Origin: an alpha proteobacterium AAP38
GTDB taxonomy: Bacteria; Pseudomonadota; Alphaproteobacteria; Azospirillales; Azospirillaceae
Length of the DNA stretch: 64,000 nt
Reading direction: 5' to 3'
Assembly (NCBI GenBank): GCA_001296005.1
Contig: LJHR01000015.1
Span: 124,001-188,000 of the forward strand
The first letter of the stretch is position 1; each line of letters opens with the position of its first letter. A model generated the notes under the pieces. That model did not search any database, was not told the origin of the DNA, and saw nothing but the letters and a program-made list of their open reading frames with translations. Made by a program: the position numbers and the translations under genes. Positions 1 through 64,000 of this stretch are shown here, piece by piece.

Positions 1-232
1 CGCTCCGGTAACTGGCCTTGAACGCCCAGTAAAGGATGGCGACATCCAGCCCCATGAAGCCGATGACGGGCCAGGCCCCCGACAGGTAGAAGGCGACGCC
101 AGCCCCCAGGCTCAACCCGCCGACGCACCACATCAGGCGCCGGAACCCCACGGGGCTCAGGCTGCGATGGGGATGGATCACAGCCCGGAACAGGACCGTG
201 CCATCGGTTGATGGGGCGACCGCATCATTCAT
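1..232 (-). CDS. DUF2244 family membrane protein (partial, C-terminus outside window)
   Basis: The minus strand reads from an ATG at 232 off the left edge, giving 77 codons. The N-terminal part contains HPHRSLSP and then two hydrophobic stretches (around residues 30-50 and 53-70), the typical start of DUF2244 proteins: small inner-membrane proteins of alphaproteobacteria with no established biochemical role. It diverges from nth, which starts at 303, so the two share a 70-bp promoter region. The family call rests on the HPHRSL motif, the hydrophobic pattern and the divergent nth neighbour. The gene is truncated only by the window boundary; no damage is seen. Confidence 0.75.
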   Translation of the reverse strand, partial: MNDAVAPSTDGTVLFRAVIHPHRSLSPVGFRRLMWCVGGLSLGAGVAFYLSGAWPVIGFMGLDVAILYWAFKASYRS

Positions 233-302
233 GACACAGACGATAGGACGCCGACAGCAGCCCGGCAAGGTGGGGCGATTGCGACAGGCTGTCCCGCCGA
301 CT

Positions 303-977
303 ATGTTAAGCCCACCCCTGCCCCCGCCCGGATGCCCCCAATTGAAGCGCGCCGCCATCGACGAATTCTTCCGCCGCCTGTCGGAGGCCAATCCGGAACC
401 GAAGACGGAGCTGGAATATTCCAACCCCTATACATTGCTGGTGGCCGTCGTTCTGTCGGCCCAGGCCACCGATGTCGGCGTGAACAAGGCGACCCGGGCG
501 CTGTTCGAAAAGGCCGACAATCCGACGGCCATGGTGGCCCTGGGCGAGGCGGTGGTGCGCGACCATATCAAGACCATCGGCCTTTATAAGAACAAGGCCG
601 CCAACACCATCAAGCTGTCCGAGATCCTGCTGGCCAAGCATGGCGGCGAGGTGCCGAGGCTGCGGGAGGATCTGGAGGAACTGCCGGGCGTGGGGCGCAA
701 GACGGCTAACGTTGTCCTGAACACCGCCTTTGGGGAGCCGACCATCGCCGTCGATACCCATATTTTCCGCGTCTCCAACCGAACCGGTCTGGCGCCCGGC
801 AAGGATGTCGATGCGGTGGAGCAGGCCCTCCTGAAGCGCGTGCCCAAGACCTGGCGCTTGAACGCGCACCATTGGCTGATCCTGCACGGGCGTTATGTCT
901 GCAAGGCGCGCAAGCCGGATTGCCCCACCTGCATCGTCCGTGATCTTTGCGGGTTCGAGGCCAAAGTGCTGGAATAG
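303..977 (+). CDS. nth: Endonuclease III (DNA glycosylase / AP lyase)
   Basis: This base-excision-repair enzyme removes oxidised pyrimidines and nicks the resulting abasic site. The protein is 224 residues from the ATG at 303. The helix-hairpin-helix LPGVGRKTANVV lies at residues 127-138, with the catalytic lysine equivalent at 133 and the catalytic aspartate at 151 in VDTHIFR; their 18-residue spacing equals that of E. coli K120/D138. C200, C207, C210 and C216 form the C-X6-C-X2-C-X5-C ligand set for the 4Fe-4S cluster. The frame is open upstream to 198, and ATG 231 would overlap the DUF2244 start; I prefer 303 because the length then matches the family (about 210-230). hemW follows after 5 bp, suggesting co-transcription. 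Confidence 0.95.
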   Translation: MLSPPLPPPGCPQLKRAAIDEFFRRLSEANPEPKTELEYSNPYTLLVAVVLSAQATDVGVNKATRALFEKADNPTAMVALGEAVVRDHIKTIGLYKNKAANTIKLSEILLAKHGGEVPRLREDLEELPGVGRKTANVVLNTAFGEPTIAVDTHIFRVSNRTGLAPGKDVDAVEQALLKRVPKTWRLNAHHWLILHGRYVCKARKPDCPTCIVRDLCGFEAKVLE

Positions 978-982
978 GAAGT

Positions 983-2155
983 ATGTTGATGCGTACCCCG
1001 CCCCATCCGGGTTTCGCGCTTTATGTGCATTGGCCGTTCTGCGCGTCCAAATGCCCTTATTGCGACTTCAATTCCCATGTCCGGGAAAGGGTGGATCAGC
1101 CGCGCTGGGCCGAGGCCATGCTGCGCGAACTGGATCATTTCGCTGATCTGACGCCGGGCCGCACCCTGACTTCCGTCTTTTTCGGCGGCGGCACCCCGTC
1201 GCTGATGCCGCCCTCCACCGTGGAAGCCATTCTGAAGCGCGCGGATGAACGCTGGGGCCTGCCCGCCGGGACGGAAGTGACGCTGGAGGCAAACCCGACC
1301 AGCGTGGAGGCCGACAAGTTCCGTGCCTTCCGCGCCGCCGGGGTCAACCGCGTCAGCCTGGGCATCCAGGCCCTGAATGAGGCGGACCTGAAGGCCCTGG
1401 GCCGGCGGCATTCGGCGGATGAGGCGTTGACCGCCATCGGTCTGGCCCGCGCCATCTTCCCCCGATACAGCTTCGACCTGATCTATGCCCGGCCGGACCA
1501 GACCGTGGCGGCCTGGCGGGAGGAACTGTCGCGTGCCCTGGACCATGCCGTCGGGCATCTGTCGCTTTACCAGTTGACCATTGAGGAAGGTACGCAGTTC
1601 CACATGCTGCACGCCCGTGGCGAGCTGGTCCTGCCGGAGGAGGAGGTACAGGGAGAGCTTTATGCGGCGACGCAGGAGGTGCTGAACGCCGCCGGCCTGC
1701 CCGCCTATGAAGTGTCGAACCATGCGCGACCCGGCGAGGAAAGCCGCCATAACCTGACCTACTGGCGCTATGGCGATTATGTCGGCATCGGGCCGGGGGC
1801 GCATGGCCGCCTGACCCTGCCCGGCCAGGGCAAGGTCGCCACCCGCACCCACCGCGCGCCGGAGATCTGGCTGGAGCGGACGCTGGCCAATGGCACCGGC
1901 GCCAAACCGTTCGAAGCCGTGGCCGATGCCGACCGGTTGACCGAGATGCTGATGATGGGGCTACGCCTGTCGGAGGGTGTGTCGCTGGAACGGCTGGCGG
2001 CGGAAACGGGCAAGCCGCTGACGGACTGGATCAATGCCTCCCGTCTGGACGGCCTGGTCCGCCATGGCATGCTGGAACAGCGCGGCCCCATTCTGGCCGC
2101 CACAATCGACGGGCGGGAGCGGTTGAACGCCGTACTGGCCCGGTTGCTGGGGTGA
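983..2155 (+). CDS. hemW: Radical SAM haem chaperone HemW
   Basis: This HemN-like radical SAM protein belongs to the HemW subgroup, which binds haem and is thought to deliver it to respiratory enzymes; it is not a coproporphyrinogen oxidase. The radical SAM cysteines C20, C24 and C27 sit in FCASKCPYCDF, and FFGGGTPS follows as the SAM-binding glycine motif. The HWPFC context just after the start is typical of HemW; true HemN has a longer N-terminal extension. I start at ATG 983 because GGAA lies just upstream and the 390-residue length fits; the frame stays open to 947. It lies immediately downstream of nth with a 5-bp gap, so one transcript is likely. Confidence 0.93.
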   Translation: MLMRTPPHPGFALYVHWPFCASKCPYCDFNSHVRERVDQPRWAEAMLRELDHFADLTPGRTLTSVFFGGGTPSLMPPSTVEAILKRADERWGLPAGTEVTLEANPTSVEADKFRAFRAAGVNRVSLGIQALNEADLKALGRRHSADEALTAIGLARAIFPRYSFDLIYARPDQTVAAWREELSRALDHAVGHLSLYQLTIEEGTQFHMLHARGELVLPEEEVQGELYAATQEVLNAAGLPAYEVSNHARPGEESRHNLTYWRYGDYVGIGPGAHGRLTLPGQGKVATRTHRAPEIWLERTLANGTGAKPFEAVADADRLTEMLMMGLRLSEGVSLERLAAETGKPLTDWINASRLDGLVRHGMLEQRGPILAATIDGRERLNAVLARLLG

Positions 2156-2431
2156 TTAGTACTTATGAACTATCCAACTGGATAGGAGTGACTGCGTAGC
2201 CTGTTTAATAAAATGCCGTAAATTTCCGCATAAGCATGTCATCGACAGTCATTGTGGAAACCACGATGGCCAGAAGATGGCCTGATATCCAAAATCATAC
2301 CCCGAGATGCGGTCATTTGGTTTGGTGATATCGAAGCTGAAGCGGTTTGATTTTGTATCCAAACCATTTTTCTTCGTATCCACTTGGAACCAAGCTGTCG
2401 CCCATCCGGAAATTTGCCTTATGGAGCCGGC

Positions 2432-5377
2432 ATGCGCAGCAATGGTCCCGTCACGAACCGGGAAGTGGAGATGACGGATGGCGACCTGTTGGTGTCGAAG
2501 ACCGATACCGGCGGCCGTATCATCTTCGTCAATGATGCCTTCATCGCCATCAGCGGCTTTTCCGAACAGGAACTGCTGGGCGCGCCGCACAATGTCATCC
2601 GCCATCCCGACATGCCGAAGGAGGCGTTCGCCGACCTTTGGGCCACCGTGAAGGCGGGCCGCCCTTGGGAAGGGCTGGTCAAGAACCGTTGCAAGAACGG
2701 GGATCATTACTGGGTCCGGGCCAATGTCACCCCGATGCTGGAGGATGGGCAGGTCACGGGCTACATCTCCATCCGGTCGAAGCCGTCGCGGGCCGATGTC
2801 GCCATGGCGGAAAGTCTTTATGGCGCGATGCGCAGCGGCAACGCCGGAAACCGTCAGGTGCGGGGCGGCAGTGTACAGGGGACGGGCCTGCTGGCCATGG
2901 CCGGGCACTGGCTCAATTCCGTGCGCGGACGGCTGGTCGTGGTCTTCACGCTGATGCTGTTGCTGCAGCTGGTGATCGGCGGCATGGGCATGAAGGCCGC
3001 CGATGATGGGCACGAACGTATCGCGCATCTGAACGAGGAGGCCGTCGTGCATATGCGCCGGCTGAAGATCGTGTCGGATGCCTATGCCGTCTTCATCGTC
3101 GACGCCTCGCACAAGGTCCGCAACGGCAACTTCACCTGGGAGGAAGGCATCAAATCCATTGACAAGGCCCATGCCGATATCCGCCGTGAATGGGCGGATT
3201 TCACCGGGTCGGACATGGATGATGATGAACGGGCCCTGATCGCCAGGGTGACACCCCTGCTGGGGACCGCTGACCGCACCGTCGATGCCCTGCAAGCCGC
3301 CATGAAGGCGCAGGACCGCGCCGCCCTGGACCAGCTGGTGAAGGAGAAACTGTACCAGACCATCGACCCCGTCTCCGACATCATCAGCCAGCTGGCCGAA
3401 ATCCAGCTGGCGCACGGGCCGGAAGCCCTGGCGGAGAGCGAAAGGGAGCATGCCACCCTGCTGCTGGTGCAATGGATCATCGGTCCCCTGGGTCTGGCTG
3501 TCACCATCGCTGCCGGTCTGTGGCTGCTGCTGACCATCCGCCGGCCCATGGCCGCCATGCGCAACGCCTTCGACGCCATTGCTGCCGGACGTATGGACCA
3601 GCCCATCGACATGCCCGAAGCGCGGGAATTCAAGGGCGTGTTCGGGCAGTTGCGCGCCACCCGCGCCAAACTGGCCTTCTCGCGGGAGGAGCGACAAGTG
3701 GCGGAGGCCAAGTCAAGGGCCGAGACGCGCCAGCGTCTGCTGGAGACCTGCGACGCTATCGAAACCGACCTGATTGCCACATGGCAGGGTGTGGAACAGA
3801 GCTGTCAGCGCGTGGTGGGCGGCATGGATCAGTTGAGCCATGCCATCGGGTCGGTGCGAGAAAATGCCGTACTGCTGTCCTCGATCGCTGAACAGACATC
3901 GGCCAATGCCCAGAATGTGGCCGCCGCGACGGAGGAGTTGGGGGTTTCGGGGACCGAGATCGCACGGCAGGCCAGCCTGTCCAATCAGGTCGTGGCACGC
4001 GCCGTCGCTAGCGCCCGCGACGCGCAGGGGGCCGTCTCCCGCATGTCGGAAGCCACGGGCGAAATCCGCGCGGTTGTCGGCCTGATCGCCGAAATCGCGG
4101 AGCAGACCAACCTTCTGGCCCTGAATGCCACGATCGAGGCCGCACGCGCCGGTGATGCCGGCAAGGGCTTTGCGGTGGTTGCATCTGAGGTGAAAAGCCT
4201 GTCCAACCAGACCCGAAATGCGACCGAGGATATCGCCAAGCGGATCGAGGCCGTGCATGCCGCCGTGGAAGGCAGCGTCGATGGCATCAATGCCGTGATC
4301 CGCGTGGTGGAGGAGATCAATCACACGGCGACGGCCACCGCCGCCGCCGTGGAGGAGCAGTCCGCCGCCAGTGCCGAGATCGGTCGCAATGCCGAGGAAT
4401 CGGCCAGCGGTGCCGCCCAGGTCAGCCAGAGTGTGGCAAGGATCAGCGGCGATGTGGACGAGGCCAGTCAGGTGACGGGGGAGGTTCAGGCGCGGGTCGG
4501 CGATACCCAGCGGTCGGTCTCCGCCCTGCGCACACGGCTGCTGACCACCCTGCGGCAATCGGTGGCCGGCGACCGGCGCGGCAATGACCGTATCCCCACC
4601 GACCTGCCCGCCCGTCTGGTATCCGGTGGTGGCAACTGGGATATCCGGGTGCTGGACCTTTCGGTGGATGGCGCACTGCTGACCATGCCGGCGGGGCTGA
4701 AGGTCGATCCCGGCGCACGGGCACAGCTGACTTTGGCCGGTCTGGGCACCTTGTCAACGCGGCTGGTGGGTTCCAGCGAGCTGGGTCTGCATGTGAATTT
4801 CGAACCGCGTGCGCAGGAGCAGGAGGCGCTGAACGGCTTCGTTCAGCAACTCGTGAATGCCGAGTCGCTGTTCGTGACTGCTGCACAGGACACAGCCGCG
4901 AAGCTGGGGGTTGCCCTGTCGGAAGCCTTGGCCGCCGGGAGGATCAGCGAGGATGATCTGTTCTCCACCGAACTGCATCTGGTACCGGGATCTGACCCCG
5001 AACAGTTCATCGCCCCCTTTACGGCCCTGACGGATCAACTGTTCCCCGCCATCCAGGAGCCGGTCCTGAAGCTTGACCCGTCGGTGCAGTTCTGCGCGGC
5101 AGTGACAGGCATCGGCTATCTGCCCACCCATAACGCCAAATTCAGCGAGGCGCCGCGACCCGGTGACCGTGACTGGAATATCGGCCATTGCCGCAACCGC
5201 CGCATTTTTGACGACCGGGCCGGCATGGCCGCCAGCCGCAATAGCCGCCCCTTCCTGATGCAGGCCTATATGCGCGATATGGGCGGCGGGCAGGTTGTGC
5301 GCATGAAGGAGGTTGACGCCCCCATCATCGTCGCCGGCCGCCGCTGGGGCAATCTGCGCCTCGCCTACAAGAAGTGA
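2432..5377 (+). CDS. Methyl-accepting chemotaxis protein with PAS, PilZ and C-terminal Cache-like domains
   Basis: This 981-residue chemoreceptor starts at ATG 2432 with GGAG 5 nt upstream. An Aer-type PAS domain occupies about residues 15-120 (motif [10 protein letters not shown]). Transmembrane segments lie near 168-186 and 346-368 and bracket a roughly 160-residue periplasmic helical region, followed by HAMP and a methyl-accepting domain with the signalling tip [20 protein letters not shown] near 553-572. A PilZ domain follows (about 714-790; DLSVDGALL), so cyclic-di-GMP may modulate output. The final 180 residues contain [25 protein letters not shown] and [11 protein letters not shown], a Cache-like C-terminal module seen in some chemoreceptors and predicted here to be cytoplasmic. 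The ligand cannot be read from sequence. The 276 bp upstream hold no gene. Confidence 0.92.
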
Positions 5378-5457
5378 CCCTGCCGGAAGCCCACCTGGAA
5401 CCGGTCCATGGGGGCTTTCCCGGCGGCGCGATTGCCGCTATATGGGGGGCGTGGTTG

Positions 5458-5534
5458 GCGTCCGTAGCTCATCAGGATAGAGCGCCGGTTTCCTAAACTG
5501 GAGGCAGCAGGTTCGAGTCCTGCCGGGCGCGCCA
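5458..5534 (+). tRNA. tRNA-Arg (anticodon CCU)
   Basis: A 77-nt cloverleaf can be folded by eye. The acceptor stem GCGUCCG pairs with CGGGCGC and contains one U-G pair. The anticodon stem CCGGU/ACUGG carries loop UUCCUAA, so the anticodon is CCU, which reads AGG. The T arm is GCAGG-UUCGAGU-CCUGC. The discriminator is G and CCA is encoded in the DNA (5532-5534). It lies between the chemoreceptor gene and the convergent cobT. I see no integrase gene or duplicated 3' end nearby, so it does not look like an occupied attachment site. Confidence 0.95.
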
Positions 5535-5551
5535 CATTTCCCCGCCTGAAA

Positions 5552-7441
5552 TCAACGCCGACCGCCCGCCGCACGGCGTGGGGCAGCGCCCCAGCCACGA
5601 CGGCTATCCTCGTCGAACAGTTCCGCCAGCTTTTCCATCATGGTGCCGCCCAGCTGTTCGGCATCGATGATGGTGACGGCGCGCCGGTAATAGCGCGTGA
5701 CGTCATGGCCGATGCCAATAGCCACCAGTTCGACCGGGCTTTTGGTTTCGATCCAGTCGATGACGGCGCGCAGATGCTTTTCCAGGTAGGAGCCGTTATT
5801 GACCGACAGGGTGCTGTCATCCACGGGCGCGCCATCGCTGATCACCATCAGGATGCGGCGCTGTTCAGGGCGGCCCAGCAGTCGCTGATGCGCCCACATC
5901 AACGCCTCGCCGTCGATATTCTCCTTCAGGATGCCTTCGCGCAGCATCAGGCCCAGATTGCGGCGCACGCGGCGCCAGGGGGCATCGGCCCCCTTGTAGA
6001 TGATATTACGCAGATCGTTCAGGCGGCCCGGCTGCGGCGGCTTACCAGCCGCGATCCAGCGTTCGCGTGACTGCCCACCCTTCCAGGCGCGCGTCGTGAA
6101 ACCCAGGATTTCCACCTTTACGCCACAGCGTTCCAGGGTGCGCGACAGGATGTCGGCGCTCATCGCCGCGATGGAGATGGGGCGGCCGCGCATGGAGCCG
6201 GAATTGTCGATCAGGAGGGTGACGACGGTATCGCGGAAATCCGTCTCATTCTCGCGCTTGAAAGACAGGGGCACCGTCGGGTTGATGACAACACGGGCCA
6301 GACGCGCCGCGTCCAGCATGCCTTCTTCCAGGTCGAATTCCCACGACCGTGTCTGCTTGGCCAGCAGGCGGCGCTGCAACCGGTTGGCCAGCTTGGAGAT
6401 CACGCCCTGCAGGTGCTGAAGCTGCTGATCCAGCATCAGACGCAGGCGGGTCAGCTCATCGGGGTCACACAGGTCAGCGGCGTCCACCACCTCATCAAAG
6501 GCGGTGGTGTAAGGCTTGTAGGTGCCGGCATCGGGTTCGTTGCGGGACCGTTCGGGGCGCGGCTGCTGTCCGGGATTGCCCGGCTCTTCGGAGCCTTCGC
6601 CCTCGCTCAGTTCGCCTTCGGCCTTCTCGCCATCCTCGCCCTCAGCGGCCTCTTCGGAGCGGCGCTGCTGTTGCTGCTGCTCCTGCATTTCCTGCGACTG
6701 ATCTTCGCCGGATTGCTGCTGGCCGCCCTGGCTGTCCATCTCCTTGTCGCTGTCGCCGGCATCGGGGCTTTCAGGCGCATTGTCCTGCTCGCCCTCGTCG
6801 CTTTCCGGCTCGGCCCCCACTTCCATATCCATGTCGGACAGCAGACGACGGACAGCCTTGGCATAAGCGTCCTGGTCCTCCATGACGCCCGACAGCTTGT
6901 CCAAACCGGTCCCCAGCTTGTCAGCCACCTTCTGCCGCCAGAGATCGACAGCGGCGCGCGCACTTTCCGGGGGTGGCGCCCCCGTCATGGCTTCGCGCGC
7001 CAGCAGCCGCAGCACATCCGGTACCGGCACCTGTTCAGGATCGTTCAGCCGGTCGAAACCCGCCTTGCGGTACTTCTCCTCCAGGTTGGCGGCCAGATTG
7101 CCGGCTACGCCCCGCATCTGGGTGGCGCCGATCGCCTCCACCCGCGCCTGTTCCAGCGCCTCATACGACAGGCGGGCCTGCTCGCTGACCGGCATGCGGT
7201 TGGCATGGATGGCGGCGTTGTGGTGGCGCAGGCGCAGGGCCGCAGCATCCGCCGACCCGCGCACATGCGCCAGTTCCCGTGGGTTCAGGTCGCGGGGCGG
7301 CAGCGGTACCCGTACCCGTGTTCCCGCCACACCGGCAGGTTCAGAGGAGAAGCCCACCACCAGATCCTTGCGGTCCGCCAGGGCCCGCACGGTGGCGGTG
7401 GTGGCGCGCTTGAAGGTCTCAAGGGGGCTTTCCTGGGTCAT
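5552..7441 (-). CDS. cobT: Aerobic cobaltochelatase subunit CobT
   Basis: CobT works with CobN and CobS to insert cobalt into hydrogenobyrinic acid a,c-diamide in aerobic cobalamin synthesis. The protein is 629 residues. The N-terminal half is typical CobT; residues about 210-330 are a low-complexity acidic and Gln-rich linker (runs of E, S and Q). A von Willebrand A domain follows, with MIDAS residues DNSGS at 412-416, expected to bind Mg2+ and pair with the AAA+ subunit CobS. cobS lies upstream on the same strand but is separated by a terminator and two small genes, so cobT is probably not simply co-transcribed with it. The gene converges on tRNA-Arg. Confidence 0.95.
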
Positions 7442-7570
7442 GATCCGTCACTGTTCCATCCGCCCGCATCGACAGGGCGCACAGCAACAATAACGGATGG
7501 GTGTGATCATACCCAACCATTTTGCCAGGGTCGCCTATCCGTCCCGATCATGACGGGCGGGAGAAACGGG

Positions 7571-7846
7571 TTATTTAGGCGTCTTTGAGGCGGCGTCGTT
7601 GCGCTGCATCTGCTCGGTCTCCGCCCGCTGCTGGCGGTAGAACTCATCCCATTCCGCCTTGGTGCGGCACACCTTCTTGGCGGCGAGACGGCTTCCCGTC
7701 TCCTTTTCCTTCTTACAGATTTGCTTGTCGGCTTCCGATGCGGTCGTTGCCGCTGGCGCCTGCCCGCTGCCCGACTGGGCCTGGGCGACAAAGGCCGTTG
7801 CAGCCGTAAGGGCCAAGGCCAGAACAAAGGATACAGAACCGCGCAT
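7571..7846 (-). CDS. Small exported protein, paralogue 1 (unknown function)
   Basis: This 91-residue protein starts at ATG 7846, with GGGGAGG upstream. It has a clear Sec signal peptide (MRGSVSFVLALALTAATAFV, cleavage probably after AQA), a short Ala/Gln/Ser linker, and a basic C-terminal motif with ICKKEKETGSRLAAKKVC followed by RTKAEWDEFYRQQRAETEQ. The two cysteines are 17 residues apart and may form a disulphide in the periplasm. The last 50 residues are nearly identical to the neighbouring gene at 7981-8277, so the pair is a tandem duplication. Small proteins with this motif occur across proteobacteria, but I know of no assigned function. A metal or cobalt link is only suggested by position between cobT and cobS. 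Confidence 0.85.
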   Translation of the reverse strand: MRGSVSFVLALALTAATAFVAQAQSGSGQAPAATTASEADKQICKKEKETGSRLAAKKVCRTKAEWDEFYRQQRAETEQMQRNDAASKTPK

Positions 7847-7980
7847 GTGCTTCCTCCCCTGTTGATGGGTTTGCCCAGGCCCGGTCATGTCATGCCCGAT
7901 GGACAACGACGGGAGCGGCGTACCGCCCCTGCCGTCGATACGGGCCGCCCCATCGCGGCCCGCCATCGCGCGACATGCGA

Positions 7981-8277
7981 TCAGCCCTTGGGCGTCTTGA
8001 TCGCCATATCGTTACGCTGCATCTGCTCCGTCTCGGCGCGCTGCAGACGGTAGAACTCGTCCCACTCCGCCTTGGTGCGGCAAACCTTCTTCTTGGCCAG
8101 ACGGGTGCCCGTCGGCTTTTCGCCCTTGCAGATTTCCTTATTGGCATCATCGGCAGTCGCCGTCGCCGCACCAGCCTGCGCATCACCCGCCGGTGCAGCT
8201 TGGGCCATGGCAATACCGGCCACGAACGGCTGAGCGGCCAACATCAGTGCGGCCACCCCCAATCCAAACTTCTTCAT
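7981..8277 (-). CDS. Small exported protein, paralogue 2 (unknown function)
   Basis: This 98-residue protein starts at ATG 8277, with GGAG upstream. The signal peptide is MKKFGLGVAALMLAAQPFVA plus an extended Ala-rich segment ending near AMAQA. The mature part carries ICKGEKPTGTRLAKKKVC and RTKAEWDEFYRLQRAETEQ, matching paralogue 1 almost residue for residue; signal peptides and linkers differ, so selection appears to act on the C-terminal motif. The gap between the pair is 134 bp. Upstream lie an AT-rich stretch (8400-8460) that could hold the promoter and the cobS terminator, so the pair probably has its own transcription start. Function is unknown. Confidence 0.85.
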   Translation of the reverse strand: MKKFGLGVAALMLAAQPFVAGIAMAQAAPAGDAQAGAATATADDANKEICKGEKPTGTRLAKKKVCRTKAEWDEFYRLQRAETEQMQRNDMAIKTPKG

Positions 8278-8458
8278 CGTCGCATTCTCCAAAGTAACAA
8301 TACATGCCCCAAGACATACAATAACGGATATTTGATGCGCGGGCAATTGCCGCGCCGCAACCAATCGATAATACGAAAGGCAGAGTCGAAAAGCCTTCTA
8401 GACAGATTGAATGTTAAACATGTTAATTCATTGCAGTTTTGCAAATAAATAGCTGAAT

Positions 8459-8493
8459 GAAAAAGGCGGCCACATCGTTGATGCAGCCGCCTT
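8459..8493 (-). terminator. Rho-independent terminator after cobS
   Basis: On the minus strand AAGGCGGC pairs with GCCGCCTT around a 15-nt loop and is followed by a run of five T. It sits 23 bp past the cobS stop and upstream of the two small exported-protein genes, isolating cobS transcription from cobT. Confidence 0.75.
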
Positions 8494-8515
8494 GTAAATC
8501 TTCAGAGGTTTATGC

Positions 8516-9520
8516 TTAGACGAGTGTGCCCTTGAATGCACCCGTCGGCAATTCCTGGCCGAAGCAGCGCTGATAATATTCCGCAACGGTGGCGCGCTCG
8601 ACCTCGTCACACTTGTTCAGGAAGGAAACACGGAAGGCAAAACCAACATCGCCGCCGAAAATCGCCGCGTTCTGGGCCCAGGTGATCACGGTACGCGGGC
8701 TCATCACCGTCGAAATGTCACCGGCGATGAAGCCGCTGCGGGTCATTTCGGCCAGACGGACCATGGCGGCCACGGTGCCGCGCCGTTCATCCGTGTCGTA
8801 ATCCGGCACCTTGGACAGGATGATCCGCACCTCGTCGGCATGCGGCAGGTAATTCAGGGTCGCCACGATGTTCCAGCGGTCCATCTGGCCCTGGTTGATC
8901 TGCTGGGTACCATGATAAAGGCCCGTCGTATCGCCCAGGCCGACCGTGTTGGCCGTGGCGAACAGGCGGAAGGCCGGGTGCGGGCGGATAACCTTGTTCT
9001 GGTCCAGCAGGGTCAGCTTGCCTTCCAGCTCCAGCACACGCTGGATCACGAACATCACGTCGGGGCGACCGGCATCATATTCGTCGAAGACAACGGCACA
9101 GGCGTGCTGAAGCGCCCAGGGCAGAATGCCTTCGCGATATTCCGTCACCTGCTTGCCGTCGCGCAGGACGATGGCGTCCTTGCCGATCAGGTCGATACGG
9201 CTGATATGGCTGTCCAGGTTGACGCGGATGCAGGGCCAGTTCAGTCGGGCCGCGACCTGTTCGATATGGGTCGACTTGCCGGTGCCGTGATAGCCCTGGA
9301 TCATGACGCGGCGGTTGTAGGCGAAGCCGGCCAGGATGGCCATCGTCGTCTCGCGGTCGAAGCGATAGGCCTTGTCCCGCTCCGGCACATGTTCCGTGGC
9401 AACGGAAAAGGCCGGGACACGCATGTCGCTGTCGATGCCGAAAACCTCGCGCACGGACACGGTGATGTCGGGCAGTTCGGGATGGGTGGCCGTGCTGTTG
9501 GAAACCATGTCGGGTGCCAT
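8516..9520 (-). CDS. cobS: Aerobic cobaltochelatase subunit CobS (AAA+ ATPase)
   Basis: CobS is the ATPase that assembles with CobT and powers cobalt insertion by CobN. The protein is 334 residues. Walker A is GYHGTGKST with the lysine at 82, and Walker B is VVFDEYD with aspartate near 146. The frame extends to a TTG at 9586, but that start would overlap the preceding J-domain gene and lengthen the protein beyond the family norm, so I use ATG 9520; ATG 9508 is also possible. The J-domain gene ends 37 bp upstream on the same strand, an arrangement common in alphaproteobacteria. A terminator follows at 8459-8493. Confidence 0.94.
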
Positions 9521-9557
9521 TCTTGCGCTGCTTCTGATCTCTGATGCCAGGGGTCTG

Positions 9558-10160
9558 TCAGGCCTGGTCGGGCTGTTGTCCGCCAAAGGCGGCCTTCAGG
9601 GTTGTGTAAGCCTGGTTGATGGATTTCAACCGCTCCTCCGCCTCTTTCGCCCCGCCATTGGCGTCGGGGTGATATTGTTTGGCAAGCTGGCGGTAGCGGG
9701 CTTTGATGGTGGCGAAATCGGCGTCGGGCGGAAGCTCCAGTACCGTCAGCGCCTCTTCCTCCGCCGTGCGGGGCTTGGGGCGCGGGGCGTTCCGGCGGGT
9801 TTCGCCTTCCTCTCCCGACCAGTCGGCGCCAAAGGCGAAGCCGCCATTGAACACCTTGTCGCGGGTGCGCCGTTCATGCGTGCGCCAGTCGCCCATGGGC
9901 CAGGAGGGGCGCTGCCAGGTCGTGTCCTGGCGCACATGACGCTCAATCTCGTCCTGGGTCATGCCGGCGTAGAAGTCCCACGACTTGTTGTAGTCGCGGA
10001 CATGGTCCAGGCAGAACCAGTAATATTCGTTCAGCTTGTCCCGGCCCTTAGGTGCCCGATGTTCCCCCGCTTCCCGGCAGCCGGGATGATCGCACGCGCG
10101 CAGATGGGTGCGCGGTGCCTCCCGGTAGTCAAAGGAAAGATTGGGCCGGTTCTTCTGCAT
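9558..10160 (-). CDS. DnaJ-domain protein associated with cobS
   Basis: In this 200-residue protein the J domain is at the C-terminus (about residues 135-195, HPD motif in [10 protein letters not shown]). The N-terminal half has [20 protein letters not shown] and further conserved Cys, His and Trp residues (CREAG, WFCLDHV), perhaps a small metal site. It has no G/F region or zinc-finger repeats, so it is not the main DnaJ, which is encoded at 18026. A role in recruiting DnaK to the cobaltochelatase is a reasonable guess from position only. It probably shares a transcript with cobS. Confidence 0.88.
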
Positions 10161-10274
10161 AGCCGGCAGAGTATGGGTGGCAAGCTTGACGCTGACAAGG
10201 ACGCCGATAATGCGCGTTCCCGGTTGCGCGTCTGCCTGCCATGCAGTCGCACCGGACTTGACGAGGCGAAAAGC

Positions 10275-11207
10275 CTATGTCCGCCGCTCAGACAGGGCTA
10301 CCAGCACAAGCCCACCACCAATCAGGCCCAACCCCACCAGATTGGTCATGGTCAGGGGTTCCCGCAGCCACAGGGCCGAGGAGAGCAGCCCCACCACCGG
10401 CACACCCAGGACTGACAGCGAGGTGGTGATGGCCGGCAGCGCCCGGTTGACCGTGACCATAGCCCAGAAACAGAAGGCGGTGGCGATGGGACCATTATAG
10501 ATCAGCAGAACCACCAGCTGTCCCGACCAGTCGATATGCGACTGATCCTCCGTCAACAGGGCCGCGATGGTGGCCAGCGACGCCGCCAGCATCATCTGCC
10601 AGGGTGCCAATTGCAGCGGCGTGCCCACCCAGCGGTGGCGGCGCACATGCACGATGTTGCAGGCCCAGATCAGGGCCGCCAGCATCAGCAGCCCGTTGCC
10701 CAGCAGCACGGGCCGCTGTGTCCAGTCGAAAGCCGCCGGATTGAACAGCACCGCCACCCCGGACAGGCCGACCAGCAGCCCGCCGGCCTTGGCCCAGCCC
10801 ACCTTTTCCTTCAGGAAGATCAGGGCCAGCGGTACCACCCAGAGCGGGGTGGTATAGGCCAGGATACCGGCCCGGCCCGCCGGCACATACTGGACCGCGA
10901 TGGTGACCAGCAAGGTGAACACCCCCATCTGCAACCCACCTACCGACAGGATGACGGGCAGATCGGCCCTGGGCGGCAGGCGCAGTTGCCGCAGGGCGGC
11001 AGTAAAGATCAGCAGTGAGACAGCACCCAGCAGCAGTCGCGAGGCGACGAAGCTGATGGGCGGCATATGGCCCACCACCTGCTTCATGACAGGCCAGTTC
11101 ACACCCCAGAGCAGGATGACCAGCACCAGCAGGGTGACGGCCATGGGCCGCGTCACCAGTTGGGCTTTCTTCGTCGCCGCCGGCGTCGGCGGGCTGGTAT
11201 CCGGCAT
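10275..11207 (-). CDS. EamA/DMT-family transporter
   Basis: This 310-residue inner-membrane protein has about ten hydrophobic segments arranged as two EamA repeats. The first repeat begins with LLWGVNWPVMK and the second with IWACNIVHVRRH. EamA proteins of the drug/metabolite transporter superfamily usually export amino acids, nucleotides or small metabolites; the substrate cannot be deduced here. It diverges from bolA with about 60 bp between starts, so the two promoters lie close together. Confidence 0.88.
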   Translation of the reverse strand: MPDTSPPTPAATKKAQLVTRPMAVTLLVLVILLWGVNWPVMKQVVGHMPPISFVASRLLLGAVSLLIFTAALRQLRLPPRADLPVILSVGGLQMGVFTLLVTIAVQYVPAGRAGILAYTTPLWVVPLALIFLKEKVGWAKAGGLLVGLSGVAVLFNPAAFDWTQRPVLLGNGLLMLAALIWACNIVHVRRHRWVGTPLQLAPWQMMLAASLATIAALLTEDQSHIDWSGQLVVLLIYNGPIATAFCFWAMVTVNRALPAITTSLSVLGVPVVGLLSSALWLREPLTMTNLVGLGLIGGGLVLVALSERRT

Positions 11208-11267
11208 GATGATCCACTACCTGTTGGCCATGTCCCACCCCTGGCACGGGCCGAACCGGCCCCGGAT

Positions 11268-11558
11268 ATGAGAATGGCAATCTATGCGACCCGCATGCGG
11301 GACAAGCTGACAGAGGCTCTAAACCCGCAAAGCCTGAGCATCAAGGATGTCTCGCACCATCATGCCGGCCATGCGGGCGCCGACCAGCCGGGCGGCGAAA
11401 CGCATTTCGATGTGGTCATCGTCTCGGACCGGTTCGAGGGGCTGGGGCGCGTGGCACGCCAGCGTCTGGTGTATGGCGCCGTGTCGGCGGAACTGGCCGA
11501 GCGGGTACACGCCTTGTCGATCCAGGCCCTGACGCCGGATGAGGACGCCAGGACGTAA
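11268..11558 (+). CDS. BolA family protein
   Basis: This 96-residue protein has the BolA fold. SHHHAGHAGADQPGGETHFD contains the conserved histidines, and GLGRVARQRLVYGAV is the RxxRHR/xVY-type helix of the family. BolA proteins partner monothiol glutaredoxins and act in iron-sulphur or iron-regulatory roles; some also bind DNA. The frame is open further upstream, but BolA homology begins right after MRDKLTEAL, so I take ATG 11268; ATG 11274 is equally possible. The gene stands alone, divergent from the EamA transporter. Confidence 0.9.
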   Translation: MRMAIYATRMRDKLTEALNPQSLSIKDVSHHHAGHAGADQPGGETHFDVVIVSDRFEGLGRVARQRLVYGAVSAELAERVHALSIQALTPDEDART

Positions 11559-11701
11559 TGCCGACGATGATGGCGGGTGATGGTCGGCAAGGCGGCGGTT
11601 ACCGCAGCGCGACCACCCGCCGCAGGGTATGTTGCATCGCAACATGACACTCTGTACCCTGTCATGGCGGGGGTACCTCCCCTGCCTGAAGAAGGGGACG
11701 G

Positions 11702-12220
11702 ATGATGATGCGGGAAACCCCGACACCCTTGGCCGCCCGTGGGGCGGAGGTCGCGGCCGAACTGACGGCGACGGCCATGGTCCTGGGCGAGACCTTGTGG
11801 GCAGCGCAGCAAACAATCGGTCTGCGCGCCGTCCGGCTGGCCGCTGCCGGGTTCGATCCGGCCCGCCTTCGGGACCCCGAATTCACCACCATGGTGTGGG
11901 AAAAGCTGGATGCCGCTCTGGAGGCCCAGCGCGCCCTGGCATCCGGCCTGTGGGCCTTTTCCGATGTCTGGATGGAATGGCTGGCGCAGCAGGTGACGGC
12001 CACCGCCCAGGCCGGGATGGAGATGGCGGCCCCGCCCGACCCCATCCGTTATGGCGGTGCGGCCAGCGATTATGTCGAGACCAGCCTGAATGCCGCGGAA
12101 ATCGCCTGTGGCCGCATGGCGCTGGAAGCCTCGCGGCTGGGCGGACGCGGCCTGGCCCCCTATCACCGCGCCACCAATGAGAATGCCCGCCGGCTGCTGA
12201 GTGCTGCCGGAGAGGGCTGA
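11702..12220 (+). CDS. Helical protein of unknown function (possibly phasin-like)
   Basis: This protein is 172 residues, with three consecutive ATG codons at 11702, 11705 and 11708 preceded by GAAGGGGACGG, a strong ribosome-binding site. It lacks a signal peptide and membrane segments. It is Ala-rich and predicted mostly helical, with patterns such as KLDAALEAQRALASGLWAF that resemble phasins (polyhydroxyalkanoate-granule proteins). I do not recognise a definite family, so the phasin idea is weak. It lies 39 bp before glnD on the same strand and may be co-transcribed. Base composition matches its neighbours. Confidence 0.6.
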   Translation: MMMRETPTPLAARGAEVAAELTATAMVLGETLWAAQQTIGLRAVRLAAAGFDPARLRDPEFTTMVWEKLDAALEAQRALASGLWAFSDVWMEWLAQQVTATAQAGMEMAAPPDPIRYGGAASDYVETSLNAAEIACGRMALEASRLGGRGLAPYHRATNENARRLLSAAGEG

Positions 12221-12259
12221 CCGCACCTGACGCGATAAAATCATCATCGGGAGGGGGTT

Positions 12260-15211
12260 ATGGGGCTGTTCGTATACGGAAGGCCCAAGCCTGGACGGAT
12301 GTTTCGTGCCATACTGTCGCGCAGGGACAGTCCCGGAACCCGTGTGATGCCAGATACTATTCCCCCCGCCCCGCCCCGCAGCAACAGCACCGCCCCGACC
12401 GAAGGCACCTCCCGCCGGTCAGATGGCACGCGTCAGCCCCCCATACCCGGTCGGACCAGCATCGCCAAACGGCTGAATGCCCTGGCCGAGGCGCATGATG
12501 GCAGCATCGACCGGCTGCGTGGGCCGCTGCTGTCCCTGCTGAAAGAGATATTGGCCGAAGGCCGCGCGGCTATCCGCAGCCGGTTCGAGGCGTCGCACCG
12601 TGGTGATGACTGCGTCCACCAGACGGCGAAGTTGACCGACGGCATCGTGCAGGCGCTGGCCGATTTCACACTGGACCATGTCTACCCGACGGCGGAACTG
12701 ACTAAGGGCGAACGGTTGGCCATCGTCGCCATCGGCGGCTATGGCCGCGCCGAGATGGCCCCCTTCTCCGACGTCGATCTGCTGTTCCTGCTGCCCTATA
12801 AGCGCACGCCGCGCGTGGAGCAGGTGGTGGAATATATGCTCTACCTGCTCTGGGATCTGGGCTGGAAGGTGGGGCATGCGGTGCGGTCGGTGGATGAATG
12901 TATCCGCCTGTCGCTGGACGACATGACCATCCGCACCAGCCTGCTGGAAGCCCGCTTCCTGTGGGGCGAAAAGACCCTGTTCGATGAGCTGCGCCGGCGG
13001 TTCACCAAGGATGTAGTGGCCGCGAGCGGCAGTGTCACCGCCTTCATCGAAGCCAAGATGGGGGAGCGGAACGAGCGCCACCGCAAGGTCGGCGACAGCC
13101 GCTACATGCTGGAACCCAATATCAAGGAGGGCAAGGGCGGGCTTCGCGACCTGCAGACCCTGTTCTGGATCGCCAAATACGCCTATCAGGTGGACGAGGT
13201 GGAGGGGCTGGTTGCCAAGGGCGTGCTGACGCCGGAGGAGGCGCAGCGCTTCGCCAAGGCTGAGAGTTTTCTGTGGGCCGCCCGCTGCCAGCTGCATTAC
13301 CTGACAGGCCGCCAGGAAGACCGGCTGACCTTCGATCTGCAGACGGAGATGTCGCGGCGTCTGGGCTATACCGAACATGCCGGCAAGAACGCGGTTGAGC
13401 GCTTCATGAAGCATTATTTCATGATCGCCAAGGATGTGGGCGACCTGACCCGCATCTTCTGCGCCACGCTGGAACAGGAAAGCAAGCGCGCCCCGCGCTT
13501 CGCCTTCCTGCGCAAGCGGTTCCAGCGCGGGGCGGATTTCAACGGCTTCACCCTGGATGCCGGCCGTCTGAACGTGAAGTCCGAACGGCATTTCAAGGAT
13601 CAGCCCATCGACATGATCCGCCTGTTCCATGTGGCGCAGGAAAATGATCTGGATATCCATCCCAACGCCCTGCGCGCCATTACCCGCGCCCTGTCCAGCA
13701 TCGGGCCGAAACTGCGCGAGGACGCGGAGGCCAACCGCCTGTTCCTGGAAGTGCTGTCATCGAAGAAGGACCCGGAGGTCGCGCTGCGCCGCATGAACGA
13801 GGCGGGCGTGCTGGGCCGGTTCGTGCCGGATTTCGGGCGCATCGTGGGCATGATGCAGTTCGACATGTACCACCATTTCACGGTGGACGAGCATACGCTG
13901 TTCGCGGTCGGCATCCTTCATCAGGTGGAGAAAGGCGCCTTGACCGAAGAGGTGCCGCTGGCGTCGGAGGTCATCCATACCGTCTCGTCGCGCCGCGCGC
14001 TCTATGTCGCCATGCTGGTGCATGACATCGCCAAAGGGCGCGGGGGTGACCATTCCATCCTGGGCGCGAAGGTCGCCGAAAAACTCTGTCCCCGCCTGGG
14101 CATGACGGAGGAAGAGACGGAAACCGTGGTCTGGCTGGTGCGCTGGCACCTGGCCATGTCCGACACCGCCTTCAAGCGCGACCTGGATGATGAGAATACC
14201 ATCACGAAGTTCGTCGATCTGGTGAAGTCACCGGAACGGTTGAAGCTGCTGCTCTGCCTGACGGTGGCCGATATCCGGGCCGTGGGACCGGGCCGCTGGA
14301 ATGGCTGGAAGGCCACTTTGCTGCGTCAGCTTTACCGCCGCAGCGAGGAGCGGATGTCCGGCGTCGTGGGAACGGAGGGCCGCGACAGCCGCGTAACCGC
14401 AGCCCAGGCAGCCCTGCGCGCGCAACTGGCCGACTGGCCCGCCGCCGATATCGATGCCCATATGGCGCGCGCCTATCCGGGCTATTGGCTGTCGCTGAAC
14501 ATTCCGACGCTGGCCCACCATGCCCGCCTGATCCGGGAGGCGGAGCGCACAAAGGCCCCGCTGACCCTGGATACCCGTATCGACCGGGGGCGCGTGGTGA
14601 CGGAGGTGACGGTCTATACCGCCGACCATCCGGGCCTGTTCTCCCGCCTTGCCGGTGCCCTGGCGCTGGCAGGGGCCGACATCATGGATGCCCGCATCTT
14701 CACCATGACCAATGGCATGGCGCTGGACGTGTTCACGGTGCAGGCCGCCGGCGGCGGATCGTTCGACAGCGGGGACAAACTGGCCCGGCTGTCGGTGATG
14801 GTGGACAAGGTTCTGGCCGGTGAATTGCGGCTGGCCGACGAGCTGGACCGTCGCCGCCCGCCGCAGACCGCCCGCTCCCGCGCCTTCAAGGTGCCACCGC
14901 GCGTTCTGGTCGACAATACGGTGACCGGCAATCACACCGTGATCGAGGTGAATGGCCGCGACCGTCCCGGCCTGCTCTATCTGCTGACCCGCACCCTGAC
15001 CCAGGCGAATTTGCAGATCGCGTCGGCCAAAATCTCCACCTATGGCAACGTCGCCATCGACGTGTTCTATGTGAAGGATGTTTTCGGCCTGAAGGTCACG
15101 CATGAACGCAAGCTGGCCGAAATCCGCCATGCGCTTCTGAACGCCCTGACCGAACCGGAGGGAGAGCCGGAACCGGCAAAGGCGACGAAGGTGAAGAAGA
15201 AGGCGGCGTAA
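12260..15211 (+). CDS. glnD: Bifunctional PII uridylyltransferase / uridylyl-removing enzyme
   Basis: GlnD senses glutamine and adds or removes UMP on PII proteins, so it controls nitrogen assimilation and, in diazotrophs, nitrogen fixation. In 983 residues the order is: nucleotidyltransferase domain with GGYGRAEMAPFSDVDLLF near residue 160 (metal-binding DVD), the GlnD linker, an HD domain with LVHDIAKGRGGDHS near 583 (UMP removal), and two ACT domains near 782 (TADHPGLFSRLAG) and 895 (GRDRPGLLYLLTR) that bind glutamine. I choose ATG 12260 because GGAGGG sits 7 nt upstream; a start at 12347 would also fit but lacks a ribosome-binding site. The C-terminus is lysine-rich. It ends at a shared terminator with trpS. 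Confidence 0.97.
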   Translation: MGLFVYGRPKPGRMFRAILSRRDSPGTRVMPDTIPPAPPRSNSTAPTEGTSRRSDGTRQPPIPGRTSIAKRLNALAEAHDGSIDRLRGPLLSLLKEILAEGRAAIRSRFEASHRGDDCVHQTAKLTDGIVQALADFTLDHVYPTAELTKGERLAIVAIGGYGRAEMAPFSDVDLLFLLPYKRTPRVEQVVEYMLYLLWDLGWKVGHAVRSVDECIRLSLDDMTIRTSLLEARFLWGEKTLFDELRRRFTKDVVAASGSVTAFIEAKMGERNERHRKVGDSRYMLEPNIKEGKGGLRDLQTLFWIAKYAYQVDEVEGLVAKGVLTPEEAQRFAKAESFLWAARCQLHYLTGRQEDRLTFDLQTEMSRRLGYTEHAGKNAVERFMKHYFMIAKDVGDLTRIFCATLEQESKRAPRFAFLRKRFQRGADFNGFTLDAGRLNVKSERHFKDQPIDMIRLFHVAQENDLDIHPNALRAITRALSSIGPKLREDAEANRLFLEVLSSKKDPEVALRRMNEAGVLGRFVPDFGRIVGMMQFDMYHHFTVDEHTLFAVGILHQVEKGALTEEVPLASEVIHTVSSRRALYVAMLVHDIAKGRGGDHSILGAKVAEKLCPRLGMTEEETETVVWLVRWHLAMSDTAFKRDLDDENTITKFVDLVKSPERLKLLLCLTVADIRAVGPGRWNGWKATLLRQLYRRSEERMSGVVGTEGRDSRVTAAQAALRAQLADWPAADIDAHMARAYPGYWLSLNIPTLAHHARLIREAERTKAPLTLDTRIDRGRVVTEVTVYTADHPGLFSRLAGALALAGADIMDARIFTMTNGMALDVFTVQAAGGGSFDSGDKLARLSVMVDKVLAGELRLADELDRRRPPQTARSRAFKVPPRVLVDNTVTGNHTVIEVNGRDRPGLLYLLTRTLTQANLQIASAKISTYGNVAIDVFYVKDVFGLKVTHERKLAEIRHALLNALTEPEGEPEPAKATKVKKKAA

Positions 15212-15214
15212 CAA

Positions 15215-15248
15215 AAAGGGGATGGACGGTCGCCCGTCCATCCCCTTT
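15215..15248. terminator. Bidirectional terminator between glnD and trpS
   Basis: A perfect 15-bp stem (15215-15229 with 15234-15248) has a 4-nt loop, with A-run on the left and T-run on the right. It can terminate both the plus-strand glnD and minus-strand trpS transcripts. Confidence 0.9.
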
Positions 15249-15270
15249 CATCGCCGATGGGTTTTGAGGA

Positions 15271-16272
15271 TCAGAACCGCACCAGACCCACCAGATCCTT
15301 CACCTCATTCACCGTCCGCGCTGCGATTTCACCGGCGCGGTCGGCACCCTTCTTCAAAAGCCGGTCCAACTCGGCCTTGTCGCCCAGCAGCCGGTTCATC
15401 TCACCCGCGATGGGGGCCAGCTTGGCGACCGATAGGTCGGCGAGCGCACCCTTGAAGGCGCTGAACTGCTGCCCGCCGAACTGGGCCAGCACGGCGGCGC
15501 GTGTCGTGTCGGAGAGCGCGGCATAGATGGTGACCAGATTGTTGGCTTCTGGCCGCTTTTCCAGGTCCTCCACCGTCTCGGGCAGGGGTTCCGGGTCGGT
15601 CTTGGCCTTGCGGATCTTGAGCGCGATGGTGTCGGCATCATCGGTCAGGTTGATGCGGCTATACTCGCTCTCATCCGACTTCGACATTTTCTTGGTGCCG
15701 TCGCGCAGGCTCATCACCCGCGTCGCCTCGCCCAGGATCTGCGGTTCCGGCAGGGGGAAGAAGCCGTCGGCCTTGTAATAGCGGTTGAAGGCGCCAGCAA
15801 TGTCGCGGGCCAGTTCAAGATGCTGCTTCTGATCCTCGCCCACCGGCACATGCGTGGCCTTGTACAGCAGGATGTCGGCGGCCATCAGCACGGGGTAGGC
15901 ATAGAGGCCCAGGACGGCATTATCCTTCTGCTTGCCCGCCTTTTCCTTGAACTGGGTCATGCGGTTCAGCCAGCCCAGCGGCGTGTGGCAGGTCAGGATC
16001 CAGTTCAGTTCGGCATGGCCGGACACCGACGACTGGTTGAACAGGATGTTCTTGTCCGGATCGATCCCCGCCGCGATGTAGGCAGCCGCCACCTCGCGGA
16101 TATTGTTCCGCAGGGTTTCGGGGTCATGATCGATGGTCATGGCGTGCAGATCGACGACGCAGAAGATGGCGTCCATGTCGTTCTGCAGCTTCACCCAGTT
16201 CTTCAGCGCGCCGAGATAATTGCCGAGGTGGAGCTGGCGGGTCGGCTGCATGCCGGAAAAGATAAGGCTCAT
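15271..16272 (-). CDS. trpS: Tryptophanyl-tRNA synthetase
   Basis: This class I aminoacyl-tRNA synthetase of 333 residues charges tRNA-Trp. The HIGH-type signature appears as [12 protein letters not shown] near residues 10-21, the KMSKS loop as KKMSKSDES near residues 192-200, and the family motif [19 protein letters not shown] lies between them. Length matches bacterial TrpRS. It is the last gene of a minus-strand pair behind murJ (77-bp gap), and its transcript ends at the glnD/trpS hairpin. Confidence 0.97.
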
Positions 16273-16348
16273 CGCTTGAGGTCTCTATCGGTCGCTTGTG
16301 GAAGGCGAAATGCCGGGCCGTCTGTATCGCGCGGGCGGACAGCCCGGG

Positions 16349-17914
16349 TCAAGCGGCGGGCGTGTTCCCACCCCGGCGCAGCAGCCCCTTGATCTCCGAA
16401 AGGCGGGTGGCGCCCAACAGGAAGCAAAGCGCGAAATAGGTCAGTGATGCACCGGTAATCACGGCCACCAGGGCGCTGATCCGTTCCAGTGCTGCACCCA
16501 CGAACAGCGATTTCGCCAGCAGTTCTGTCAACCCGATACCGGCCAGCGCCAGGCCCAGGGCCGCAAGCGCCATGCGCCACAGCCGGCTTTTCAGCCGTGC
16601 ATCCAGCGTCAGCAGACCCCGGCGGCGCAGGCCGATGGCCAGCAGCACTACATTCAGCCAGGCCGTCAGACCCGGCGCCAGGGCCAGCCCGACATGGCCC
16701 AACGGTTCGATCAAAGCCAGCGAGACCAGGACATTGCCAATCAGCACCACGATGGCGATACGCACCGGCCCCTTCGTGTCCTGTTTGGCGAAATAGGCCG
16801 AGGACAGGATCTTGGCCACAATGAAGGCCGGTATACCGATGGCAAAGGCCTGCAGCGCCGCCGACGTGGCGGTCGCATCCGCCGCCGTGAAGGCCCCGCC
16901 CTTGAACAGCACATGCACCAGCGGGGCGGGAATGGTCAGCAGGGCCACGGTCGCCGGCAGGCCGAACAGGGCCGCGAATTCCAGGCCCCGGCACAGGCTG
17001 GCCTTCACCCCGTCATGGTCGCCGGCAACCATCTGCCGCGACAGCAGCGGCAGCAGGGCCGTGCCCACCGCCACCCCGATCACCGACATGGGCAGCTGGT
17101 TCAGGCGGTCGGCATATTGCAGATGCGACACCGCCCCCGTGGGCAGCCAGGAGGCAAGGTTGGTGCCAACCAGCAAATTGAACTGATAGACGCCCGCCCC
17201 CAGGATGCCGGGCGCCAGCAGGGCGAACAGCTTCTTCACGCGCGGCGTCAGGCGCGGACGACGCAGGGACAGCCCCATGCCGGCCCGTTTGGCAGCCAGG
17301 ATCATCCAGACCATCTGCGCCAGACCCGCCACAGGCACGCCATAGGCCAGCATCCAATGCGCCCCGATGCCCAGCGGCCCCGACAGCAGCAGACCCGTGA
17401 TCTGCACGATATTCAGCAGCACCGGTGCCGCTGCAAACGGCCCGAACCGGCCCACGGCATTGAGGATAGACCCAAACAGAGCCGTGATAGAAATCAGCGT
17501 CAGATAAGGAAAGGTGATGTGGGAAAGCGAGATAGCGAGCTTGAACTGCGCCGGATTATCATGGAACCCGGTGGCTAGGACCGCCACCACCCAGGGCATG
17601 GCAAGCGCCATGATGATTGAGAAAATCATCAAGATGGCGACCATGACGGACAAAGCCTCTTCGGCCAGCCCCTTGGCCGCATCCTTGCCTTCCTTCTCCA
17701 TCGCTCCGGCAAAGAGCGGCAGGAAGGCCGCCGTAAAGGCGCCTTCGGCAAACAGCGAGCGGAACAGGTTGGGCAGGCGGAAGGCCACGAAGAAGGCATC
17801 CGCCTCCATGCCCGCACCCAGAAACCGGGCCTGCAGCATGTCGCGCACAAAGCCCAGCACGCGGCTGACCATGGTGATGCCGCCGACAGTGGCGATGGCG
17901 CGGGCGAAGCTCAT
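16349..17914 (-). CDS. murJ: Lipid II flippase MurJ
   Basis: This 521-residue polytopic inner-membrane protein of the MOP superfamily flips lipid II to the periplasmic face for peptidoglycan synthesis. The N-terminus AIATVGGITMVSRVLGFVRD and the segment FVAFRLPNLFRSLFAEGAF are diagnostic for MurJ/MviN; about 14 hydrophobic segments follow. It precedes trpS on the minus strand. A REP-type palindrome lies just upstream of its start codon, between murJ and dnaJ. Confidence 0.95.
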   Translation of the reverse strand: MSFARAIATVGGITMVSRVLGFVRDMLQARFLGAGMEADAFFVAFRLPNLFRSLFAEGAFTAAFLPLFAGAMEKEGKDAAKGLAEEALSVMVAILMIFSIIMALAMPWVVAVLATGFHDNPAQFKLAISLSHITFPYLTLISITALFGSILNAVGRFGPFAAAPVLLNIVQITGLLLSGPLGIGAHWMLAYGVPVAGLAQMVWMILAAKRAGMGLSLRRPRLTPRVKKLFALLAPGILGAGVYQFNLLVGTNLASWLPTGAVSHLQYADRLNQLPMSVIGVAVGTALLPLLSRQMVAGDHDGVKASLCRGLEFAALFGLPATVALLTIPAPLVHVLFKGGAFTAADATATSAALQAFAIGIPAFIVAKILSSAYFAKQDTKGPVRIAIVVLIGNVLVSLALIEPLGHVGLALAPGLTAWLNVVLLAIGLRRRGLLTLDARLKSRLWRMALAALGLALAGIGLTELLAKSLFVGAALERISALVAVITGASLTYFALCFLLGATRLSEIKGLLRRGGNTPAA

Positions 17915-17930
17915 GAAGGGGTCCGGTAAT

Positions 17931-18018
17931 TCGTAGAGCGGATTAGCGACAGGGTAATCCGCGGAGCAACGGTGACGGTGTACCGCGGATTACGGCTGCC
18001 GCCTAATCCGCTCTACGA
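17931..18018. repeat. REP-type palindromic element (pair of GTAG hairpins)
   Basis: The outer arms at 17931-17946 and 18003-18018 are perfect 16-bp inverted repeats (TCGTAGAGCGGATTAG and complement). Inner arms at 17954-17964 and 17983-17993 (GTAATCCGCGG and complement) form a second inverted repeat. Each half is also its own hairpin (CGGATTA...TAATCCG) with a GTAG tetranucleotide on the outer side, the layout of REP sequences recognised by RAYT transposases. It fills most of the gap between murJ and dnaJ. It has no T-run, so it is not a classic terminator. Confidence 0.85.
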
Positions 18019-18025
18019 TGACGGA

Positions 18026-19171
18026 TCAATCCTTCAAATCCGCAAAGAACTCTTTCACCTTGGCGAAAAAGCCCTCCGACTCGGGATTCTGGCCGTTCTC
18101 CGAGGCGTCCTTTTCGAATTCGCGCAGCAATTCCTGCTGGCGCTTCGTCAGGTTCACGGGCGTTTCGACCATGACATTGATGTACATGTCGCCGCGCTGC
18201 GGGCTGCGCAGGACGCTCATGCCCTTGCCCTTCAGGCGGAACTGATGGCCCGTCTGGGTGCCGGCGGGGACATTCACCTTGGCCCGGCTGCCATCGATGG
18301 TCGGTACCTCAATGGTTCCGCCCAGCGCCGCCGTGGTCATGGGAATGGGCACCCGGCAATGCAGATTGGCTCCGTCACGCTGGAAGAAGCGGTGAGCCGC
18401 GATCGACAGGAAGATATAGAGATCCCCTGGCGTGCCGCCACGCAATCCCGCCTCGCCTTCGCCCGCCAGACGGATACGGGTACCATCCTCCACGCCCGCC
18501 GGGATCGAGACCTGAAGGGTCTTTTCCTTGCGCACGCGACCCTGGCCACCGCAATGGCGGCACGGGTCCTTGATAACGCGGCCGGCCCCGTTACAGGTGG
18601 GGCAGGAACGTTCGATGGTGAAGAAGCCCTGCTGGGCCCGCACCTTGCCGGCCCCGTTACAGGTGCCGCAGGTGGTGGGGCTGCTGCCCGCCTCCGCACC
18701 CGACCCGCCGCAGGGATCGCACATCACACTGGTCGGTACGCGCACCTGGGTGGCGGAGCCCTTGAAGGCATCCTCCAGGCTGATTTCCAGGTTGTAGCGC
18801 AGATCGTTGCCGCGATTGTTGGTCTGGCCGCCGCGCCCGCCGCGGCCCATGAACTCCCCGAACATCTCGTCAAAGATGTCAGCGAAGCCGCCACCGAAAT
18901 CAAAGCCACCGGCAGCCCCGCCCGCACCTGGGCGCCCACCACCACCTTCAAAGGCGGCATGGCCGAACCGGTCATAGGCGGCTCGCTTCTGCTCGTCCTT
19001 CAGACAATCATAGGCTTCGTTGATTTCCTTGAACTTCTGCTCGGCCGTCTTGTCACCCTGATTGCGGTCGGGGTGATACTGCATGGCCAGCTTGCGATAG
19101 GCCTTTTTCAGGTCGTCGGCGCTGGCGTTTTTCGGGGCGCCGAGAACTTCGTAATAATCGCGCTTCGACAT
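18026..19171 (-). CDS. dnaJ: Chaperone DnaJ (Hsp40)
   Basis: The DnaK co-chaperone has 381 residues and full type I architecture. The N-terminal J domain carries YHPDRN; a Gly-rich G/F region follows (about 75-125); then come four zinc-binding repeats [24 protein letters not shown] and CRHCGGQG, and the C-terminal substrate-binding domains. It lies downstream of dnaK on the same strand with a 175-bp gap that contains a GC-rich stem-loop. Heat-shock control together with dnaK is expected. Confidence 0.98.
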
Positions 19172-19267
19172 GGTGGCCTCTGTCCCTTCGCATCCGGTCC
19201 GGCCGGCCTGTCAGTGGCGCCGTACCCGGATTGGAAGCCAAATCATCAACATTCCTGTCAAGCAACA

Positions 19268-19294
19268 GGCCCGCCCGGGTAAACCGGGCGGGCC
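19268..19294 (-). terminator. GC-rich stem-loop between dnaK and dnaJ
   Basis: An 11-bp perfect stem GGCCCGCCCGG/CCGGGCGGGCC encloses a 5-nt loop. On the dnaK-dnaJ transcript only a weak T-rich tract follows, so it may act as a partial terminator or mRNA-stabilising stem that lowers dnaJ relative to dnaK. Confidence 0.55.
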
Positions 19295-19346
19295 AGCGCC
19301 AGACTTGGAACGGCTGTCCCGCCCCCGAAATGGGGGTCAAACGGCG

Positions 19347-21275
19347 TCAGTTCTTCTTGCGGTCGTCGACTTCCTCGAAGTCGGCGTCCACCACCTTCTC
19401 ACCACCGGCATTGTCATCATCGCCGGCGTTGGAGGCGGAGGCAGAAGCGCCGTCGGCGGCGCCACCTTCCTGACCAGCCTTGTACAGGGCCTCGCCGATC
19501 TTCATGCTGGCCTGAGCCAGGGCATCGGTCTTGGCCTTGATGGCCGCCGGATCGTCACCACCCATGGCCGACTTCAGATCGGCGATGGCGGCTTCGACGG
19601 CGGACTTGTCAGCGGCGGCGATCTTGTCCTCATTCTCCTTGAGGGTCCGCTCGGTGGAGTGGATCAGACCGTCAGCGTGGTTCTTGGCTTCCACCAGTTC
19701 CTTGCGCTTCTTGTCGTCCGCCGCATGCTCCTCGGCGTCCTTCACCATCTTTTGGATGTCGCTGTCCGACAGACCACCCGACGCCTGGATGCGGATCACC
19801 TGCTCCTTGCCGGTGGCCTTGTCCTTTGCGCCGACATTGACGATGCCATTGGCGTCGATGTCGAAGGTCACCTCGATCTGCGGCACGCCGCGCGGGGCGG
19901 ACGGAATGCCCATCAGGTCAAACTGGCCCAGCATCTTGTTATCGGCGGCCATTTCGCGCTCACCCTGGAACACGCGGATGGTCACCGCAGACTGGTTGTC
20001 TTCCGCCGTGGAGAAGACCTGGGACTTCTTGGTCGGGATTGTCGTGTTGCGGTCGATCAGACGGGTGAACACGCCACCCAGCGTTTCGATACCCAGCGAC
20101 AGCGGGGTAACGTCCAGCAGCAGCACGTCCTTGACGTCGCCCTTCAGGACGCCGCCCTGGATGGCCGCACCGATGGCCACCACCTCGTCGGGGTTCACGC
20201 CACGGTTCGGCTCCTTGCCAAAAATCTGCTTCACGGTCTCGATGATCTTGGGCATGCGGGTCATACCGCCGACCAGGATCACCTCATCCACTTCCGACGC
20301 CTTCAGGCCGGCATCCTTCAGCGCGGCCTGGCAGGGGCCGACGGTGCGGCGGACCAGATCTTCCACCAGGGCTTCCAGCTTGGCGCGGGTCAGCTTGATG
20401 TTCAGGTGCTTCGGACCGGACGCGTCGGCCGTGATGAAGGGCAGGTTGACTTCCGTCTGGACGGAGCTGGACAGCTCGATCTTGGCCTTTTCAGCCGCTT
20501 CCTTCAGGCGCTGCAGGGCAAGACGGTCTTTGCGAAGGTCGATGCCCTGCTCCTTCTGGAACTCTTCGGCCAGGTAATCGATGATCTTGCCGTCGAAATC
20601 CTCACCGCCCAGGAAGGTGTCGCCGTTGGTGGACTTCACCTCGAACACGCCGTCACCGATCTCCAGGATCGACACGTCGAAGGTACCGCCGCCAAGGTCG
20701 TACACGGCGATGGTGCCCGCACCCTTGCGCTCCATGCCATAGGCAAGGGCGGCGGCCGTCGGCTCGTTGATGATGCGCAGCACTTCCAGGCCGGCGATCT
20801 TGCCGGCATCTTTGGTGGCCTGACGCTGACTGTCATTGAAATAGGCGGGAACCGTGATGACGGCCTGGGTGACCTTTTCACCCAGATAAGCCTCGGCGGT
20901 CTCCTTCATCTTCTGCAGGATGAAGGCGCTAACCTGGCTGGGGCTGTACTTGTCGCCCTGGGCTTCAACCCAGGCGTCGCCATTGCCGCCTGACACGATC
21001 TTGTACGGGACCAGATTGGCGTCCTTCTTGGTCACCGGATCATCGAAGCGGCGGCCGATCAGGCGCTTGATGGCGAACAGGGTGTTGTCGGGGTTCGTGA
21101 CGGCCTGGCGCTTCGCGGGCTGTCCCGTCAGCCGTTCACCACCGGGGGTGAAGGCGACCATGGACGGCGTGGTGCGCGCGCCTTCGGCATTCTCGATAAC
21201 CTTGGCCTGTGTGCCTTCCATGACGGCCACGCAGGAATTCGTGGTGCCCAGATCGATACCGATAACCTTGCTCAT
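19347..21275 (-). CDS. dnaK: Chaperone DnaK (Hsp70)
   Basis: This is the main ATP-dependent Hsp70, 642 residues. The nucleotide-binding domain opens with [13 protein letters not shown] and contains [13 protein letters not shown]; the substrate-binding domain and helical lid follow, ending in an acidic tail DADFEEVDD. Although the frame is open to 21404, the true start is ATG 21275, directly before the conserved SKVIGIDLG and preceded by AGAGAGG. dnaJ follows downstream. A TTGCGG-N17-TATATC promoter lies about 100 bp upstream. It is followed by a hairpin in the dnaK-dnaJ gap. Confidence 0.98.
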
Positions 21276-21375
21276 GACGACCTCTCTTGTTCGGCAGACC
21301 GCCCGCAGCCCTAAGCACCGCGATATGGTCCCCATTGTTGATCTCCGGGACGGGCCACCGTCCTGGCGCACAGCA

Positions 21376-21404
21376 GATATAGGCAGGAGCGCCGAAGTCC
21401 GCAA
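21376..21404 (-). promoter_or_regulatory. Candidate dnaK promoter
   Basis: On the minus strand TTGCGG (21399-21404) and TATATC (21376-21381) are separated by exactly 17 bp, placing the start about 95 nt before the dnaK ATG. The sequence around the -10 (CCTATAT) could also suit the alphaproteobacterial heat-shock sigma-32. I see no CIRCE element. Confidence 0.45.
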
Positions 21405-21575
21405 CTGTCCTGCCTTCGTAACGGCATTGACAATTTCGTCAAGGCAGCGATGCCGGAACCGCGCGGTGTCAGCGGCGTCACGGGAGGGTCCAGAGCAATG
21501 CGTGTGCAGACATCGCGATCCCTTCCCTGGGAGTAAACATGTTCATATGACGTTTAAGTAACGCATACATCTCTA

Positions 21576-21606
21576 TGGTTGCGCCCGACATGAGGCAACC
21601 ATTTTT
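21576..21606 (+). terminator. Rho-independent terminator-like hairpin without an upstream gene
   Basis: TGGTTGC (21576-21582) pairs with GCAACCA (21595-21601) and is followed by TTTTT (21602-21606). No coding gene on the plus strand ends here, so it may close a small RNA. Confidence 0.6.
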
Positions 21607-21630
21607 GCTTGGGCGGCCAAGCAACTTTCT
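21605..21630 (+). terminator. Second adjacent hairpin
   Basis: TTGCTTGG (21605-21612) pairs perfectly with CCAAGCAA (21617-21624) around GCGG and is followed by CTTTCT. It abuts the T-run of the previous hairpin, forming a tandem terminator-like unit. Confidence 0.5.
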
Positions 21631-21765
21631 AAGTTATACTTATTACCGCTAAAAATTAATACGTTTATATCTATATTTCTTTATGGAAACGCTTTAGCAT
21701 CGATTCCATTGGATAAGGATGGCTCTGTAACAGGGCCCGAAGCCGTCGACAGGGGGGCGGAACCG

Positions 21766-22020
21766 ATGGACTGTTCAATGAACAATCAGGATTTGGTTGG
21801 GGACGAACCGGCGCCGGAAGTGGCGATGGCCATCAAGCGCTGCCTGGAAAGTCTGGTGCGCGATGCCCGCCGCAGCCAGATGGACGATCTGGCCGAATTC
21901 CTGGCCCTTGCAGCCCTGGCTGCCGATGACGCCGCCAAGGCTCGGCGCAAGGCCGCCGCAACGAGCGCCGCAGCGGCACCGAACGATCTGGCCAACCGCC
22001 GCGTTGCAGGTTCCTGCTGA
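21766..22020 (+). CDS. Small protein of unknown function
   Basis: An 84-residue frame starts at ATG 21766, preceded by AGGGGGGCGG at a good distance; the frame is open to 21709. The protein is Ala-rich and helical with no signal peptide or membrane segment: a central stretch IKRCLESLVRDARRSQMDDL suggests one amphipathic helix and the C-terminal third is low-complexity Ala, Lys and Arg. I do not recognise a family. Codon use resembles the neighbours. It is plausible as a real gene, mainly because of its ribosome-binding site and the AT-rich upstream promoter region. The N-acetyltransferase gene follows about 100 bp downstream. Confidence 0.5.
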   Translation: MDCSMNNQDLVGDEPAPEVAMAIKRCLESLVRDARRSQMDDLAEFLALAALAADDAAKARRKAAATSAAAAPNDLANRRVAGSC

Positions 22021-22122
22021 CCCTGCCGCTTCATGTCATGAGGACGCTTTCGGGCTGGTGGGGTCGACCCACCCTGGCTTAAGGGATGGATGCTTTCCCG
22101 ATTTGCCAGGATGCCGGCCACC

Positions 22123-22941
22123 ATGTCCGACAATCATTCCGATCCGTTCGACCTTGAATCCTATCTGGCCCGTATCGGCCATGACGGCCAGACTTTTGCC
22201 GATCTGGCAACGTTGCGCGCCATCCATATCGCCCATGCCGGCGCGATTCCGTTCGAAAACCTGGATATCCAGATGGGCCTGCCCATCCGGCTGGAACCCG
22301 ATGCCATCCTGGCCAAGCTGGTGGGGCGGCGGCGGGGCGGTTACTGCTTTGAGCAGAACAGCCTGCTTGCCATGGCGCTGACAGCCATCGGGTTCGCTGT
22401 CACGCGGCGCGTGGCGCGGGTGCGGATGGGGGGTGATCCTGGCGGGCGCAGCCATCTGATGCTGCTGGTCACTATCGCCGGGCAGGGCCATGTCTGCGAT
22501 GTCGGGTTTGGCGGATCGTGTCTGGCCGAACCCCTGCCCCTGGTTGCGGGGGAGTATGACAGCGCCGGGGATCGCTGGCGCCTGCGTGCTTCCGACTGGT
22601 CACCGGGATGGGAACTGGAGGTCTGGCGCGATGGCGGCTGGTTCGGGCTTTACTGGTTCGGGGAGGAAGAGGTCGTGGAATACGACCTGATCTTCGGCAA
22701 CCATTATACGTCCACCCATCCCGCCTCCCGTTTCGTGCAGAACCGTGTGGCCGCCCGCACCACCCTGACGGAGCGCCATACATTGCTGAACGGCCTCTAC
22801 CGCCGACGGCTGCAGGGTGAACTGGTGGAGGAGATGCAGATCACGGACGAGGCGGCGTTCCGCCACATCCTGGCCGACCGTTTCCTGATCGACCTGTCCG
22901 AGGAAGCGGTCCTGAAACCGGTGGAAGGGATCAACCCTTAA
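22123..22941 (+). CDS. Arylamine N-acetyltransferase
   Basis: This enzyme transfers acetyl groups from acetyl-CoA to arylamines and hydrazines. The catalytic triad is visible: C75 in RRGGYCFEQN, H111 in RSHLML and D126 in VCDVGFG, with spacings of 36 and 15 close to characterised NATs. From ATG 22123 the protein is 272 residues, starting shortly before FDLESYLARIG. The frame is open to ATG 22090, which has the better ribosome-binding site (AAGGGA) and would add 11 residues; I favour 22123 because the cysteine then sits at the usual distance from the start. Its physiological substrate is unknown. A palindromic repeat separates it from the convergent argG. Confidence 0.9.
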   Translation: MSDNHSDPFDLESYLARIGHDGQTFADLATLRAIHIAHAGAIPFENLDIQMGLPIRLEPDAILAKLVGRRRGGYCFEQNSLLAMALTAIGFAVTRRVARVRMGGDPGGRSHLMLLVTIAGQGHVCDVGFGGSCLAEPLPLVAGEYDSAGDRWRLRASDWSPGWELEVWRDGGWFGLYWFGEEEVVEYDLIFGNHYTSTHPASRFVQNRVAARTTLTERHTLLNGLYRRRLQGELVEEMQITDEAAFRHILADRFLIDLSEEAVLKPVEGINP

Positions 22942-22950
22942 AATGAAAAT

Positions 22951-23025
22951 GTCGCATGCGCCCTTCCGGGCTTATGCGACCTACGAAAAACGTAGGTCGC
23001 ATAAGGGCGTCAGCCCGCATGCGAC
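22951..23025. repeat. REP-type palindromic element between convergent genes
   Basis: The core arms CTTATGCGACCTACG (22971-22985) and CGTAGGTCGCATAAG (22991-23005) are a perfect 15-bp inverted repeat around five A. Each half also folds by itself (GTCGCAT...ATGCGAC) next to a GTAG tetranucleotide facing the centre. The layout is that of paired REP units, here with GTAG inside, opposite to the element at 17931-18018. It lies between the NAT gene and argG and may also stop transcription in both directions. Confidence 0.82.
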
Positions 23026-23034
23026 ACAAATTTC

Positions 23035-24252
23035 TTACAGACCCTTGGCGATGCTGTTCAGGCGCAGGCGGAGCGCGTTCAGCTTGATGAAGCCTTCGGC
23101 GTCCTTCTGGTTATAGACGCTGTCAGCCTCGAACGTCACATAATCCAGGCGGTACAGGCTGTTCGGGCTCTTGCGGCCCACCACGCGGGCCGACCCCTTG
23201 AACAGCTTCAGGCGAACGACACCATTCACCCGCTGCTGGGTGCTGTCGATCAGGGCCTGCAGCGCCTCACGCTCCGGGCTGAACCAGAAGCCGTTATAGA
23301 TCAGCTTGGCATAGCGCGGCATCAGCTCGTCCTTGAGGTGCAGCGCCTCACGGTCCAGCGTGATGCTCTCGATGCCGCGATGGGCCACCGACAGCAGGGT
23401 GCCGCCCGGCGTCTCATAAACGCCGCGGCTCTTCATGCCGACATAGCGGTTTTCCACCAAATCCAGACGACCGATGCCATGCTTGCCAGCCAGACGGTTC
23501 AGTTCCGTCAGCAGGGCCGCCGGGGTCAGGCGCACGCCGTTCACGGCGACGGCATCACCCTTCTCATACTCGATCTCGACATATTCGGCCTCGTCCGGCG
23601 CCTTTTCCGGGGCGACGGAGCGGGTGTACATGTCCTCGTCGGCTTCCACCCAGGGATCTTCCAGGGCCTTGCCTTCGTAGGAGATGTGCAGAAGGTTGGC
23701 GTCCGTGCTGTAGGGGGCCTCGCCACGCTTGTCCTTGGCGATGGGGATCTGGTGCTTCTCGGCGAATTCCAGCAGTTGGGTGCGGCTGTTCAGGTCCCAT
23801 TCGCGCCACGGTGCGATCACCGTCACGTCGGGCTTCAGCGCGTAATAGCCCAATTCGAACCGGACCTGATCATTGCCCTTGCCGGTGGCGCCATGGGCCA
23901 CGGCATCGGCACCGACCTGACGGGCGATCTCAATCTGGCGCTTGGCGATCAGCGGCCGGGCGATGGAGGTGCCCAGCAGATAGGTGCCTTCATACAGCGT
24001 GTTGGCGCGGAACATCGGGAACACGAAGTCGCGCACGAATTCTTCACGCAGATCGTCGATGAAGATGTTTTCCGGCTTCACGCCCAGCAGCTCGGCCTTC
24101 TTGCGCGCAGGCTCCAGCTCCTCACCCTGGCCGAGATCGGCGGTGAAGGTCACGACCTCACACGCGTAGGTCTCCTGCAGCCATTTCAGGATCACCGAGG
24201 TGTCGAGGCCGCCCGAATAGGCCAGCACGACTTTCTTCACGCCGCTCTTCAT
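23035..24252 (-). CDS. argG: Argininosuccinate synthase
   Basis: ArgG joins citrulline and aspartate, using ATP, in arginine biosynthesis. The 405-residue protein starts at ATG 24252, immediately before [20 protein letters not shown], which holds the PP-loop ATP-binding motif. The conserved [13 protein letters not shown] segment and [19 protein letters not shown] are also present. The frame is open to 24369, but that extension lacks homology. It stands alone on the minus strand. Confidence 0.97.
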
Positions 24253-24416
24253 GGGTAATATCCGTTGCGCTAACAGGTTGAACCGGGCACGGAAGTTATC
24301 GGGGGCGATGGCACCTGTCCAGACCATGAGGCCCGCATCCGCATGGGGGCTGGCCGGCAACAGCGACAAGCCCCATATCGCACGACGTCACCTGTGACAA
24401 ATGAAGAGGGTGCAAG

Positions 24417-24695
24417 ATGAGCCGCGGAGGCCTTTTGATGATCGTCTGCCTACTGGCCATGCTGCTGGCGGCGGCGGTCGGCGGCGTCATGGCGTGGAAC
24501 GCGATGGGCGGCGGCGGACCGGAACAGGGGATCAGCCTGCATGGGTTTATCGCGCTGGGCCTTGGGATTCTGGGCTCCTTGGTGGTGGGTGGCGGGTTGA
24601 TGGCGCTGGTCTTCTTCTCCAGCCGCAGCGGCCATGATGAGACGGTGCATAGGGAAGTGACGGAACGCATGCCGCCCGATGGGGGACAACATTGA
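24417..24695 (+). CDS. Small two-span membrane protein (unknown function)
   Basis: This 92-residue protein starts at ATG 24417, with AGAGGG upstream. Two hydrophobic segments (about residues 5-27 and 43-67) are separated by a Gly-rich loop, and the tail is hydrophilic (SRSGHDETVHREVTERMPPD). I do not recognise a named family, though short two-span proteins of this look are common next to metabolic genes in alphaproteobacteria. It lies on the same strand as the sensor kinase that follows 61 bp later and may share its transcript. No catalytic motif is seen. Confidence 0.65.
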   Translation: MSRGGLLMIVCLLAMLLAAAVGGVMAWNAMGGGGPEQGISLHGFIALGLGILGSLVVGGGLMALVFFSSRSGHDETVHREVTERMPPDGGQH

Positions 24696-24756
24696 TACCG
24701 CTCGCGCTGGTACCAGGGTCTCGCCGCTATGATTACCACCACGACGGCACCCCGGA

Positions 24757-25818
24757 ATGTTGTTATGGTTCCGCGAGAAAATCACCGCTTGGCCAAGGCC
24801 GGTCCTGATGGCGCTCCTTCTCGCGATTGAAACCGGCAGACGCTCACCGCTCTTCGCCTATGGTTTCGCGTTGCTGGCCTTCGGCCTTGCCCTGGTGGTG
24901 CGCTGGACGGCGGAGGCGGCCTTGCCGCCGGGTTTTCCGTTCCTGACCTTCTTTCCTGCCGTCATCCTGACCGCCTTCTTTGCGGGCCTGTGGCCCGGCA
25001 TCCTGGTGGCCGTTCTGTCGGCGCTCGCCGCGTGGTATTTCTTCATCCCGCCCGACGGGTTCGGGCTGGACAGGCCCAGCGCGCTGGCCCTGGGCTTCTT
25101 TGTCCTGATCGTCGCCATCGATATCGCCATCATCCATGTGATGAACATCGCGCTGGCCAGGGTGCGGCAGGAGCGGGCCCGCGCCAAGAAGGCGGAGCAG
25201 GAGGCCAGCGAACTGGCCGCCCACCGCGCCGTCCTTTTCGCTGAGCTTCAGCACCGCGTCTCCAACAATATTCAGATCGTCTCTGCCCTGCTGGCCCTGC
25301 AAAAGGCCGACGTCACGGATGAGAAGGCGCGCCGCGCCCTGACCGATGCAGCCACGCGGTTGGCCACCATCGGCAAGATCCAGCGCCGCCTGCACGATCC
25401 GGAAAACAGCCACGGCAATTTCGCCGGCTTCTTGTCGGAGTTGGTAGAGGATGTGGCCCGGGCGGGTGCGCCGGCCGGCATCAAAGTGGCGGTGGATGCG
25501 ACCGCCCTGCCCCTGCCGTCAGAAAAGATCATCCCCGCCGCCCTGGTGGTGGCCGAGCTGGTCAGCAACAGCCTGGAACATGCGTTCGTGGACCGTCAGA
25601 AAGGATCGGTTAGGGTTGCGGCCCGGATGGCGGACGGCAACCGGGTGGAGCTGTCCGTCACCGATGATGGCAAAGGTCTGCCGCCCGGTTTCGACGCGGC
25701 AACCGTGCCTAGCCTGGGCCTGCGGCTGGTGCGGCTGCTGACGCAGCAGCTTGGCGGTGATTTCCGGATGAAGGACACGGGTACCGGTGCCGAGGCACGA
25801 CTGCTGTTCAGCGTGTAA
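24757..25818 (+). CDS. Sensor histidine kinase (DUF4118 membrane domain, HisKA_2 type)
   Basis: This 353-residue kinase has four hydrophobic segments at about 30-135 resembling the DUF4118/KdpD membrane domain. After a short coiled linker comes LFAELQHRVSNNIQIVSALL, the HisKA_2 box with the phospho-acceptor histidine in QHRVSNN. The ATPase domain has an N box (ELVSNSLEHAF) and a G1 box (VTDDGKGLP). There is no receiver or PAS domain and no regulator gene next to it, so its partner must be elsewhere. Its last 11 bp overlap the convergent GDPD gene, which is unusual but both reading frames are well supported. Confidence 0.9.
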   Translation: MLLWFREKITAWPRPVLMALLLAIETGRRSPLFAYGFALLAFGLALVVRWTAEAALPPGFPFLTFFPAVILTAFFAGLWPGILVAVLSALAAWYFFIPPDGFGLDRPSALALGFFVLIVAIDIAIIHVMNIALARVRQERARAKKAEQEASELAAHRAVLFAELQHRVSNNIQIVSALLALQKADVTDEKARRALTDAATRLATIGKIQRRLHDPENSHGNFAGFLSELVEDVARAGAPAGIKVAVDATALPLPSEKIIPAALVVAELVSNSLEHAFVDRQKGSVRVAARMADGNRVELSVTDDGKGLPPGFDAATVPSLGLRLVRLLTQQLGGDFRMKDTGTGAEARLLFSV

Positions 25819-26590
25819 ACCCCTGAGGCCACTGGCCCCGGCGGGACATGACGTCGCGCAGCAGTGTCGGGCGGTCAGTGATGATGCCGTCCACACCCAT
25901 ATCCAGCAGGCGTTCCATCTCCGCCGCCTCGTCCACTGTCCAGACATGGACGCAAAGCCCGCGTGCGTGGGCCGCGCGGATCAGGCCGGGGGTGACTACG
26001 GTCAGCCCCTTGTGCCGTACGGGCACCTGCAGGCAGTGCGGGCCCGCTGGGGCCGGCAGCGGCAGGCCATGGCCAGCGGCCCAGACCCGCGCCACTTCCC
26101 ACGGACCGGCAGAAGAACAAAGATCGGCCCCAAGGTCCGACCGCAACCGTGCCAGCCGGGCACCGGAGAAGGAACCGACACACACGCGATCCAACGCGTT
26201 ATGCCGGCGCAATGCCGTGACCAGCGCATGCGCCGCTGCATCGGATTTGGGATCGATATTGAGGCGCAGGTCCGGCCAGGTCTCCAGGACCTGATCCAGC
26301 AGCGGGATCGGTTCCCGACCCGCCACCCGCGCCTGTGATATGGCGGACCAGTGCAGATCGCCGATACGGCCCTGACCATCGGTCAGGCGCTCCAGCACGG
26401 GATCATGGAAGACGACCAGTTGCCCGTCCCCCGTCACCTGTACATCGGTTTCGATATAGCGATAACCAAGGTCGATGGCGCGTGCGAAGGCCGCCAGACT
26501 GTTTTCCGGCGCTTCAAGGCCGCCACCGCGATGGGCGAAGGGGATAGGACCGGGATGATCCAGATAGGGATGAAGGGACCTTGCCCTCAT
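25808..26590 (-). CDS. Glycerophosphodiester phosphodiesterase
   Basis: This enzyme hydrolyses glycerophosphodiesters to glycerol-3-phosphate and an alcohol. The 260-residue TIM-barrel shows AHRGGGLEAPENSLAAF near residues 19-35, YIETDVQ, and VFHDPVLERLTDG, which together provide the catalytic His pair and metal-binding Glu/Asp. No signal peptide is visible, so it probably acts in the cytoplasm. Its ATG overlaps the stop of the upstream small membrane gene (ATGA), so translation is likely coupled. Its 3' end overlaps the sensor kinase by 11 bp. Confidence 0.93.
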   Translation of the reverse strand: MRARSLHPYLDHPGPIPFAHRGGGLEAPENSLAAFARAIDLGYRYIETDVQVTGDGQLVVFHDPVLERLTDGQGRIGDLHWSAISQARVAGREPIPLLDQVLETWPDLRLNIDPKSDAAAHALVTALRRHNALDRVCVGSFSGARLARLRSDLGADLCSSAGPWEVARVWAAGHGLPLPAPAGPHCLQVPVRHKGLTVVTPGLIRAAHARGLCVHVWTVDEAAEMERLLDMGVDGIITDRPTLLRDVMSRRGQWPQGFTR

Positions 26591-26820
26591 GGCTTCTGGT
26601 CAAGCCGGGGCCAGCGCGACAGCGCCACAATCCACAGCCCCACGGTCAGAAGCGGGAAGAACAGGAAGACCGCCATAGCCCAAAGCGGGTTGCGCCCCGT
26701 CTTGCCCAGGGCGATGCCTACCATGCAGACGGTCCAGGTAATGGTCAGCACGACCACAAGGATGGAAGCCCAGCCCGGCAGGAAGAACAGCATATCCACC
26801 AGATCGCCATAGCGCGGCAT
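26587..26820 (-). CDS. Small two-span membrane protein (unknown function)
   Basis: In this 77-residue protein two hydrophobic helices (about 16-38 and 47-68) dominate the sequence, connected by GKTGRNPLWA, and the C-terminus is basic. The gene overlaps the GDPD start by four bases and follows the 95-residue membrane gene by 3 bp, so all three form one tight operon. The family is not recognised. Its link with a phospholipid-degrading enzyme hints at an envelope role, but this is inference from position. Confidence 0.7.
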   Translation of the reverse strand: MPRYGDLVDMLFFLPGWASILVVVLTITWTVCMVGIALGKTGRNPLWAMAVFLFFPLLTVGLWIVALSRWPRLDQKP

Positions 26821-26823
26821 GGT

Positions 26824-27111
26824 TCAGCCCTCCCCCTTCGCGGCCTGTTCCTTGGCCCGTTGCCGCTTCAGTCGTTCGCGCGGATGCAGCTTTTCCGGGC
26901 GCGGCGGCAGGTTGGGCCATGTCCTGAAGGCAAGAAGGCTGGCGAACACGGCCCATCCGAATAAAGGCAGCGCCAGCCAGACGATCCAGGCCATGGGCAA
27001 GCCCGCCCGCTGCATCAGGCGGCGGGCCGGCCAGAGGGCCGCCAGGGTCAGGGCCGCATGCACCACCAAGGCCAGTTTCCAGCCGCCCAATCCCGCCTCA
27101 CCCGCTTCCAT
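26824..27111 (-). CDS. Small membrane protein with basic tail (unknown function)
   Basis: This 95-residue protein starts at ATG 27111; an open extension to 27162 lacks support. Two hydrophobic stretches (about 8-26 and 37-62) are followed by a strongly basic tail containing RERLKRQRAKEQ, likely cytoplasmic. It is the first gene of the three-gene operon with the 77-residue membrane protein and the GDPD. No family is recognised and no catalytic residues are evident. Confidence 0.65.
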   Translation of the reverse strand: MEAGEAGLGGWKLALVVHAALTLAALWPARRLMQRAGLPMAWIVWLALPLFGWAVFASLLAFRTWPNLPPRPEKLHPRERLKRQRAKEQAAKGEG

Positions 27112-27191
27112 CGATCCAACCTTCAACAGACACAGACAGGGGACATAGCATGATTGGAACAAGGGTCAACAACGGATCGGGCCAACGATAA

Positions 27192-27228
27192 GGCCCGGTC
27201 CCCGCACAGATCATGCGGAAACCGGGCC
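27192..27228 (-). terminator. Stem-loop after the porin gene
   Basis: GGCCCGGT (27192-27199) pairs with ACCGGGCC (27221-27228) around an interior of 21 nt that can itself pair (CCGCA/TGCGG). It lies 43 bp past the porin stop. The T-run is poor, so efficiency is uncertain. Confidence 0.5.
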
Positions 27229-27270
27229 AAACCGCGACCGACCGGGATGCGGTGACGTCAGCAGAAGGGA

Positions 27271-28533
27271 TCAGAAGCGGACGCGCGCGCCCGATATCAC
27301 ACCATTGATGTCCTTATATTTGACGGTCCGCGTGTCATAGGAATGGTTGCGATAGCTTATATAAAAGTCGGTGGCGAAAGCATCGATCGTCTGCACATAG
27401 CCGACCGACCAAGCTTTGGCATCGCCACCGGCGATGGCCAAATCTTCCTGGACCAGATAGTCGATGACGAAGGAGCTGTTGCCGAGGCCCGTGACATTGG
27501 CCAGATAGCCCAGCTTGCCATACCAAAAGTCGCTGTCGCGCGGACCGATATCGCGGGTACCGCCAGCGGCCGTCACGTTGAAGCCATTGGCCAGCTTGAC
27601 GGAGATGGAACCGTTGGTCTGGGTATCGAAGCCGGTACGGCTGTCATTATTGACATGGCCAATGGCGCCCGACACTTCCGTGGTGCCGATCTTGCCCGTG
27701 TAGCGACCGGCGAAATCGGTGGCCCCGCCTTCGATGAAGCTGGTGGACAGCATGAAGCCACCAAAGGTGGGGGTGTCGTAGCGGACACGGTCGTCACGGC
27801 TCAACCCGTCGAAATTATTGAAGACGCTGTTGATATTGGGGCCGGCGGCCCGGTTCGCCTTGTTGCGGAACAACACGCCGCCGAACAGGGAACCGATATC
27901 GGTGTGGCTGACCAGTGTCGCAGTGCCGGACAGATCCACCTCTGACGTCACATTGGTGGCCGTATCGCCCTGCCCCACCCAGATGCGACCGAAATTCTTG
28001 TGCTGAACCCAGAATTCGGCCTTGCGCTCGTTCACGGAGAAGGCGCCGGCATCGGTGCCAAAGCCCGTGGTGCGCGATGAACCGGAACTGGTCTCGAACT
28101 CGATATCGGAACCGGCTGTCCAATTATCATCCAGCTTGGCCGTGCCGGCCACGCGGATGCGGGTGGAGGCCTGGGAATTGTCGACGAACATGGTGTCATT
28201 GTCGTAACCGTCATCGGCGAACTGCACAGCCCGGCCAATCTGACCGGACAGCATCAGCTTCACTTTGCCGTTACCCGACTGCGTCACCTGCGGTGCCTTG
28301 AAGGCATCGGCGGATACCAGCGGCGCATCCTTGCTAGCCGGCGGGCCGGCGGGCGTGCTCGGTGCCTTTTCCAGCTTATCAATCCGTGCCATCAGGGCCT
28401 GGACCTGCGCGCGCAACGCCTCGACTTCGCTGGCCTGGGCCGGCGCCTGCTGGGCTATGGCGGAGGACGCGGAAACGGCGAACAGGGCGGCACCGGCCAG
28501 AAGGGCGGCGGATATCCGGGGTGACACTCTCAT
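27271..28533 (-). CDS. Outer-membrane porin
   Basis: This 420-residue porin starts at ATG 28533 with GGAGGA upstream. The signal peptide is MRVSPRISAALLAGAALFAV with likely cleavage after AIA. The mature N-terminus has a short coiled coil (ASEVEALRAQVQALMARIDK), typical of trimeric proteobacterial porins, followed by a linker and alternating amphipathic beta strands, ending in RVRF with the C-terminal phenylalanine needed for outer-membrane assembly. Substrate preference cannot be read. The divergent upstream region is 416 bp and contains a Pho-box-like sequence that faces purB rather than this gene. Confidence 0.9.
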   Translation of the reverse strand: MRVSPRISAALLAGAALFAVSASSAIAQQAPAQASEVEALRAQVQALMARIDKLEKAPSTPAGPPASKDAPLVSADAFKAPQVTQSGNGKVKLMLSGQIGRAVQFADDGYDNDTMFVDNSQASTRIRVAGTAKLDDNWTAGSDIEFETSSGSSRTTGFGTDAGAFSVNERKAEFWVQHKNFGRIWVGQGDTATNVTSEVDLSGTATLVSHTDIGSLFGGVLFRNKANRAAGPNINSVFNNFDGLSRDDRVRYDTPTFGGFMLSTSFIEGGATDFAGRYTGKIGTTEVSGAIGHVNNDSRTGFDTQTNGSISVKLANGFNVTAAGGTRDIGPRDSDFWYGKLGYLANVTGLGNSSFVIDYLVQEDLAIAGGDAKAWSVGYVQTIDAFATDFYISYRNHSYDTRTVKYKDINGVISGARVRF

Positions 28534-28949
28534 CAGCAAATCCTCCCATGGGCGGCCCCGTGGCGGGGCACTCGTTCATTGCATTTGGATGACGTATTCA
28601 TGACGGAGAGCTCCCGGCACGGGCAAAGATGTCGGGTACTTCACCAATCCGGGCAGGTACACGGCAAGGTCATCAATGATGTGCCATGCGAATGATTTAG
28701 GTCGATGATGGGATCGACCCGATCAATATTGGCCAGCACATCAATACAGGCACAGAGTGGCGGGGTTTGTCACAAAACTGTAACCCCGACCTTTGGGTGG
28801 GGGTGGCGATCCCTGAAATGGCGTGGCGCGGCTGCCACAGGTGGCGGGCATGGCACCCTGTCAGGCGCGGCATTGGTCAGGGTCGCGACTTGCCCTTATG
28901 GTCCGCCTCGCCTTTCCCGCCACCTTTCCACGCGCCAGGGCCGACCGAC
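28534..28949. other. Divergent intergenic region between porin and purB
   Basis: No gene is supported in these 416 bp, although a frame runs through part of it into purB. Besides the Pho-box-like direct repeat (28767-28784) I see no strong promoter, hairpin or repeat. Confidence 0.5.
28767..28784 (+). promoter_or_regulatory. Pho-box-like direct repeat
   Basis: TTGTCAC-AAAA-CTGTAAC follows the PhoB consensus layout of two 7-mers separated by an AT-rich 4-mer, with about three mismatches in total. It is oriented towards purB, 166 bp before its start. A chance match is possible. Confidence 0.25.
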
Positions 28950-30245
28950 ATGATCCCCCGCTACTCCCGCCCCGAAATGACCCGCATCTGGGACCCGGAG
29001 AACCGGTTCCGCATCTGGTTCGAGATTGAAGCCCATGCCTGCGACGCGCAGGCCAAGCTGGGCGTGATCCCGGCGGACGCCGCCAAGGCCGTGTGGGACC
29101 GCGGCGCCTGGGAGATCGACCGCATTGACGAGATCGAGCGCGAGACCAAACATGACGTCATCGCCTTCCTGACCAACCTGGCCGAACATGTCGGGCCGGA
29201 GGCACGCTTCGTCCACCAGGGCATGACCAGCTCTGACGTGCTGGATACGTGTCTGGCGGTGCAGATGACTCAAGCTGCCGACCTGCTGCTGGCTGACCTG
29301 GACAAGCTGCTGGACGCTCTGAAGCGCCGCGCGCTGGAACATAAGTACACGGCCACCATTGGCCGCAGCCACGGCATCCATGCCGAACCGACGACGTTCG
29401 GCGTGAAGCTGGCCGGCCACTACGCAGCCTTTGCCCGTAACAAGACGCGCCTGTTGGCCGCCCGGGCCGAGATTGCCACCTGCGCTATTTCGGGTGCCGT
29501 CGGCACCTTCGCCAATATCGACCCGTTCGTGGAAGAATATGTGGCTGAAAAGCTGGGCCTGACCGTGGAGCCGCATTCCACCCAGGTGATCCCTCGCGAC
29601 CGCCATGCCATGTTCTTCGCGACCATGGGCGTGATCGCCGCCAGCCTGGACAATCTGGCGACCGAAGTCCGCCATCTGCAGCGGTCCGAAGTGCGCGAGG
29701 CGGAAGAGTATTTCTCGCCCGGCCAGAAGGGCAGCAGCGCCATGCCGCACAAGCGCAACCCGGTGCTGTCGGAAAACCTGTCGGGCCTGAGCCGTATCGT
29801 ACGCGGCTATGTCACCCCGGCGCTGGAGAATGTCACCCTGTGGCATGAGCGCGATATCTCGCACTCCTCCGTCGAGCGCATGATCGGCCCCGACGCCACC
29901 GTGACCTTGGATTTCGCCCTGGTCCGCGCCACGGGCCTGATCGAAAAGCTGGTCGTGTACCCGGAAAACCTCCAGAAGAACCTGGACATGCTGGGCGGCC
30001 TGCATAATTCGCAGCGCATGCTGCTGGCTCTGACCCAGGCGGGGATGAGCCGCGAAGACGCCTATCGCGCCGTACAGCGCAATGCCATGCCGGTCTGGCT
30101 GGAGGGCAAGGATTTCCGCACCATGCTGAAATCCGACGCCGAGGTGATGAAGCACCTGACGGAGGCTGCCATCGACGACGCCTTCGACCTGGGCTACCAC
30201 ACCAAGCATGTGGACACGATCTTCCGCCGCGTGTTTGGCGAGTGA
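28950..30245 (+). CDS. purB: Adenylosuccinate lyase
   Basis: PurB cleaves SAICAR and adenylosuccinate in purine synthesis. The 431-residue protein starts at ATG 28950; the frame is open upstream to 28767 without homology. [15 protein letters not shown] is the usual alphaproteobacterial start. Fumarase/aspartase superfamily motifs are present: SSDVLDT near residue 91, [14 protein letters not shown], and the signature [11 protein letters not shown] near 264 with the catalytic serine loop. It is followed by a strong terminator. Confidence 0.97.
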
Positions 30246-30298
30246 CCGGAAGCGCCGACGGCAGACATGCCGGCGGCCTGACACTTCTGTAAGATTGA

Positions 30299-30332
30299 GG
30301 CCCCCGCACGACAGCAGTGCGGGGGCCTTTTT
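30299..30332 (+). terminator. Rho-independent terminator after purB
   Basis: An 11-bp GC-rich stem (30299-30309 with 30317-30327) has a 7-nt loop and ends in TTTTT at 30328-30332. Confidence 0.93.
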
Positions 30333-30544
30333 CTTGGGTTCAGGCTGCTATGAACGGCAGGGTTTGTCCAGATTCTGAGGGCGCTTCATGCCACCCCTTC
30401 GAATTTCCTGAATGGCCTCTGGGGCGAAAGGCAGCGGCCGGAAGCCCCATGCCAATGCATGTCAGGATTGCATCACGCCATTCGGGGGATTGGGCGGCAC
30501 TGTTGGGGCAAACGTCCATTGGCGGACAGTCCGGCACCCGTCCC

Positions 30545-30560
30545 TGTTCATTTTCGAACA
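30545..30560. promoter_or_regulatory. Candidate upstream activator site
   Basis: TGTTC-N6-GAACA is a perfect inverted repeat lying about 150 bp before the predicted sigma-54 start site, a usual position for an enhancer-binding protein. The matching activator is not encoded nearby. Confidence 0.35.
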
Positions 30561-30675
30561 ATCATCGCGATGGCCCCGTCACCGATCCGCCATCATTTGG
30601 CTTCTTCTGTCACTTTATAGCCAAATTTGCTCTCAATGTGCCCGTATATTTTCCAGAATATGCAAAAATACCGGT

Positions 30676-30691
30676 TGGCACAGTCTTTGCT
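30676..30691 (+). promoter_or_regulatory. Sigma-54 (RpoN) promoter
   Basis: TGGCAC-N5-TTGCT matches the -24/-12 consensus, with GG (30677-30678) and GC (30689-30690) exactly 12 bp apart. The predicted start is near 30702, 31 nt before the first small gene. Confidence 0.8.
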
Positions 30692-30732
30692 GATACAGGG
30701 TCATCGAAAGACATGAACCCACGGAGATGAAG

Positions 30733-30885
30733 ATGACCAGCCTGACGAACCAGATCGAAGCCGCCGATGACAACATCGTGGAAAGCTTCTTCGCCTCGCT
30801 GCCGACCGCCGCCGACATGATCGAAGCGGTCGCCGTTCTGGCCATCGGCGCCCTGATGACGCTCAGCCTGCATGTGATGCTGTAA
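30733..30885 (+). CDS. 50-residue single-span membrane peptide A
   Basis: ATG 30733 has ACGGAG six bases upstream; the neighbouring ATG 30727 abuts that site and is less likely. The peptide is 50 residues: an acidic N-terminal half (IEAADDNIVESFFASLPTAA) and one hydrophobic C-terminal helix (VAVLAIGALMTLSLHVML). The C-terminal 24 residues align without gaps to peptide B, both having IEA just before the helix, so the two are paralogues. It has no cysteine or catalytic motif. It sits directly downstream of the sigma-54 promoter. I do not recognise the family. The helix with a glutamate just before it faintly resembles Flp-type prepilins, though the usual Gly cleavage residue is missing here. 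Confidence 0.7.
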   Translation: MTSLTNQIEAADDNIVESFFASLPTAADMIEAVAVLAIGALMTLSLHVML

Positions 30886-30933
30886 GCCAACGACACCTTC
30901 CCCCCGACATTATCGAGATCAAGGAGAAACCCC

Positions 30934-31086
30934 ATGTCCGCCTATATCAACGCCGCCGCCCATGACGCTGATGAAGTCCTGTCCGGTTTCGGTGCCTTCC
31001 TGAAGGACGGTGTCAGCGCGATCGAAGCCGCCACGGTCCTGTCCGTCGCCGCCTTCATCGCCATGGTCCTGAATACGCTGCTTTGA
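30934..31086 (+). CDS. 50-residue single-span membrane peptide B
   Basis: ATG 30934 is preceded by AAGGAG at ideal spacing, 48 bp after peptide A. It too is 50 residues, with an N-terminal polar half and a hydrophobic C-terminal helix (TVLSVAAFIAMVLNTLL). The segment FLKDGVSAIEAATVLS resembles the processing region of Flp/Fap prepilins, where cleavage after Gly leaves Glu at position 5; the following Tyr is Ala here and the C-terminal half of an Flp pilin is absent. It could therefore be a minimal pilin-like peptide, a small membrane regulator or a toxin-like peptide. Its own good ribosome-binding site and its paralogy with A argue that it is translated. Confidence 0.7.
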   Translation: MSAYINAAAHDADEVLSGFGAFLKDGVSAIEAATVLSVAAFIAMVLNTLL

Positions 31087-31129
31087 TACGCGGTTCAGGA
31101 TCGATAATTCATTGAAATGTGACCCAGCC

Positions 31130-31375
31130 TCAGTGCCGGGTCTGGCCCAGAACCCAGGATCCGACGATGGCCGCACTTGATACGGCCTCCGCTTCCGGGT
31201 GGTGCCACTGATAGACTGCCATGGCGACGTCCAGGCAATGCGTATCCGGCACACCACGCGACCGCATTTCGCGATAGGCGCGGGTGACGGCGGAACGGCA
31301 GCAATCGCCACTGCCCGCCCCCGGATGGTCCGCACAGGGCTGGCCCAGAAATTCCTTGGGAATGTCCCGGCCCAT
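31130..31375 (-). CDS. Small protein of unknown function downstream of fur
   Basis: This 81-residue frame starts at ATG 31375, only 4 bp after the fur stop, so translation may be coupled. The sequence includes GQPCADHPGAGSGDCCRSAV and a helical part with REMRSRGVPDTHCLDVAMAV, giving four cysteines and several histidines that could bind a metal. No signal peptide or membrane segment is seen. I do not recognise the family. Its tight spacing to a metal regulator and balanced composition make it more likely real than a chance frame. Confidence 0.5.
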   Translation of the reverse strand: MGRDIPKEFLGQPCADHPGAGSGDCCRSAVTRAYREMRSRGVPDTHCLDVAMAVYQWHHPEAEAVSSAAIVGSWVLGQTRH

Positions 31376-31379
31376 CGGG

Positions 31380-31838
31380 TCAGACCTTGGAGCCGTGGCC
31401 ACCGGGAACATAGGTTCGCTCCACGATGGGACGGTCCTTGCGCACCCCATACAGTTCCAGGCGGTGACCTATCAGGCGATAGCCCAGCTCATCGGCGATC
31501 TTCTCCTTGATCTTCTCCAGCTCCTCGCTGGAAAACTCCACCACGTCGCCCGTCTGCACATCGATCAGATGGTGGTGATGTTCCTCGCGCGCCTCTTCAT
31601 AGCGGGCGCGGCCATCGCCAAAATCCAGCCGTTCGATGACATTGGCTTCCTCGAACAGGCGCATGGTGCGATAGACGGTGGCGATGGAGATATGCGGATC
31701 AATCTCCACGGCCCGCCGGTAAACCTGCTCGACATCCGGATGGTCTTGGCTGTCCGACAGCACGCGGCTGATGACGCGGCGCTGTTCAGTCATCTTCAGG
31801 CCCTTCTGGACGCAAAGCTGTTCGAGGCGGGATGGCAT
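31380..31838 (-). CDS. fur: Fur/Mur-family metalloregulator
   Basis: This metal-responsive repressor starts at ATG 31838 (152 residues); ATG 31865 would add nine. The winged-helix recognition segment is HISIATVYRTMRLFEE and the metal-binding linker EEHHHHLIDVQTGDVVEF. The CxxC found in enterobacterial Fur is replaced by VQTG, as in alphaproteobacterial Fur/Mur proteins, which respond to Mn2+ or Fe2+. Whether it senses iron or manganese cannot be told here. The 81-residue gene follows on the same strand. Confidence 0.9.
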   Translation of the reverse strand: MPSRLEQLCVQKGLKMTEQRRVISRVLSDSQDHPDVEQVYRRAVEIDPHISIATVYRTMRLFEEANVIERLDFGDGRARYEEAREEHHHHLIDVQTGDVVEFSSEELEKIKEKIADELGYRLIGHRLELYGVRKDRPIVERTYVPGGHGSKV

Positions 31839-31944
31839 GTCCGTCGTCTCCGATCCGGTTCTCATGGCGAATGATCCGCCAACATATGGACCATCCCGCG
31901 CGCCAAGGCGAGGGGGATGGACATACTCATTCGATAAATGCGCC

Positions 31945-32319
31945 TTATACCTGCGTCAAGGCCGCCTGTTCTCGGCCCAGCAGCCGTAGCAGCGCCGATA
32001 GCTGTGCCGGGGTCAGCCGCGCAATATCGCGCGCCAGAAGGTTGGCGACCAGCGTATGGTCAGGTGTCAGGCCCGCCGTATCCACGGTAATGCGCGGATC
32101 GGACAAAGCCGCCAGCCGCTCCACCTCCTCCGCCGCGTCCCAGATCAACCCGAAATAGGTGCAGATCTGACGCAGCAGCATGGGTGACGGCAGGCCCTTA
32201 TGCCCATGTTCCAGCGCCGACAGGTAGGCCGAGGAGATTTCAAGCTCATCCGCCATCTGCTTCAGGCTGACGCCTTTTTCCGCACGGAGCTGGCGGACAC
32301 GGTTGCCAAACGGGGTCAT
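31945..32319 (-). CDS. XRE-family DNA-binding protein
   Basis: In this 124-residue protein, from ATG 32319, the helix-turn-helix covers residues about 5-60 (VRQLRAEKGVSLKQMADELE then SSAYLSALEHGHKG). The C-terminal half is helical with repeated Leu and Ala and ends in LSALLRLLGREQAALTQV, perhaps a dimerisation region. It resembles a widespread alphaproteobacterial family of single-domain regulators with no assigned target. It lies upstream of fur but over 100 bp away, so it is probably separate; it diverges from the Hsp70-like gene. Confidence 0.85.
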   Translation of the reverse strand: MTPFGNRVRQLRAEKGVSLKQMADELEISSAYLSALEHGHKGLPSPMLLRQICTYFGLIWDAAEEVERLAALSDPRITVDTAGLTPDHTLVANLLARDIARLTPAQLSALLRLLGREQAALTQV

Positions 32320-32504
32320 GGGCACCGAACGGAACGACGGGATCAGGGAGCCGTAGCATAATGGTCGAAGGGGTGGGCGCAAAGCCCCGGCTTTCCTGCT
32401 TCCTTTTACGCATCTTTCCTTATTCCGAGTCGATAGGTGCTTGACGCGACCGGCCCCGCCTCTTACAACCTCGCCCCTTTTGCCGGATTGAAGGGTTCAG
32501 GATC

Positions 32505-33755
32505 ATGGTGGCGTGCGGGCTGGATTTCGGCACTTCCAATTCCACGCTGGGCGTGGCGGATGAGGCGGGCAGCCGCATGCTGGCGCTGGAAGGCGACCAT
32601 GAAACGCTGCCCAGTGCCATTTTCTTCGATTTCGAGACCCACCGCCCCGCCTTTGGCCGCGCGGCCATCAATGCCTATGTAGCGGGTGGCGATGGGCGCC
32701 TGATGCGATCCATCAAATCCGTGCTGGGCACCAGCCTGATTGATGAAGAAACATTGCTGGGCCGCCGCCGCGTGGGCTTCCGCGAGGTCATCGGCCTGGT
32801 CATTCGCCATATCAAGGAAGAGGGTGAGCGGCGTTGCGGCCGGGAACTGACCCATGTGGTCCATGGCCGCCCTGTGCATTTCGTGGATGGCGATGACGCC
32901 GCCGATCAGCGGGCGGAAAACGCCCTGGCCGACATTGCACGGGCCAGCGGCTTTGCTGATGTCAGTTTTCAATATGAACCAATCGCGGCGGCGCTGGCCT
33001 ATGAGGCACAGATCAATGCCGAACAGATCGCCCTGATCGCCGATATCGGCGGCGGTACATCGGACTTTTCCATCGTACGCATCGGGCCGGATAGGGCTCG
33101 GCGGGCGGAACGCGCCGATGACATCCTGGCCAATGACGGTCTACGCATCGGCGGTACCGATTTCGACCGGCTGTTGAGCCTGGAGGCGGTGATGCCGCAT
33201 CTGGGCTACCGCTCCCCCCTGCTGCGCCAGGGGCTGCTGACGCCCAACCATCTTTATGTCGATCTGGCCACCTGGGCCAAGATCAACTTCCTCTACAGCC
33301 CCGCTGTTCTGACCGATGTAGAACGGCTGGTGAAGGAGGCAAAGCACCCGCAATTGATCCGCCGGCTGGTCACAGTGCTGGAGGAGCATCTGGGCCATGC
33401 GCTGGCCATGAAGGTCGAAGAGGCAAAGATCGCCCTGTCGGGATCGAACACCCACGACATCGACCTGTCACTGGTCGAAAAGGGTCTGGAGGCGCCGTCC
33501 ACCCGCGGGCGTCTGGGGAATGCGGTGGCCGATCCGGTGGAAAGGCTGGCGGCCATGACCAAAGACTGCCTGCGTCAGGCGGGCTTACGCGGGGATCAGG
33601 TGGATGCCATCTTCCTGACCGGCGGTTCCACCCTGCTGCCCGCCGTGCGCAGCGCCATCACGGGTGCCGTGCCCGAGGCCCGGATCGTTGAAGGCGACAA
33701 GTTCGGCGCCGTCGGCCTGGGCCTGACCATTGAGGCTGGGCGGCGGTACGGCTGA
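32505..33755 (+). CDS. Hsp70-family protein (YegD-like)
   Basis: This 416-residue protein has the actin-like ATPase fold of Hsp70: phosphate-1 loop CGLDFGTSNSTLGV at the start, phosphate-2 loop IADIGGGTSDFSIV near residue 178, and the adenosine motif LTGGSTLLPAV near 369. It lacks the substrate-binding domain and lid of DnaK, as in YegD-type proteins, so it probably is not a general chaperone. The function of this subgroup is not established. It stands alone on the plus strand, divergent from the XRE gene and convergent with the DUF599 gene. Confidence 0.88.
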   Translation: MVACGLDFGTSNSTLGVADEAGSRMLALEGDHETLPSAIFFDFETHRPAFGRAAINAYVAGGDGRLMRSIKSVLGTSLIDEETLLGRRRVGFREVIGLVIRHIKEEGERRCGRELTHVVHGRPVHFVDGDDAADQRAENALADIARASGFADVSFQYEPIAAALAYEAQINAEQIALIADIGGGTSDFSIVRIGPDRARRAERADDILANDGLRIGGTDFDRLLSLEAVMPHLGYRSPLLRQGLLTPNHLYVDLATWAKINFLYSPAVLTDVERLVKEAKHPQLIRRLVTVLEEHLGHALAMKVEEAKIALSGSNTHDIDLSLVEKGLEAPSTRGRLGNAVADPVERLAAMTKDCLRQAGLRGDQVDAIFLTGGSTLLPAVRSAITGAVPEARIVEGDKFGAVGLGLTIEAGRRYG

Positions 33756-33770
33756 CCCCCGCCGCCGCCC

Positions 33771-34511
33771 CTACATCCCACCCTGGCTTTTTCCGCCCAC
33801 CGGCCGCTCGCCCATGCCGTGCGCGGAATAGCGGGCGACGGCGTCGAAGGCGGCGGAGCGGAACTGACGACGCCATAGGACGTAGGTGACAAGCGCCACC
33901 AGCGCGATGAAGGCATAGGGGTGGATCATCCAGCCCAGGCTGGCGAAAGCGTAGTAATAGCCACGCAGGCCGCGATTGAAGCTGGTGATGGCGAGCGTCA
34001 TCATCTTGGCCGCCGCCTTGGCAGTCGTCAGCGCCTCTTCCCCCGGATCCAGCGGCGCACCGCCGATCAGCGCGATCGTGTAGTTGAACTGCCGCACGGC
34101 CCAGGTGAAGGAAAAGAAGCTGTAGACGAAGATGGCCAGCAGCAGCAGCAGCTTGGCCTCGAACACCGTCCGGTCGGTGGGGTTCGTGAAACCCAGTTCC
34201 ATCACCACCTTATAGGCACTGTCGGACGAGGCCAGCACGCCCAGCAGACCCGCCAGCACCAGGACCGTGGTGGAGGCGAAGAAGGAGACGCTGTGGATCA
34301 GGTGGCCCATCAGCATGCTGTCCATCACCCGGTTGTCCCGGTACAGCATGTTGGTCATCCAGCGGATGCGGATGCGCAGCATATGCTGGTTCAGGCTGGT
34401 GGGTGACCCCTGGCGGCGGTCGGTCAGCCAGCCATAGCCCCACCAAAGCAGCACGAACCAGATGAACGCCACCCCATCAAGCAACGTCAGGGACGAAAAC
34501 AGCGGCGGCAT
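33771..34511 (-). CDS. DUF599 family membrane protein
   Basis: This 246-residue inner-membrane protein has four hydrophobic regions (about 8-28, 70-92, 115-138 and 195-213). RIRWMTNMLYRDNRVMDSML and FFSFTWAVRQFNY are characteristic of DUF599. No function is assigned to the family. It follows the pentapeptide-PilZ gene on the same strand by 9 bp and is probably in the same operon. Confidence 0.85.
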   Translation of the reverse strand: MPPLFSSLTLLDGVAFIWFVLLWWGYGWLTDRRQGSPTSLNQHMLRIRIRWMTNMLYRDNRVMDSMLMGHLIHSVSFFASTTVLVLAGLLGVLASSDSAYKVVMELGFTNPTDRTVFEAKLLLLLAIFVYSFFSFTWAVRQFNYTIALIGGAPLDPGEEALTTAKAAAKMMTLAITSFNRGLRGYYYAFASLGWMIHPYAFIALVALVTYVLWRRQFRSAAFDAVARYSAHGMGERPVGGKSQGGM

Positions 34512-34520
34512 GGCAAACCC

Positions 34521-36005
34521 TCAGGCCAAGCGATAACGCGGCGCCACCAGCCCGTTGAGATAGGTCTTCAGCTCGGGCGTCAGCGGCTCGAATTTCACTG
34601 ACACGGAACGGGTGGCGGCGTCCAGCGCCATGACCCGCGCCTGCACCGGAACCGGGTCACCCGCCCCCGGGGCGGCCACCAGCAGCGTGACCAGTTCACC
34701 TTCCTGATAAAGGGCGGGATCGGCATCGATGGCCATCCCGCCGAAGGACCAGTTGCGGGTGCGGGCCGTTCCCTTGCGGCTGCCCACGGCCAGGGGCGGC
34801 TGCACGAAACGGCGCAGGCGGCGGCGCTGCTTGGCATCGCCATCGCCGGCGCGGGTGGCGCCCGCCAGATCGGCGCCACGCATATTGACGCCGGTGACGA
34901 TGGCGCCCGCCAGATCGGCCTTGCGCAGGATAGCCCCGGACAGGATGGCATTGGTCAGGTCGGCACCGCGCAGGATGGCGCCGTCCAGATTGGCGGGCCA
35001 GCTGCGCCCTCCCGACAAGGTCTTGGCCGTCAGGTCCACGCCGGCCAGATGCGCACCCGACAGGTTGGCCCGGCGCAAGGTGGCGCCCGACAGAACAGAC
35101 CCGTCCAGCACAGCCTCCGTCAGGTCGCTATAGGACAGATCGGCCATTTCCAGCCGGTTATCGGCCCAATCGGCGGCAACCAGACGGCAGCGGCGCAGGC
35201 GGGCACCGGCCAGGTTGCGGCCATGCAGGACCAGCGGGTCCAGTTCCGCCATGTCCAGATCCAGGCGTGCGCCCTTGGCCCCGCCAGTTTCGATCCATTG
35301 TTCATGGGCGTCGATCATGGCCGACAGCTCCGCCGACGGAATGCGCCGCCGGCTGGGTGAGGCGATCATGGTGGTCACACCTTCGGGCAGATGCTTGCCG
35401 CGCGACAGCATCTCACTGTCCACCATGGTACCCGCCAGCTGCGCGCCCATCAGATTGGCGCCCGTCAAATCGACGCCCAGCATCACGCATTTCGACAGGT
35501 CGGCCCCGGCCAGATCAGCATCCATCAGGTCCGCACCCGTCAGGTCGCATCCCGTCAGCTTCGCCGAACACAGGATGGCACGTTCCAGCCGCGCCTCCGT
35601 CAGGACGGCGGCGCCATCACGCTTGGTGGCCCCGCTGCTATCGGACAGCGTGCCCGACCGGAAATCGGCGCCACGCAGAATGACGTCGTTCAGGGTGGCG
35701 CGGTGCAGATTTGCGCCGCGCAGGTCGGCACCCGACAGGTTGGCGCTGGTCAGTTCCGCCCCTTCCAGATCGGCGCCGAACAGATCGGCACGGGCCAGAT
35801 CCGCACCTTCCAGGTTGCAACCCGACAGGTTGGCCCCGGCCAGCTTGGCCTCCGCCAGACGCGCGCCCTTCAGCGTCAGGCCCGACAGGTCCTGGAAGGC
35901 CAGTTCAGCGCGCCGACCGCCCTTGCCGTCAAGCCATTGACGGTGAAGCTGGAATTCCTTGCGCAGGAACTCCACATCGCGGGCGGGCGTGCTCGTGTTG
36001 GTCAT
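34521..36005 (-). CDS. Pentapeptide-repeat protein with C-terminal PilZ-like domain
   Basis: In this 494-residue protein two blocks of A(D/N)LxxA pentapeptide repeats, at about residues 45-200 and 250-385, should form right-handed quadrilateral beta-helices; they are separated by a linker with GVTTMIASPSRRRIPSAELS. The last 100 residues carry a basic start (RRRLRRF), RTRNWSFGGMAID in place of the PilZ [D/N]xSxxG motif, and a beta-barrel-like pattern to the end, so I infer a PilZ fold that may bind cyclic di-GMP. No signal peptide is seen; the protein is probably cytoplasmic. It precedes DUF599 in an apparent operon. Confidence 0.85.
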   Translation of the reverse strand: MTNTSTPARDVEFLRKEFQLHRQWLDGKGGRRAELAFQDLSGLTLKGARLAEAKLAGANLSGCNLEGADLARADLFGADLEGAELTSANLSGADLRGANLHRATLNDVILRGADFRSGTLSDSSGATKRDGAAVLTEARLERAILCSAKLTGCDLTGADLMDADLAGADLSKCVMLGVDLTGANLMGAQLAGTMVDSEMLSRGKHLPEGVTTMIASPSRRRIPSAELSAMIDAHEQWIETGGAKGARLDLDMAELDPLVLHGRNLAGARLRRCRLVAADWADNRLEMADLSYSDLTEAVLDGSVLSGATLRRANLSGAHLAGVDLTAKTLSGGRSWPANLDGAILRGADLTNAILSGAILRKADLAGAIVTGVNMRGADLAGATRAGDGDAKQRRRLRRFVQPPLAVGSRKGTARTRNWSFGGMAIDADPALYQEGELVTLLVAAPGAGDPVPVQARVMALDAATRSVSVKFEPLTPELKTYLNGLVAPRYRLA

Positions 36006-36108
36006 TGGTCGTTGGCCCCGAAAACCGGCATTGGTGATTTTGTTATCTGCACCCTACGCTAGAGAATACCGCTCCACAATGCGGCGAAGCGATGTGTTCC
36101 GGGAATGG

Positions 36109-36136
36109 TTGACCCAACCTGTTCGTCACGTATAAT
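36109..36136 (+). promoter_or_regulatory. Strong sigma-70 type promoter
   Basis: TTGACC (36109-36114), a 16-bp spacer and a perfect TATAAT (36131-36136). The predicted start is about 26 nt before the thioesterase ATG at 36169. Confidence 0.75.
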
Positions 36137-36168
36137 ACGACCGTTCGTTCTTTTTATGCTTAACCCTG

Positions 36169-36681
36169 ATGGATGCCGACATGACCCGCCGCAGCCGCAC
36201 CTATGACTGGGACGCCCGCCCCCTGGACCCTGCCCTGCTGACCCGCCTGCCGGGGATCGAGATCATCCGGATGATCGCGCGCGGCGACCTGCCGGCGCCC
36301 AGCATGGCCGCGACCCTGGGCATGGGCCTGCTGCTGGGCGAGGTGGAGGAAGGCCGCGTGGTGTTTGAAGGGGAGCCGGGCGACCATGTGCTGAACCCGC
36401 TGGGCACCGTCCATGGCGGGTTCGCGGCCACGCTGCTGGACAGTGCCATGGGCTGTGCGGTCCATACCATGCTGCCCGCCGGGGCCGGCTACGGCACCGT
36501 GGACCTGAAAGTCAGCTTCCTGCGCCCCATCCTGCGTGATGCCGGCATGGTGCGGGTGGAAGGCAAGGTGATCAATGCCGGTCGTACCCTGATGCTGGCC
36601 GAGGGCCGGGTGGTGGGCCGCGACGATGGCAAGCTTTATGCCCACGGCACCTGCACCTGCTTCGTCCAAGCCGGAAAATAG
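36169..36681 (+). CDS. PaaI-family hotdog thioesterase
   Basis: This 170-residue acyl-CoA thioesterase has the hotdog fold. The signature LGTVHGGFAATLLDSAMGCA near residues 82-101 carries the HGG and the catalytic aspartate, and VDLKVSFLRPI follows as the central strand. The N-terminal 30 residues are longer than in the smallest PaaI proteins. ATG 36169 is used; ATG 36181 is an in-frame alternative. Substrate is unknown. It stands alone, driven by a strong sigma-70 promoter, and ends just before the convergent ribbon-helix-helix gene. Confidence 0.88.
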   Translation: MDADMTRRSRTYDWDARPLDPALLTRLPGIEIIRMIARGDLPAPSMAATLGMGLLLGEVEEGRVVFEGEPGDHVLNPLGTVHGGFAATLLDSAMGCAVHTMLPAGAGYGTVDLKVSFLRPILRDAGMVRVEGKVINAGRTLMLAEGRVVGRDDGKLYAHGTCTCFVQAGK

Positions 36682-36716
36682 ACCGCCTACACTATTATTT
36701 ATTCATCTTCTAGTAG

Positions 36717-37103
36717 TCATCCCACCGGGGCAGCCGGCGGGTTATACATAGACAGGGCGGCGACGATGATGTCGGCATTGCCCTGCCCGTGCCCTGCCCT
36801 GGCATGACCCTCTTCCGTCGCGGCAAGCCGGTAATAGTTCACCAGGAAAACCCGGATCGCCGCCGTCAGGGACGCGGCGGCGGGCTTCTTCTCCACGATG
36901 CGAGTGCAGATGTCGTGGACGTTATGTCCTTCACGCACCGCGACATCCGACAGCGCGTCCCACATTTCCGGTTCCATGCGCAGGCTGGTGCGCTTGCCCA
37001 GAACGACGACGTTGCGGATGACCAGGGTGCTGCTGCCATCGGGCAGGTCTTCACCGGAGAAACGCTTTGAACGCGGCGGCACGGGTGCCTCCCCACTGGA
37101 CAT
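36717..37103 (-). CDS. Ribbon-helix-helix domain protein
   Basis: From ATG 37103 this is a 128-residue protein. The central part VLGKRTSLRMEPEMWDALSD and VAVREGHNVHDICTRIVE forms a beta strand and two helices of the RHH_4 type common in alphaproteobacteria. The frame stays open to 37175, but that extension lacks a good start site. It is a likely DNA-binding protein; a palindrome GTCATATGAC lies at 37158-37167, just upstream, and could be its own operator. It has no toxin gene next to it. Confidence 0.75.
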   Translation of the reverse strand: MSSGEAPVPPRSKRFSGEDLPDGSSTLVIRNVVVLGKRTSLRMEPEMWDALSDVAVREGHNVHDICTRIVEKKPAAASLTAAIRVFLVNYYRLAATEEGHARAGHGQGNADIIVAALSMYNPPAAPVG

Positions 37104-37429
37104 GAACGGGACATGTCGGCATAAATCAATATGCAGACACATAAACCTATATGTCACGTCATATGACCAGATCAATCAAAATCAATCATGGGTAAGTTGC
37201 AGTGGTCGGTGACCAGCGGACGGTACGCAGGCGAGACCGGCCAGGGGCGCATCTCTGCCGGTGCGCGGCCTTTGGATCATTTCTGATGGCCGCCAAACAA
37301 CGGCTGGCACGCATCTGGGTTTCCCCGGGATTCCAGCATTCCCGGCCCGATTTATGGGAAGTCAGCGTCAGGCCTTATGAATAGTCGGCCCGTACTTCAG
37401 AAATGCGGAGGGCATGCTGCGAGCGTTGA
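37104..37429. other. Intergenic region
   Basis: These 326 bp hold no supported gene. Palindromes lie near 37149-37167; the rest shows no clear promoter, terminator or RNA fold. Confidence 0.5.
37149..37167. promoter_or_regulatory. Candidate operator palindromes
   Basis: ATATG-N6-CATAT (37149-37164) overlaps the perfect 10-bp palindrome GTCATATGAC (37158-37167), 46 bp before the ribbon-helix-helix start. Autoregulation is a guess. Confidence 0.35.
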
Positions 37430-37837
37430 TTACTCAACCTCCGCCTCCAAAGCCTCCATATCGGCATCGCTGAAGCCGAAATGATGCCCGATCTCATGGA
37501 TCAGGACATGGCGAACCAGATGATCCAGGTCCTCTCCCGTCTCGCACCAATAATCCAGGATGGGCCGGCGATAGAGGAAGATCAGGTCCGGTTCTAGGCG
37601 CGGCTGCGTCACGCTCTGCCAGGGCATGCCCACACCATGGTAGAGACCTAGCAGATCAAACGGGCTTTCCAGGCCCATTTCGCGCTCCGTCTCCTCGTCG
37701 GGGAAATCCTCCACCCGGATCAGGACATTGCGAACATGGCTGCGCAGGGCGTCGGGAATGGCCTCCGCCGCGCGGGCGGCGATGATTTCCATCTCGGCCA
37801 GGGTGGGAGCGGTGGTGAAGCGGCGAAGCGAGGTCAT
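37430..37837 (-). CDS. Metallopeptidase family protein (zincin, DUF1025-like)
   Basis: This 135-residue protein starts at ATG 37837. Zinc motif HEIGHH at 114-119 (HExxH), followed by [12 protein letters not shown], which supplies the third acidic ligand of this minimal zincin family. [11 protein letters not shown] and [14 protein letters not shown] are conserved family segments. No signal peptide is seen. Substrates of the family are unknown. It diverges from phhB, with their starts 103 bp apart. Confidence 0.9.
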
Positions 37838-37940
37838 GGGATACCGGTCAGGGCAAAGGGGTTGGATGGGCGATGGCGGCTTGACGCCGCCGCCGCCCCG
37901 GTCCACCTACAGGCCAACAAATCCTGATCAGGAGGAAGAG

Positions 37941-38252
37941 ATGACGCAAGCCCAAACAGGCCGCCCGCCGAAACTGGATAATGATGCCGTGACGGCGTCC
38001 CTGGGCACCCTGCCCGGCTGGACCCTGCGCGCCGATCAGGCCGCCATTGTGAAGACCTTCCGTTTCAAGGACTTCAACGAGGCGTTCGGCTTCATGACGC
38101 GCGTCGCCATTCTGGCCGACAAGATCGACCACCATCCCGAATGGTTCAATGTCTATAACCGCGTCGACGTCACGCTGAACACCCACGATGTCGGCGGCAT
38201 CAGCCGACTGGACATCGAAATGGCGACCTTCATGGAGCAGGCGGCGCGCTGA
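37941..38252 (+). CDS. phhB: 4a-hydroxytetrahydrobiopterin dehydratase (pterin-4a-carbinolamine dehydratase)
   Basis: This 103-residue enzyme recycles the pterin cofactor after phenylalanine hydroxylation. ATG 37941 follows an excellent AGGAGGAAGAG site. [20 protein letters not shown] holds the catalytic histidines of the family. No phenylalanine hydroxylase gene is in this window. The 3' end overlaps the convergent nucleosidase gene by 23 bp. Confidence 0.95.
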
Positions 38253-39156
38253 ACCGCATCGCCTCCAGCATCGCCGTCACCAGCTTGGCGGCGTTGCTGG
38301 AGGCCAGCGCCATGAAGGTGGGAATGCGGTTTTCATCCGGGTCGGCACCGGCTAGATCGGAGACGGACCGGAAGATGATGTAGGGCACGCCATTCTGTTC
38401 GGCGACCAGCGCCACGGCGGCACTTTCCATATCCACCACCTTGGCCCCGATAGTGCCGTTCAGATAGGCGCGCCAGCCGGCATTATCCATGAAGGCGGGG
38501 CCCGACACCCCGTCGCCGCCCATGACAATCTTGGGGCTTGTCTCAAGACAGGTCTTGTTTGCAGCGCATTTATCCAGCTTCACCCCGGCCACCGCCTTCT
38601 CGGCCAGGGCCAGCAGGCCTGCATCCGCCTCGAACCAGAATTTACGGATTGGTTCGGCCTTGCCGGGTACGCGGACATAGGCGTTCGACGGCTGGATCAC
38701 GCCATAGGCGGGATAGGGCAGGCTGGCCCAGGGCACGGGCTTCAGGGTTCCATCCGCGCCTTCGCGCACGAAATGGCTTTCCAGATACTGGCCCCAGCGG
38801 CGGGGCACGGCCACGTCACCAATATGCAGATGCGGGTCAAGACCGCCGGCAATGCCGCTGAACAGCAGGGCGTCGACCTTGAACCGGTCCAGCAGCATCT
38901 GCGTCGTCATGGCGGCATTCACCATGCTGACGCCTGACAGGACCAGAACCACCGGGCGGCCCGCCAATGTGCCCAGCGTGAAATCCACGCCATGCACGGA
39001 AATCACCCTCTTATCCTTGGTGCTGGCCAGCAGGGTGACCAGTTCGGGCGCGAAGGCCGACATCACGGCGGTGCGCGGTGTGGCATCCAGCAATTCCGCC
39101 CGCGCCGGCGCCAGCAGCAGCAGGAAAGCCAGAAGGGCGGGGATCAGCCGGGTCAT
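38230..39156 (-). CDS. Exported MTA/SAH nucleosidase-like phosphorylase
   Basis: This protein of the PNP/UDP phosphorylase superfamily has 308 residues from ATG 39156. It begins with a typical signal peptide ([20 protein letters not shown]), so it should act in the periplasm or be anchored there; the better known MtnN is cytoplasmic. Family motifs: [17 protein letters not shown] near residues 97-113, and [19 protein letters not shown] with the ME(S/A) ribose-binding glutamate. The middle contains two cysteines in [15 protein letters not shown] that may form a disulphide, fitting an exported location. The physiological nucleoside is unknown. It overlaps phhB. Confidence 0.85.
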
Positions 39157-39234
39157 GGGGACGCCATCCATGTTGCAGTGCGAGATGGGCATGGTGGCGG
39201 CAGACGACGGGATCGTCAACCGCCACCATCCGGA

Positions 39235-41091
39235 TCAGGCTTTCTTGATCCAAGCCTCAACCTGTTCACCCAGCACATCCAACGGTACCGCCCCGGTGCG
39301 CAGCACCAGATCATGGAAGGCGCGCAGGTCGAACTTCGCCCCCAGCGCCTGTTTCGCCCGATCGCGCAGGTCCAGGATCTTCAGCATGCCGACATAATAG
39401 CTGGTGGCCTGACCGGGATTGACGATGTAGCGGTCGATCTCGCGGATCACCTGCTCCCGGTTCAGCGGTGTGTTGGCCACGAAATAATCGATGGCCTGTT
39501 CACGGGTCCAGCGCTTGGCATGGATGCCGCTATCCACGACCAGCCGCACGGCCCGCCAGACCTGTGTCGTCAGGCGACCGAAATCGGCGTAGGGGTCCTG
39601 GTAGAAGCCATATTCCTTGGGCAAGCGTTCGGCATACAGGCCCCAGCCCTCGATATAGGCGCCGAAGAAGCTGTAGCGCCGGAAATCCGGCACATCGCCC
39701 AGTTCCTGGGAAATGGCGATCTGCATGTGATGGCCGGGGATCGCCTCGTGATAGACGATGGCATCGGCCTGCCATTTCGCCATTTCCCGCATATTGGCGA
39801 GGTTGGCGTAGAAGATGCCGGGCCGCGATCCATCGGGCGAGGGCGGGTTATAGAAGGCCGGCGGGGCCGATTTCTCACGATAGGGTTCGACCCGCTTCAC
39901 GATGACGGGCGCCTTGGGCTTGGTGATGAACCATTCGTCCAGACGCTTGGAATAATCCGCGATCAGTTTCTCGCAATGGGCCAGATAGGCGGCACGGCCT
40001 TCCTCATCGCCATTGAAATAGAATTTCGGATCATTGCGCAGATGTTCGAAGAATTCCTGCAGGGTGCCATGGAATTCCACCTGCCGCATGATGCCCTGCA
40101 TATCCTTCTGCAGAAGCGCCACATGCTTCAGGCCCAGTTCGTGGATCTGATCCGGGCTCATGTCGGTGGTGGTGCTGTTCTTCACGCAGAACCGGTAATA
40201 GGCATCGCCATCCGGCAGCTTCCAGACACCATCATCATGAGTGGCCGCCGCCTCCAGCTTGGCTACGGCGGTGTCCAGCGCCTCATAGGCGGGCTTGACC
40301 TTGGTGGTCAGGATACGGGCGGCCTCGGCCACCAGCTTGTCCTTCTCACCCTGCGCGATGGACAGGGCGCCGACCTTCTTCTTGAAATCGGCATAAAGCG
40401 CGCTATCCGGGCCCTGGTCGAACGGGGCGCCGGTGATGACGGAGCGGATATCGGGCCGCATCTTGGCGAGCGAGAATTTGGGCGGCACCACGCCGCGCGC
40501 GGCCGCATCCTCCCCGCGCCGGATGACATTCTGGATGACGGCGGACACGCCGTTCAGACGCGCCAGATAGGCCCGCGCGTCGGAGACATCATCAATCCGG
40601 TGCTGATTGGCCAGGAAGCTGGGGATGCCGGTGTGCCGGCCATAGAGATGGTTGATCGGATAGCGGTGATTGCGCCAGCGATGCGCCTCGATCTCCGCCT
40701 CGCACTGCGCCTCGAACAGGCGGAAATTCAGCCGGTCGGTGGCGCCAAGCTGCCCGGCATCCCAACCCTGGCGCAGCATGTCCAGCGCCTGACGGGTGCG
40801 GGCAACGGATGCCTCGGCAAAGGCGTCGCTGCCATCATCCCAGCGGTCATAACCGGTCTTGCGACCGCGCTGCGTCTGGGTTTCGGGCGACAGGGACAGG
40901 TCGGCCTCATACACTTCTGCGAAGAAGGCGTGAAGGGCGGCAGCGTCCCCCTTGTTCTTCGGCTTGGCCGCATCGCTCAGCGACAGGGGGCCGGGCAGAC
41001 CCTGCGTAAAGGCGGGCAGCGGGGTGGCAGCAGCAAGCGCCAGACCGGCCGAACCGGCCAGCAACTGACGACGGGAAAGGCGGTGACGCAT
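39235..41091 (-). CDS. DUF885 family exported protein, paralogue 1
   Basis: This 618-residue protein starts at ATG 41091 (an in-frame ATG at 41106 adds five). A twin-arginine signal ([20 protein letters not shown]) predicts Tat export. Metalloprotease-like zinc motif [12 protein letters not shown] at about 448-459, with [15 protein letters not shown] supplying the glutamate ligand. DUF885 proteins are thought to be zinc carboxypeptidases or aminopeptidases, but most lack proven substrates. A paralogue lies at 54158-55996. It stands alone between the nucleosidase and the parS/dnaQ region. Confidence 0.88.
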
Positions 41092-41139
41092 GGATCGCTG
41101 TTCCATTCTTGTTATCGTGGGACGCTACAACCATACCCG

Positions 41140-41155
41140 TGTTTCACATGAAACA
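41140..41155. other. parS-like centromere site 1 (one mismatch)
   Basis: TGTTTCACATGAAACA differs from the bacterial parS consensus TGTTTCACGTGAAACA at one central position. It lies in an intergenic stretch about 4 kb left of the proposed origin. ParB binding is inferred. Confidence 0.7.
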
Positions 41156-41284
41156 TCGGGGTCCAATCCGGGAATATACCAACGGTCAGACCTTCTGACT
41201 GTTGGTACGGCGGTGACGACCGCCGCGCCGCCCATGCGGCGTAGCCAAGGGCGCGGATGCGCCCGCCCGGCGATTGAGGGGCCG

Positions 41285-41974
41285 TCAAGCCAGCCAGGCG
41301 GCGTTCTTCAGCCCTTTCACAAAGGCCTCGTGTGCGGCCAGTTCGTCGGGCAGGGGCGCGTGCGGGCGCGGCGGGCGGGCGGTGCGGGTAACACGGACGG
41401 ACCCCGTATCCAGACCCTGCTGGGTGGCGACCGGGCCGCCGGCCAGCACCAGATCCGGCTGACGCCCACCCATCAGTTCCAGATAGACCTCGGCCAGCAG
41501 TTGGCTGTCCAGCAAGGCGCCGTGCAGGGTGCGGTTGGAATTGTCGATTTCAAACCGGCGGCAAAGCGCATCCAGACTGGCCGGCGCGCCGGGGAAGCGC
41601 TTGCGCGCGATCTTCACGGTATCGACGACGGGATTGGTCAGCTTCGGCATGCCGATCCGCACCAGTTCCATGTTCAGGAAGCCGATATCGAACGTGGCAT
41701 TATGGATCACCAGCTGCGCATCGCCGATGAAATCCAGAAAATCCCCGACCACGGCGGGAAAGACCGGCTTGTCAGACAGGAAAGTAGCTGACAGGCCATG
41801 TACCGCTTCGGCTTCTGCCGGCATGTCGCGTTCGGGGTTCAGGTAGGTGTGGTAGTGCTGTCCCGTGGCGATATGGTTGAACAGTTCCACACAGCCGATT
41901 TCGACGATGCGGTCGCCGTTCAACGGGTCGATGCCGGTGGTTTCGGTATCCAGCACGATCTCGCGCATTGCCAT
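41285..41974 (-). CDS. dnaQ: DNA polymerase III epsilon subunit (proofreading exonuclease)
   Basis: In this 229-residue 3'-5' exonuclease, Exo I is REIVLDTETTG with catalytic Asp and Glu, Exo II HNATFDIGFLNMEL, and Exo III HGALLDSQLLAEVY. Its C-terminal tail probably binds the alpha subunit. The ATG at 41974 overlaps the coaE stop (TGATG), so the genes are translationally coupled. It is the last gene of ppsR-maf-aroE-coaE-dnaQ, a classic order at alphaproteobacterial origins. Confidence 0.95.
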   Translation of the reverse strand: MAMREIVLDTETTGIDPLNGDRIVEIGCVELFNHIATGQHYHTYLNPERDMPAEAEAVHGLSATFLSDKPVFPAVVGDFLDFIGDAQLVIHNATFDIGFLNMELVRIGMPKLTNPVVDTVKIARKRFPGAPASLDALCRRFEIDNSNRTLHGALLDSQLLAEVYLELMGGRQPDLVLAGGPVATQQGLDTGSVRVTRTARPPRPHAPLPDELAAHEAFVKGLKNAAWLA

Positions 41975-42597
41975 CAAACCTTTCGAACGGGCGACCAGAC
42001 GCGGCCCTGACGCTGTTTCACGGCCGCCACGATGCGGCGCAGGTGCAGCAGCGTCAAGCGCCGGCCCAAACCTGTAGGCACGACAAAATCCCCCCGCCGG
42101 CGTTTTTCCGCGTCCGGCACCTGCCTGGCCAGGATATTGGCCAGTTTCGCGGCATTCATGCCGGGCCGGGCCAGCACGCGCTGACGCTGCAGCCAGGCGG
42201 GTGCCGTCACCACGATCACGGCATCCACCCGCCGCTGCCCCTTCGTTTCATAGAGAAGCGGGATGTCCATGGCGGCCACCCGCACACCACGCCGGGCACA
42301 GCGTTTCAGGAAGTCATCGGCATCCGCACGGGTCAGCGGATGCACCGCCGCCTCCAGCCGTTTCAGGGCTTCCGGTTTGCCTAGAACGGCGGCGGCCAGG
42401 GCGGCACGGTCGACGGCCCCATTCTTCACAGCATCGGGAAACAGAGCCTGGATGGCCGGGACCGCCTTGCCGCCCCTTGCATAAAGCCGGTGGACGCTGG
42501 CATCGGCATCATGGACGGGACAGCCCAGGCGGCGCAACATGCTGGCCGCCGTGGATTTTCCCATGCCGATGGAACCGGTCAGGCCCAGAATGATCAT
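41974..42597 (-). CDS. coaE: Dephospho-CoA kinase
   Basis: CoaE catalyses the last step of coenzyme A synthesis. The protein is 207 residues with the P-loop GLTGSIGMGKSTA near residues 5-17 and the family segment VAAMDIPLLYETKGQRRVD. Its ATG overlaps the aroE stop by four bases, and its stop overlaps the dnaQ start, so it sits inside a tightly coupled operon. Confidence 0.95.
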   Translation of the reverse strand: MIILGLTGSIGMGKSTAASMLRRLGCPVHDADASVHRLYARGGKAVPAIQALFPDAVKNGAVDRAALAAAVLGKPEALKRLEAAVHPLTRADADDFLKRCARRGVRVAAMDIPLLYETKGQRRVDAVIVVTAPAWLQRQRVLARPGMNAAKLANILARQVPDAEKRRRGDFVVPTGLGRRLTLLHLRRIVAAVKQRQGRVWSPVRKV

Positions 42598-43439
42598 CGC
42601 GGGTCCAGAACGAAGCGGCGCAGATCGTCTGTCACCTGCGGATCGGTGCCAAACCAGGCGTGAAAGCCGGGTCGGGCCTGATGCAGCAGCATGCCCAGCC
42701 CATCCACGACAGGATTGCCGCGTGCGGCAGCGGCGGCCAGCAACGGCGTCACCAGCGGGACATAGACGATATCGGTGACGATGGCATCGGTCGGCAGGGC
42801 CGACAGGTCAATTTCCAGGGGTGGATAGCCATTCATGCCCTGGCTGGTGGAATTGACCAGCAGCACGGCGCCATCCAGCGCCCCATCGCGCCCATCCCAG
42901 GCCCCGACCTTGATGCGCGGATCGCCCAGATCGGCGGCGATTTCGGCGGCCCGTGCCTGGGTACGGTTCAGCAGCCGGATTTCCGGCGCACCCGCATCCA
43001 GCAGCGCCACCACGACGGCCCGCGCCGCACCACCGGCCCCCAGCACCACCGACGGGCCACGTGTCACGGACCAAGTGGCCGGTGCGGTGGCAACCAGATT
43101 TTCCCAGAAGCCGAACCCATCGGTATTGCGGCCTTCCAAGGTTGCATCATCAGCCACGATGATGGTGTTGACGGCGCCGATGCGCCGCGCGCTGCTGTCC
43201 AGCCGGTCAACGATGCGGAACGCCACTTCCTTGTGCGGGATGGTGACGTTGCAGCCGCGAAATCCCATGGCGGGCAAGGCACGGATGGCCTGTTCGGCCC
43301 GATCCGGCGGTACGGCCAGCGGCACATAGGCACCGTCGATCCCATAATGGCGCAGCCAGAACCCATGCAGCAGCGGGCTGCGCGAATGACCGATGGGCCA
43401 GCCCATGACCCCGGCGATCAGCCCCTTCCCCGTCAACAT
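42594..43439 (-). CDS. aroE: Shikimate dehydrogenase
   Basis: AroE reduces 3-dehydroshikimate with NADPH in aromatic amino-acid synthesis. The protein is 281 residues. The shikimate site is WPIGHSRSPLLHGFWL near residues 14-29 and the catalytic lysine is in NVTIPHKE near 66-70; the NADPH-binding glycine loop is VLGAGGAARAVVVAL near 131-145. It overlaps coaE by 4 bp and follows maf by 15 bp. Confidence 0.96.
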   Translation of the reverse strand: MLTGKGLIAGVMGWPIGHSRSPLLHGFWLRHYGIDGAYVPLAVPPDRAEQAIRALPAMGFRGCNVTIPHKEVAFRIVDRLDSSARRIGAVNTIIVADDATLEGRNTDGFGFWENLVATAPATWSVTRGPSVVLGAGGAARAVVVALLDAGAPEIRLLNRTQARAAEIAADLGDPRIKVGAWDGRDGALDGAVLLVNSTSQGMNGYPPLEIDLSALPTDAIVTDIVYVPLVTPLLAAAAARGNPVVDGLGMLLHQARPGFHAWFGTDPQVTDDLRRFVLDPR

Positions 43440-43454
43440 TCAGATACTCTCCTG

Positions 43455-44072
43455 TCAGGCCGGCAACAGCTTGCGCACGCGCAGGAAATCCAGCAGCGGC
43501 AGCAGTGGCAGACCCTGAATGGTGAAATGATCACCCTTCACCTTGTTGAACAACTGCGCGCCCAGCCCTTCCACCTGATATGAGCCGGCACAGGACAGAA
43601 CGGCATCACCGGCGGCATCCAGGTAACGGTCGATGAAGGCGTCAGACAGGGCGCGCATGGTCAGGGTGGCATGGTCGATATGGTGCCAGACGCGGGTGCC
43701 ATTATGGAACACGACCACAGCGGAATAGAGCGTGTGTGTGCGCCCCGACAGCAGGCGCAGATGGCTGGCGGCGTCGGCCCGGTCCACCGGCTTGTCGAAC
43801 CAGCGACCGTCGCATTCCAGCATCTGGTCGCCGCCTACGACATAGGCGCCAACATATTTGCGCGCCAGCTTGGAGGCTTTCAGATCAGCCAGCGCTTCCG
43901 CCACCTCCGGCGGCTTCATGCCGGCGGCCTTTCCGGACAGCTTGATCTCTTCCTCATCCACACGGGCCGCTTCGGCATGCACCTCTACCCCCGCTGCTTC
44001 CAGCATGCGGCGGCGTGAGGCGCTGGCAGAGGCCAGAATGATAGGTTCAGTCGTCAAAGAGGCCGGCCTCAT
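43455..44072 (-). CDS. maf: Maf-like nucleoside triphosphate pyrophosphatase
   Basis: This 205-residue protein hydrolyses non-canonical or methylated nucleotides in the Maf family. Motifs: ILASASASRRRMLEAAGV at the start (substrate loop), VVGGDQMLECDG, and DKPVDRADAASHLRLLSGRT. The presence of GDQ in place of ADTVV puts it in a Maf subfamily common in alphaproteobacteria, so nucleotide preference is uncertain. Its start overlaps the ppsR stop by four bases. Confidence 0.9.
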   Translation of the reverse strand: MRPASLTTEPIILASASASRRRMLEAAGVEVHAEAARVDEEEIKLSGKAAGMKPPEVAEALADLKASKLARKYVGAYVVGGDQMLECDGRWFDKPVDRADAASHLRLLSGRTHTLYSAVVVFHNGTRVWHHIDHATLTMRALSDAFIDRYLDAAGDAVLSCAGSYQVEGLGAQLFNKVKGDHFTIQGLPLLPLLDFLRVRKLLPA

Positions 44073-44965
44073 TCATCACCCTTGATACTGTCGATGGCCG
44101 CAGCCGCCTGTGGCCGGCGGCGGGCGAACAGCATCATCACCTCCGCCGCCGTTTCTTCGATCGACCGGCGGGAGACATCGATGACAGCCCAGCCCTTGCG
44201 CGTGAACAGGCGCCGGGCCTCCAGCAACTCCTCCCGCACGCGTTCGGGATCGGTGTAGGAGGTGTCGTCGCCCTGGTTCAGCAGTTTCAGACGGTTGCGC
44301 CGGATCTGTACCAGCCGTTCAGGGTCCTTGGTCAGACCCACGATCAGGGGTCGGGTCAGTTGATCCAGCTCCGGCGGCAGGGGGCAGCCGGGCACATAGG
44401 GGATATTGGCGGCCTTGATGCCGCGATTGGCCAGATAGATGCAGGTCGGCGTCTTCGATGTCCGGCTGACACCCACCAGGATCACGTCAGCATCATGCAG
44501 GCCCCAGGCGCTTTGCCCATCATCATGATTGAGGGCAAAATCCATGGCGTCGATGCGGCCAAAATATTCGGCGGTCAGGGCATGCTGGCGCCCCGGCTTC
44601 GACTGGCTCTGCAGGCCCAGATAATTACCCAGCGCATTGATCAGCGGGTCCAGGACGGAGATGCTGGGGATGCCCAGTTCCCGGCAGGTATCCTGCAGCT
44701 TATGGCGCAGTTTCTCATTCACCAGGGTGAACATCACCAGACCCGGATGCTCCCGGATACCTTCCAGCACCATGTCCAGCTGCCGTTCGGTGCGAACCAG
44801 ATTCCAGAAATGCTCGACCGGGTGCACCTGATCGAACTGGCTGACGCAGGCGCGGGCAACGGAATTAATCGTCTCCCCCGTCGCATCGGAAACCAGATGC
44901 AGGTGGAAGTTCCTGGGTACGGACGGTGGCTTGATATGGCCACCATGATGATCGCCGGGGTGCAT
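44069..44965 (-). CDS. ppsR: Pyruvate, phosphate dikinase / PEP synthase regulatory protein (DUF299)
   Basis: This bifunctional ADP-dependent kinase and phosphate-dependent phosphorylase switches PEP synthase or pyruvate phosphate dikinase off and on. From ATG 44965 it is 298 residues; the frame is open to 45052. FHLHLVSDATGETINSVARA opens the family domain and the P-loop GVSRTSKTPTCIYLA lies near residues 164-178. This gene is the classic left neighbour of the alphaproteobacterial origin (the Rickettsia RP001 homologue), with hemE on the right. It heads the operon ppsR-maf-aroE-coaE-dnaQ. Confidence 0.95.
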   Translation of the reverse strand: MHPGDHHGGHIKPPSVPRNFHLHLVSDATGETINSVARACVSQFDQVHPVEHFWNLVRTERQLDMVLEGIREHPGLVMFTLVNEKLRHKLQDTCRELGIPSISVLDPLINALGNYLGLQSQSKPGRQHALTAEYFGRIDAMDFALNHDDGQSAWGLHDADVILVGVSRTSKTPTCIYLANRGIKAANIPYVPGCPLPPELDQLTRPLIVGLTKDPERLVQIRRNRLKLLNQGDDTSYTDPERVREELLEARRLFTRKGWAVIDVSRRSIEETAAEVMMLFARRRPQAAAAIDSIKGDE

Positions 44966-45210
44966 CCTGTGGACCGCTCCTGGGGATATGTCGGGGACGG
45001 ATGTGCGTGAACGGGCACAAAAGGCGTAGCCGGGCTTTTCCATCCCTGGCAAGCCCGTACTTATCTGCCCTGCTGCCCGATCTGGGATTAACTCTGCTTG
45101 TTTGCCTGAGAATCAAGGACGAATCGGGTGGGCCAGATGGATTGTCCCCATATCGCAATGATCCCTGGGAAACCAGCATTTCCGCGCCTCTTGCAGCAAA
45201 CTCCATAAAG

Positions 45211-45219
45211 TTTTCCACA
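45211..45219 (+). other. DnaA box (TTTTCCACA)
   Basis: One mismatch from TTATCCACA and matching the relaxed TTWTNCACA form. First of the cluster in the proposed oriC. Confidence 0.6.
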
Positions 45220-45223
45220 ATTT

Positions 45224-45232
45224 TTTTCCACA
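45224..45232 (+). other. DnaA box (TTTTCCACA)
   Basis: Identical to the previous box, 13 bp further on in the same orientation. Confidence 0.6.
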
Positions 45233-45253
45233 CCCTGCGCGATGCACTCGGAT

Positions 45254-45262
45254 TGTGGACAA
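45254..45262 (-). other. DnaA box (TTGTCCACA)
   Basis: Reads TTGTCCACA on the minus strand, one mismatch from consensus, opposite in orientation to its neighbours. Confidence 0.55.
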
Positions 45263-45287
45263 AAATGCGGACAAATATGAATTCCCG

Positions 45288-45296
45288 TTATCCACA
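45288..45296 (+). other. Consensus DnaA box (TTATCCACA)
   Basis: Perfect match to the high-affinity DnaA box. Confidence 0.8.
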
Positions 45297-45399
45297 GGAC
45301 CCACTACCTCCTCAATCCTTTCTATAAAAAAGTTAAGTTTTAAGAGAGGGGTTGGGATAAGGTTTGGCACGCTCTGCATTCGTGACCTGGGTTGGATAC

Positions 45400-46464
45400 A
45401 TGACCGCTACCTCCGCCGTTCCGCAAAAGAAGATGCTGGCCGCGTTGGCCGGCGTGCCCCAGACGCCGCCGCCCTTCTGGCTGATGCGGCAGGCGGGGCG
45501 GTATCTGCCCGAATATAGGCAGGTGCGGACACAGGCCGGCGGCTTCCTGGACCTGTGCATGAACCCAGAGCTGGCTTGTGAAGTGACGCTGCAGCCGCTG
45601 CGCCGTTATGGCATGGATGCGGCCATTCTGTTCTCCGACATCCTGATCATCCCGCACGCTCTGGGACAGGGTCTGCGGTTCGCGGAAGGCGAAGGCCCGG
45701 TGCTGGACGCCATCCGGGACCAGCAGGGCCTGCTGAAGCTGGATCTGGACGGGCTTCACCGGAAAGCGGCACCCGTGTACGAGACGGTGTCACGCATTCG
45801 GGCCTCCCTGGATGAACGGACGGCCCTGATCGGGTTCGCCGGCTCGCCCTGGACCGTCGCCTGCTACATGGTTGAAGGGGGTGGATCGAAGGAATATGCG
45901 CATGTGAAGCGCTTCGCCTATACTGACCCTGTCGGCTTTAACCGGCTGATCGACATCCTGGTCGAAGCGACGGTTGAATATCTGTCGATGCAGATCAAGG
46001 CCGGCGCTGAACTGGTGCAGCTGTTTGACAGCTGGGCCGGTGCCCTGTCCGCCGCCGATTTCCAGCGCTTTGTCGTGGCCCCGACGCGGCGGATCACGGC
46101 GGCGCTGAAGGAACGGCATCCGGGTACGCCCATCATCGGCTTCCCCCGTATGGCCGGCCTGAACCTGGAAAGCTTTGTCGAGCAGGCGGGCGTCGACGCC
46201 GTGTCGCTGGACCCTGGTGTGCCGGCTGCCTGGGCCGCCCAGCACCTGCAGGGCAAGGTCGCTGTGCAGGGCAATCTGGACCCTGTCCTGCTGATCGCCG
46301 GTGGGGAGGAGATGGACCGCGCCGTCCTTGATCTGCTGGAAACTCTTGGCAACGGACCCTTCATTTTCAACTTGGGTCACGGGATTATCAAGGAAACACC
46401 GCCGGAAAACGTATCTCGTTTGGCTGGGTTGATCCGGGACTGGAAGCCTGTCACAAGGGATTGA
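45400..46464 (+). CDS. hemE: Uroporphyrinogen decarboxylase
   Basis: HemE converts uroporphyrinogen III to coproporphyrinogen III in haem synthesis. From ATG 45400 it is 354 residues; an open TTG start at 45364 would add 12. The PPFWLMRQAGRYLPEY signature with the substrate-binding Arg lies near residues 23-40, and IGFAGSPWTVACYMVEG follows as the second family signature. It is the right-hand neighbour of the origin in many alphaproteobacteria. A ferrochelatase-like gene follows 21 bp later. Confidence 0.96.
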   Translation: MTATSAVPQKKMLAALAGVPQTPPPFWLMRQAGRYLPEYRQVRTQAGGFLDLCMNPELACEVTLQPLRRYGMDAAILFSDILIIPHALGQGLRFAEGEGPVLDAIRDQQGLLKLDLDGLHRKAAPVYETVSRIRASLDERTALIGFAGSPWTVACYMVEGGGSKEYAHVKRFAYTDPVGFNRLIDILVEATVEYLSMQIKAGAELVQLFDSWAGALSAADFQRFVVAPTRRITAALKERHPGTPIIGFPRMAGLNLESFVEQAGVDAVSLDPGVPAAWAAQHLQGKVAVQGNLDPVLLIAGGEEMDRAVLDLLETLGNGPFIFNLGHGIIKETPPENVSRLAGLIRDWKPVTRD

Positions 46465-46485
46465 TTCCGCGATCCCACAATTTGT

Positions 46486-47520
46486 GTGCCGGTGGTGACA
46501 GCTTCCTTTCGGGACCGTATCGCCGTCGTTCTTATGCAGCCGGGCCAGCCGGCGGCAGATGGGCTGGTTTTGCCTTACCTGCAGGCCTTGCTGGCCGCGC
46601 AGCGACAGGACCCGCCCTCTCTGCCCATGCGGCCATTGCTGGGCCTGCGTGCGCGGCGGATGGCCCGGCATTTCCTCCTGGATGACCTGACCAGCCCGGC
46701 GGAAGATCCGATGGGTACGGAGTTGGAGAATGCCCTGTGGGGTGACGGGGTTGTGCGGGTCTTCACCGCCAGTCTGTTCGCGCCGCCATCACCCATCGCC
46801 ATCGCCCATGATGTTGCCGCCTTCCGGCCTGACCGTCTGGTCTTGCTGCCGCCATCGCCGCTGTTTTCCGGCGGTCTGAATGGCATCGCGCTGCAGGCCT
46901 GGGACCGTGCCGCCAAGGCGGCAGGGCTGGATGTCGTGGCCAGTACCCTATGCTGCCATCCCACCGACCCTGCCCTTTTGCGAACTCTGGTGACCCGTGC
47001 GCGGGAGGTCATGGTGCCGGGCGGGGCAGGATCGCTGCTGCTGGTCATGCCGGGGCTGGGCTGGTCCGGGGGTGATCCGCTGGGCTGGCAGATGGACCGC
47101 CTGGCGGCGGAGCTGTCGCGGTTACTGGAACTGCCTGCAGGCCGGGTTGATGTGGCACGGCTGGATGTGACGGGCTTTGATGATGCGGGCCTGCCGACAG
47201 TGGAACAGGCCATCCGGCGGACACGCTGCCCGGCCCTGTCCATCCTGCCTCTGTCGCCCTGGCCGCTGGTCCGCGCCGGCTGGGGCGATTATCTGGATGA
47301 ATGGCGGGATCTGGCCGCGGCATCGGGTATCCTGTCGCTGACCTTGGCCCGCCCGGCCCTGGCCGAAGGGGCTGATCTGGCGCCGCTGGTGCGTCAGGCC
47401 CTGGCGGGCCGTGCCGGTGTCTGTTCAGGTTTTGGACGGCGGCTTTGCCCCGATACTCATGGTCATTGCCCTCACAAGCGCATGGCGGTGGCTGCCATGC
47501 ATGGGCAGACCATGGCTTGA
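46486..47520 (+). CDS. Ferrochelatase-like protein, apparently non-catalytic
   Basis: This 344-residue protein has a GTG start at 46486; GTG 46492 or 46495 are alternatives and no ATG fits. The N-terminus DRIAVVLMQPGQPAADGLVL and PYLQALL resembles ferrochelatase (family pattern AVVLxNLGGP), and LDVVASTLCCHPTDPALLRT matches the SYYxHPxYIEAL region. Where HemH has FSFHGLP, this protein has LLLVMPGLGW, so the catalytic His is absent; near residues 259-273 the ETLEEI motif with the essential Glu is replaced by VRAGWGDYLDEW. Three C-terminal cysteines (CSGFGRRLCPDTHGHC) recall the cluster ligands of some ferrochelatases. It probably shares the hemE transcript. Function is unknown. Confidence 0.6.
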   Translation: MPVVTASFRDRIAVVLMQPGQPAADGLVLPYLQALLAAQRQDPPSLPMRPLLGLRARRMARHFLLDDLTSPAEDPMGTELENALWGDGVVRVFTASLFAPPSPIAIAHDVAAFRPDRLVLLPPSPLFSGGLNGIALQAWDRAAKAAGLDVVASTLCCHPTDPALLRTLVTRAREVMVPGGAGSLLLVMPGLGWSGGDPLGWQMDRLAAELSRLLELPAGRVDVARLDVTGFDDAGLPTVEQAIRRTRCPALSILPLSPWPLVRAGWGDYLDEWRDLAAASGILSLTLARPALAEGADLAPLVRQALAGRAGVCSGFGRRLCPDTHGHCPHKRMAVAAMHGQTMA

Positions 47521-47583
47521 TTATGCCGGGCTTTGGCCCCAAGTTCGGGGTAAGCCCCTGAGGCATGATCAGGATTATCACCG

Positions 47584-48138
47584 ATGTTCATTCAGACCGA
47601 AGACACCCCGAACCCGGCCACGCTGAAGTTTCTGCCTGGCCGCGATGTTCTGGGCACCGGTACCGCCGATTTCACCGACGCGACCGATGCCGCGGCTCGG
47701 TCGCCCCTGGCTGACAGGCTTTTCCAGGTTGATGGCGTGACGCGGGTTTTCCTGGCCGGTGATTTTGTCACTGTGACCAAGGATGACAGCCGCGACTGGT
47801 ATGTGATGAAGCCCGGTATCCTGGGCGCCATCATGGAACATTTCGCCACCGGCAAGCCCGTCTTGACCCAGGTCAAGGCGGACGACAATCAGGTGAACGA
47901 GGATGACGATGAGATCGTCGCCCAGATCAAGGAGCTGCTGGACGCCAAGGTGCGCCCGGCGGTGGCCCAGGATGGCGGCGACATAACGTTCCATGGTTTT
48001 GAGAACGGGGTCGTCTATCTGGCCATGAAGGGGGCCTGCGCCGGTTGCCCCAGCAGCACGGCGACCCTGAAGTCGGGCATCGAGAATATGCTTCGGTATT
48101 ACATTCCCGAGGTTGTCGAGGTGCAGCAAATCCGATAA
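47584..48138 (+). CDS. Iron-sulphur cluster scaffold/carrier NfuA-type protein
   Basis: This 184-residue protein has an N-terminal NFU domain (TEDTPNPATLKFLPGRDVL near residues 5-24) and a C-terminal NifU domain with C152 and C155 in GACAGCPSSTATLK. The two cysteines bridge a 4Fe-4S cluster between subunits for delivery to target enzymes. The length and order match alphaproteobacterial and mitochondrial NFU1. It follows the ferrochelatase-like gene by 63 bp on the same strand, in keeping with a haem/Fe-S theme. Confidence 0.93.
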   Translation: MFIQTEDTPNPATLKFLPGRDVLGTGTADFTDATDAAARSPLADRLFQVDGVTRVFLAGDFVTVTKDDSRDWYVMKPGILGAIMEHFATGKPVLTQVKADDNQVNEDDDEIVAQIKELLDAKVRPAVAQDGGDITFHGFENGVVYLAMKGACAGCPSSTATLKSGIENMLRYYIPEVVEVQQIR

Positions 48139-48453
48139 GGTTCCTTCTCCAACCTCGGAATTGCGCCTCAATTCGGTCGCAATGGGTTGGGATATGATGC
48201 GTGTACAGATGGCGTGCCGGGGGGTTGGGGCCCCTTTGCGGGGGAATTAGACCCCACCGGCATGATGCCCTGGCGGCGGTGCAACCCAGGAAGGGGCCGC
48301 CGCAGGGATTGCCTCTGACACTGTTAGGCCGGCCTTATTCAGGGCCAACGGCCAAAGTGCGGAGTTTGCTCCGGCAAAATGACGGACGCACGCCATGATG
48401 ATGTGGCGGCGATACCCGTCCTTTCGGCTTGGACTGTAAGGGATTGAAAAAAC
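48139..48453. other. Intergenic region without recognised features
   Basis: In 315 bp between the NFU and glucosaminidase genes I see only GC-rich imperfect inverted repeats (around 48220-48260) without a T-run; no gene, RNA or clear promoter. Confidence 0.5.
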
Positions 48454-49551
48454 ATGCTGACAGACGCGAACGAGGGCTTTGATAGCCCCCGCGCTACGGC
48501 TGCCCGCATATGGGGCATGTCCGCCCTGTTTCTGCTGCTCACCGTTATTCTGCCTTCCACCGTGTTCATCAGCGCTTCCAGCCGGTCCATGGACCGGACG
48601 GCGCGGGAATTCCTGCTGCCTGTGCTGCGCCCGGATCCGGGCTTCACGGTGGAGATGGCATCCGCCACGACGCGCCACGACCCGTCCTTCAAACTGGACG
48701 CCAAGGCCACGCTTGACCTGTTTCATTCCCGCGAATACCGGATCGAAGCGGTACGCAGCGGGGAAACGGCGGTGCCGCGTCTGGTTCTGACCGACCTTCC
48801 GACGGGTATGACCTCGTTGGAAAGCAGCGACGACCGCAAGGCGCTGTTCGTTAAGACCCTGCTGCCGCTGATCCTGATGGCCAATGAGCGTATTGAACAG
48901 GACCGCGAGCGGCTGCGCCGGCTGCATGCCGTGAAGCAGGGTGGCCAGGCTCTGGCACCGCAGGACCGACGCTGGCTGGCGGAGGTGGCTGTGCGCTATG
49001 GCTTGAATGCCGATGGCGAGATCAACACCAAGGCCCTGTTGCAGCGGGTGGATGTGGTGCCCGTCTCCCTGGCGCTGGCCCAGGCGGCGGAGGAGAGCGG
49101 CTGGGGTACCTCGCGCTTTGCCCAGAAGGGCAATGCGCTTTATGGGCAGCTGACCTTCAAGGCGGAGGATGAGGGGATCGTACCCCGTAACCGCCGGCAG
49201 GGCGAAACCCACCGCTTCAAATCCTTCGATGATCCGAAGGGAAGCGTGGAAAGCTATATCCATAACCTGAACACCCACCGTGCCTATGCCCAGTTCCGTC
49301 AGATGCGCGCCAGTCTGCGCACGCAGGACAAGCCCATTGACGGCTTGATGCTGGTCAATGCGCTGGGTGCCTATTCGGAGCGGGGGGAGGATTATGTCCG
49401 TACCATCCGTTCCCTGATCCGTGTCAATTCCCTGGCCGATTTTGACCGGGCGGTGTTGAGCGCGGATCAGATGGAAGAGGTGCTGGGCCCCCGCACGCGT
49501 GCCGAAATGGCCCGCGATCACGGGGTCGTTCCGGCCAGTCTTCGCCGGTAA
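48454..49551 (+). CDS. Glucosaminidase-domain (GH73, Bax-like) peptidoglycan hydrolase
   Basis: This 365-residue protein has an N-terminal membrane anchor or uncleaved signal near residues 18-42 (IWGMSALFLLLTVILPSTVF). The region from about 195 resembles the E. coli Bax/GH73 fold: VSLALAQAAEESGWGTSRFA with the catalytic Glu, then KGNALYGQLTF and a YIHNLNTHRAYAQFR helix. It probably cleaves peptidoglycan in the periplasm. It has no partner genes next to it. Confidence 0.88.
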   Translation: MLTDANEGFDSPRATAARIWGMSALFLLLTVILPSTVFISASSRSMDRTAREFLLPVLRPDPGFTVEMASATTRHDPSFKLDAKATLDLFHSREYRIEAVRSGETAVPRLVLTDLPTGMTSLESSDDRKALFVKTLLPLILMANERIEQDRERLRRLHAVKQGGQALAPQDRRWLAEVAVRYGLNADGEINTKALLQRVDVVPVSLALAQAAEESGWGTSRFAQKGNALYGQLTFKAEDEGIVPRNRRQGETHRFKSFDDPKGSVESYIHNLNTHRAYAQFRQMRASLRTQDKPIDGLMLVNALGAYSERGEDYVRTIRSLIRVNSLADFDRAVLSADQMEEVLGPRTRAEMARDHGVVPASLRR

Positions 49552-49653
49552 TCGCCTTTCGTCCCGTCCTATAGCGTCTTGTGGCTTGCCACTCATGCTG
49601 TGATGGCCGATATCACGGACATGAGTGGCCCGCATGCCAAAGGATTGTGACGA

Positions 49654-50241
49654 ATGAGCAACCCGCTTTCCGATACCGCGCTGGATCAGCTGTTCCGCAC
49701 GGCCCGTACCTTCAACAGCTTCACCGACAAGCTGGTCAGCAATGATACGCTGCGCCAGATCCATGATCTGCTGCGCTGGGGTCCGACCAGCGCCAATTGC
49801 TGCCCGCTGCGCATTGTTTTCCTGACGACGGCAGAAGCAAAGGAACGTCTGCGCCCGGCCCTGTCTGCCGGCAATCTGGCCAAGACCATGTCGGCGCCGG
49901 TGACGGCCATCCTGGCCTATGACACGCAGTTTGCTGAGCACCTGCCGCGTCTGTTCCCGCATGTTGATGCACGTCCCTGGTTCGCCAATCCCGAACTGGC
50001 GTTCGAGACTGCGTTCCGGAACAGCAGCCTGCAGGGTGCCTATTTCATGCTGGCGGCCCGTGCCGTGGGCCTGGATTGCGGCCCGATGTCCGGTTTCGAC
50101 CAGGGTAAGGTCAATGCCGAGTTCTTTGCCGATGGCCGCTTCAAGGTCAATTTCATCTGCAATCTGGGTTACGGTGATCCTGGAACCCTGTTTGACCGCA
50201 GCCCGCGGTTCGATTTCGAGGATGTCTGCCAGGTTCTGTGA
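49654..50241 (+). CDS. Nitroreductase-family protein (RutE/HadB type)
   Basis: This 195-residue FMN-dependent oxidoreductase has the start [20 protein letters not shown] and the FMN site [17 protein letters not shown], matching the malonic semialdehyde reductase (RutE) subgroup of nitroreductases. C-terminal [11 protein letters not shown] and [10 protein letters not shown] are conserved in the same group. No other rut (pyrimidine degradation) genes are nearby, so the true substrate is uncertain. It ends at a bidirectional terminator shared with ihfB. Confidence 0.88.
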
Positions 50242-50267
50242 ACCGGCTATACCCGGTGCAAAAACGA

Positions 50268-50303
50268 AAAACCCCGTCAGCCTGAATGGCTGACGGGGTT
50301 TTT
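50268..50303. terminator. Bidirectional terminator between nitroreductase and ihfB
   Basis: A 12-bp stem (50271-50282 with 50288-50299) has a 5-nt loop, with A-run to the left and TTT to the right, serving both convergent genes. Confidence 0.9.
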
Positions 50304-50325
50304 CATGCCCGGATATCGGGTCCGA

Positions 50326-50610
50326 TCATTCGTCGGTGTTCAGACGCTCACGCAGCTGCTTGCCGGTCTTGAAGAAAGGGATCACCTTCTCATCGACGTC
50401 AACGCTTTCGCCCGTGCGCGGGTTGCGGCCCGTGCGGGCATCGCGGCGCTTTACGGAAAAGGCACCGAAGCCGCGCAGCTCGACCCGGTCGCCGCGGGCA
50501 AGTGCCTCTGTGATCTCATCAAAGATCGTGGTGACGATCTTCTCCACGTCGCGCTGATAGAGATGCGGATTACGTTCGGCCAGTCGCTGGATCAGTTCCG
50601 ACTTGGTCAT
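50326..50610 (-). CDS. ihfB: Integration host factor beta subunit
   Basis: This small DNA-bending protein of 94 residues begins [20 protein letters not shown] and contains the beta-arm segment [20 protein letters not shown] with the intercalating proline. As IhfA/IhfB heterodimer it bends DNA at promoters and at origins; a partner ihfA is not in this window. It is 5 kb from the proposed oriC. The frame is open upstream, but homology starts at ATG 50610. Confidence 0.96.
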
Positions 50611-50895
50611 GCCTGTCAATCCCCCCTGGGACGTGGAGCCTTCCGGGACCCGACCTTCCGCCACCGACAGGCGGCCAAGCCGAAGGTCAGGGCCTGTGGC
50701 CACCTTGTTTACCAAGGGAAGATTGCCCCAGCCGGGCCGCCCGCGCAAGGGTAAGTCTTTCTGCGCAAACAGTTTTCTTGGAGATTCCCTACGACTTTGG
50801 GCAGAAGTGGCATAGAAGCCATGCCCCAAAGCCGGGTTGCAGGGCGGGATCGCCTGCCCAATATCAGCAGAGATATCGGTATCATCACGATACTG
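50611..50895. other. Intergenic region between ihfB and the riboswitch
   Basis: No gene is supported. The ihfB and sugE promoters should both lie here; a 5-bp inverted repeat GTATC-N5-GATAC sits at 50879-50893, just before the riboswitch. Confidence 0.4.
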
Positions 50896-50947
50896 GCCGC
50901 CGGGGACGACCCTGGCCGGATTTTAGATGATGGTGGGGACGACCCTT
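50896..50947 (+). promoter_or_regulatory. Guanidine-II (mini-ykkC) riboswitch
   Basis: Two hairpins, each GGGG-ACGA-CCC, at 50902-50912 and 50935-50945, about 20 nt apart, just ahead of the ribosome-binding site of sugE. Paired stem-loops with ACGR tetraloops are the defining feature of the mini-ykkC class, which senses guanidinium and usually controls exporters of this kind. The second hairpin ends about 10 nt before GGAG, so translational control is likely. Confidence 0.88.
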
Positions 50948-50966
50948 CCGCGATGGAGAATGCTCC

Positions 50967-51284
50967 ATGGCTTGGGTTTATCTGTTGTTCGCCGGCCTGT
51001 TCGAAATCGGCTTTGCCGTCGGTTTAAAGGCCAGCGACGGTTTCTCCCGTCCCCTTCCCACCCTTGTGACCCTTATCTGTCTGGGTATCAGCCTGTGGCT
51101 GCTGTCGCTGGCCATGCGCGGCCTGCCCCTGGGTACCGCCTATGCCGTCTGGACCGGGATCGGCAGTGCCGGTGCTGTGCTGGCCGGCATGACCATGGCC
51201 CGCGAAGGGTTCGATCCTGGCCGCATCTTCTGTGTTCTGCTGATCCTGGCCGGTGTGGCAGGGCTGAAAATCCTGGAAAAATAG
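50967..51284 (+). CDS. sugE: SMR-family guanidinium exporter (SugE/Gdx)
   Basis: This 105-residue inner-membrane protein has four transmembrane helices. The conserved glutamate is E13 in FAGLFEIGFAVGLK, and GTAYAVWTGIGSAGAVLAGM is the helix-3 signature of the SMR family. Members preceded by guanidine riboswitches export guanidinium in exchange for protons, and such a riboswitch lies directly upstream, so this is better named Gdx than a drug pump. GGAG is 8 nt before the ATG. It converges on a TetR gene. Confidence 0.95.
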   Translation: MAWVYLLFAGLFEIGFAVGLKASDGFSRPLPTLVTLICLGISLWLLSLAMRGLPLGTAYAVWTGIGSAGAVLAGMTMAREGFDPGRIFCVLLILAGVAGLKILEK

Positions 51285-51292
51285 CCCGGACT

Positions 51293-51955
51293 TCAGCCTG
51301 TCAGACCCCAATACTGCCGCATCAGTACCTTGAACTCCGTCAACAGCCGGACCTTAACGTCATTATCCTCGGCGCTGGGCGCAAAACGGCTGCTGGCGAG
51401 TGCCTGCAGGAACTGCCAGGCTAGGTGTCGCCCCATCTCGAACTTCACCGGATCGGCCACCAGGAAGGAGCCGTAAAGGTCCTTTGCCGTTTGTTCCCAG
51501 CGTGCGGCAAAGGCGGCCTTGGCCGGACCCATGATGGAGGCCAGTTCCGCATCGGTGCGGGCGGCGGCCTCCAACTCCTTCCACGCAGTCCAGAGCGGGC
51601 TGTGCGCGGCATGCCATAGCGCGTCGATGCCCTGATCCAGCCCTTCCCGCCCCTCATGCGCGACATTGGCCGTGGCGGCCAGATATTCCGCCGTGAAATG
51701 CTGGATGATGTGATCGACGGTGGCGCGCAGCACTTCCGGGGTCGTGGGGAAGTAATACTGCACCGCGCCCCGCGTCACCCGCGCCTGCTTGGCGATCTCT
51801 GACGTGGTGGTGCGATGGTACCCGATATCCAGAAAGCAACGGATGGCCGCCTCAATTATCCGCTGATGCGTGGCAATGCTTTTGGGCGTTTGCCTTACGC
51901 GGGAGCCTGCGGCTTCGCTGTCCAAATTCTTGGCGACCGTTGTCGTCATCGACAT
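51293..51955 (-). CDS. TetR-family transcriptional regulator
   Basis: From ATG 51955 this is a 220-residue protein; ATG 51976 and 51949 are in-frame alternatives. The helix-turn-helix is TTTSEIAKQARVTRGAVQYY, typical of TetR. The C-terminal helical domain should bind an unknown ligand. The gene converges on sugE and has no obvious target besides itself; the gene downstream of its start on the other strand is the SirB1 gene. Confidence 0.88.
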   Translation of the reverse strand: MSMTTTVAKNLDSEAAGSRVRQTPKSIATHQRIIEAAIRCFLDIGYHRTTTSEIAKQARVTRGAVQYYFPTTPEVLRATVDHIIQHFTAEYLAATANVAHEGREGLDQGIDALWHAAHSPLWTAWKELEAAARTDAELASIMGPAKAAFAARWEQTAKDLYGSFLVADPVKFEMGRHLAWQFLQALASSRFAPSAEDNDVKVRLLTEFKVLMRQYWGLTG

Positions 51956-52181
51956 CGTCTCTGTTCCAGAAACCATGGTTATTGGTTAACGCCCCTTAAC
52001 CTTATATCGGGACGAGCGTTTATCTACGGCGAATGCCCTTACCTGCGCAACATGGCAATGCGCCGGTCTGACCCGAGAGGGACGAAGAACAAATCGGACA
52101 GGCGTTCCTTCCCGCTCGACACCCCGCCCCTGGCTGCGCTATGGGAAGCGCGGTTGACCCCAGCAAGCGAGCCTCCCGCCC

Positions 52182-53021
52182 GTGACGCCGCGCCAACAGG
52201 CCCTGGACTATCTGCGCCGCCTCGGTGAGGCGGATGACAGTGATATTGACGTGGCGGAAGCGGCCCTGGCGCTGGCTGTTCTGGACCACCCCACCGATCT
52301 TACCCCCTATCGCGCCCATCTGGCCGCCTTGGGCGCCGATCTGGGCGCCCTGATGCGGAATGTGCCTGATGGACTGCCCGACCGTGTCACGGCTCTGGGC
52401 CGGCTGCTGGCGCAGCATGGCTATGCCGGCGACAGCGAAACCTATGAAGACTTGCAGAATGCCAACCTGATTCGCGTCATTGACCGGCGCCGGGGCCTGC
52501 CGGTCTCGCTTGGCATCCTGCTGATGTCGGCGGCGCGGGCTCAGGGTTGGGACATGCTGGGCCTGAACTTTCCGGGCCATTTCCTGCTGCGGCTGGACCA
52601 TGGTGGCGGGCGTCAGATCATCGATCCGTTCGACGGCGCTTCTCCGCGTGGTCCGCGCGAACTGCGTGATATGCTGAAGCAGACGGCGGGTCTGGAATCC
52701 GAATTGACACCCGATCATTACGCCCCGGTCTCGAACCGTGAGGTTCTTCTGCGCCTGCAGAACAATCTGAAGCTCCGCCACCTGTCGACGGATCAGCCCG
52801 ACAAGGCGCTGGCGGTCATTGAGGATATGCTGCTGTTCGCGCCCCAGCATATTGGCCTGTGGCGTGAATCCGGCCTGTTGAATGCCCATCTGGGCAAGCT
52901 GACGGCCGGCATCCAGGCCTTTGAGAATTTCCTGCGTATTGGTGAGGCACGCGGTGCCTCTCCCCAACTGCTGGACCATACGCGCAGCCTGCTGAAGCAG
53001 CTTCGGGGCCGTCTGAATTAA
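52182..53021 (+). CDS. SirB1/UPF0162 transglutaminase-like protein
   Basis: This 279-residue protein starts at GTG 52182; no earlier ATG fits. SETYEDLQNANLIRVIDRRR and LPVSLGILLMSAARAQGWDM are the hallmark of the SirB1 transglutaminase-like N-terminal domain, followed by a TPR-like C-terminal region (about 195-265) with repeated Leu/Ala helices. The usual catalytic cysteine of transglutaminases is missing from this domain, so enzymatic activity is doubtful. gshB starts 92 bp downstream on the same strand. Confidence 0.86.
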   Translation: MTPRQQALDYLRRLGEADDSDIDVAEAALALAVLDHPTDLTPYRAHLAALGADLGALMRNVPDGLPDRVTALGRLLAQHGYAGDSETYEDLQNANLIRVIDRRRGLPVSLGILLMSAARAQGWDMLGLNFPGHFLLRLDHGGGRQIIDPFDGASPRGPRELRDMLKQTAGLESELTPDHYAPVSNREVLLRLQNNLKLRHLSTDQPDKALAVIEDMLLFAPQHIGLWRESGLLNAHLGKLTAGIQAFENFLRIGEARGASPQLLDHTRSLLKQLRGRLN

Positions 53022-53113
53022 ACCCCTGCCCTGTGATGCGGCGCATGGCGTCGGCGCGGCGCTTATGCTTTCCTGCCGCCATCTTCCTTTCCGCTGGCCG
53101 GAGACAACCCGAC

Positions 53114-54064
53114 ATGACCCTGAAGGTCGCCATCCAGATGGACCCGATCGAGTCCATCAATATCGATACTGACAGTTCCTTCATGATGGCGCTGGAGGCG
53201 CAGCGCCGTGGCCATGCCCTGTGGCATTACCATCCGCGCGACCTGGCCCTGCGTGGCAACAAGTTGTTTGCCAAGGTGCGGCCCATGCAGGTGCGGCGCG
53301 AACGCGGTAATCATCACAGTATGGGTGCCGCAGAGGTGATCGACCTGTCGACCATGGATCTGGTGCTGATGCGCCAGGACCCGCCCTTCGACATGGCCTA
53401 TATCACCGCCACCCACCTGCTGGAACATATCCATCCAAAGACGCTGGTGGTGAATGACCCGGCTGCCGTCCGCAATGCGCCGGAAAAGCTGTTCGTCACG
53501 CATTTCCCCGACCTGATGCCCCCGACCGTCATCACCTCGTCGCGCGATGAGGTGTTGGCCGCGCGTGCGGAATGGAAGGACATTATCGTTAAGCCCTTGT
53601 TCGGCAACGGTGGTTCCGGTGTGTTTCACGTGAAACCGGATGATGAGAACCTGGGCGCGCTGCTGGAAACCTTCACCCAGCTCTATCGCGAGCCGATCAT
53701 CGTGCAGAAATACCTGCCGGAAATCCGCAAGGGCGATAAGCGCATCATCCTGATCGATGGCAAACCCGCCGGGGCCGTATCGCGCATCCCGCAAGATGGA
53801 GAGGCGCGGGCCAATTTCCATGCTGGCGGCAGTGCGGGCAAGACCGTGCTGACCAAGCGCGAGCAGGAAATTTGCGAGGCCATCGGCCCAACCCTACGTC
53901 AGCAGGGCCTGTTGTTCGTCGGGATCGATGTGATTGGTGACTATCTGACGGAGATCAATGTCACCAGCCCGACCGGTATTCAGGAGATCAACCGCCTGGA
54001 CGGTTCGGCCCTGGAAGCCACCCTCTGGGATGCGATGGAAATACGCTTCGCCGCCACACGGTGA
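53114..54064 (+). CDS. gshB: Glutathione synthetase
   Basis: GshB joins gamma-glutamylcysteine and glycine with ATP. From ATG 53114 it is 316 residues. The ATP-grasp segments IVKPLFGNGGSGVFHVKPDD near residues 157-176 and FVGIDVIGDYLTEINVTSPT are evident. GGAG lies 10 nt upstream; an open extension to 53033 has no homology. A parS-like site is written into the codons for VFHVKP at 53622-53637. Confidence 0.96.
   Translation: MTLKVAIQMDPIESINIDTDSSFMMALEAQRRGHALWHYHPRDLALRGNKLFAKVRPMQVRRERGNHHSMGAAEVIDLSTMDLVLMRQDPPFDMAYITATHLLEHIHPKTLVVNDPAAVRNAPEKLFVTHFPDLMPPTVITSSRDEVLAARAEWKDIIVKPLFGNGGSGVFHVKPDDENLGALLETFTQLYREPIIVQKYLPEIRKGDKRIILIDGKPAGAVSRIPQDGEARANFHAGGSAGKTVLTKREQEICEAIGPTLRQQGLLFVGIDVIGDYLTEINVTSPTGIQEINRLDGSALEATLWDAMEIRFAATR
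53622..53637. other. parS-like centromere site 2 (inside gshB)
   Basis: TGTTTCACGTGAAACC matches parS except for the last base. It lies within the coding sequence of gshB, about 8.4 kb right of the proposed origin. Confidence 0.75.
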
Positions 54065-54157
54065 AGCGCTTAGGGGCGCGGGCAATGGCCTGCGCCCCCT
54101 TGCCGTCCCACATCGCTTGCGCCACTCTTCCTTGCCTGAAGAACAAGGGGGTGGGTA

Positions 54158-55996
54158 ATGGGTGGAAGCGGCAATCAACCGGTCATCGGTCGCCGTGGCT
54201 TTTTCTGTTCCTGCTGCGGTCTGGCCGCCTGGAGCATAGCCGGCGGTATGTTGAGCGGGCCGGCGCAGGCCACCGGGACCGACCCGGCCCTGGACGCATT
54301 CTTTGCCGAATGCTTTGCCCGCCAGGCCGCAAAATCTCCGGAACTGCGTACCTCCCTGGGGCTTCCGGGTGATCAGGGGGCCTGGGACGATCTGTCTGAT
54401 GCTGCCCTGGCCGCCGATGACGCGGCCCTGCGGGCCAATCTTGCCACCCTGCGCCGTGACTTCCCCGATGCGAAACTGTCCGCCAATGGGCGGCTGAACA
54501 AGGCGCTGTGGGAATATCAGGCAGAGGCGAAGCTGGCGGCTGCGCGCTGGCGCGGGAATGACTACCCCGCCGACCATTTCAATGGCCGCCACAGTGAGAT
54601 CATCGACACCCTGACCACCTATCACCCGATCCGGGACAAGGTGGGGGCGCAGGCCTGGCTGGCGCGCGTGACCCGCATCGATCAGCCCGTTGATCAGTTG
54701 ATCCAGGCGCTGCAGGAACGTGCTGACAAGGGCGTGATCGCCCCGCGCTTTTCCATGGAGAAGGCGCTGGCGGCTACCCGCGCCGTGCTGACGGGCCGGC
54801 CCTTTGTGTCGGGTGAGGGGCAGGAGACGGCGCTGCTGGCCGGCTTCCGGCGCAAGGTGGAGGCACTGGACCTGCCGGCCGCCGACAAGGCGGCACTGGT
54901 GGCAGAGGCGGAGAACCTGCTCTCCGCCCGCTTTGCGCCCGCCTGGGCCCGTCTGGCCAGCGCCATGGAAGGCTTACTGGCCAAGGCCGATGATCGCGAC
55001 GGGGTGTGGAAGCTGCCCGATGGCAACGCCTATTATCAGCATTGCTTGTCCCGCCATACCACCCTGCCCCTGAAGGCCTCAGATGTTCATGTGCTGGGTC
55101 TAGCGGAGGTGAAGCGCATCCATGCAGAGATGGAAACGATCAAGGACAAGGTCGGCTTCAAGGGTGATCTTCAAGCCTTCAACCAGTTCCTGCGCACCGA
55201 CCGCCAGTTCTATTTCGCAGAGGATGATGCGGGCCGTGAGGCCTATATCAAGGGGGCCAATCTGATCCTGGATCGGGTCAAGGACGTGCTGGACGGGCAG
55301 TTCAACCTGAAGCCCAAGGCCCCGCTGGTGGTGCAGCGGTTTGAGCGCTACCGCGAAGCCAGTTCCACTATCGCTCGCTACAGCCAGCCGGCGACCGACG
55401 GGTCCCGCCCCGGCATCTATTATGTCAACCTGTCCAATATGAAGGAGATGCCGATCTGGCAGATGGAGGTTCTGGCCTTCCATGAAGGTATTCCCGGCCA
55501 CCATATGCAGATCGCCCTGGCGCAGGAGGTGACGGGCCTGCCGGACTTCCGCCGGCATGATTTCCACACCGCCTATGTCGAAGGATGGGGCCTTTATTCG
55601 GAACGGCTGCCCAAGGAGCTGGGTTTCTATGCCGATCCCTATTCCGATTTCGGGCGCCTGACCTTCTCCCTGTGGCGGGCGCTGCGTCTGGTCATGGATA
55701 CGGGCATCCATGCCAAGCATTGGACGCGGGCACAGGCCATCGACTATTTCGTGGCCAATTCCGCCTTCACGCGGGAGGTGGCGGAGCGGGAGGTTGACCG
55801 CTACATCGTCTATCCCGGCCAGGCCTGCGCCTATTATGTTGGCATGCAGAAGATACTGGAACTGCGGGAGCGGGCGAAGAAGCGGCTGGGCAGCCGCTTC
55901 GATATCAAACACTTCCACGATACCGTCCTGGGCAATGGGTCGGTACCTCTGACTGTACTGGAGCAGGTGGTGGAAGGCTGGATCAGGAGCGTGTGA
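54158..55996 (+). CDS. DUF885 family exported protein, paralogue 2
   Basis: This 612-residue protein is a close paralogue of the gene at 39235-41091. The signal region GRRGFFCSCCGLAAWSIAGG contains a twin arginine and three cysteines, unlike paralogue 1. The zinc motif [12 protein letters not shown] lies near 442-453, followed by YVEGWGLYSERLPKELGF. GGGGGTGGGTA precedes the ATG at 54158. It converges on qor, with the two stop codons adjacent and no spacer. Confidence 0.88.
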   Translation: MGGSGNQPVIGRRGFFCSCCGLAAWSIAGGMLSGPAQATGTDPALDAFFAECFARQAAKSPELRTSLGLPGDQGAWDDLSDAALAADDAALRANLATLRRDFPDAKLSANGRLNKALWEYQAEAKLAAARWRGNDYPADHFNGRHSEIIDTLTTYHPIRDKVGAQAWLARVTRIDQPVDQLIQALQERADKGVIAPRFSMEKALAATRAVLTGRPFVSGEGQETALLAGFRRKVEALDLPAADKAALVAEAENLLSARFAPAWARLASAMEGLLAKADDRDGVWKLPDGNAYYQHCLSRHTTLPLKASDVHVLGLAEVKRIHAEMETIKDKVGFKGDLQAFNQFLRTDRQFYFAEDDAGREAYIKGANLILDRVKDVLDGQFNLKPKAPLVVQRFERYREASSTIARYSQPATDGSRPGIYYVNLSNMKEMPIWQMEVLAFHEGIPGHHMQIALAQEVTGLPDFRRHDFHTAYVEGWGLYSERLPKELGFYADPYSDFGRLTFSLWRALRLVMDTGIHAKHWTRAQAIDYFVANSAFTREVAEREVDRYIVYPGQACAYYVGMQKILELRERAKKRLGSRFDIKHFHDTVLGNGSVPLTVLEQVVEGWIRSV

Positions 55997-56971
55997 TCAC
56001 GGGATCAGGACCGTCGCGCCGGTGGTTGCCCGTGCTTCCAGTGCGCGGTGGGCGTTGGCCACGTCGCGCAGGGCGAAACGCTGATTGACCTGCACCTTCA
56101 CTTGTCCTGCCTTCACCACGGCGAGCAGATCGTCCGCCATGGACACCAATTCGTCCCGTGTGCCGGCATAATGCTGTACCGATGGCCGGGTTAGGAACAG
56201 GCCGCCCTTGCGGTTCAACAGGCCGATATCAAAGGGCGGTACCGCACCGGAGGCGTTGCCATAGCTGACCATCAGGCCGCGTCGGCGCAGACAATCCAGA
56301 GAGCGGTCGAACGTATCCTTGCCGACACCGTCATAGACGACGTCAACGCCCTGCCCGCCCGTGACCTCCCGTACGCGGGCGACCACATCCTCGTCGCGAT
56401 AAAGGATGACATGGTGGCAGCCATTGGCGGTTGCCAACGCCGCCTTCTCCGCCGATCCCACCGTGCCGATGACGATGGCACCCAAGGCGTTTGCCCATTG
56501 GCAGGCAATGGAACCCACCCCGCCGGCGGCGGCATGGATCAGGACAATATCGCCCTGTTTCACGTGGAACGTCTGACGCAGAAGATACTGCGCCGTCAAG
56601 CCCTGCAGCAGCATGGAGGCTGCAACCTCATCACTGAGCCAGTCGGGCAGAAGGATCAGCTTGTCCGCCGGGATCAGCCGATGCTGGGCATAGGCACCCA
56701 GCGGCGATTGGCCATAACCGACCCGGTCGCCGGGTGCGAGGCCGGTCACCCCCTCGCCCACCGCTTCCACAATCCCCGCCCCCTCCATGCCCGGCGTGAA
56801 CGGTAGGGGGGCGGGATAAAGGCCGGTACGGAAATAGACGTCGATGAAGTTCAGGCCGATGGCGGTGTGCCGGATCAGTGCCTGGCCCAGCCCTGGCTTG
56901 CCGATCTGCACCTTCTGCCAGCGCAAAACCTCTGGCCCGCCCGTCTGTTCGACAAGGATGGCGTTCGTCAT
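55997..56971 (-). CDS. qor: NADPH:quinone oxidoreductase (zeta-crystallin type)
   Basis: This 324-residue MDR-superfamily reductase has no zinc ligands. The nucleotide-binding loop is IHAAAGGVGSIACQWANALG near residues 145-164 and the catalytic-region segment is GLNFIDVYFRTGLYP. It reduces quinones with NADPH. A parS-like site is embedded in the codons for TFHVKQ at 56556-56571. It abuts the DUF885 gene. Confidence 0.93.
   Translation of the reverse strand: MTNAILVEQTGGPEVLRWQKVQIGKPGLGQALIRHTAIGLNFIDVYFRTGLYPAPLPFTPGMEGAGIVEAVGEGVTGLAPGDRVGYGQSPLGAYAQHRLIPADKLILLPDWLSDEVAASMLLQGLTAQYLLRQTFHVKQGDIVLIHAAAGGVGSIACQWANALGAIVIGTVGSAEKAALATANGCHHVILYRDEDVVARVREVTGGQGVDVVYDGVGKDTFDRSLDCLRRRGLMVSYGNASGAVPPFDIGLLNRKGGLFLTRPSVQHYAGTRDELVSMADDLLAVVKAGQVKVQVNQRFALRDVANAHRALEARATTGATVLIP
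56556..56571. other. parS-like centromere site 3 (inside qor)
   Basis: The minus strand reads CGTTCCACGTGAAACA, one mismatch from the alternative parS consensus TGTTCCACGTGAAACA. It lies within qor, about 11.3 kb right of the origin candidate. Confidence 0.6.
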
Positions 56972-57030
56972 GATAGGACCTTGGAAATGGGGGGCCGGGA
57001 TGCGATGTGGCGCATCCCGGCGATGGGCAA

Positions 57031-57723
57031 TCAGCCCAGATGCTTCTTCAGGAACTCGGCAGAGCGGCCATGGGCCAGTTGCGCATCGCCATCATGGTAA
57101 TGCTTGCCGCCGATGCGCGTGAAGGCGTGGTCGCGTTCGGGATAGACATGGACCTCCACCAGGAAATTGCCGGCCACAGCCTCCTTGATGGCGTTCTGCG
57201 CCTCCGGTGGTACGAACCCGTCTTGACCCGCGATGTGCAGCAGCAGCGGCTTGGTGATGGCTGACACTTCCCCGATATCCTTGTCGATGCCGACCCCGTA
57301 ATAGGAGACGGAGGCATCGATATCGGTGCGCGTTGCCATCAGATAAGCCAGCTTGCCACCCAGGCAGAAACCGACGCAGCCGACCTTGCCCGTGACGCCG
57401 GGATACTGACGGATGAAGGACAGGGTGGTGGCCAGATCCTCCACCCCCTTCACCTCGTTGAAACCCTGATAGAGCTGAAACGCCTTTTGCCATTCGGCTT
57501 CGCTCTGATCGGTGATCTGCACGCCCGGTTCCTGCCGCCAGAACAGGTCGGGTGCGATAGCGAAATAGCCGGCGGCGGCATATTTGTCCGCAATGGCGCG
57601 CAGGTTGGCGTTAACGCCAAAAATTTCCTGGATGATGATCATGGCCGGGCCCTTGCCGCTGGCCGGGGCGGCCAGATAGGCGCCAAAGCTGCCATCGGAC
57701 GACTGGATCGAAACGTCGGGCAT
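57031..57723 (-). CDS. Dienelactone hydrolase family protein
   Basis: This 230-residue alpha/beta hydrolase starts at ATG 57723, with AAGGAT upstream. The nucleophile is C120 in VGFCLGGK, the acid D168 in GQDGFVPP and the histidine H199 in PERDHAF, close to the C123/D171/H202 triad of characterised dienelactone hydrolases. IIIQEIFGVNANLRAIAD carries the conserved Glu. Substrate unknown; no other ring-cleavage genes are near. The DUF255 gene lies 43 bp upstream on the same strand. Confidence 0.92.
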   Translation of the reverse strand: MPDVSIQSSDGSFGAYLAAPASGKGPAMIIIQEIFGVNANLRAIADKYAAAGYFAIAPDLFWRQEPGVQITDQSEAEWQKAFQLYQGFNEVKGVEDLATTLSFIRQYPGVTGKVGCVGFCLGGKLAYLMATRTDIDASVSYYGVGIDKDIGEVSAITKPLLLHIAGQDGFVPPEAQNAIKEAVAGNFLVEVHVYPERDHAFTRIGGKHYHDGDAQLAHGRSAEFLKKHLG

Positions 57724-57766
57724 CGGGATATCCTTCCTTGTAATCGACAGATGAAATGGAGCGGGA

Positions 57767-59821
57767 TCATCCGCCCAGCAGGGCGGCAAGGTCTGTGGCC
57801 GCCGTCACGGGGGCCGAACAATGCTGTTCCTGACAAAGATAAGCGGTCGCATGGCCTTTAACCATGCTTTTGCCTGCGGCGGGATGATGCGGGGGCAGTA
57901 TCGGATCATTCGCTCCGCGACAGAGCAGGACGAGATTTGGATGCCATTTCTCCAGCGCCACGCGGCGCAGGGCGGCGGTCCCGGCATCGTCCGGGTCACC
58001 GACAATCACCAGCATCTGGCCATGCAGACGCAGATCCACGCCGTTCAAGAACCCGGCAAGCGGGAAGAAGTTCCGCCCTACTTCGCCGGCGAACGCGGTG
58101 ATCAGGGCATCGGCCCGCTGCCGCCAGATATCCTCCCCCGTCAGCAGCCATAGACGGCTGAACAGCCCGACCAGGGTGCCATTGCCGGCGGGAACGGCAT
58201 TGTCATGGGCATGTCGCGGGCGGCGGATCAGATCATCGGCATCATCCGCCGTGATGAAATAGCCGCCGTCGCCATCATCATGGAAATGTCGTTCCACCTT
58301 CTCCAGCCAGCTGATGGCCTGGGTTAGATAAGCACCCTGCCCCGTCACCTCATAAAGGGTGATGGCGGACCGTGCCATGTTGACATGGTCCTCCAGGGTG
58401 CCGCGATGGCGTGCCTGCCCATCGCGGAATGAATGCAGCAGGCGTCCATCAGCGGTGGACATGCGGTCGACGACAAAACCGAAGGCACGGGTGGCCGCCG
58501 AAAGCCAATCTGCCCGGTCCAGAACGGCCCCGGCCCGTGCCAGAGCCGCAATCATCAGGCCATTCCAATCGGCCAGAACCTTGTCGTCCCAGCCGGGTCG
58601 CACCCGCCCCGCACGGGCCGATAGAAGGATGGTGCGACAGCGGGCGAGAATGGCCTCGGTGCCTGCATCCGCCAGACCGTTCTCATGCATGCGGTTCAGG
58701 ATCGTGTGGCCTTCCCAGTTGCCCTCCACCATCACGTCATAGATGCGGCAGAACAGGTCGGCATCATCGGCGGGCAGCAGGCGGCGGATTTCTCCGTCGG
58801 TCCAGACATAAAACTTGCCCTCCTCCCCCTCGCTGTCGGCATCCAGGGAGGCGGCGAAGCCTCCATCCTCTGCCACCATCTCAGCCAGGACCCAATCGGC
58901 CGTTTCGGTAATCCGGGCCTGCAGCAGCGGATCGCGCGTTTCCTGCCACACGGTCAGCATCAGGTCGATCAGCTGGGCATTGTCGTAAAGCATCTTTTCG
59001 AAATGCGGGACCAGCCATTCCGCATCCACGGAGTAACGGGCGAAGCCGCCACCCAGATGGTCATAGATGCCGCCCTGGGCCATGCGCGTCACTGTCTGGA
59101 TCGTTGCGGTGGCGAATTGCTGCCGCCCCGTATGACGGAACGCACGCCACAGCAGGTCGAAAATGCCCGGCTGCGGGAATTTCGGTGCATCGCCGATCCC
59201 GCCCCAGACGGGATCTACCTCACGCACCAGCCTGTCAGCCACCTGGATCAGGGTGTCAGGGGTGATAGCATCCCCCGGTCGTCCGGCGGCCAGATTATCC
59301 ATGGCACTGGTCAGGGCTTGGACATTGCGCTCCACCTTCGCCGGTTCTTCCGCAAAGGTCTGTGCAACAATCTGCAACACTTCTGGAAAGCCCGGTCGGC
59401 CCCAACGCCGCTCCGGCGGGAAATAGGTACCACCCCAGAACGGGTGCCCATCGGGCGTCAGGAACATGGTCAGCGGCCAGCCGCCCTGCTGACCCAACAA
59501 GCTCAAGGCCTGCTGATAAATATGGTCCAGGTCGGGACGTTCCTCCCGATCGACCTTGATATTGATGAACAGCTTGTTCATCAGGCTGGCAATGGCGGGG
59601 TTCTCAAAGCTTTCATGGGCCATGACATGGCACCAGTGACAGGCGGCATAGCCGACCGACAGCAGGATGGGCTTCCCCTCCGCCTTCGCCTTGTTCAGCG
59701 CTTGCGCACCCCATGCCATCCAGTCCACGGGATTGTCCATGTGCTGGCGCAGATAGGGGCTGGTTTCCCGGTGCAGCAGATTGCCAGCACCGCGATGGGC
59801 GCTGTTCGGGGGCGTGGCCAT
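57767..59821 (-). CDS. Thioredoxin-domain protein of the DUF255 / YyaL family
   Basis: This 684-residue cytoplasmic protein has an N-terminal thioredoxin-like domain with CHWC at residues 61-64 and [14 protein letters not shown], then a large alpha/alpha barrel of the six-hairpin glycosidase type (about 200-650). Related to the human SPATA20 protein and bacterial YyaL. The biochemical role is not established. Translation probably continues into the dienelactone hydrolase gene on the same transcript. Confidence 0.9.
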
Positions 59822-59953
59822 GTCTCATCCTTTGCCGGGTCCGCCCATCATGACGCCAATCCATGACGGGCCTGTGAAGAACAGATAGTTTATCCTTGTG
59901 TCAAACCCAGGGTACGGGAAAAATCGCGCCAGATCAGAGGGAGGCCGGAAGCC

Positions 59954-60217
59954 ATGAAGGTGACCATCAATATCGATTGCACACCGGAAGAGGCGCGGAC
60001 CTTCCTGGGCCTGCCGGATGTGCAGCCCATGCAGACGGCCCTGATGCAGCAATTGCAGGATCAGATGTCGGCTAATATGAAGGCCATGGACCCGGAAACC
60101 ATGATGAAGACCTGGCTGCCCGTGGGGCTGCAGGGCATCGAGCAGTTTCAGAAAATGATGTGGTCACAGATGTCCAGCGCCATGGGTGGCGCACCGACAA
60201 AGGATGGTAAGAAGTGA
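59954..60217 (+). CDS. DUF6489-like small protein
   Basis: This 87-residue protein starts at ATG 59954, preceded by AGAGGGAGG. MKVTINIDCTPEEARTFLGL is a characteristic start of a small alphaproteobacterial family I know as DUF6489; the rest is a Met/Gln-rich helix (QTALMQQLQDQMSANMKAMD). Function unknown. Its stop overlaps the GTG start of the ferredoxin gene (GTGA), so translation is coupled. Confidence 0.8.
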   Translation: MKVTINIDCTPEEARTFLGLPDVQPMQTALMQQLQDQMSANMKAMDPETMMKTWLPVGLQGIEQFQKMMWSQMSSAMGGAPTKDGKK

Positions 60218-60603
60218 GTGACGACGTGAAGGCCGATCCCGCGCCCTATTACCGCGCCCATGTTTTTGTCTGCACCAATGAGCGGGAGGCTGGACACCCC
60301 CGTGGCTGCTGCCGCGAGAAGGGCGGGGATGAGCTGCGCGACTATATGAAGAAGAAGGCCACCGGCCTGGGCCTCGGCAAGGCGGTACGCATCAATAATG
60401 CCGGCTGCCTGGATCGCTGCGAGCTGGGCCCCGTCCTTGTCATCTATCCCGAGGGTGTCTGGTACGCCGTGACCAGCAAGGCGGATGTGGATGAGGTGCT
60501 GCAAACCCATCTGGTGGAGGGTAAGCGCGTTGACCGGCTGATGCTGCAGCCCACCGACAAGCTGCCCGCCGATATCGTCGCCCGCCGGGCGGCGGCTGAT
60601 TGA
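60214..60603 (+). CDS. Thioredoxin-like [2Fe-2S] ferredoxin
   Basis: This 129-residue protein has a GTG start at 60214, overlapping the previous stop. Cluster ligands are visible: C20, C32 (or C33), C65 and C69 in HVFVCTNE, HPRGCCREK and NNAGCLDRCELGP. The C-x11-12-C...C-x3-C pattern is that of Shethna-type, thioredoxin-fold ferredoxins. The electron partner is unknown. A parS site follows immediately, then mnmE. Confidence 0.9.
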   Translation: MSDDVKADPAPYYRAHVFVCTNEREAGHPRGCCREKGGDELRDYMKKKATGLGLGKAVRINNAGCLDRCELGPVLVIYPEGVWYAVTSKADVDEVLQTHLVEGKRVDRLMLQPTDKLPADIVARRAAAD

Positions 60604-60619
60604 TGTTTCACGTGAAACA
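60604..60619. other. Consensus parS centromere site 4
   Basis: TGTTTCACGTGAAACA is a perfect 16-bp parS palindrome in the short gap before mnmE, about 15.3 kb right of the proposed origin. Confidence 0.9.
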
Positions 60620-60625
60620 CGCTTG

Positions 60626-61945
60626 ATGCGCGCCGATACGATCTTCGCCCTGGCCTCTGCCCCCGGTCGCGCCGGCGTGCAGGTAATCCGCATTTCCGGC
60701 CCTGATGCCGGTGCGGTGCTGTCGCGGCTGACGGGCCGGCCCCTACCCCCGCCGCGACAGGCGGCATTGGTGGGCTTGCGTGACCCGGTCACGGGCGAAC
60801 TGTTCGACAAGGCCCTGGTCCTGTCCTTTCCCACCCCCGGCAGCTTCACGGGTGAGGATGTGGTGGAGCTGCATCTGCATGGTGGCCGTGCCGTCCTGTC
60901 GGCGGCGACGCAAGCCTTGACGGGTCTAGGCCTGCGCGTGGCCGAACCGGGGGAATTCAGCCGCCGTGCCTTCGAGCATGGCAAGCTGGACCTGACGGAG
61001 GCGGAGGCCATCGCCGATCTGGTAGATGCCGAAACGGCGGCGCAGCGGCGTCAGGCGCTGCGCCAGATGGAAGGCGCGCTGGGTCAGCTCTATGACGGTT
61101 GGCGTCACCGCCTGACCCGCGCGCTGGCGCATCTGGAGGCCGATATCGACTTCCCGGATGAGGATCTGCCCGGGGGCCTGTCCGATGCCGTGCGGCCGGT
61201 AGTGGTGGGGCTGGTGGCCGAATTGTCGGCGCATCTGGCCGATCAGGGCCGTGGGGAGCGGCTGCGCGACGGTATCTCAATTGCCATCCTGGGCGCGCCC
61301 AATGCCGGCAAATCCAGCCTGCTGAATGCAATTGCCCGACGCGATGTCGCCATTGTGTCGAACCAGGCCGGCACGACGCGTGATGTGATTGAGGTGCAGT
61401 TGGATTTGGGTGGCTACCCCGTCCTGCTGGCCGATACGGCGGGCCTGCGCGATGCCGCCGATTTGGTGGAAACAGAGGGCATTCGCCGCGCCCTGGACCG
61501 GGCGGCCAAGGCCGATCTGAAACTGCTGGTCTTTGATGGCGGTGAATTGCCTGACCCGGCCACCCTGGCCCTGGCCGATGATGACGCCATCCTGGTGATG
61601 AACAAGGCCGACCTGCCCGGCGCTGTCGCACCGCTGGTTGGTCGCCCCATCCTGCCGATCTCGGCCCGCACCGGAGAGGGTGTGCCTGCCCTGCTGGCGG
61701 CCCTGGAACAGGCTGTTGCCGCCCGCTACGCCCCCTCCGGCGCCCCTGCCCTGACCCGTGCCCGCCATCGGTCGGCGCTGGAGGAATGTCGGGAGAATTT
61801 GCATCGGGCGCTGCAGGCCCCGTTGCCGGAACTGGCGGCGGAGGATGTGCGTCTGGCCGTCCGCGCCCTGGGACGCATCACGGGTCGGGTGGATGTGGAG
61901 GATCTGCTGGACGTGATCTTCCGCGATTTCTGCATCGGGAAGTGA
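60626..61945 (+). CDS. mnmE: tRNA modification GTPase MnmE
   Basis: With MnmG it makes the cmnm5 modification of wobble uridine in tRNA. From ATG 60626 it is 439 residues (a TTG lies one codon earlier). The N-terminal TrmE domain binds tetrahydrofolate; the G domain has GAPNAGKSSLLN near residues 220-231, DTAGLRDAADLVETEGI and NKAD; the C-terminal CIGK carries the conserved cysteine. mnmG follows 61 bp downstream, and rsmG and probably parAB come next, the standard alphaproteobacterial order near the origin. Confidence 0.97.
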   Translation: MRADTIFALASAPGRAGVQVIRISGPDAGAVLSRLTGRPLPPPRQAALVGLRDPVTGELFDKALVLSFPTPGSFTGEDVVELHLHGGRAVLSAATQALTGLGLRVAEPGEFSRRAFEHGKLDLTEAEAIADLVDAETAAQRRQALRQMEGALGQLYDGWRHRLTRALAHLEADIDFPDEDLPGGLSDAVRPVVVGLVAELSAHLADQGRGERLRDGISIAILGAPNAGKSSLLNAIARRDVAIVSNQAGTTRDVIEVQLDLGGYPVLLADTAGLRDAADLVETEGIRRALDRAAKADLKLLVFDGGELPDPATLALADDDAILVMNKADLPGAVAPLVGRPILPISARTGEGVPALLAALEQAVAARYAPSGAPALTRARHRSALEECRENLHRALQAPLPELAAEDVRLAVRALGRITGRVDVEDLLDVIFRDFCIGK

Positions 61946-62006
61946 CGGTGCCCCATGCGCCCCTGCCCTTTGACTAGAGCGCCGCGCGCGCTTATCTTCC
62001 CGCCCC

Positions 62007-63875
62007 ATGCAGCACTATGATGTGATCGTGGTTGGCGGCGGCCATGCGGGATGCGAGGCGGCGGCCGCGGCGGCGCGTGCGGGGGCCCGTACGGCGCTGG
62101 TGACCCACAAGACGGAAACCATTGGCGAGATGTCGTGCAACCCGGCCATCGGTGGCCTGGGCAAGGGGCATCTCGTGCGCGAGATTGATGCGCTGGATGG
62201 TGTCATGGGCCGGGTGACGGACCAGGGCGGTATTCAGTTCCGCATCCTGAACCGGTCCAAGGGACCGGCCGTGCGGGGGCCGCGCGCCCAGGCCGACCGC
62301 AATCTGTACCGTCAGGCCATGCAGAAGGCGCTGGCTGAACAGCCCAACCTGGACATCATTGCCGCCGCCGCCGAGGATCTGATCATCGATGCCTCTGGCG
62401 CCTGCGCCGGCATCGTGACCGGTGACGGGCGTGAAATTCGCTCCGGCGCCGTGGTCCTGACCACCGGCACCTTCCTGCGTGGTCTGATCCATATCGGGGA
62501 GGAGAAGATCCCCGCGGGCCGTGTGGGTGAAGAACCCGCCATCGGCCTGTCCCTGACGCTGGAGAAGTTGGGCTTTAACCTGGGCCGGCTGAAGACGGGC
62601 ACGCCTCCGCGCCTGGATGGCAAGACCATTGATTGGGCAGGGCTGGAGATGCAGCCGGGCGATAATCCGCCCCCGCCCTTCTCCACCCTGACCGACCGCA
62701 TCACGACGCCGCAGATCGACTGCGCCATCACCTACACCACGCTGGAGGTCCATCGGATCATCCGCGACAATATCCACCGCGCGCCCATGTATTCGGGTCA
62801 GATTGAGGGGGTGGGTCCCCGCTACTGCCCCAGCGTGGAGGATAAGGTCGTTCGCTTTGCCGATAAGGAACGGCACCAGATTTTCCTGGAGCCAGAGGGT
62901 CTGGATGATGACACGGTCTATCCCAATGGCATCTCCACCTCCCTGCCGCGCGATGTGCAGTTGGATATTCTGAAGAACATCCCCGGCCTGGAACATGTGC
63001 GCATGATCCGGCCCGGCTATGCCATTGAGTATGATTATGTTGATCCGCGTGAACTGACCCGGACGTTGGAAACCCGCCGCCTGCCCCGCCTGTTTCTGGC
63101 CGGGCAGATCAATGGCACCACGGGGTATGAGGAAGCAGCCGCACAGGGGCTGATTGCGGGCGTCAATGCGGCGTTGGCCGTGACTGGTTCGGCACCCTTC
63201 GTCCTTGACCGGGCGGAGGCTTATATCGGTGTGCTGATTGATGATCTGATCACGCGCGGCACGTCTGAGCCTTACCGGATGTTCACCAGCCGGGCTGAAT
63301 ACCGCCTGCTGCTGCGTGCCGACAATGCCGACCAGCGTCTCACCGACCGTGGCCTGGCCATCGGTCTGGTGGGCAGCCGGCGGCAGGCGCATTGGGCGGA
63401 GAAGAAGCAGGCCCTGGCGCATGCCCGCGATCTGGTCACAGGCCTGTCGGCTACGCCGAACGAGCTGGAAAAGCACGGGCTGCATATCAACAAGGATGGC
63501 GTGAGGCGTAACGCGCTGGACCTGCTGCGCTATCCCGAGATCGACTTCCCGCGTCTGTGTCAGGTCTGGCCAGAACTCTCATCCCTGTCGCCCGACATTG
63601 CGGAGCAGGTGGAGATTGATGGCAAGTATGCGGGATATCTGGACCGGCAGGAGGCGGATATCCGCGCCTTCCGCAAGGATGAGGCGCTGGAACTGCCTGC
63701 CGATCTGAACCCCGACAGCATCGCCTCCCTTTCGACGGAAATCCGCCAGAAGCTGAAGGCCACGCGTCCCGCCACGCTGGGGGCGGCTGCCCGTATTCCG
63801 GGTATGACGCCGGCTGCCCTCACCTCCCTGTTGCGACATGTCAAGAAGCGTGGGGGCGACCGTGGCGCCGCGTAA
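62007..63875 (+). CDS. mnmG: tRNA uridine 5-carboxymethylaminomethyl modification enzyme MnmG
   Basis: This 622-residue FAD protein is the partner of MnmE. The FAD-binding start is [20 protein letters not shown] and [20 protein letters not shown] is the family signature; [20 protein letters not shown] lies near residues 370-389. Length and motifs match the long (class I) MnmG. It overlaps the possible GTG start of rsmG by a few bases. Confidence 0.98.
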
Positions 63876-63930
63876 ACCATCCAAACCGCTCAAGCTGCCG
63901 CCCATGCCCCGCCCGCCGGGGCCGCCGCCG

Positions 63931-64000
63931 ATGAGCCCGCAGCAGTTCCAGTCCCGCTTCGGTGTTTCACGTGAAACATTGGGGAAGCTGGAGGTCTATG
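63931..64000 (+). CDS. rsmG: 16S rRNA (guanine-N7) methyltransferase RsmG (partial, C-terminus outside window)
   Basis: Only the N-terminus is present: SPQQFQSRFGVSRETLGKLE, in which VSRETLxKLE is the conserved start of RsmG (GidB). I use ATG 63931; in-frame GTG 63862 and ATG 63904 would add a Pro-rich stretch. A consensus parS overlaps the codons for GVSRET, a location found in several bacteria. parA and parB are expected downstream, outside the window. Confidence 0.85.
   Translation, partial: MSPQQFQSRFGVSRETLGKLEVY
63963..63978. other. Consensus parS centromere site 5 (inside rsmG)
   Basis: Perfect TGTTTCACGTGAAACA overlapping the VSRET codons of rsmG, about 18.7 kb right of the proposed origin. 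Confidence 0.9.

Follow-up and report, generated by a model that had tools for sequence, protein, structure and literature searches.

The 434-bp gap between the divergent genes ppsR and hemE is predicted to be the DnaA-dependent replication origin (oriC) of the main chromosome in the alphaproteobacterium analysed here, a reading to which we assign a probability of about 0.94. A cluster of DnaA boxes, a local AT peak, conservation among relatives, a nearby minimum of cumulative GC skew and a surrounding group of parS sites are all directly observed at this place. A preliminary description, made from the same DNA, had proposed a replication origin between ppsR and hemE, and the proposal is supported by the box cluster, by the skew of both the contig and the closest near-complete relative, by the parS sites and by the recurrence of the same layout in related genomes.

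Locus and genome setting

The window, meaning the whole stretch of 64,000 nucleotides analysed, corresponds to positions 124001–188000 of a 306,484-bp contig (here C7) in an assembly of 62 contigs and 5.78 Mb. Its host is a Niveispirillum; among the matches listed, the hemE of a metagenome-assembled Niveispirillum shows 100% identity, while the figure is 96% for a metagenome-assembled genome labelled Azospirillum sp. and 79–82% for N. irakense and Niveispirillum sp. SYP-B3756. The genes on both sides are read away from the gap, ppsR to the left and hemE to the right (Table 1), as had been noted before, and we equate ppsR with COG1806. The gene downstream of hemE, at 46486–47517 (+), gives a weak ferrochelatase match (30.4 bits, cut-off 27), and 5 kb from the putative origin, at 50329–50829 (-), there is a gene for an HU/IHF-type DNA-binding protein (PF00216).

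Table 1. Features of the putative origin region, in window coordinates.
Feature	Position	Strand	Basis or remark
parS-like site, 1 mismatch	41141–41154		motif scan of assembly
ppsR	44069–44965	-	start codon, appearing as CAT, at 44963–44965; NF003742, 349 bits, cut-off 225
Putative oriC, gap between divergent ppsR and hemE	44966–45399		boxes, skew, conservation, gene pair
Two GANTC (CcrM-type) sites, 45110–45114 and 45121–45125	45110–45125
DnaA box TTTTCCACA, 1 mismatch	45211–45219	+	first of tandem pair
DnaA box TTTTCCACA, 1 mismatch	45224–45232	+	second of tandem pair
DnaA box TTGTCCACA, 1 mismatch	45254–45262	-	left arm of conserved inverted pair
DnaA box TTATCCACA, perfect	45288–45296	+	right arm of conserved inverted pair; core of CCGTTATCCACAGG
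Most AT-rich 30 bases of gap, putative unwinding element	45314–45343		AT 0.83
hemE	45400–46464	+	ATG at 45400; TIGR01464, 409 bits, cut-off 303
parS site	53623–53636		motif scan of assembly
parS site GTTTCACGTGGAAC	56557–56570		motif scan of assembly
parS site	60605–60618		motif scan of assembly
parS site	63964–63977		motif scan of assembly

The putative origin is new for this genome and of a known kind, ordinary but well supported. In the available text of PMC1914354, which cites Brassinga et al., the gap between hemE and COG1806 is given as the origin in Caulobacter and Rickettsia, in agreement with the preliminary description, which had named this gene pair as the known oriC context of the two genera. 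According to the same portion of that paper, Caulobacter crescentus Cori and the Rickettsia prowazekii oriC share with the window the flanking genes, a gap of more than 400 bp and several DnaA boxes.

DnaA boxes and an AT-rich element

Recomputing the positions returned one perfect and three one-mismatch DnaA boxes within 86 bp, exactly as had been claimed. Across the window as a whole the number of boxes is at chance level (16 found, 16.67 expected), so the case rests on their clustering and context rather than on their total. Four boxes within 440 bp occur in the window at this cluster alone, nowhere in the other 242 kb of C7, and nowhere in 800 kb of sequence taken from G006, the closest near-complete relative (40 stretches, its own gap and dnaA excluded), leaving the cluster unmatched across 1.04 Mb sampled. 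The tandem arrangement TTWTCCACA-N1-20-TTWTCCACA has a single occurrence in the entire 5.78-Mb assembly, which is the hemE-ppsR gap.

The boxes were also said to lie in an AT-rich stretch, and the AT content of the gap is indeed 0.49 against 0.37 in the window, the window and not the whole-genome average being the term of comparison. The AT content of the richest 30 bases is reached by only 0.016% of the window's 30-mers, and because this element adjoins the last DnaA box we assign it a putative role in unwinding. Scanning for IHF sites, with no chance control, gave 45323–45335 with one mismatch and 45111 with two.

In the mechanism that we infer for DnaA binding, opening, firing and segregation, DnaA would bind the tandem and the inverted pair of boxes, and the resulting complex would open the AT-rich element lying between the last box and hemE. 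Helicase would then be loaded at the opened element and two forks would leave in opposite directions, after which ParB on the nearby parS sites may help to separate the new origins.

Conservation among relatives

We compared 111 hemE loci, made up of the window's own gap, the 30 best of 53 matching genomes and the best 80 of a longer list; these are near relatives by selection, and some genomes entered twice. A divergent ppsR stands beside hemE in 106 of these near-relative loci, and five with no ppsR in the fetched stretch (L090, L092, L093, L097 and L106) were left out. The 106 gaps reduce to 94 distinct ones. Among 19 more distant members of the class, ppsR adjoins hemE in nine; for the ten in which no ppsR was found, the 450 bp upstream of hemE were used (11 bases for L247).

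An excess of DnaA boxes (p ≤0.05, 60 Markov shuffles for each gap) is present in 83 of the 94 distinct gaps, with no significant excess in the remaining 11. The inverted pair TGTGGA...TCCACA recurs with a spacing of 36 bp in 32 gaps, of 37 bp in 13 and of 35 bp in six, a total of 51 over the 94 distinct gaps, the next commonest spacing being found in five. The core CCGTTATCCACAGG has 19 occurrences spread over 18 of 59 genomes, of which 14 fall in the hemE gap, and G006 carries a one-base variant of it upstream of the box that was not counted. The alignment of gaps from related genomes, proposed earlier as a check, thus finds the box layout recurring in the hemE-ppsR gaps of relatives. The putative origins of Azospirillum, Nitrospirillum and other relatives occupy the same gap, many with the inverted box pair at 35–37 bp, and those of many Azospirillaceae share the CCGTTATCCACAGG core, often with an AT-rich stretch after it. 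They differ from the window in their GANTC sites, which number from 0 to 12 per gap and 2 in the window's.

A DnaA-trio element in the window's gap was considered and rejected. The BUS rule, as set out in the accessible passages of PMC8287927, asks for a DnaA box, a spacer and at least three DnaA-trios. Taken as a run of three or more NAN units that begins no further than 16 bp from a box, the trio element is absent from the window's gap, which offers at most two units on either strand. In the 75 gaps, out of 94, that carry a plus-strand box near hemE, such runs are slightly above chance overall (complement, 27 of 75 against 19.0 expected; top strand, 28 of 75 against 22.6).

GC skew and sequence polarity

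On C7 the cumulative GC skew reaches its minimum at window position 44239, inside ppsR and about 1 kb from the first box, the mean skew being -0.023 to the left of the minimum and +0.005 to the right. Negative (C-rich) skew is found in 27 of 34 5-kb blocks to the left of a cut at 170 kb, chosen at the skew minimum, and in 10 of 27 to the right. Coding strands are balanced on both sides (0.50 of coding bases on the plus strand to the left and 0.46 to the right, from crude gene calls), and gene strand therefore does not explain the change. Detrending moves the minimum from 169 kb to 120 kb, 49 kb off, which we counted against an origin at the gap.

G006, whose hemE is 99% identical to that of the window, provides a 3.40-Mb contig, which was read in 40 stretches of 20 kb; two sign changes of skew were fitted to 160 pieces of these. 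The best-fit origin falls at 2,590,000–2,595,000, with hemE starting at 2,592,393 and dnaA lying 238 kb away at 2,354,440, and of 60 resamplings 42 place the origin no more than 150 kb from hemE. The fitted terminus is less well placed than the fitted origin: it lies at about 0.765 Mb, and the point opposite to it, 2.464 Mb, falls between the two genes, 110 kb past dnaA and 128 kb short of hemE. The skew check suggested with the preliminary description was thus run in part and passed, the minimum lying at the gap both on C7 and in G006. In three further relatives (G031, G017 and G012), with 20 stretches read from each, skew is too weak or irregular for an origin to be placed, with 2, 0 and 16 of 60 resamplings, respectively, within 150 kb of hemE, and 3, 0 and 13 near dnaA. 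An origin at hemE is therefore unsupported by skew in G031 and G017 and weakly supported in G012, and these fits were counted against the generality of the skew evidence. GC skew is called insufficient for finding the origin in several alphaproteobacteria in the portion of PMC1914354 available.

The polarity of GGGNAGGG, a KOPS-like motif of putative role in this group, was considered as a marker of the origin and dropped, as it shows no turn at the gap. In favour of the gap, it does flip near the expected terminus of G006 (at 0.92–0.975 Mb, where the position opposite the gap is 0.893 Mb). On C7 it turns at about 210–230 kb (about 86–106 kb in window numbering), 40–60 kb to the right of the gap, and further turns lie at 2.25–2.55 Mb on contig C1 of G006, where the range is ill-defined, and at 59–150 kb on contig C1 of G031. 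In all three cases the turn lies on the parS/mnmG side and tens of kb off the hemE gap, on small counts. Along with the skew results named above, we weighed against the gap this displaced turn on C7, the offset terminus of G006, the 11 gaps with no significant box excess, the DnaA-trio result, the presence of an adjoining ppsR in nine of the 19 distant class members, and the division of the assembly into 62 contigs.

parS sites and gene order around the putative origin

All five matches to parS with no more than one mismatch in the 5.78-Mb assembly lie inside the window (41141–63977) and within 19 kb of the gap. Among the matches listed for relatives, which do not include G012, G017, G043 and G046, the five sites of G006 with at most one mismatch are likewise all within 19 kb of hemE and the four of G022 within 17 kb; outliers are one of three sites in G001, at 60 kb, and one of six in G021, at 89 kb.

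Within the window mnmE is found at 60623 and mnmG at 62007. When 44966–63872 of the window is compared with relatives, the latter gene is found on the side of hemE in G000, G006, G009 and G017 and on that of ppsR in the other nine of 13 genomes, and reads away from the origin in all 13. The side on which mnmG stands suggests that a small inversion around the origin may have taken place in the Niveispirillum clade of the window. Two DUF885 paralogues flank the origin in opposite orientation, at 39235–41106 (-) and 54158–55996 (+), their proteins being 49% identical and their DNA arms up to 79% complementary; a link between this pair and the inversion is a guess.

Alternative readings of the gap

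Many bacteria initiate replication at dnaA, and were this the case here the hemE-ppsR gap would be a relic or a DnaA-controlled promoter region. Upstream of the dnaA AAA+ match, the window's own genome indeed has three DnaA boxes within about 290 bp and G006 has three within about 150 bp, with none within 1.3 kb in G012, and the KOPS-like turn range of G006 includes dnaA at 2.354 Mb. Boxes in that position commonly serve autoregulation, however, which we counted against an origin at dnaA. GC skew is negative in each of the two stretches of G006 that flank dnaA (2.325 and 2.400 Mb), the sign changing at hemE instead, one resampling in 60 places the origin within 150 kb of dnaA, and in both the window's genome and G006 the best parS sites cluster at hemE and not at dnaA. 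An active origin at dnaA was rejected on skew and parS, and we consider it very improbable.

We give even less credence to the boxes being a DnaA-responsive promoter array for hemE and ppsR, or a site of DnaA titration, with no origin present. The layout of the gap is that of a divergent promoter region, as such a reading would have it, but the skew minimum, the parS cluster and the AT-rich element by the last box would then go unexplained. A DnaA-dependent oriC in the gap thus remains our preferred reading.

CtrA sites and GANTC motifs

Five CtrA sites are reported for Caulobacter Cori in the available parts of PMC1914354 and PMC8959179, whereas the window's gap holds no TTAA-N7-TTAA with up to one mismatch, in keeping with the earlier remark that no CtrA-type site is evident. 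The 94 distinct gaps together contain one exact site (0.9 expected) and ten near-sites (18.5 expected), and in a scan of the 19 more distant members, made without a named positive control, L231 is the sole one with a TTAA-N7-TTAA upstream of hemE. That cell-cycle control may differ from Caulobacter, as was further suggested, is a reasonable remark, though given these counts it does not single out this genome: the absence of CtrA sites is common to the relatives compared and not peculiar to the genome of the window.

The genome nevertheless encodes an orthologue of CtrA (412.6 bits, cut-off 350, NF045991) along with GcrA, ChpT and a RAMA-domain protein of the CcrM type. The RAMA domain marks CcrM, and among 14 control genomes it is matched only in Caulobacter. 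In two Rhodospirillales studied, the accessible portion of PMC8116508 describes loss of ctrA as having no negative effect on growth or viability, and raises the idea that motility may be the older role of CtrA. There are some clues that on/off control of the origin differs from the textbook case, and we infer that it may rest on DnaA, perhaps with CcrM/GcrA, rather than on origin-bound CtrA.

GANTC, the CcrM-type motif, is striking only in comparison across relatives. The window's own gap was rejected as a striking cluster, having two sites and being one of five such stretches with at least two among 68 intergenic stretches of at least 150 bp on C7; in alignments these sites are kept in L007, L011 and L012, with N changed, and lost wholly or partly in L013 and L019. 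The 94 gaps contain 392 GANTC sites against 190.6 expected (sd 12.7), although the gaps share descent and their counts are not independent, and at least one site is present in 89 of them. Of four control five-base palindromes built like GANTC, three fall below expectation and AGNCT exceeds it (124 against 86). GANTC density is 9.4 per kb in the 94 gaps and 1.5 in their flanks, with 87 gaps above their own flank; on C7 the motif is denser between genes generally (1.12 against 0.39 per kb). The gap of G030, an Azospirillum, has 11 sites within 450 bp, the maximum elsewhere in 340 kb being five. Dense clusters of 11–12 sites per gap, some spaced 7–12 bp, are seen in L047, L044, L020, L069 and other relatives.

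One tentative and rather doubtful reading of this enrichment is that in Azospirillaceae and related Rhodospirillales oriC acts as an epigenetic switch, in which GANTC clusters (up to 12 in about 0.5 kb) would allow initiation to be timed or limited by CcrM methylation, with GcrA perhaps as its reader, instead of by Caulobacter's CtrA block. Several GANTC motifs are known in origins, "C." species being named, in the available part of PMC3973325, and the accessible text of PMC11514494 reports that in Agrobacterium CcrM promotes replication from the RepC-dependent ori2 and has little effect on the DnaA-dependent ori1; together these two accounts led us to lower our estimate that methylation controls initiation here. 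Titles and abstract openings yielded no publication on GANTC at origins in this group. The E. coli oriC, whose mechanism involving GATC and SeqA is treated in the portion of PMC10225481 available, is similar in that a methylation motif is enriched in the origins of many relatives, GANTC standing for GATC, and differs in enzyme and motif; the window's own gap, moreover, has just two GANTC sites. Were the switch real, a Dam/SeqA-like solution would have been reached with another enzyme, and the origin in the window, where two GANTC sites are conserved, would represent a reduced form of it.

The predicted origin and its box layout in this Niveispirillum offer a template for relatives such as Azospirillum. 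The relatives examined retain the hemE/ppsR origin with CtrA sites in no surplus and GANTC strongly enriched, and what replaces CtrA at the origin becomes a directly testable question.
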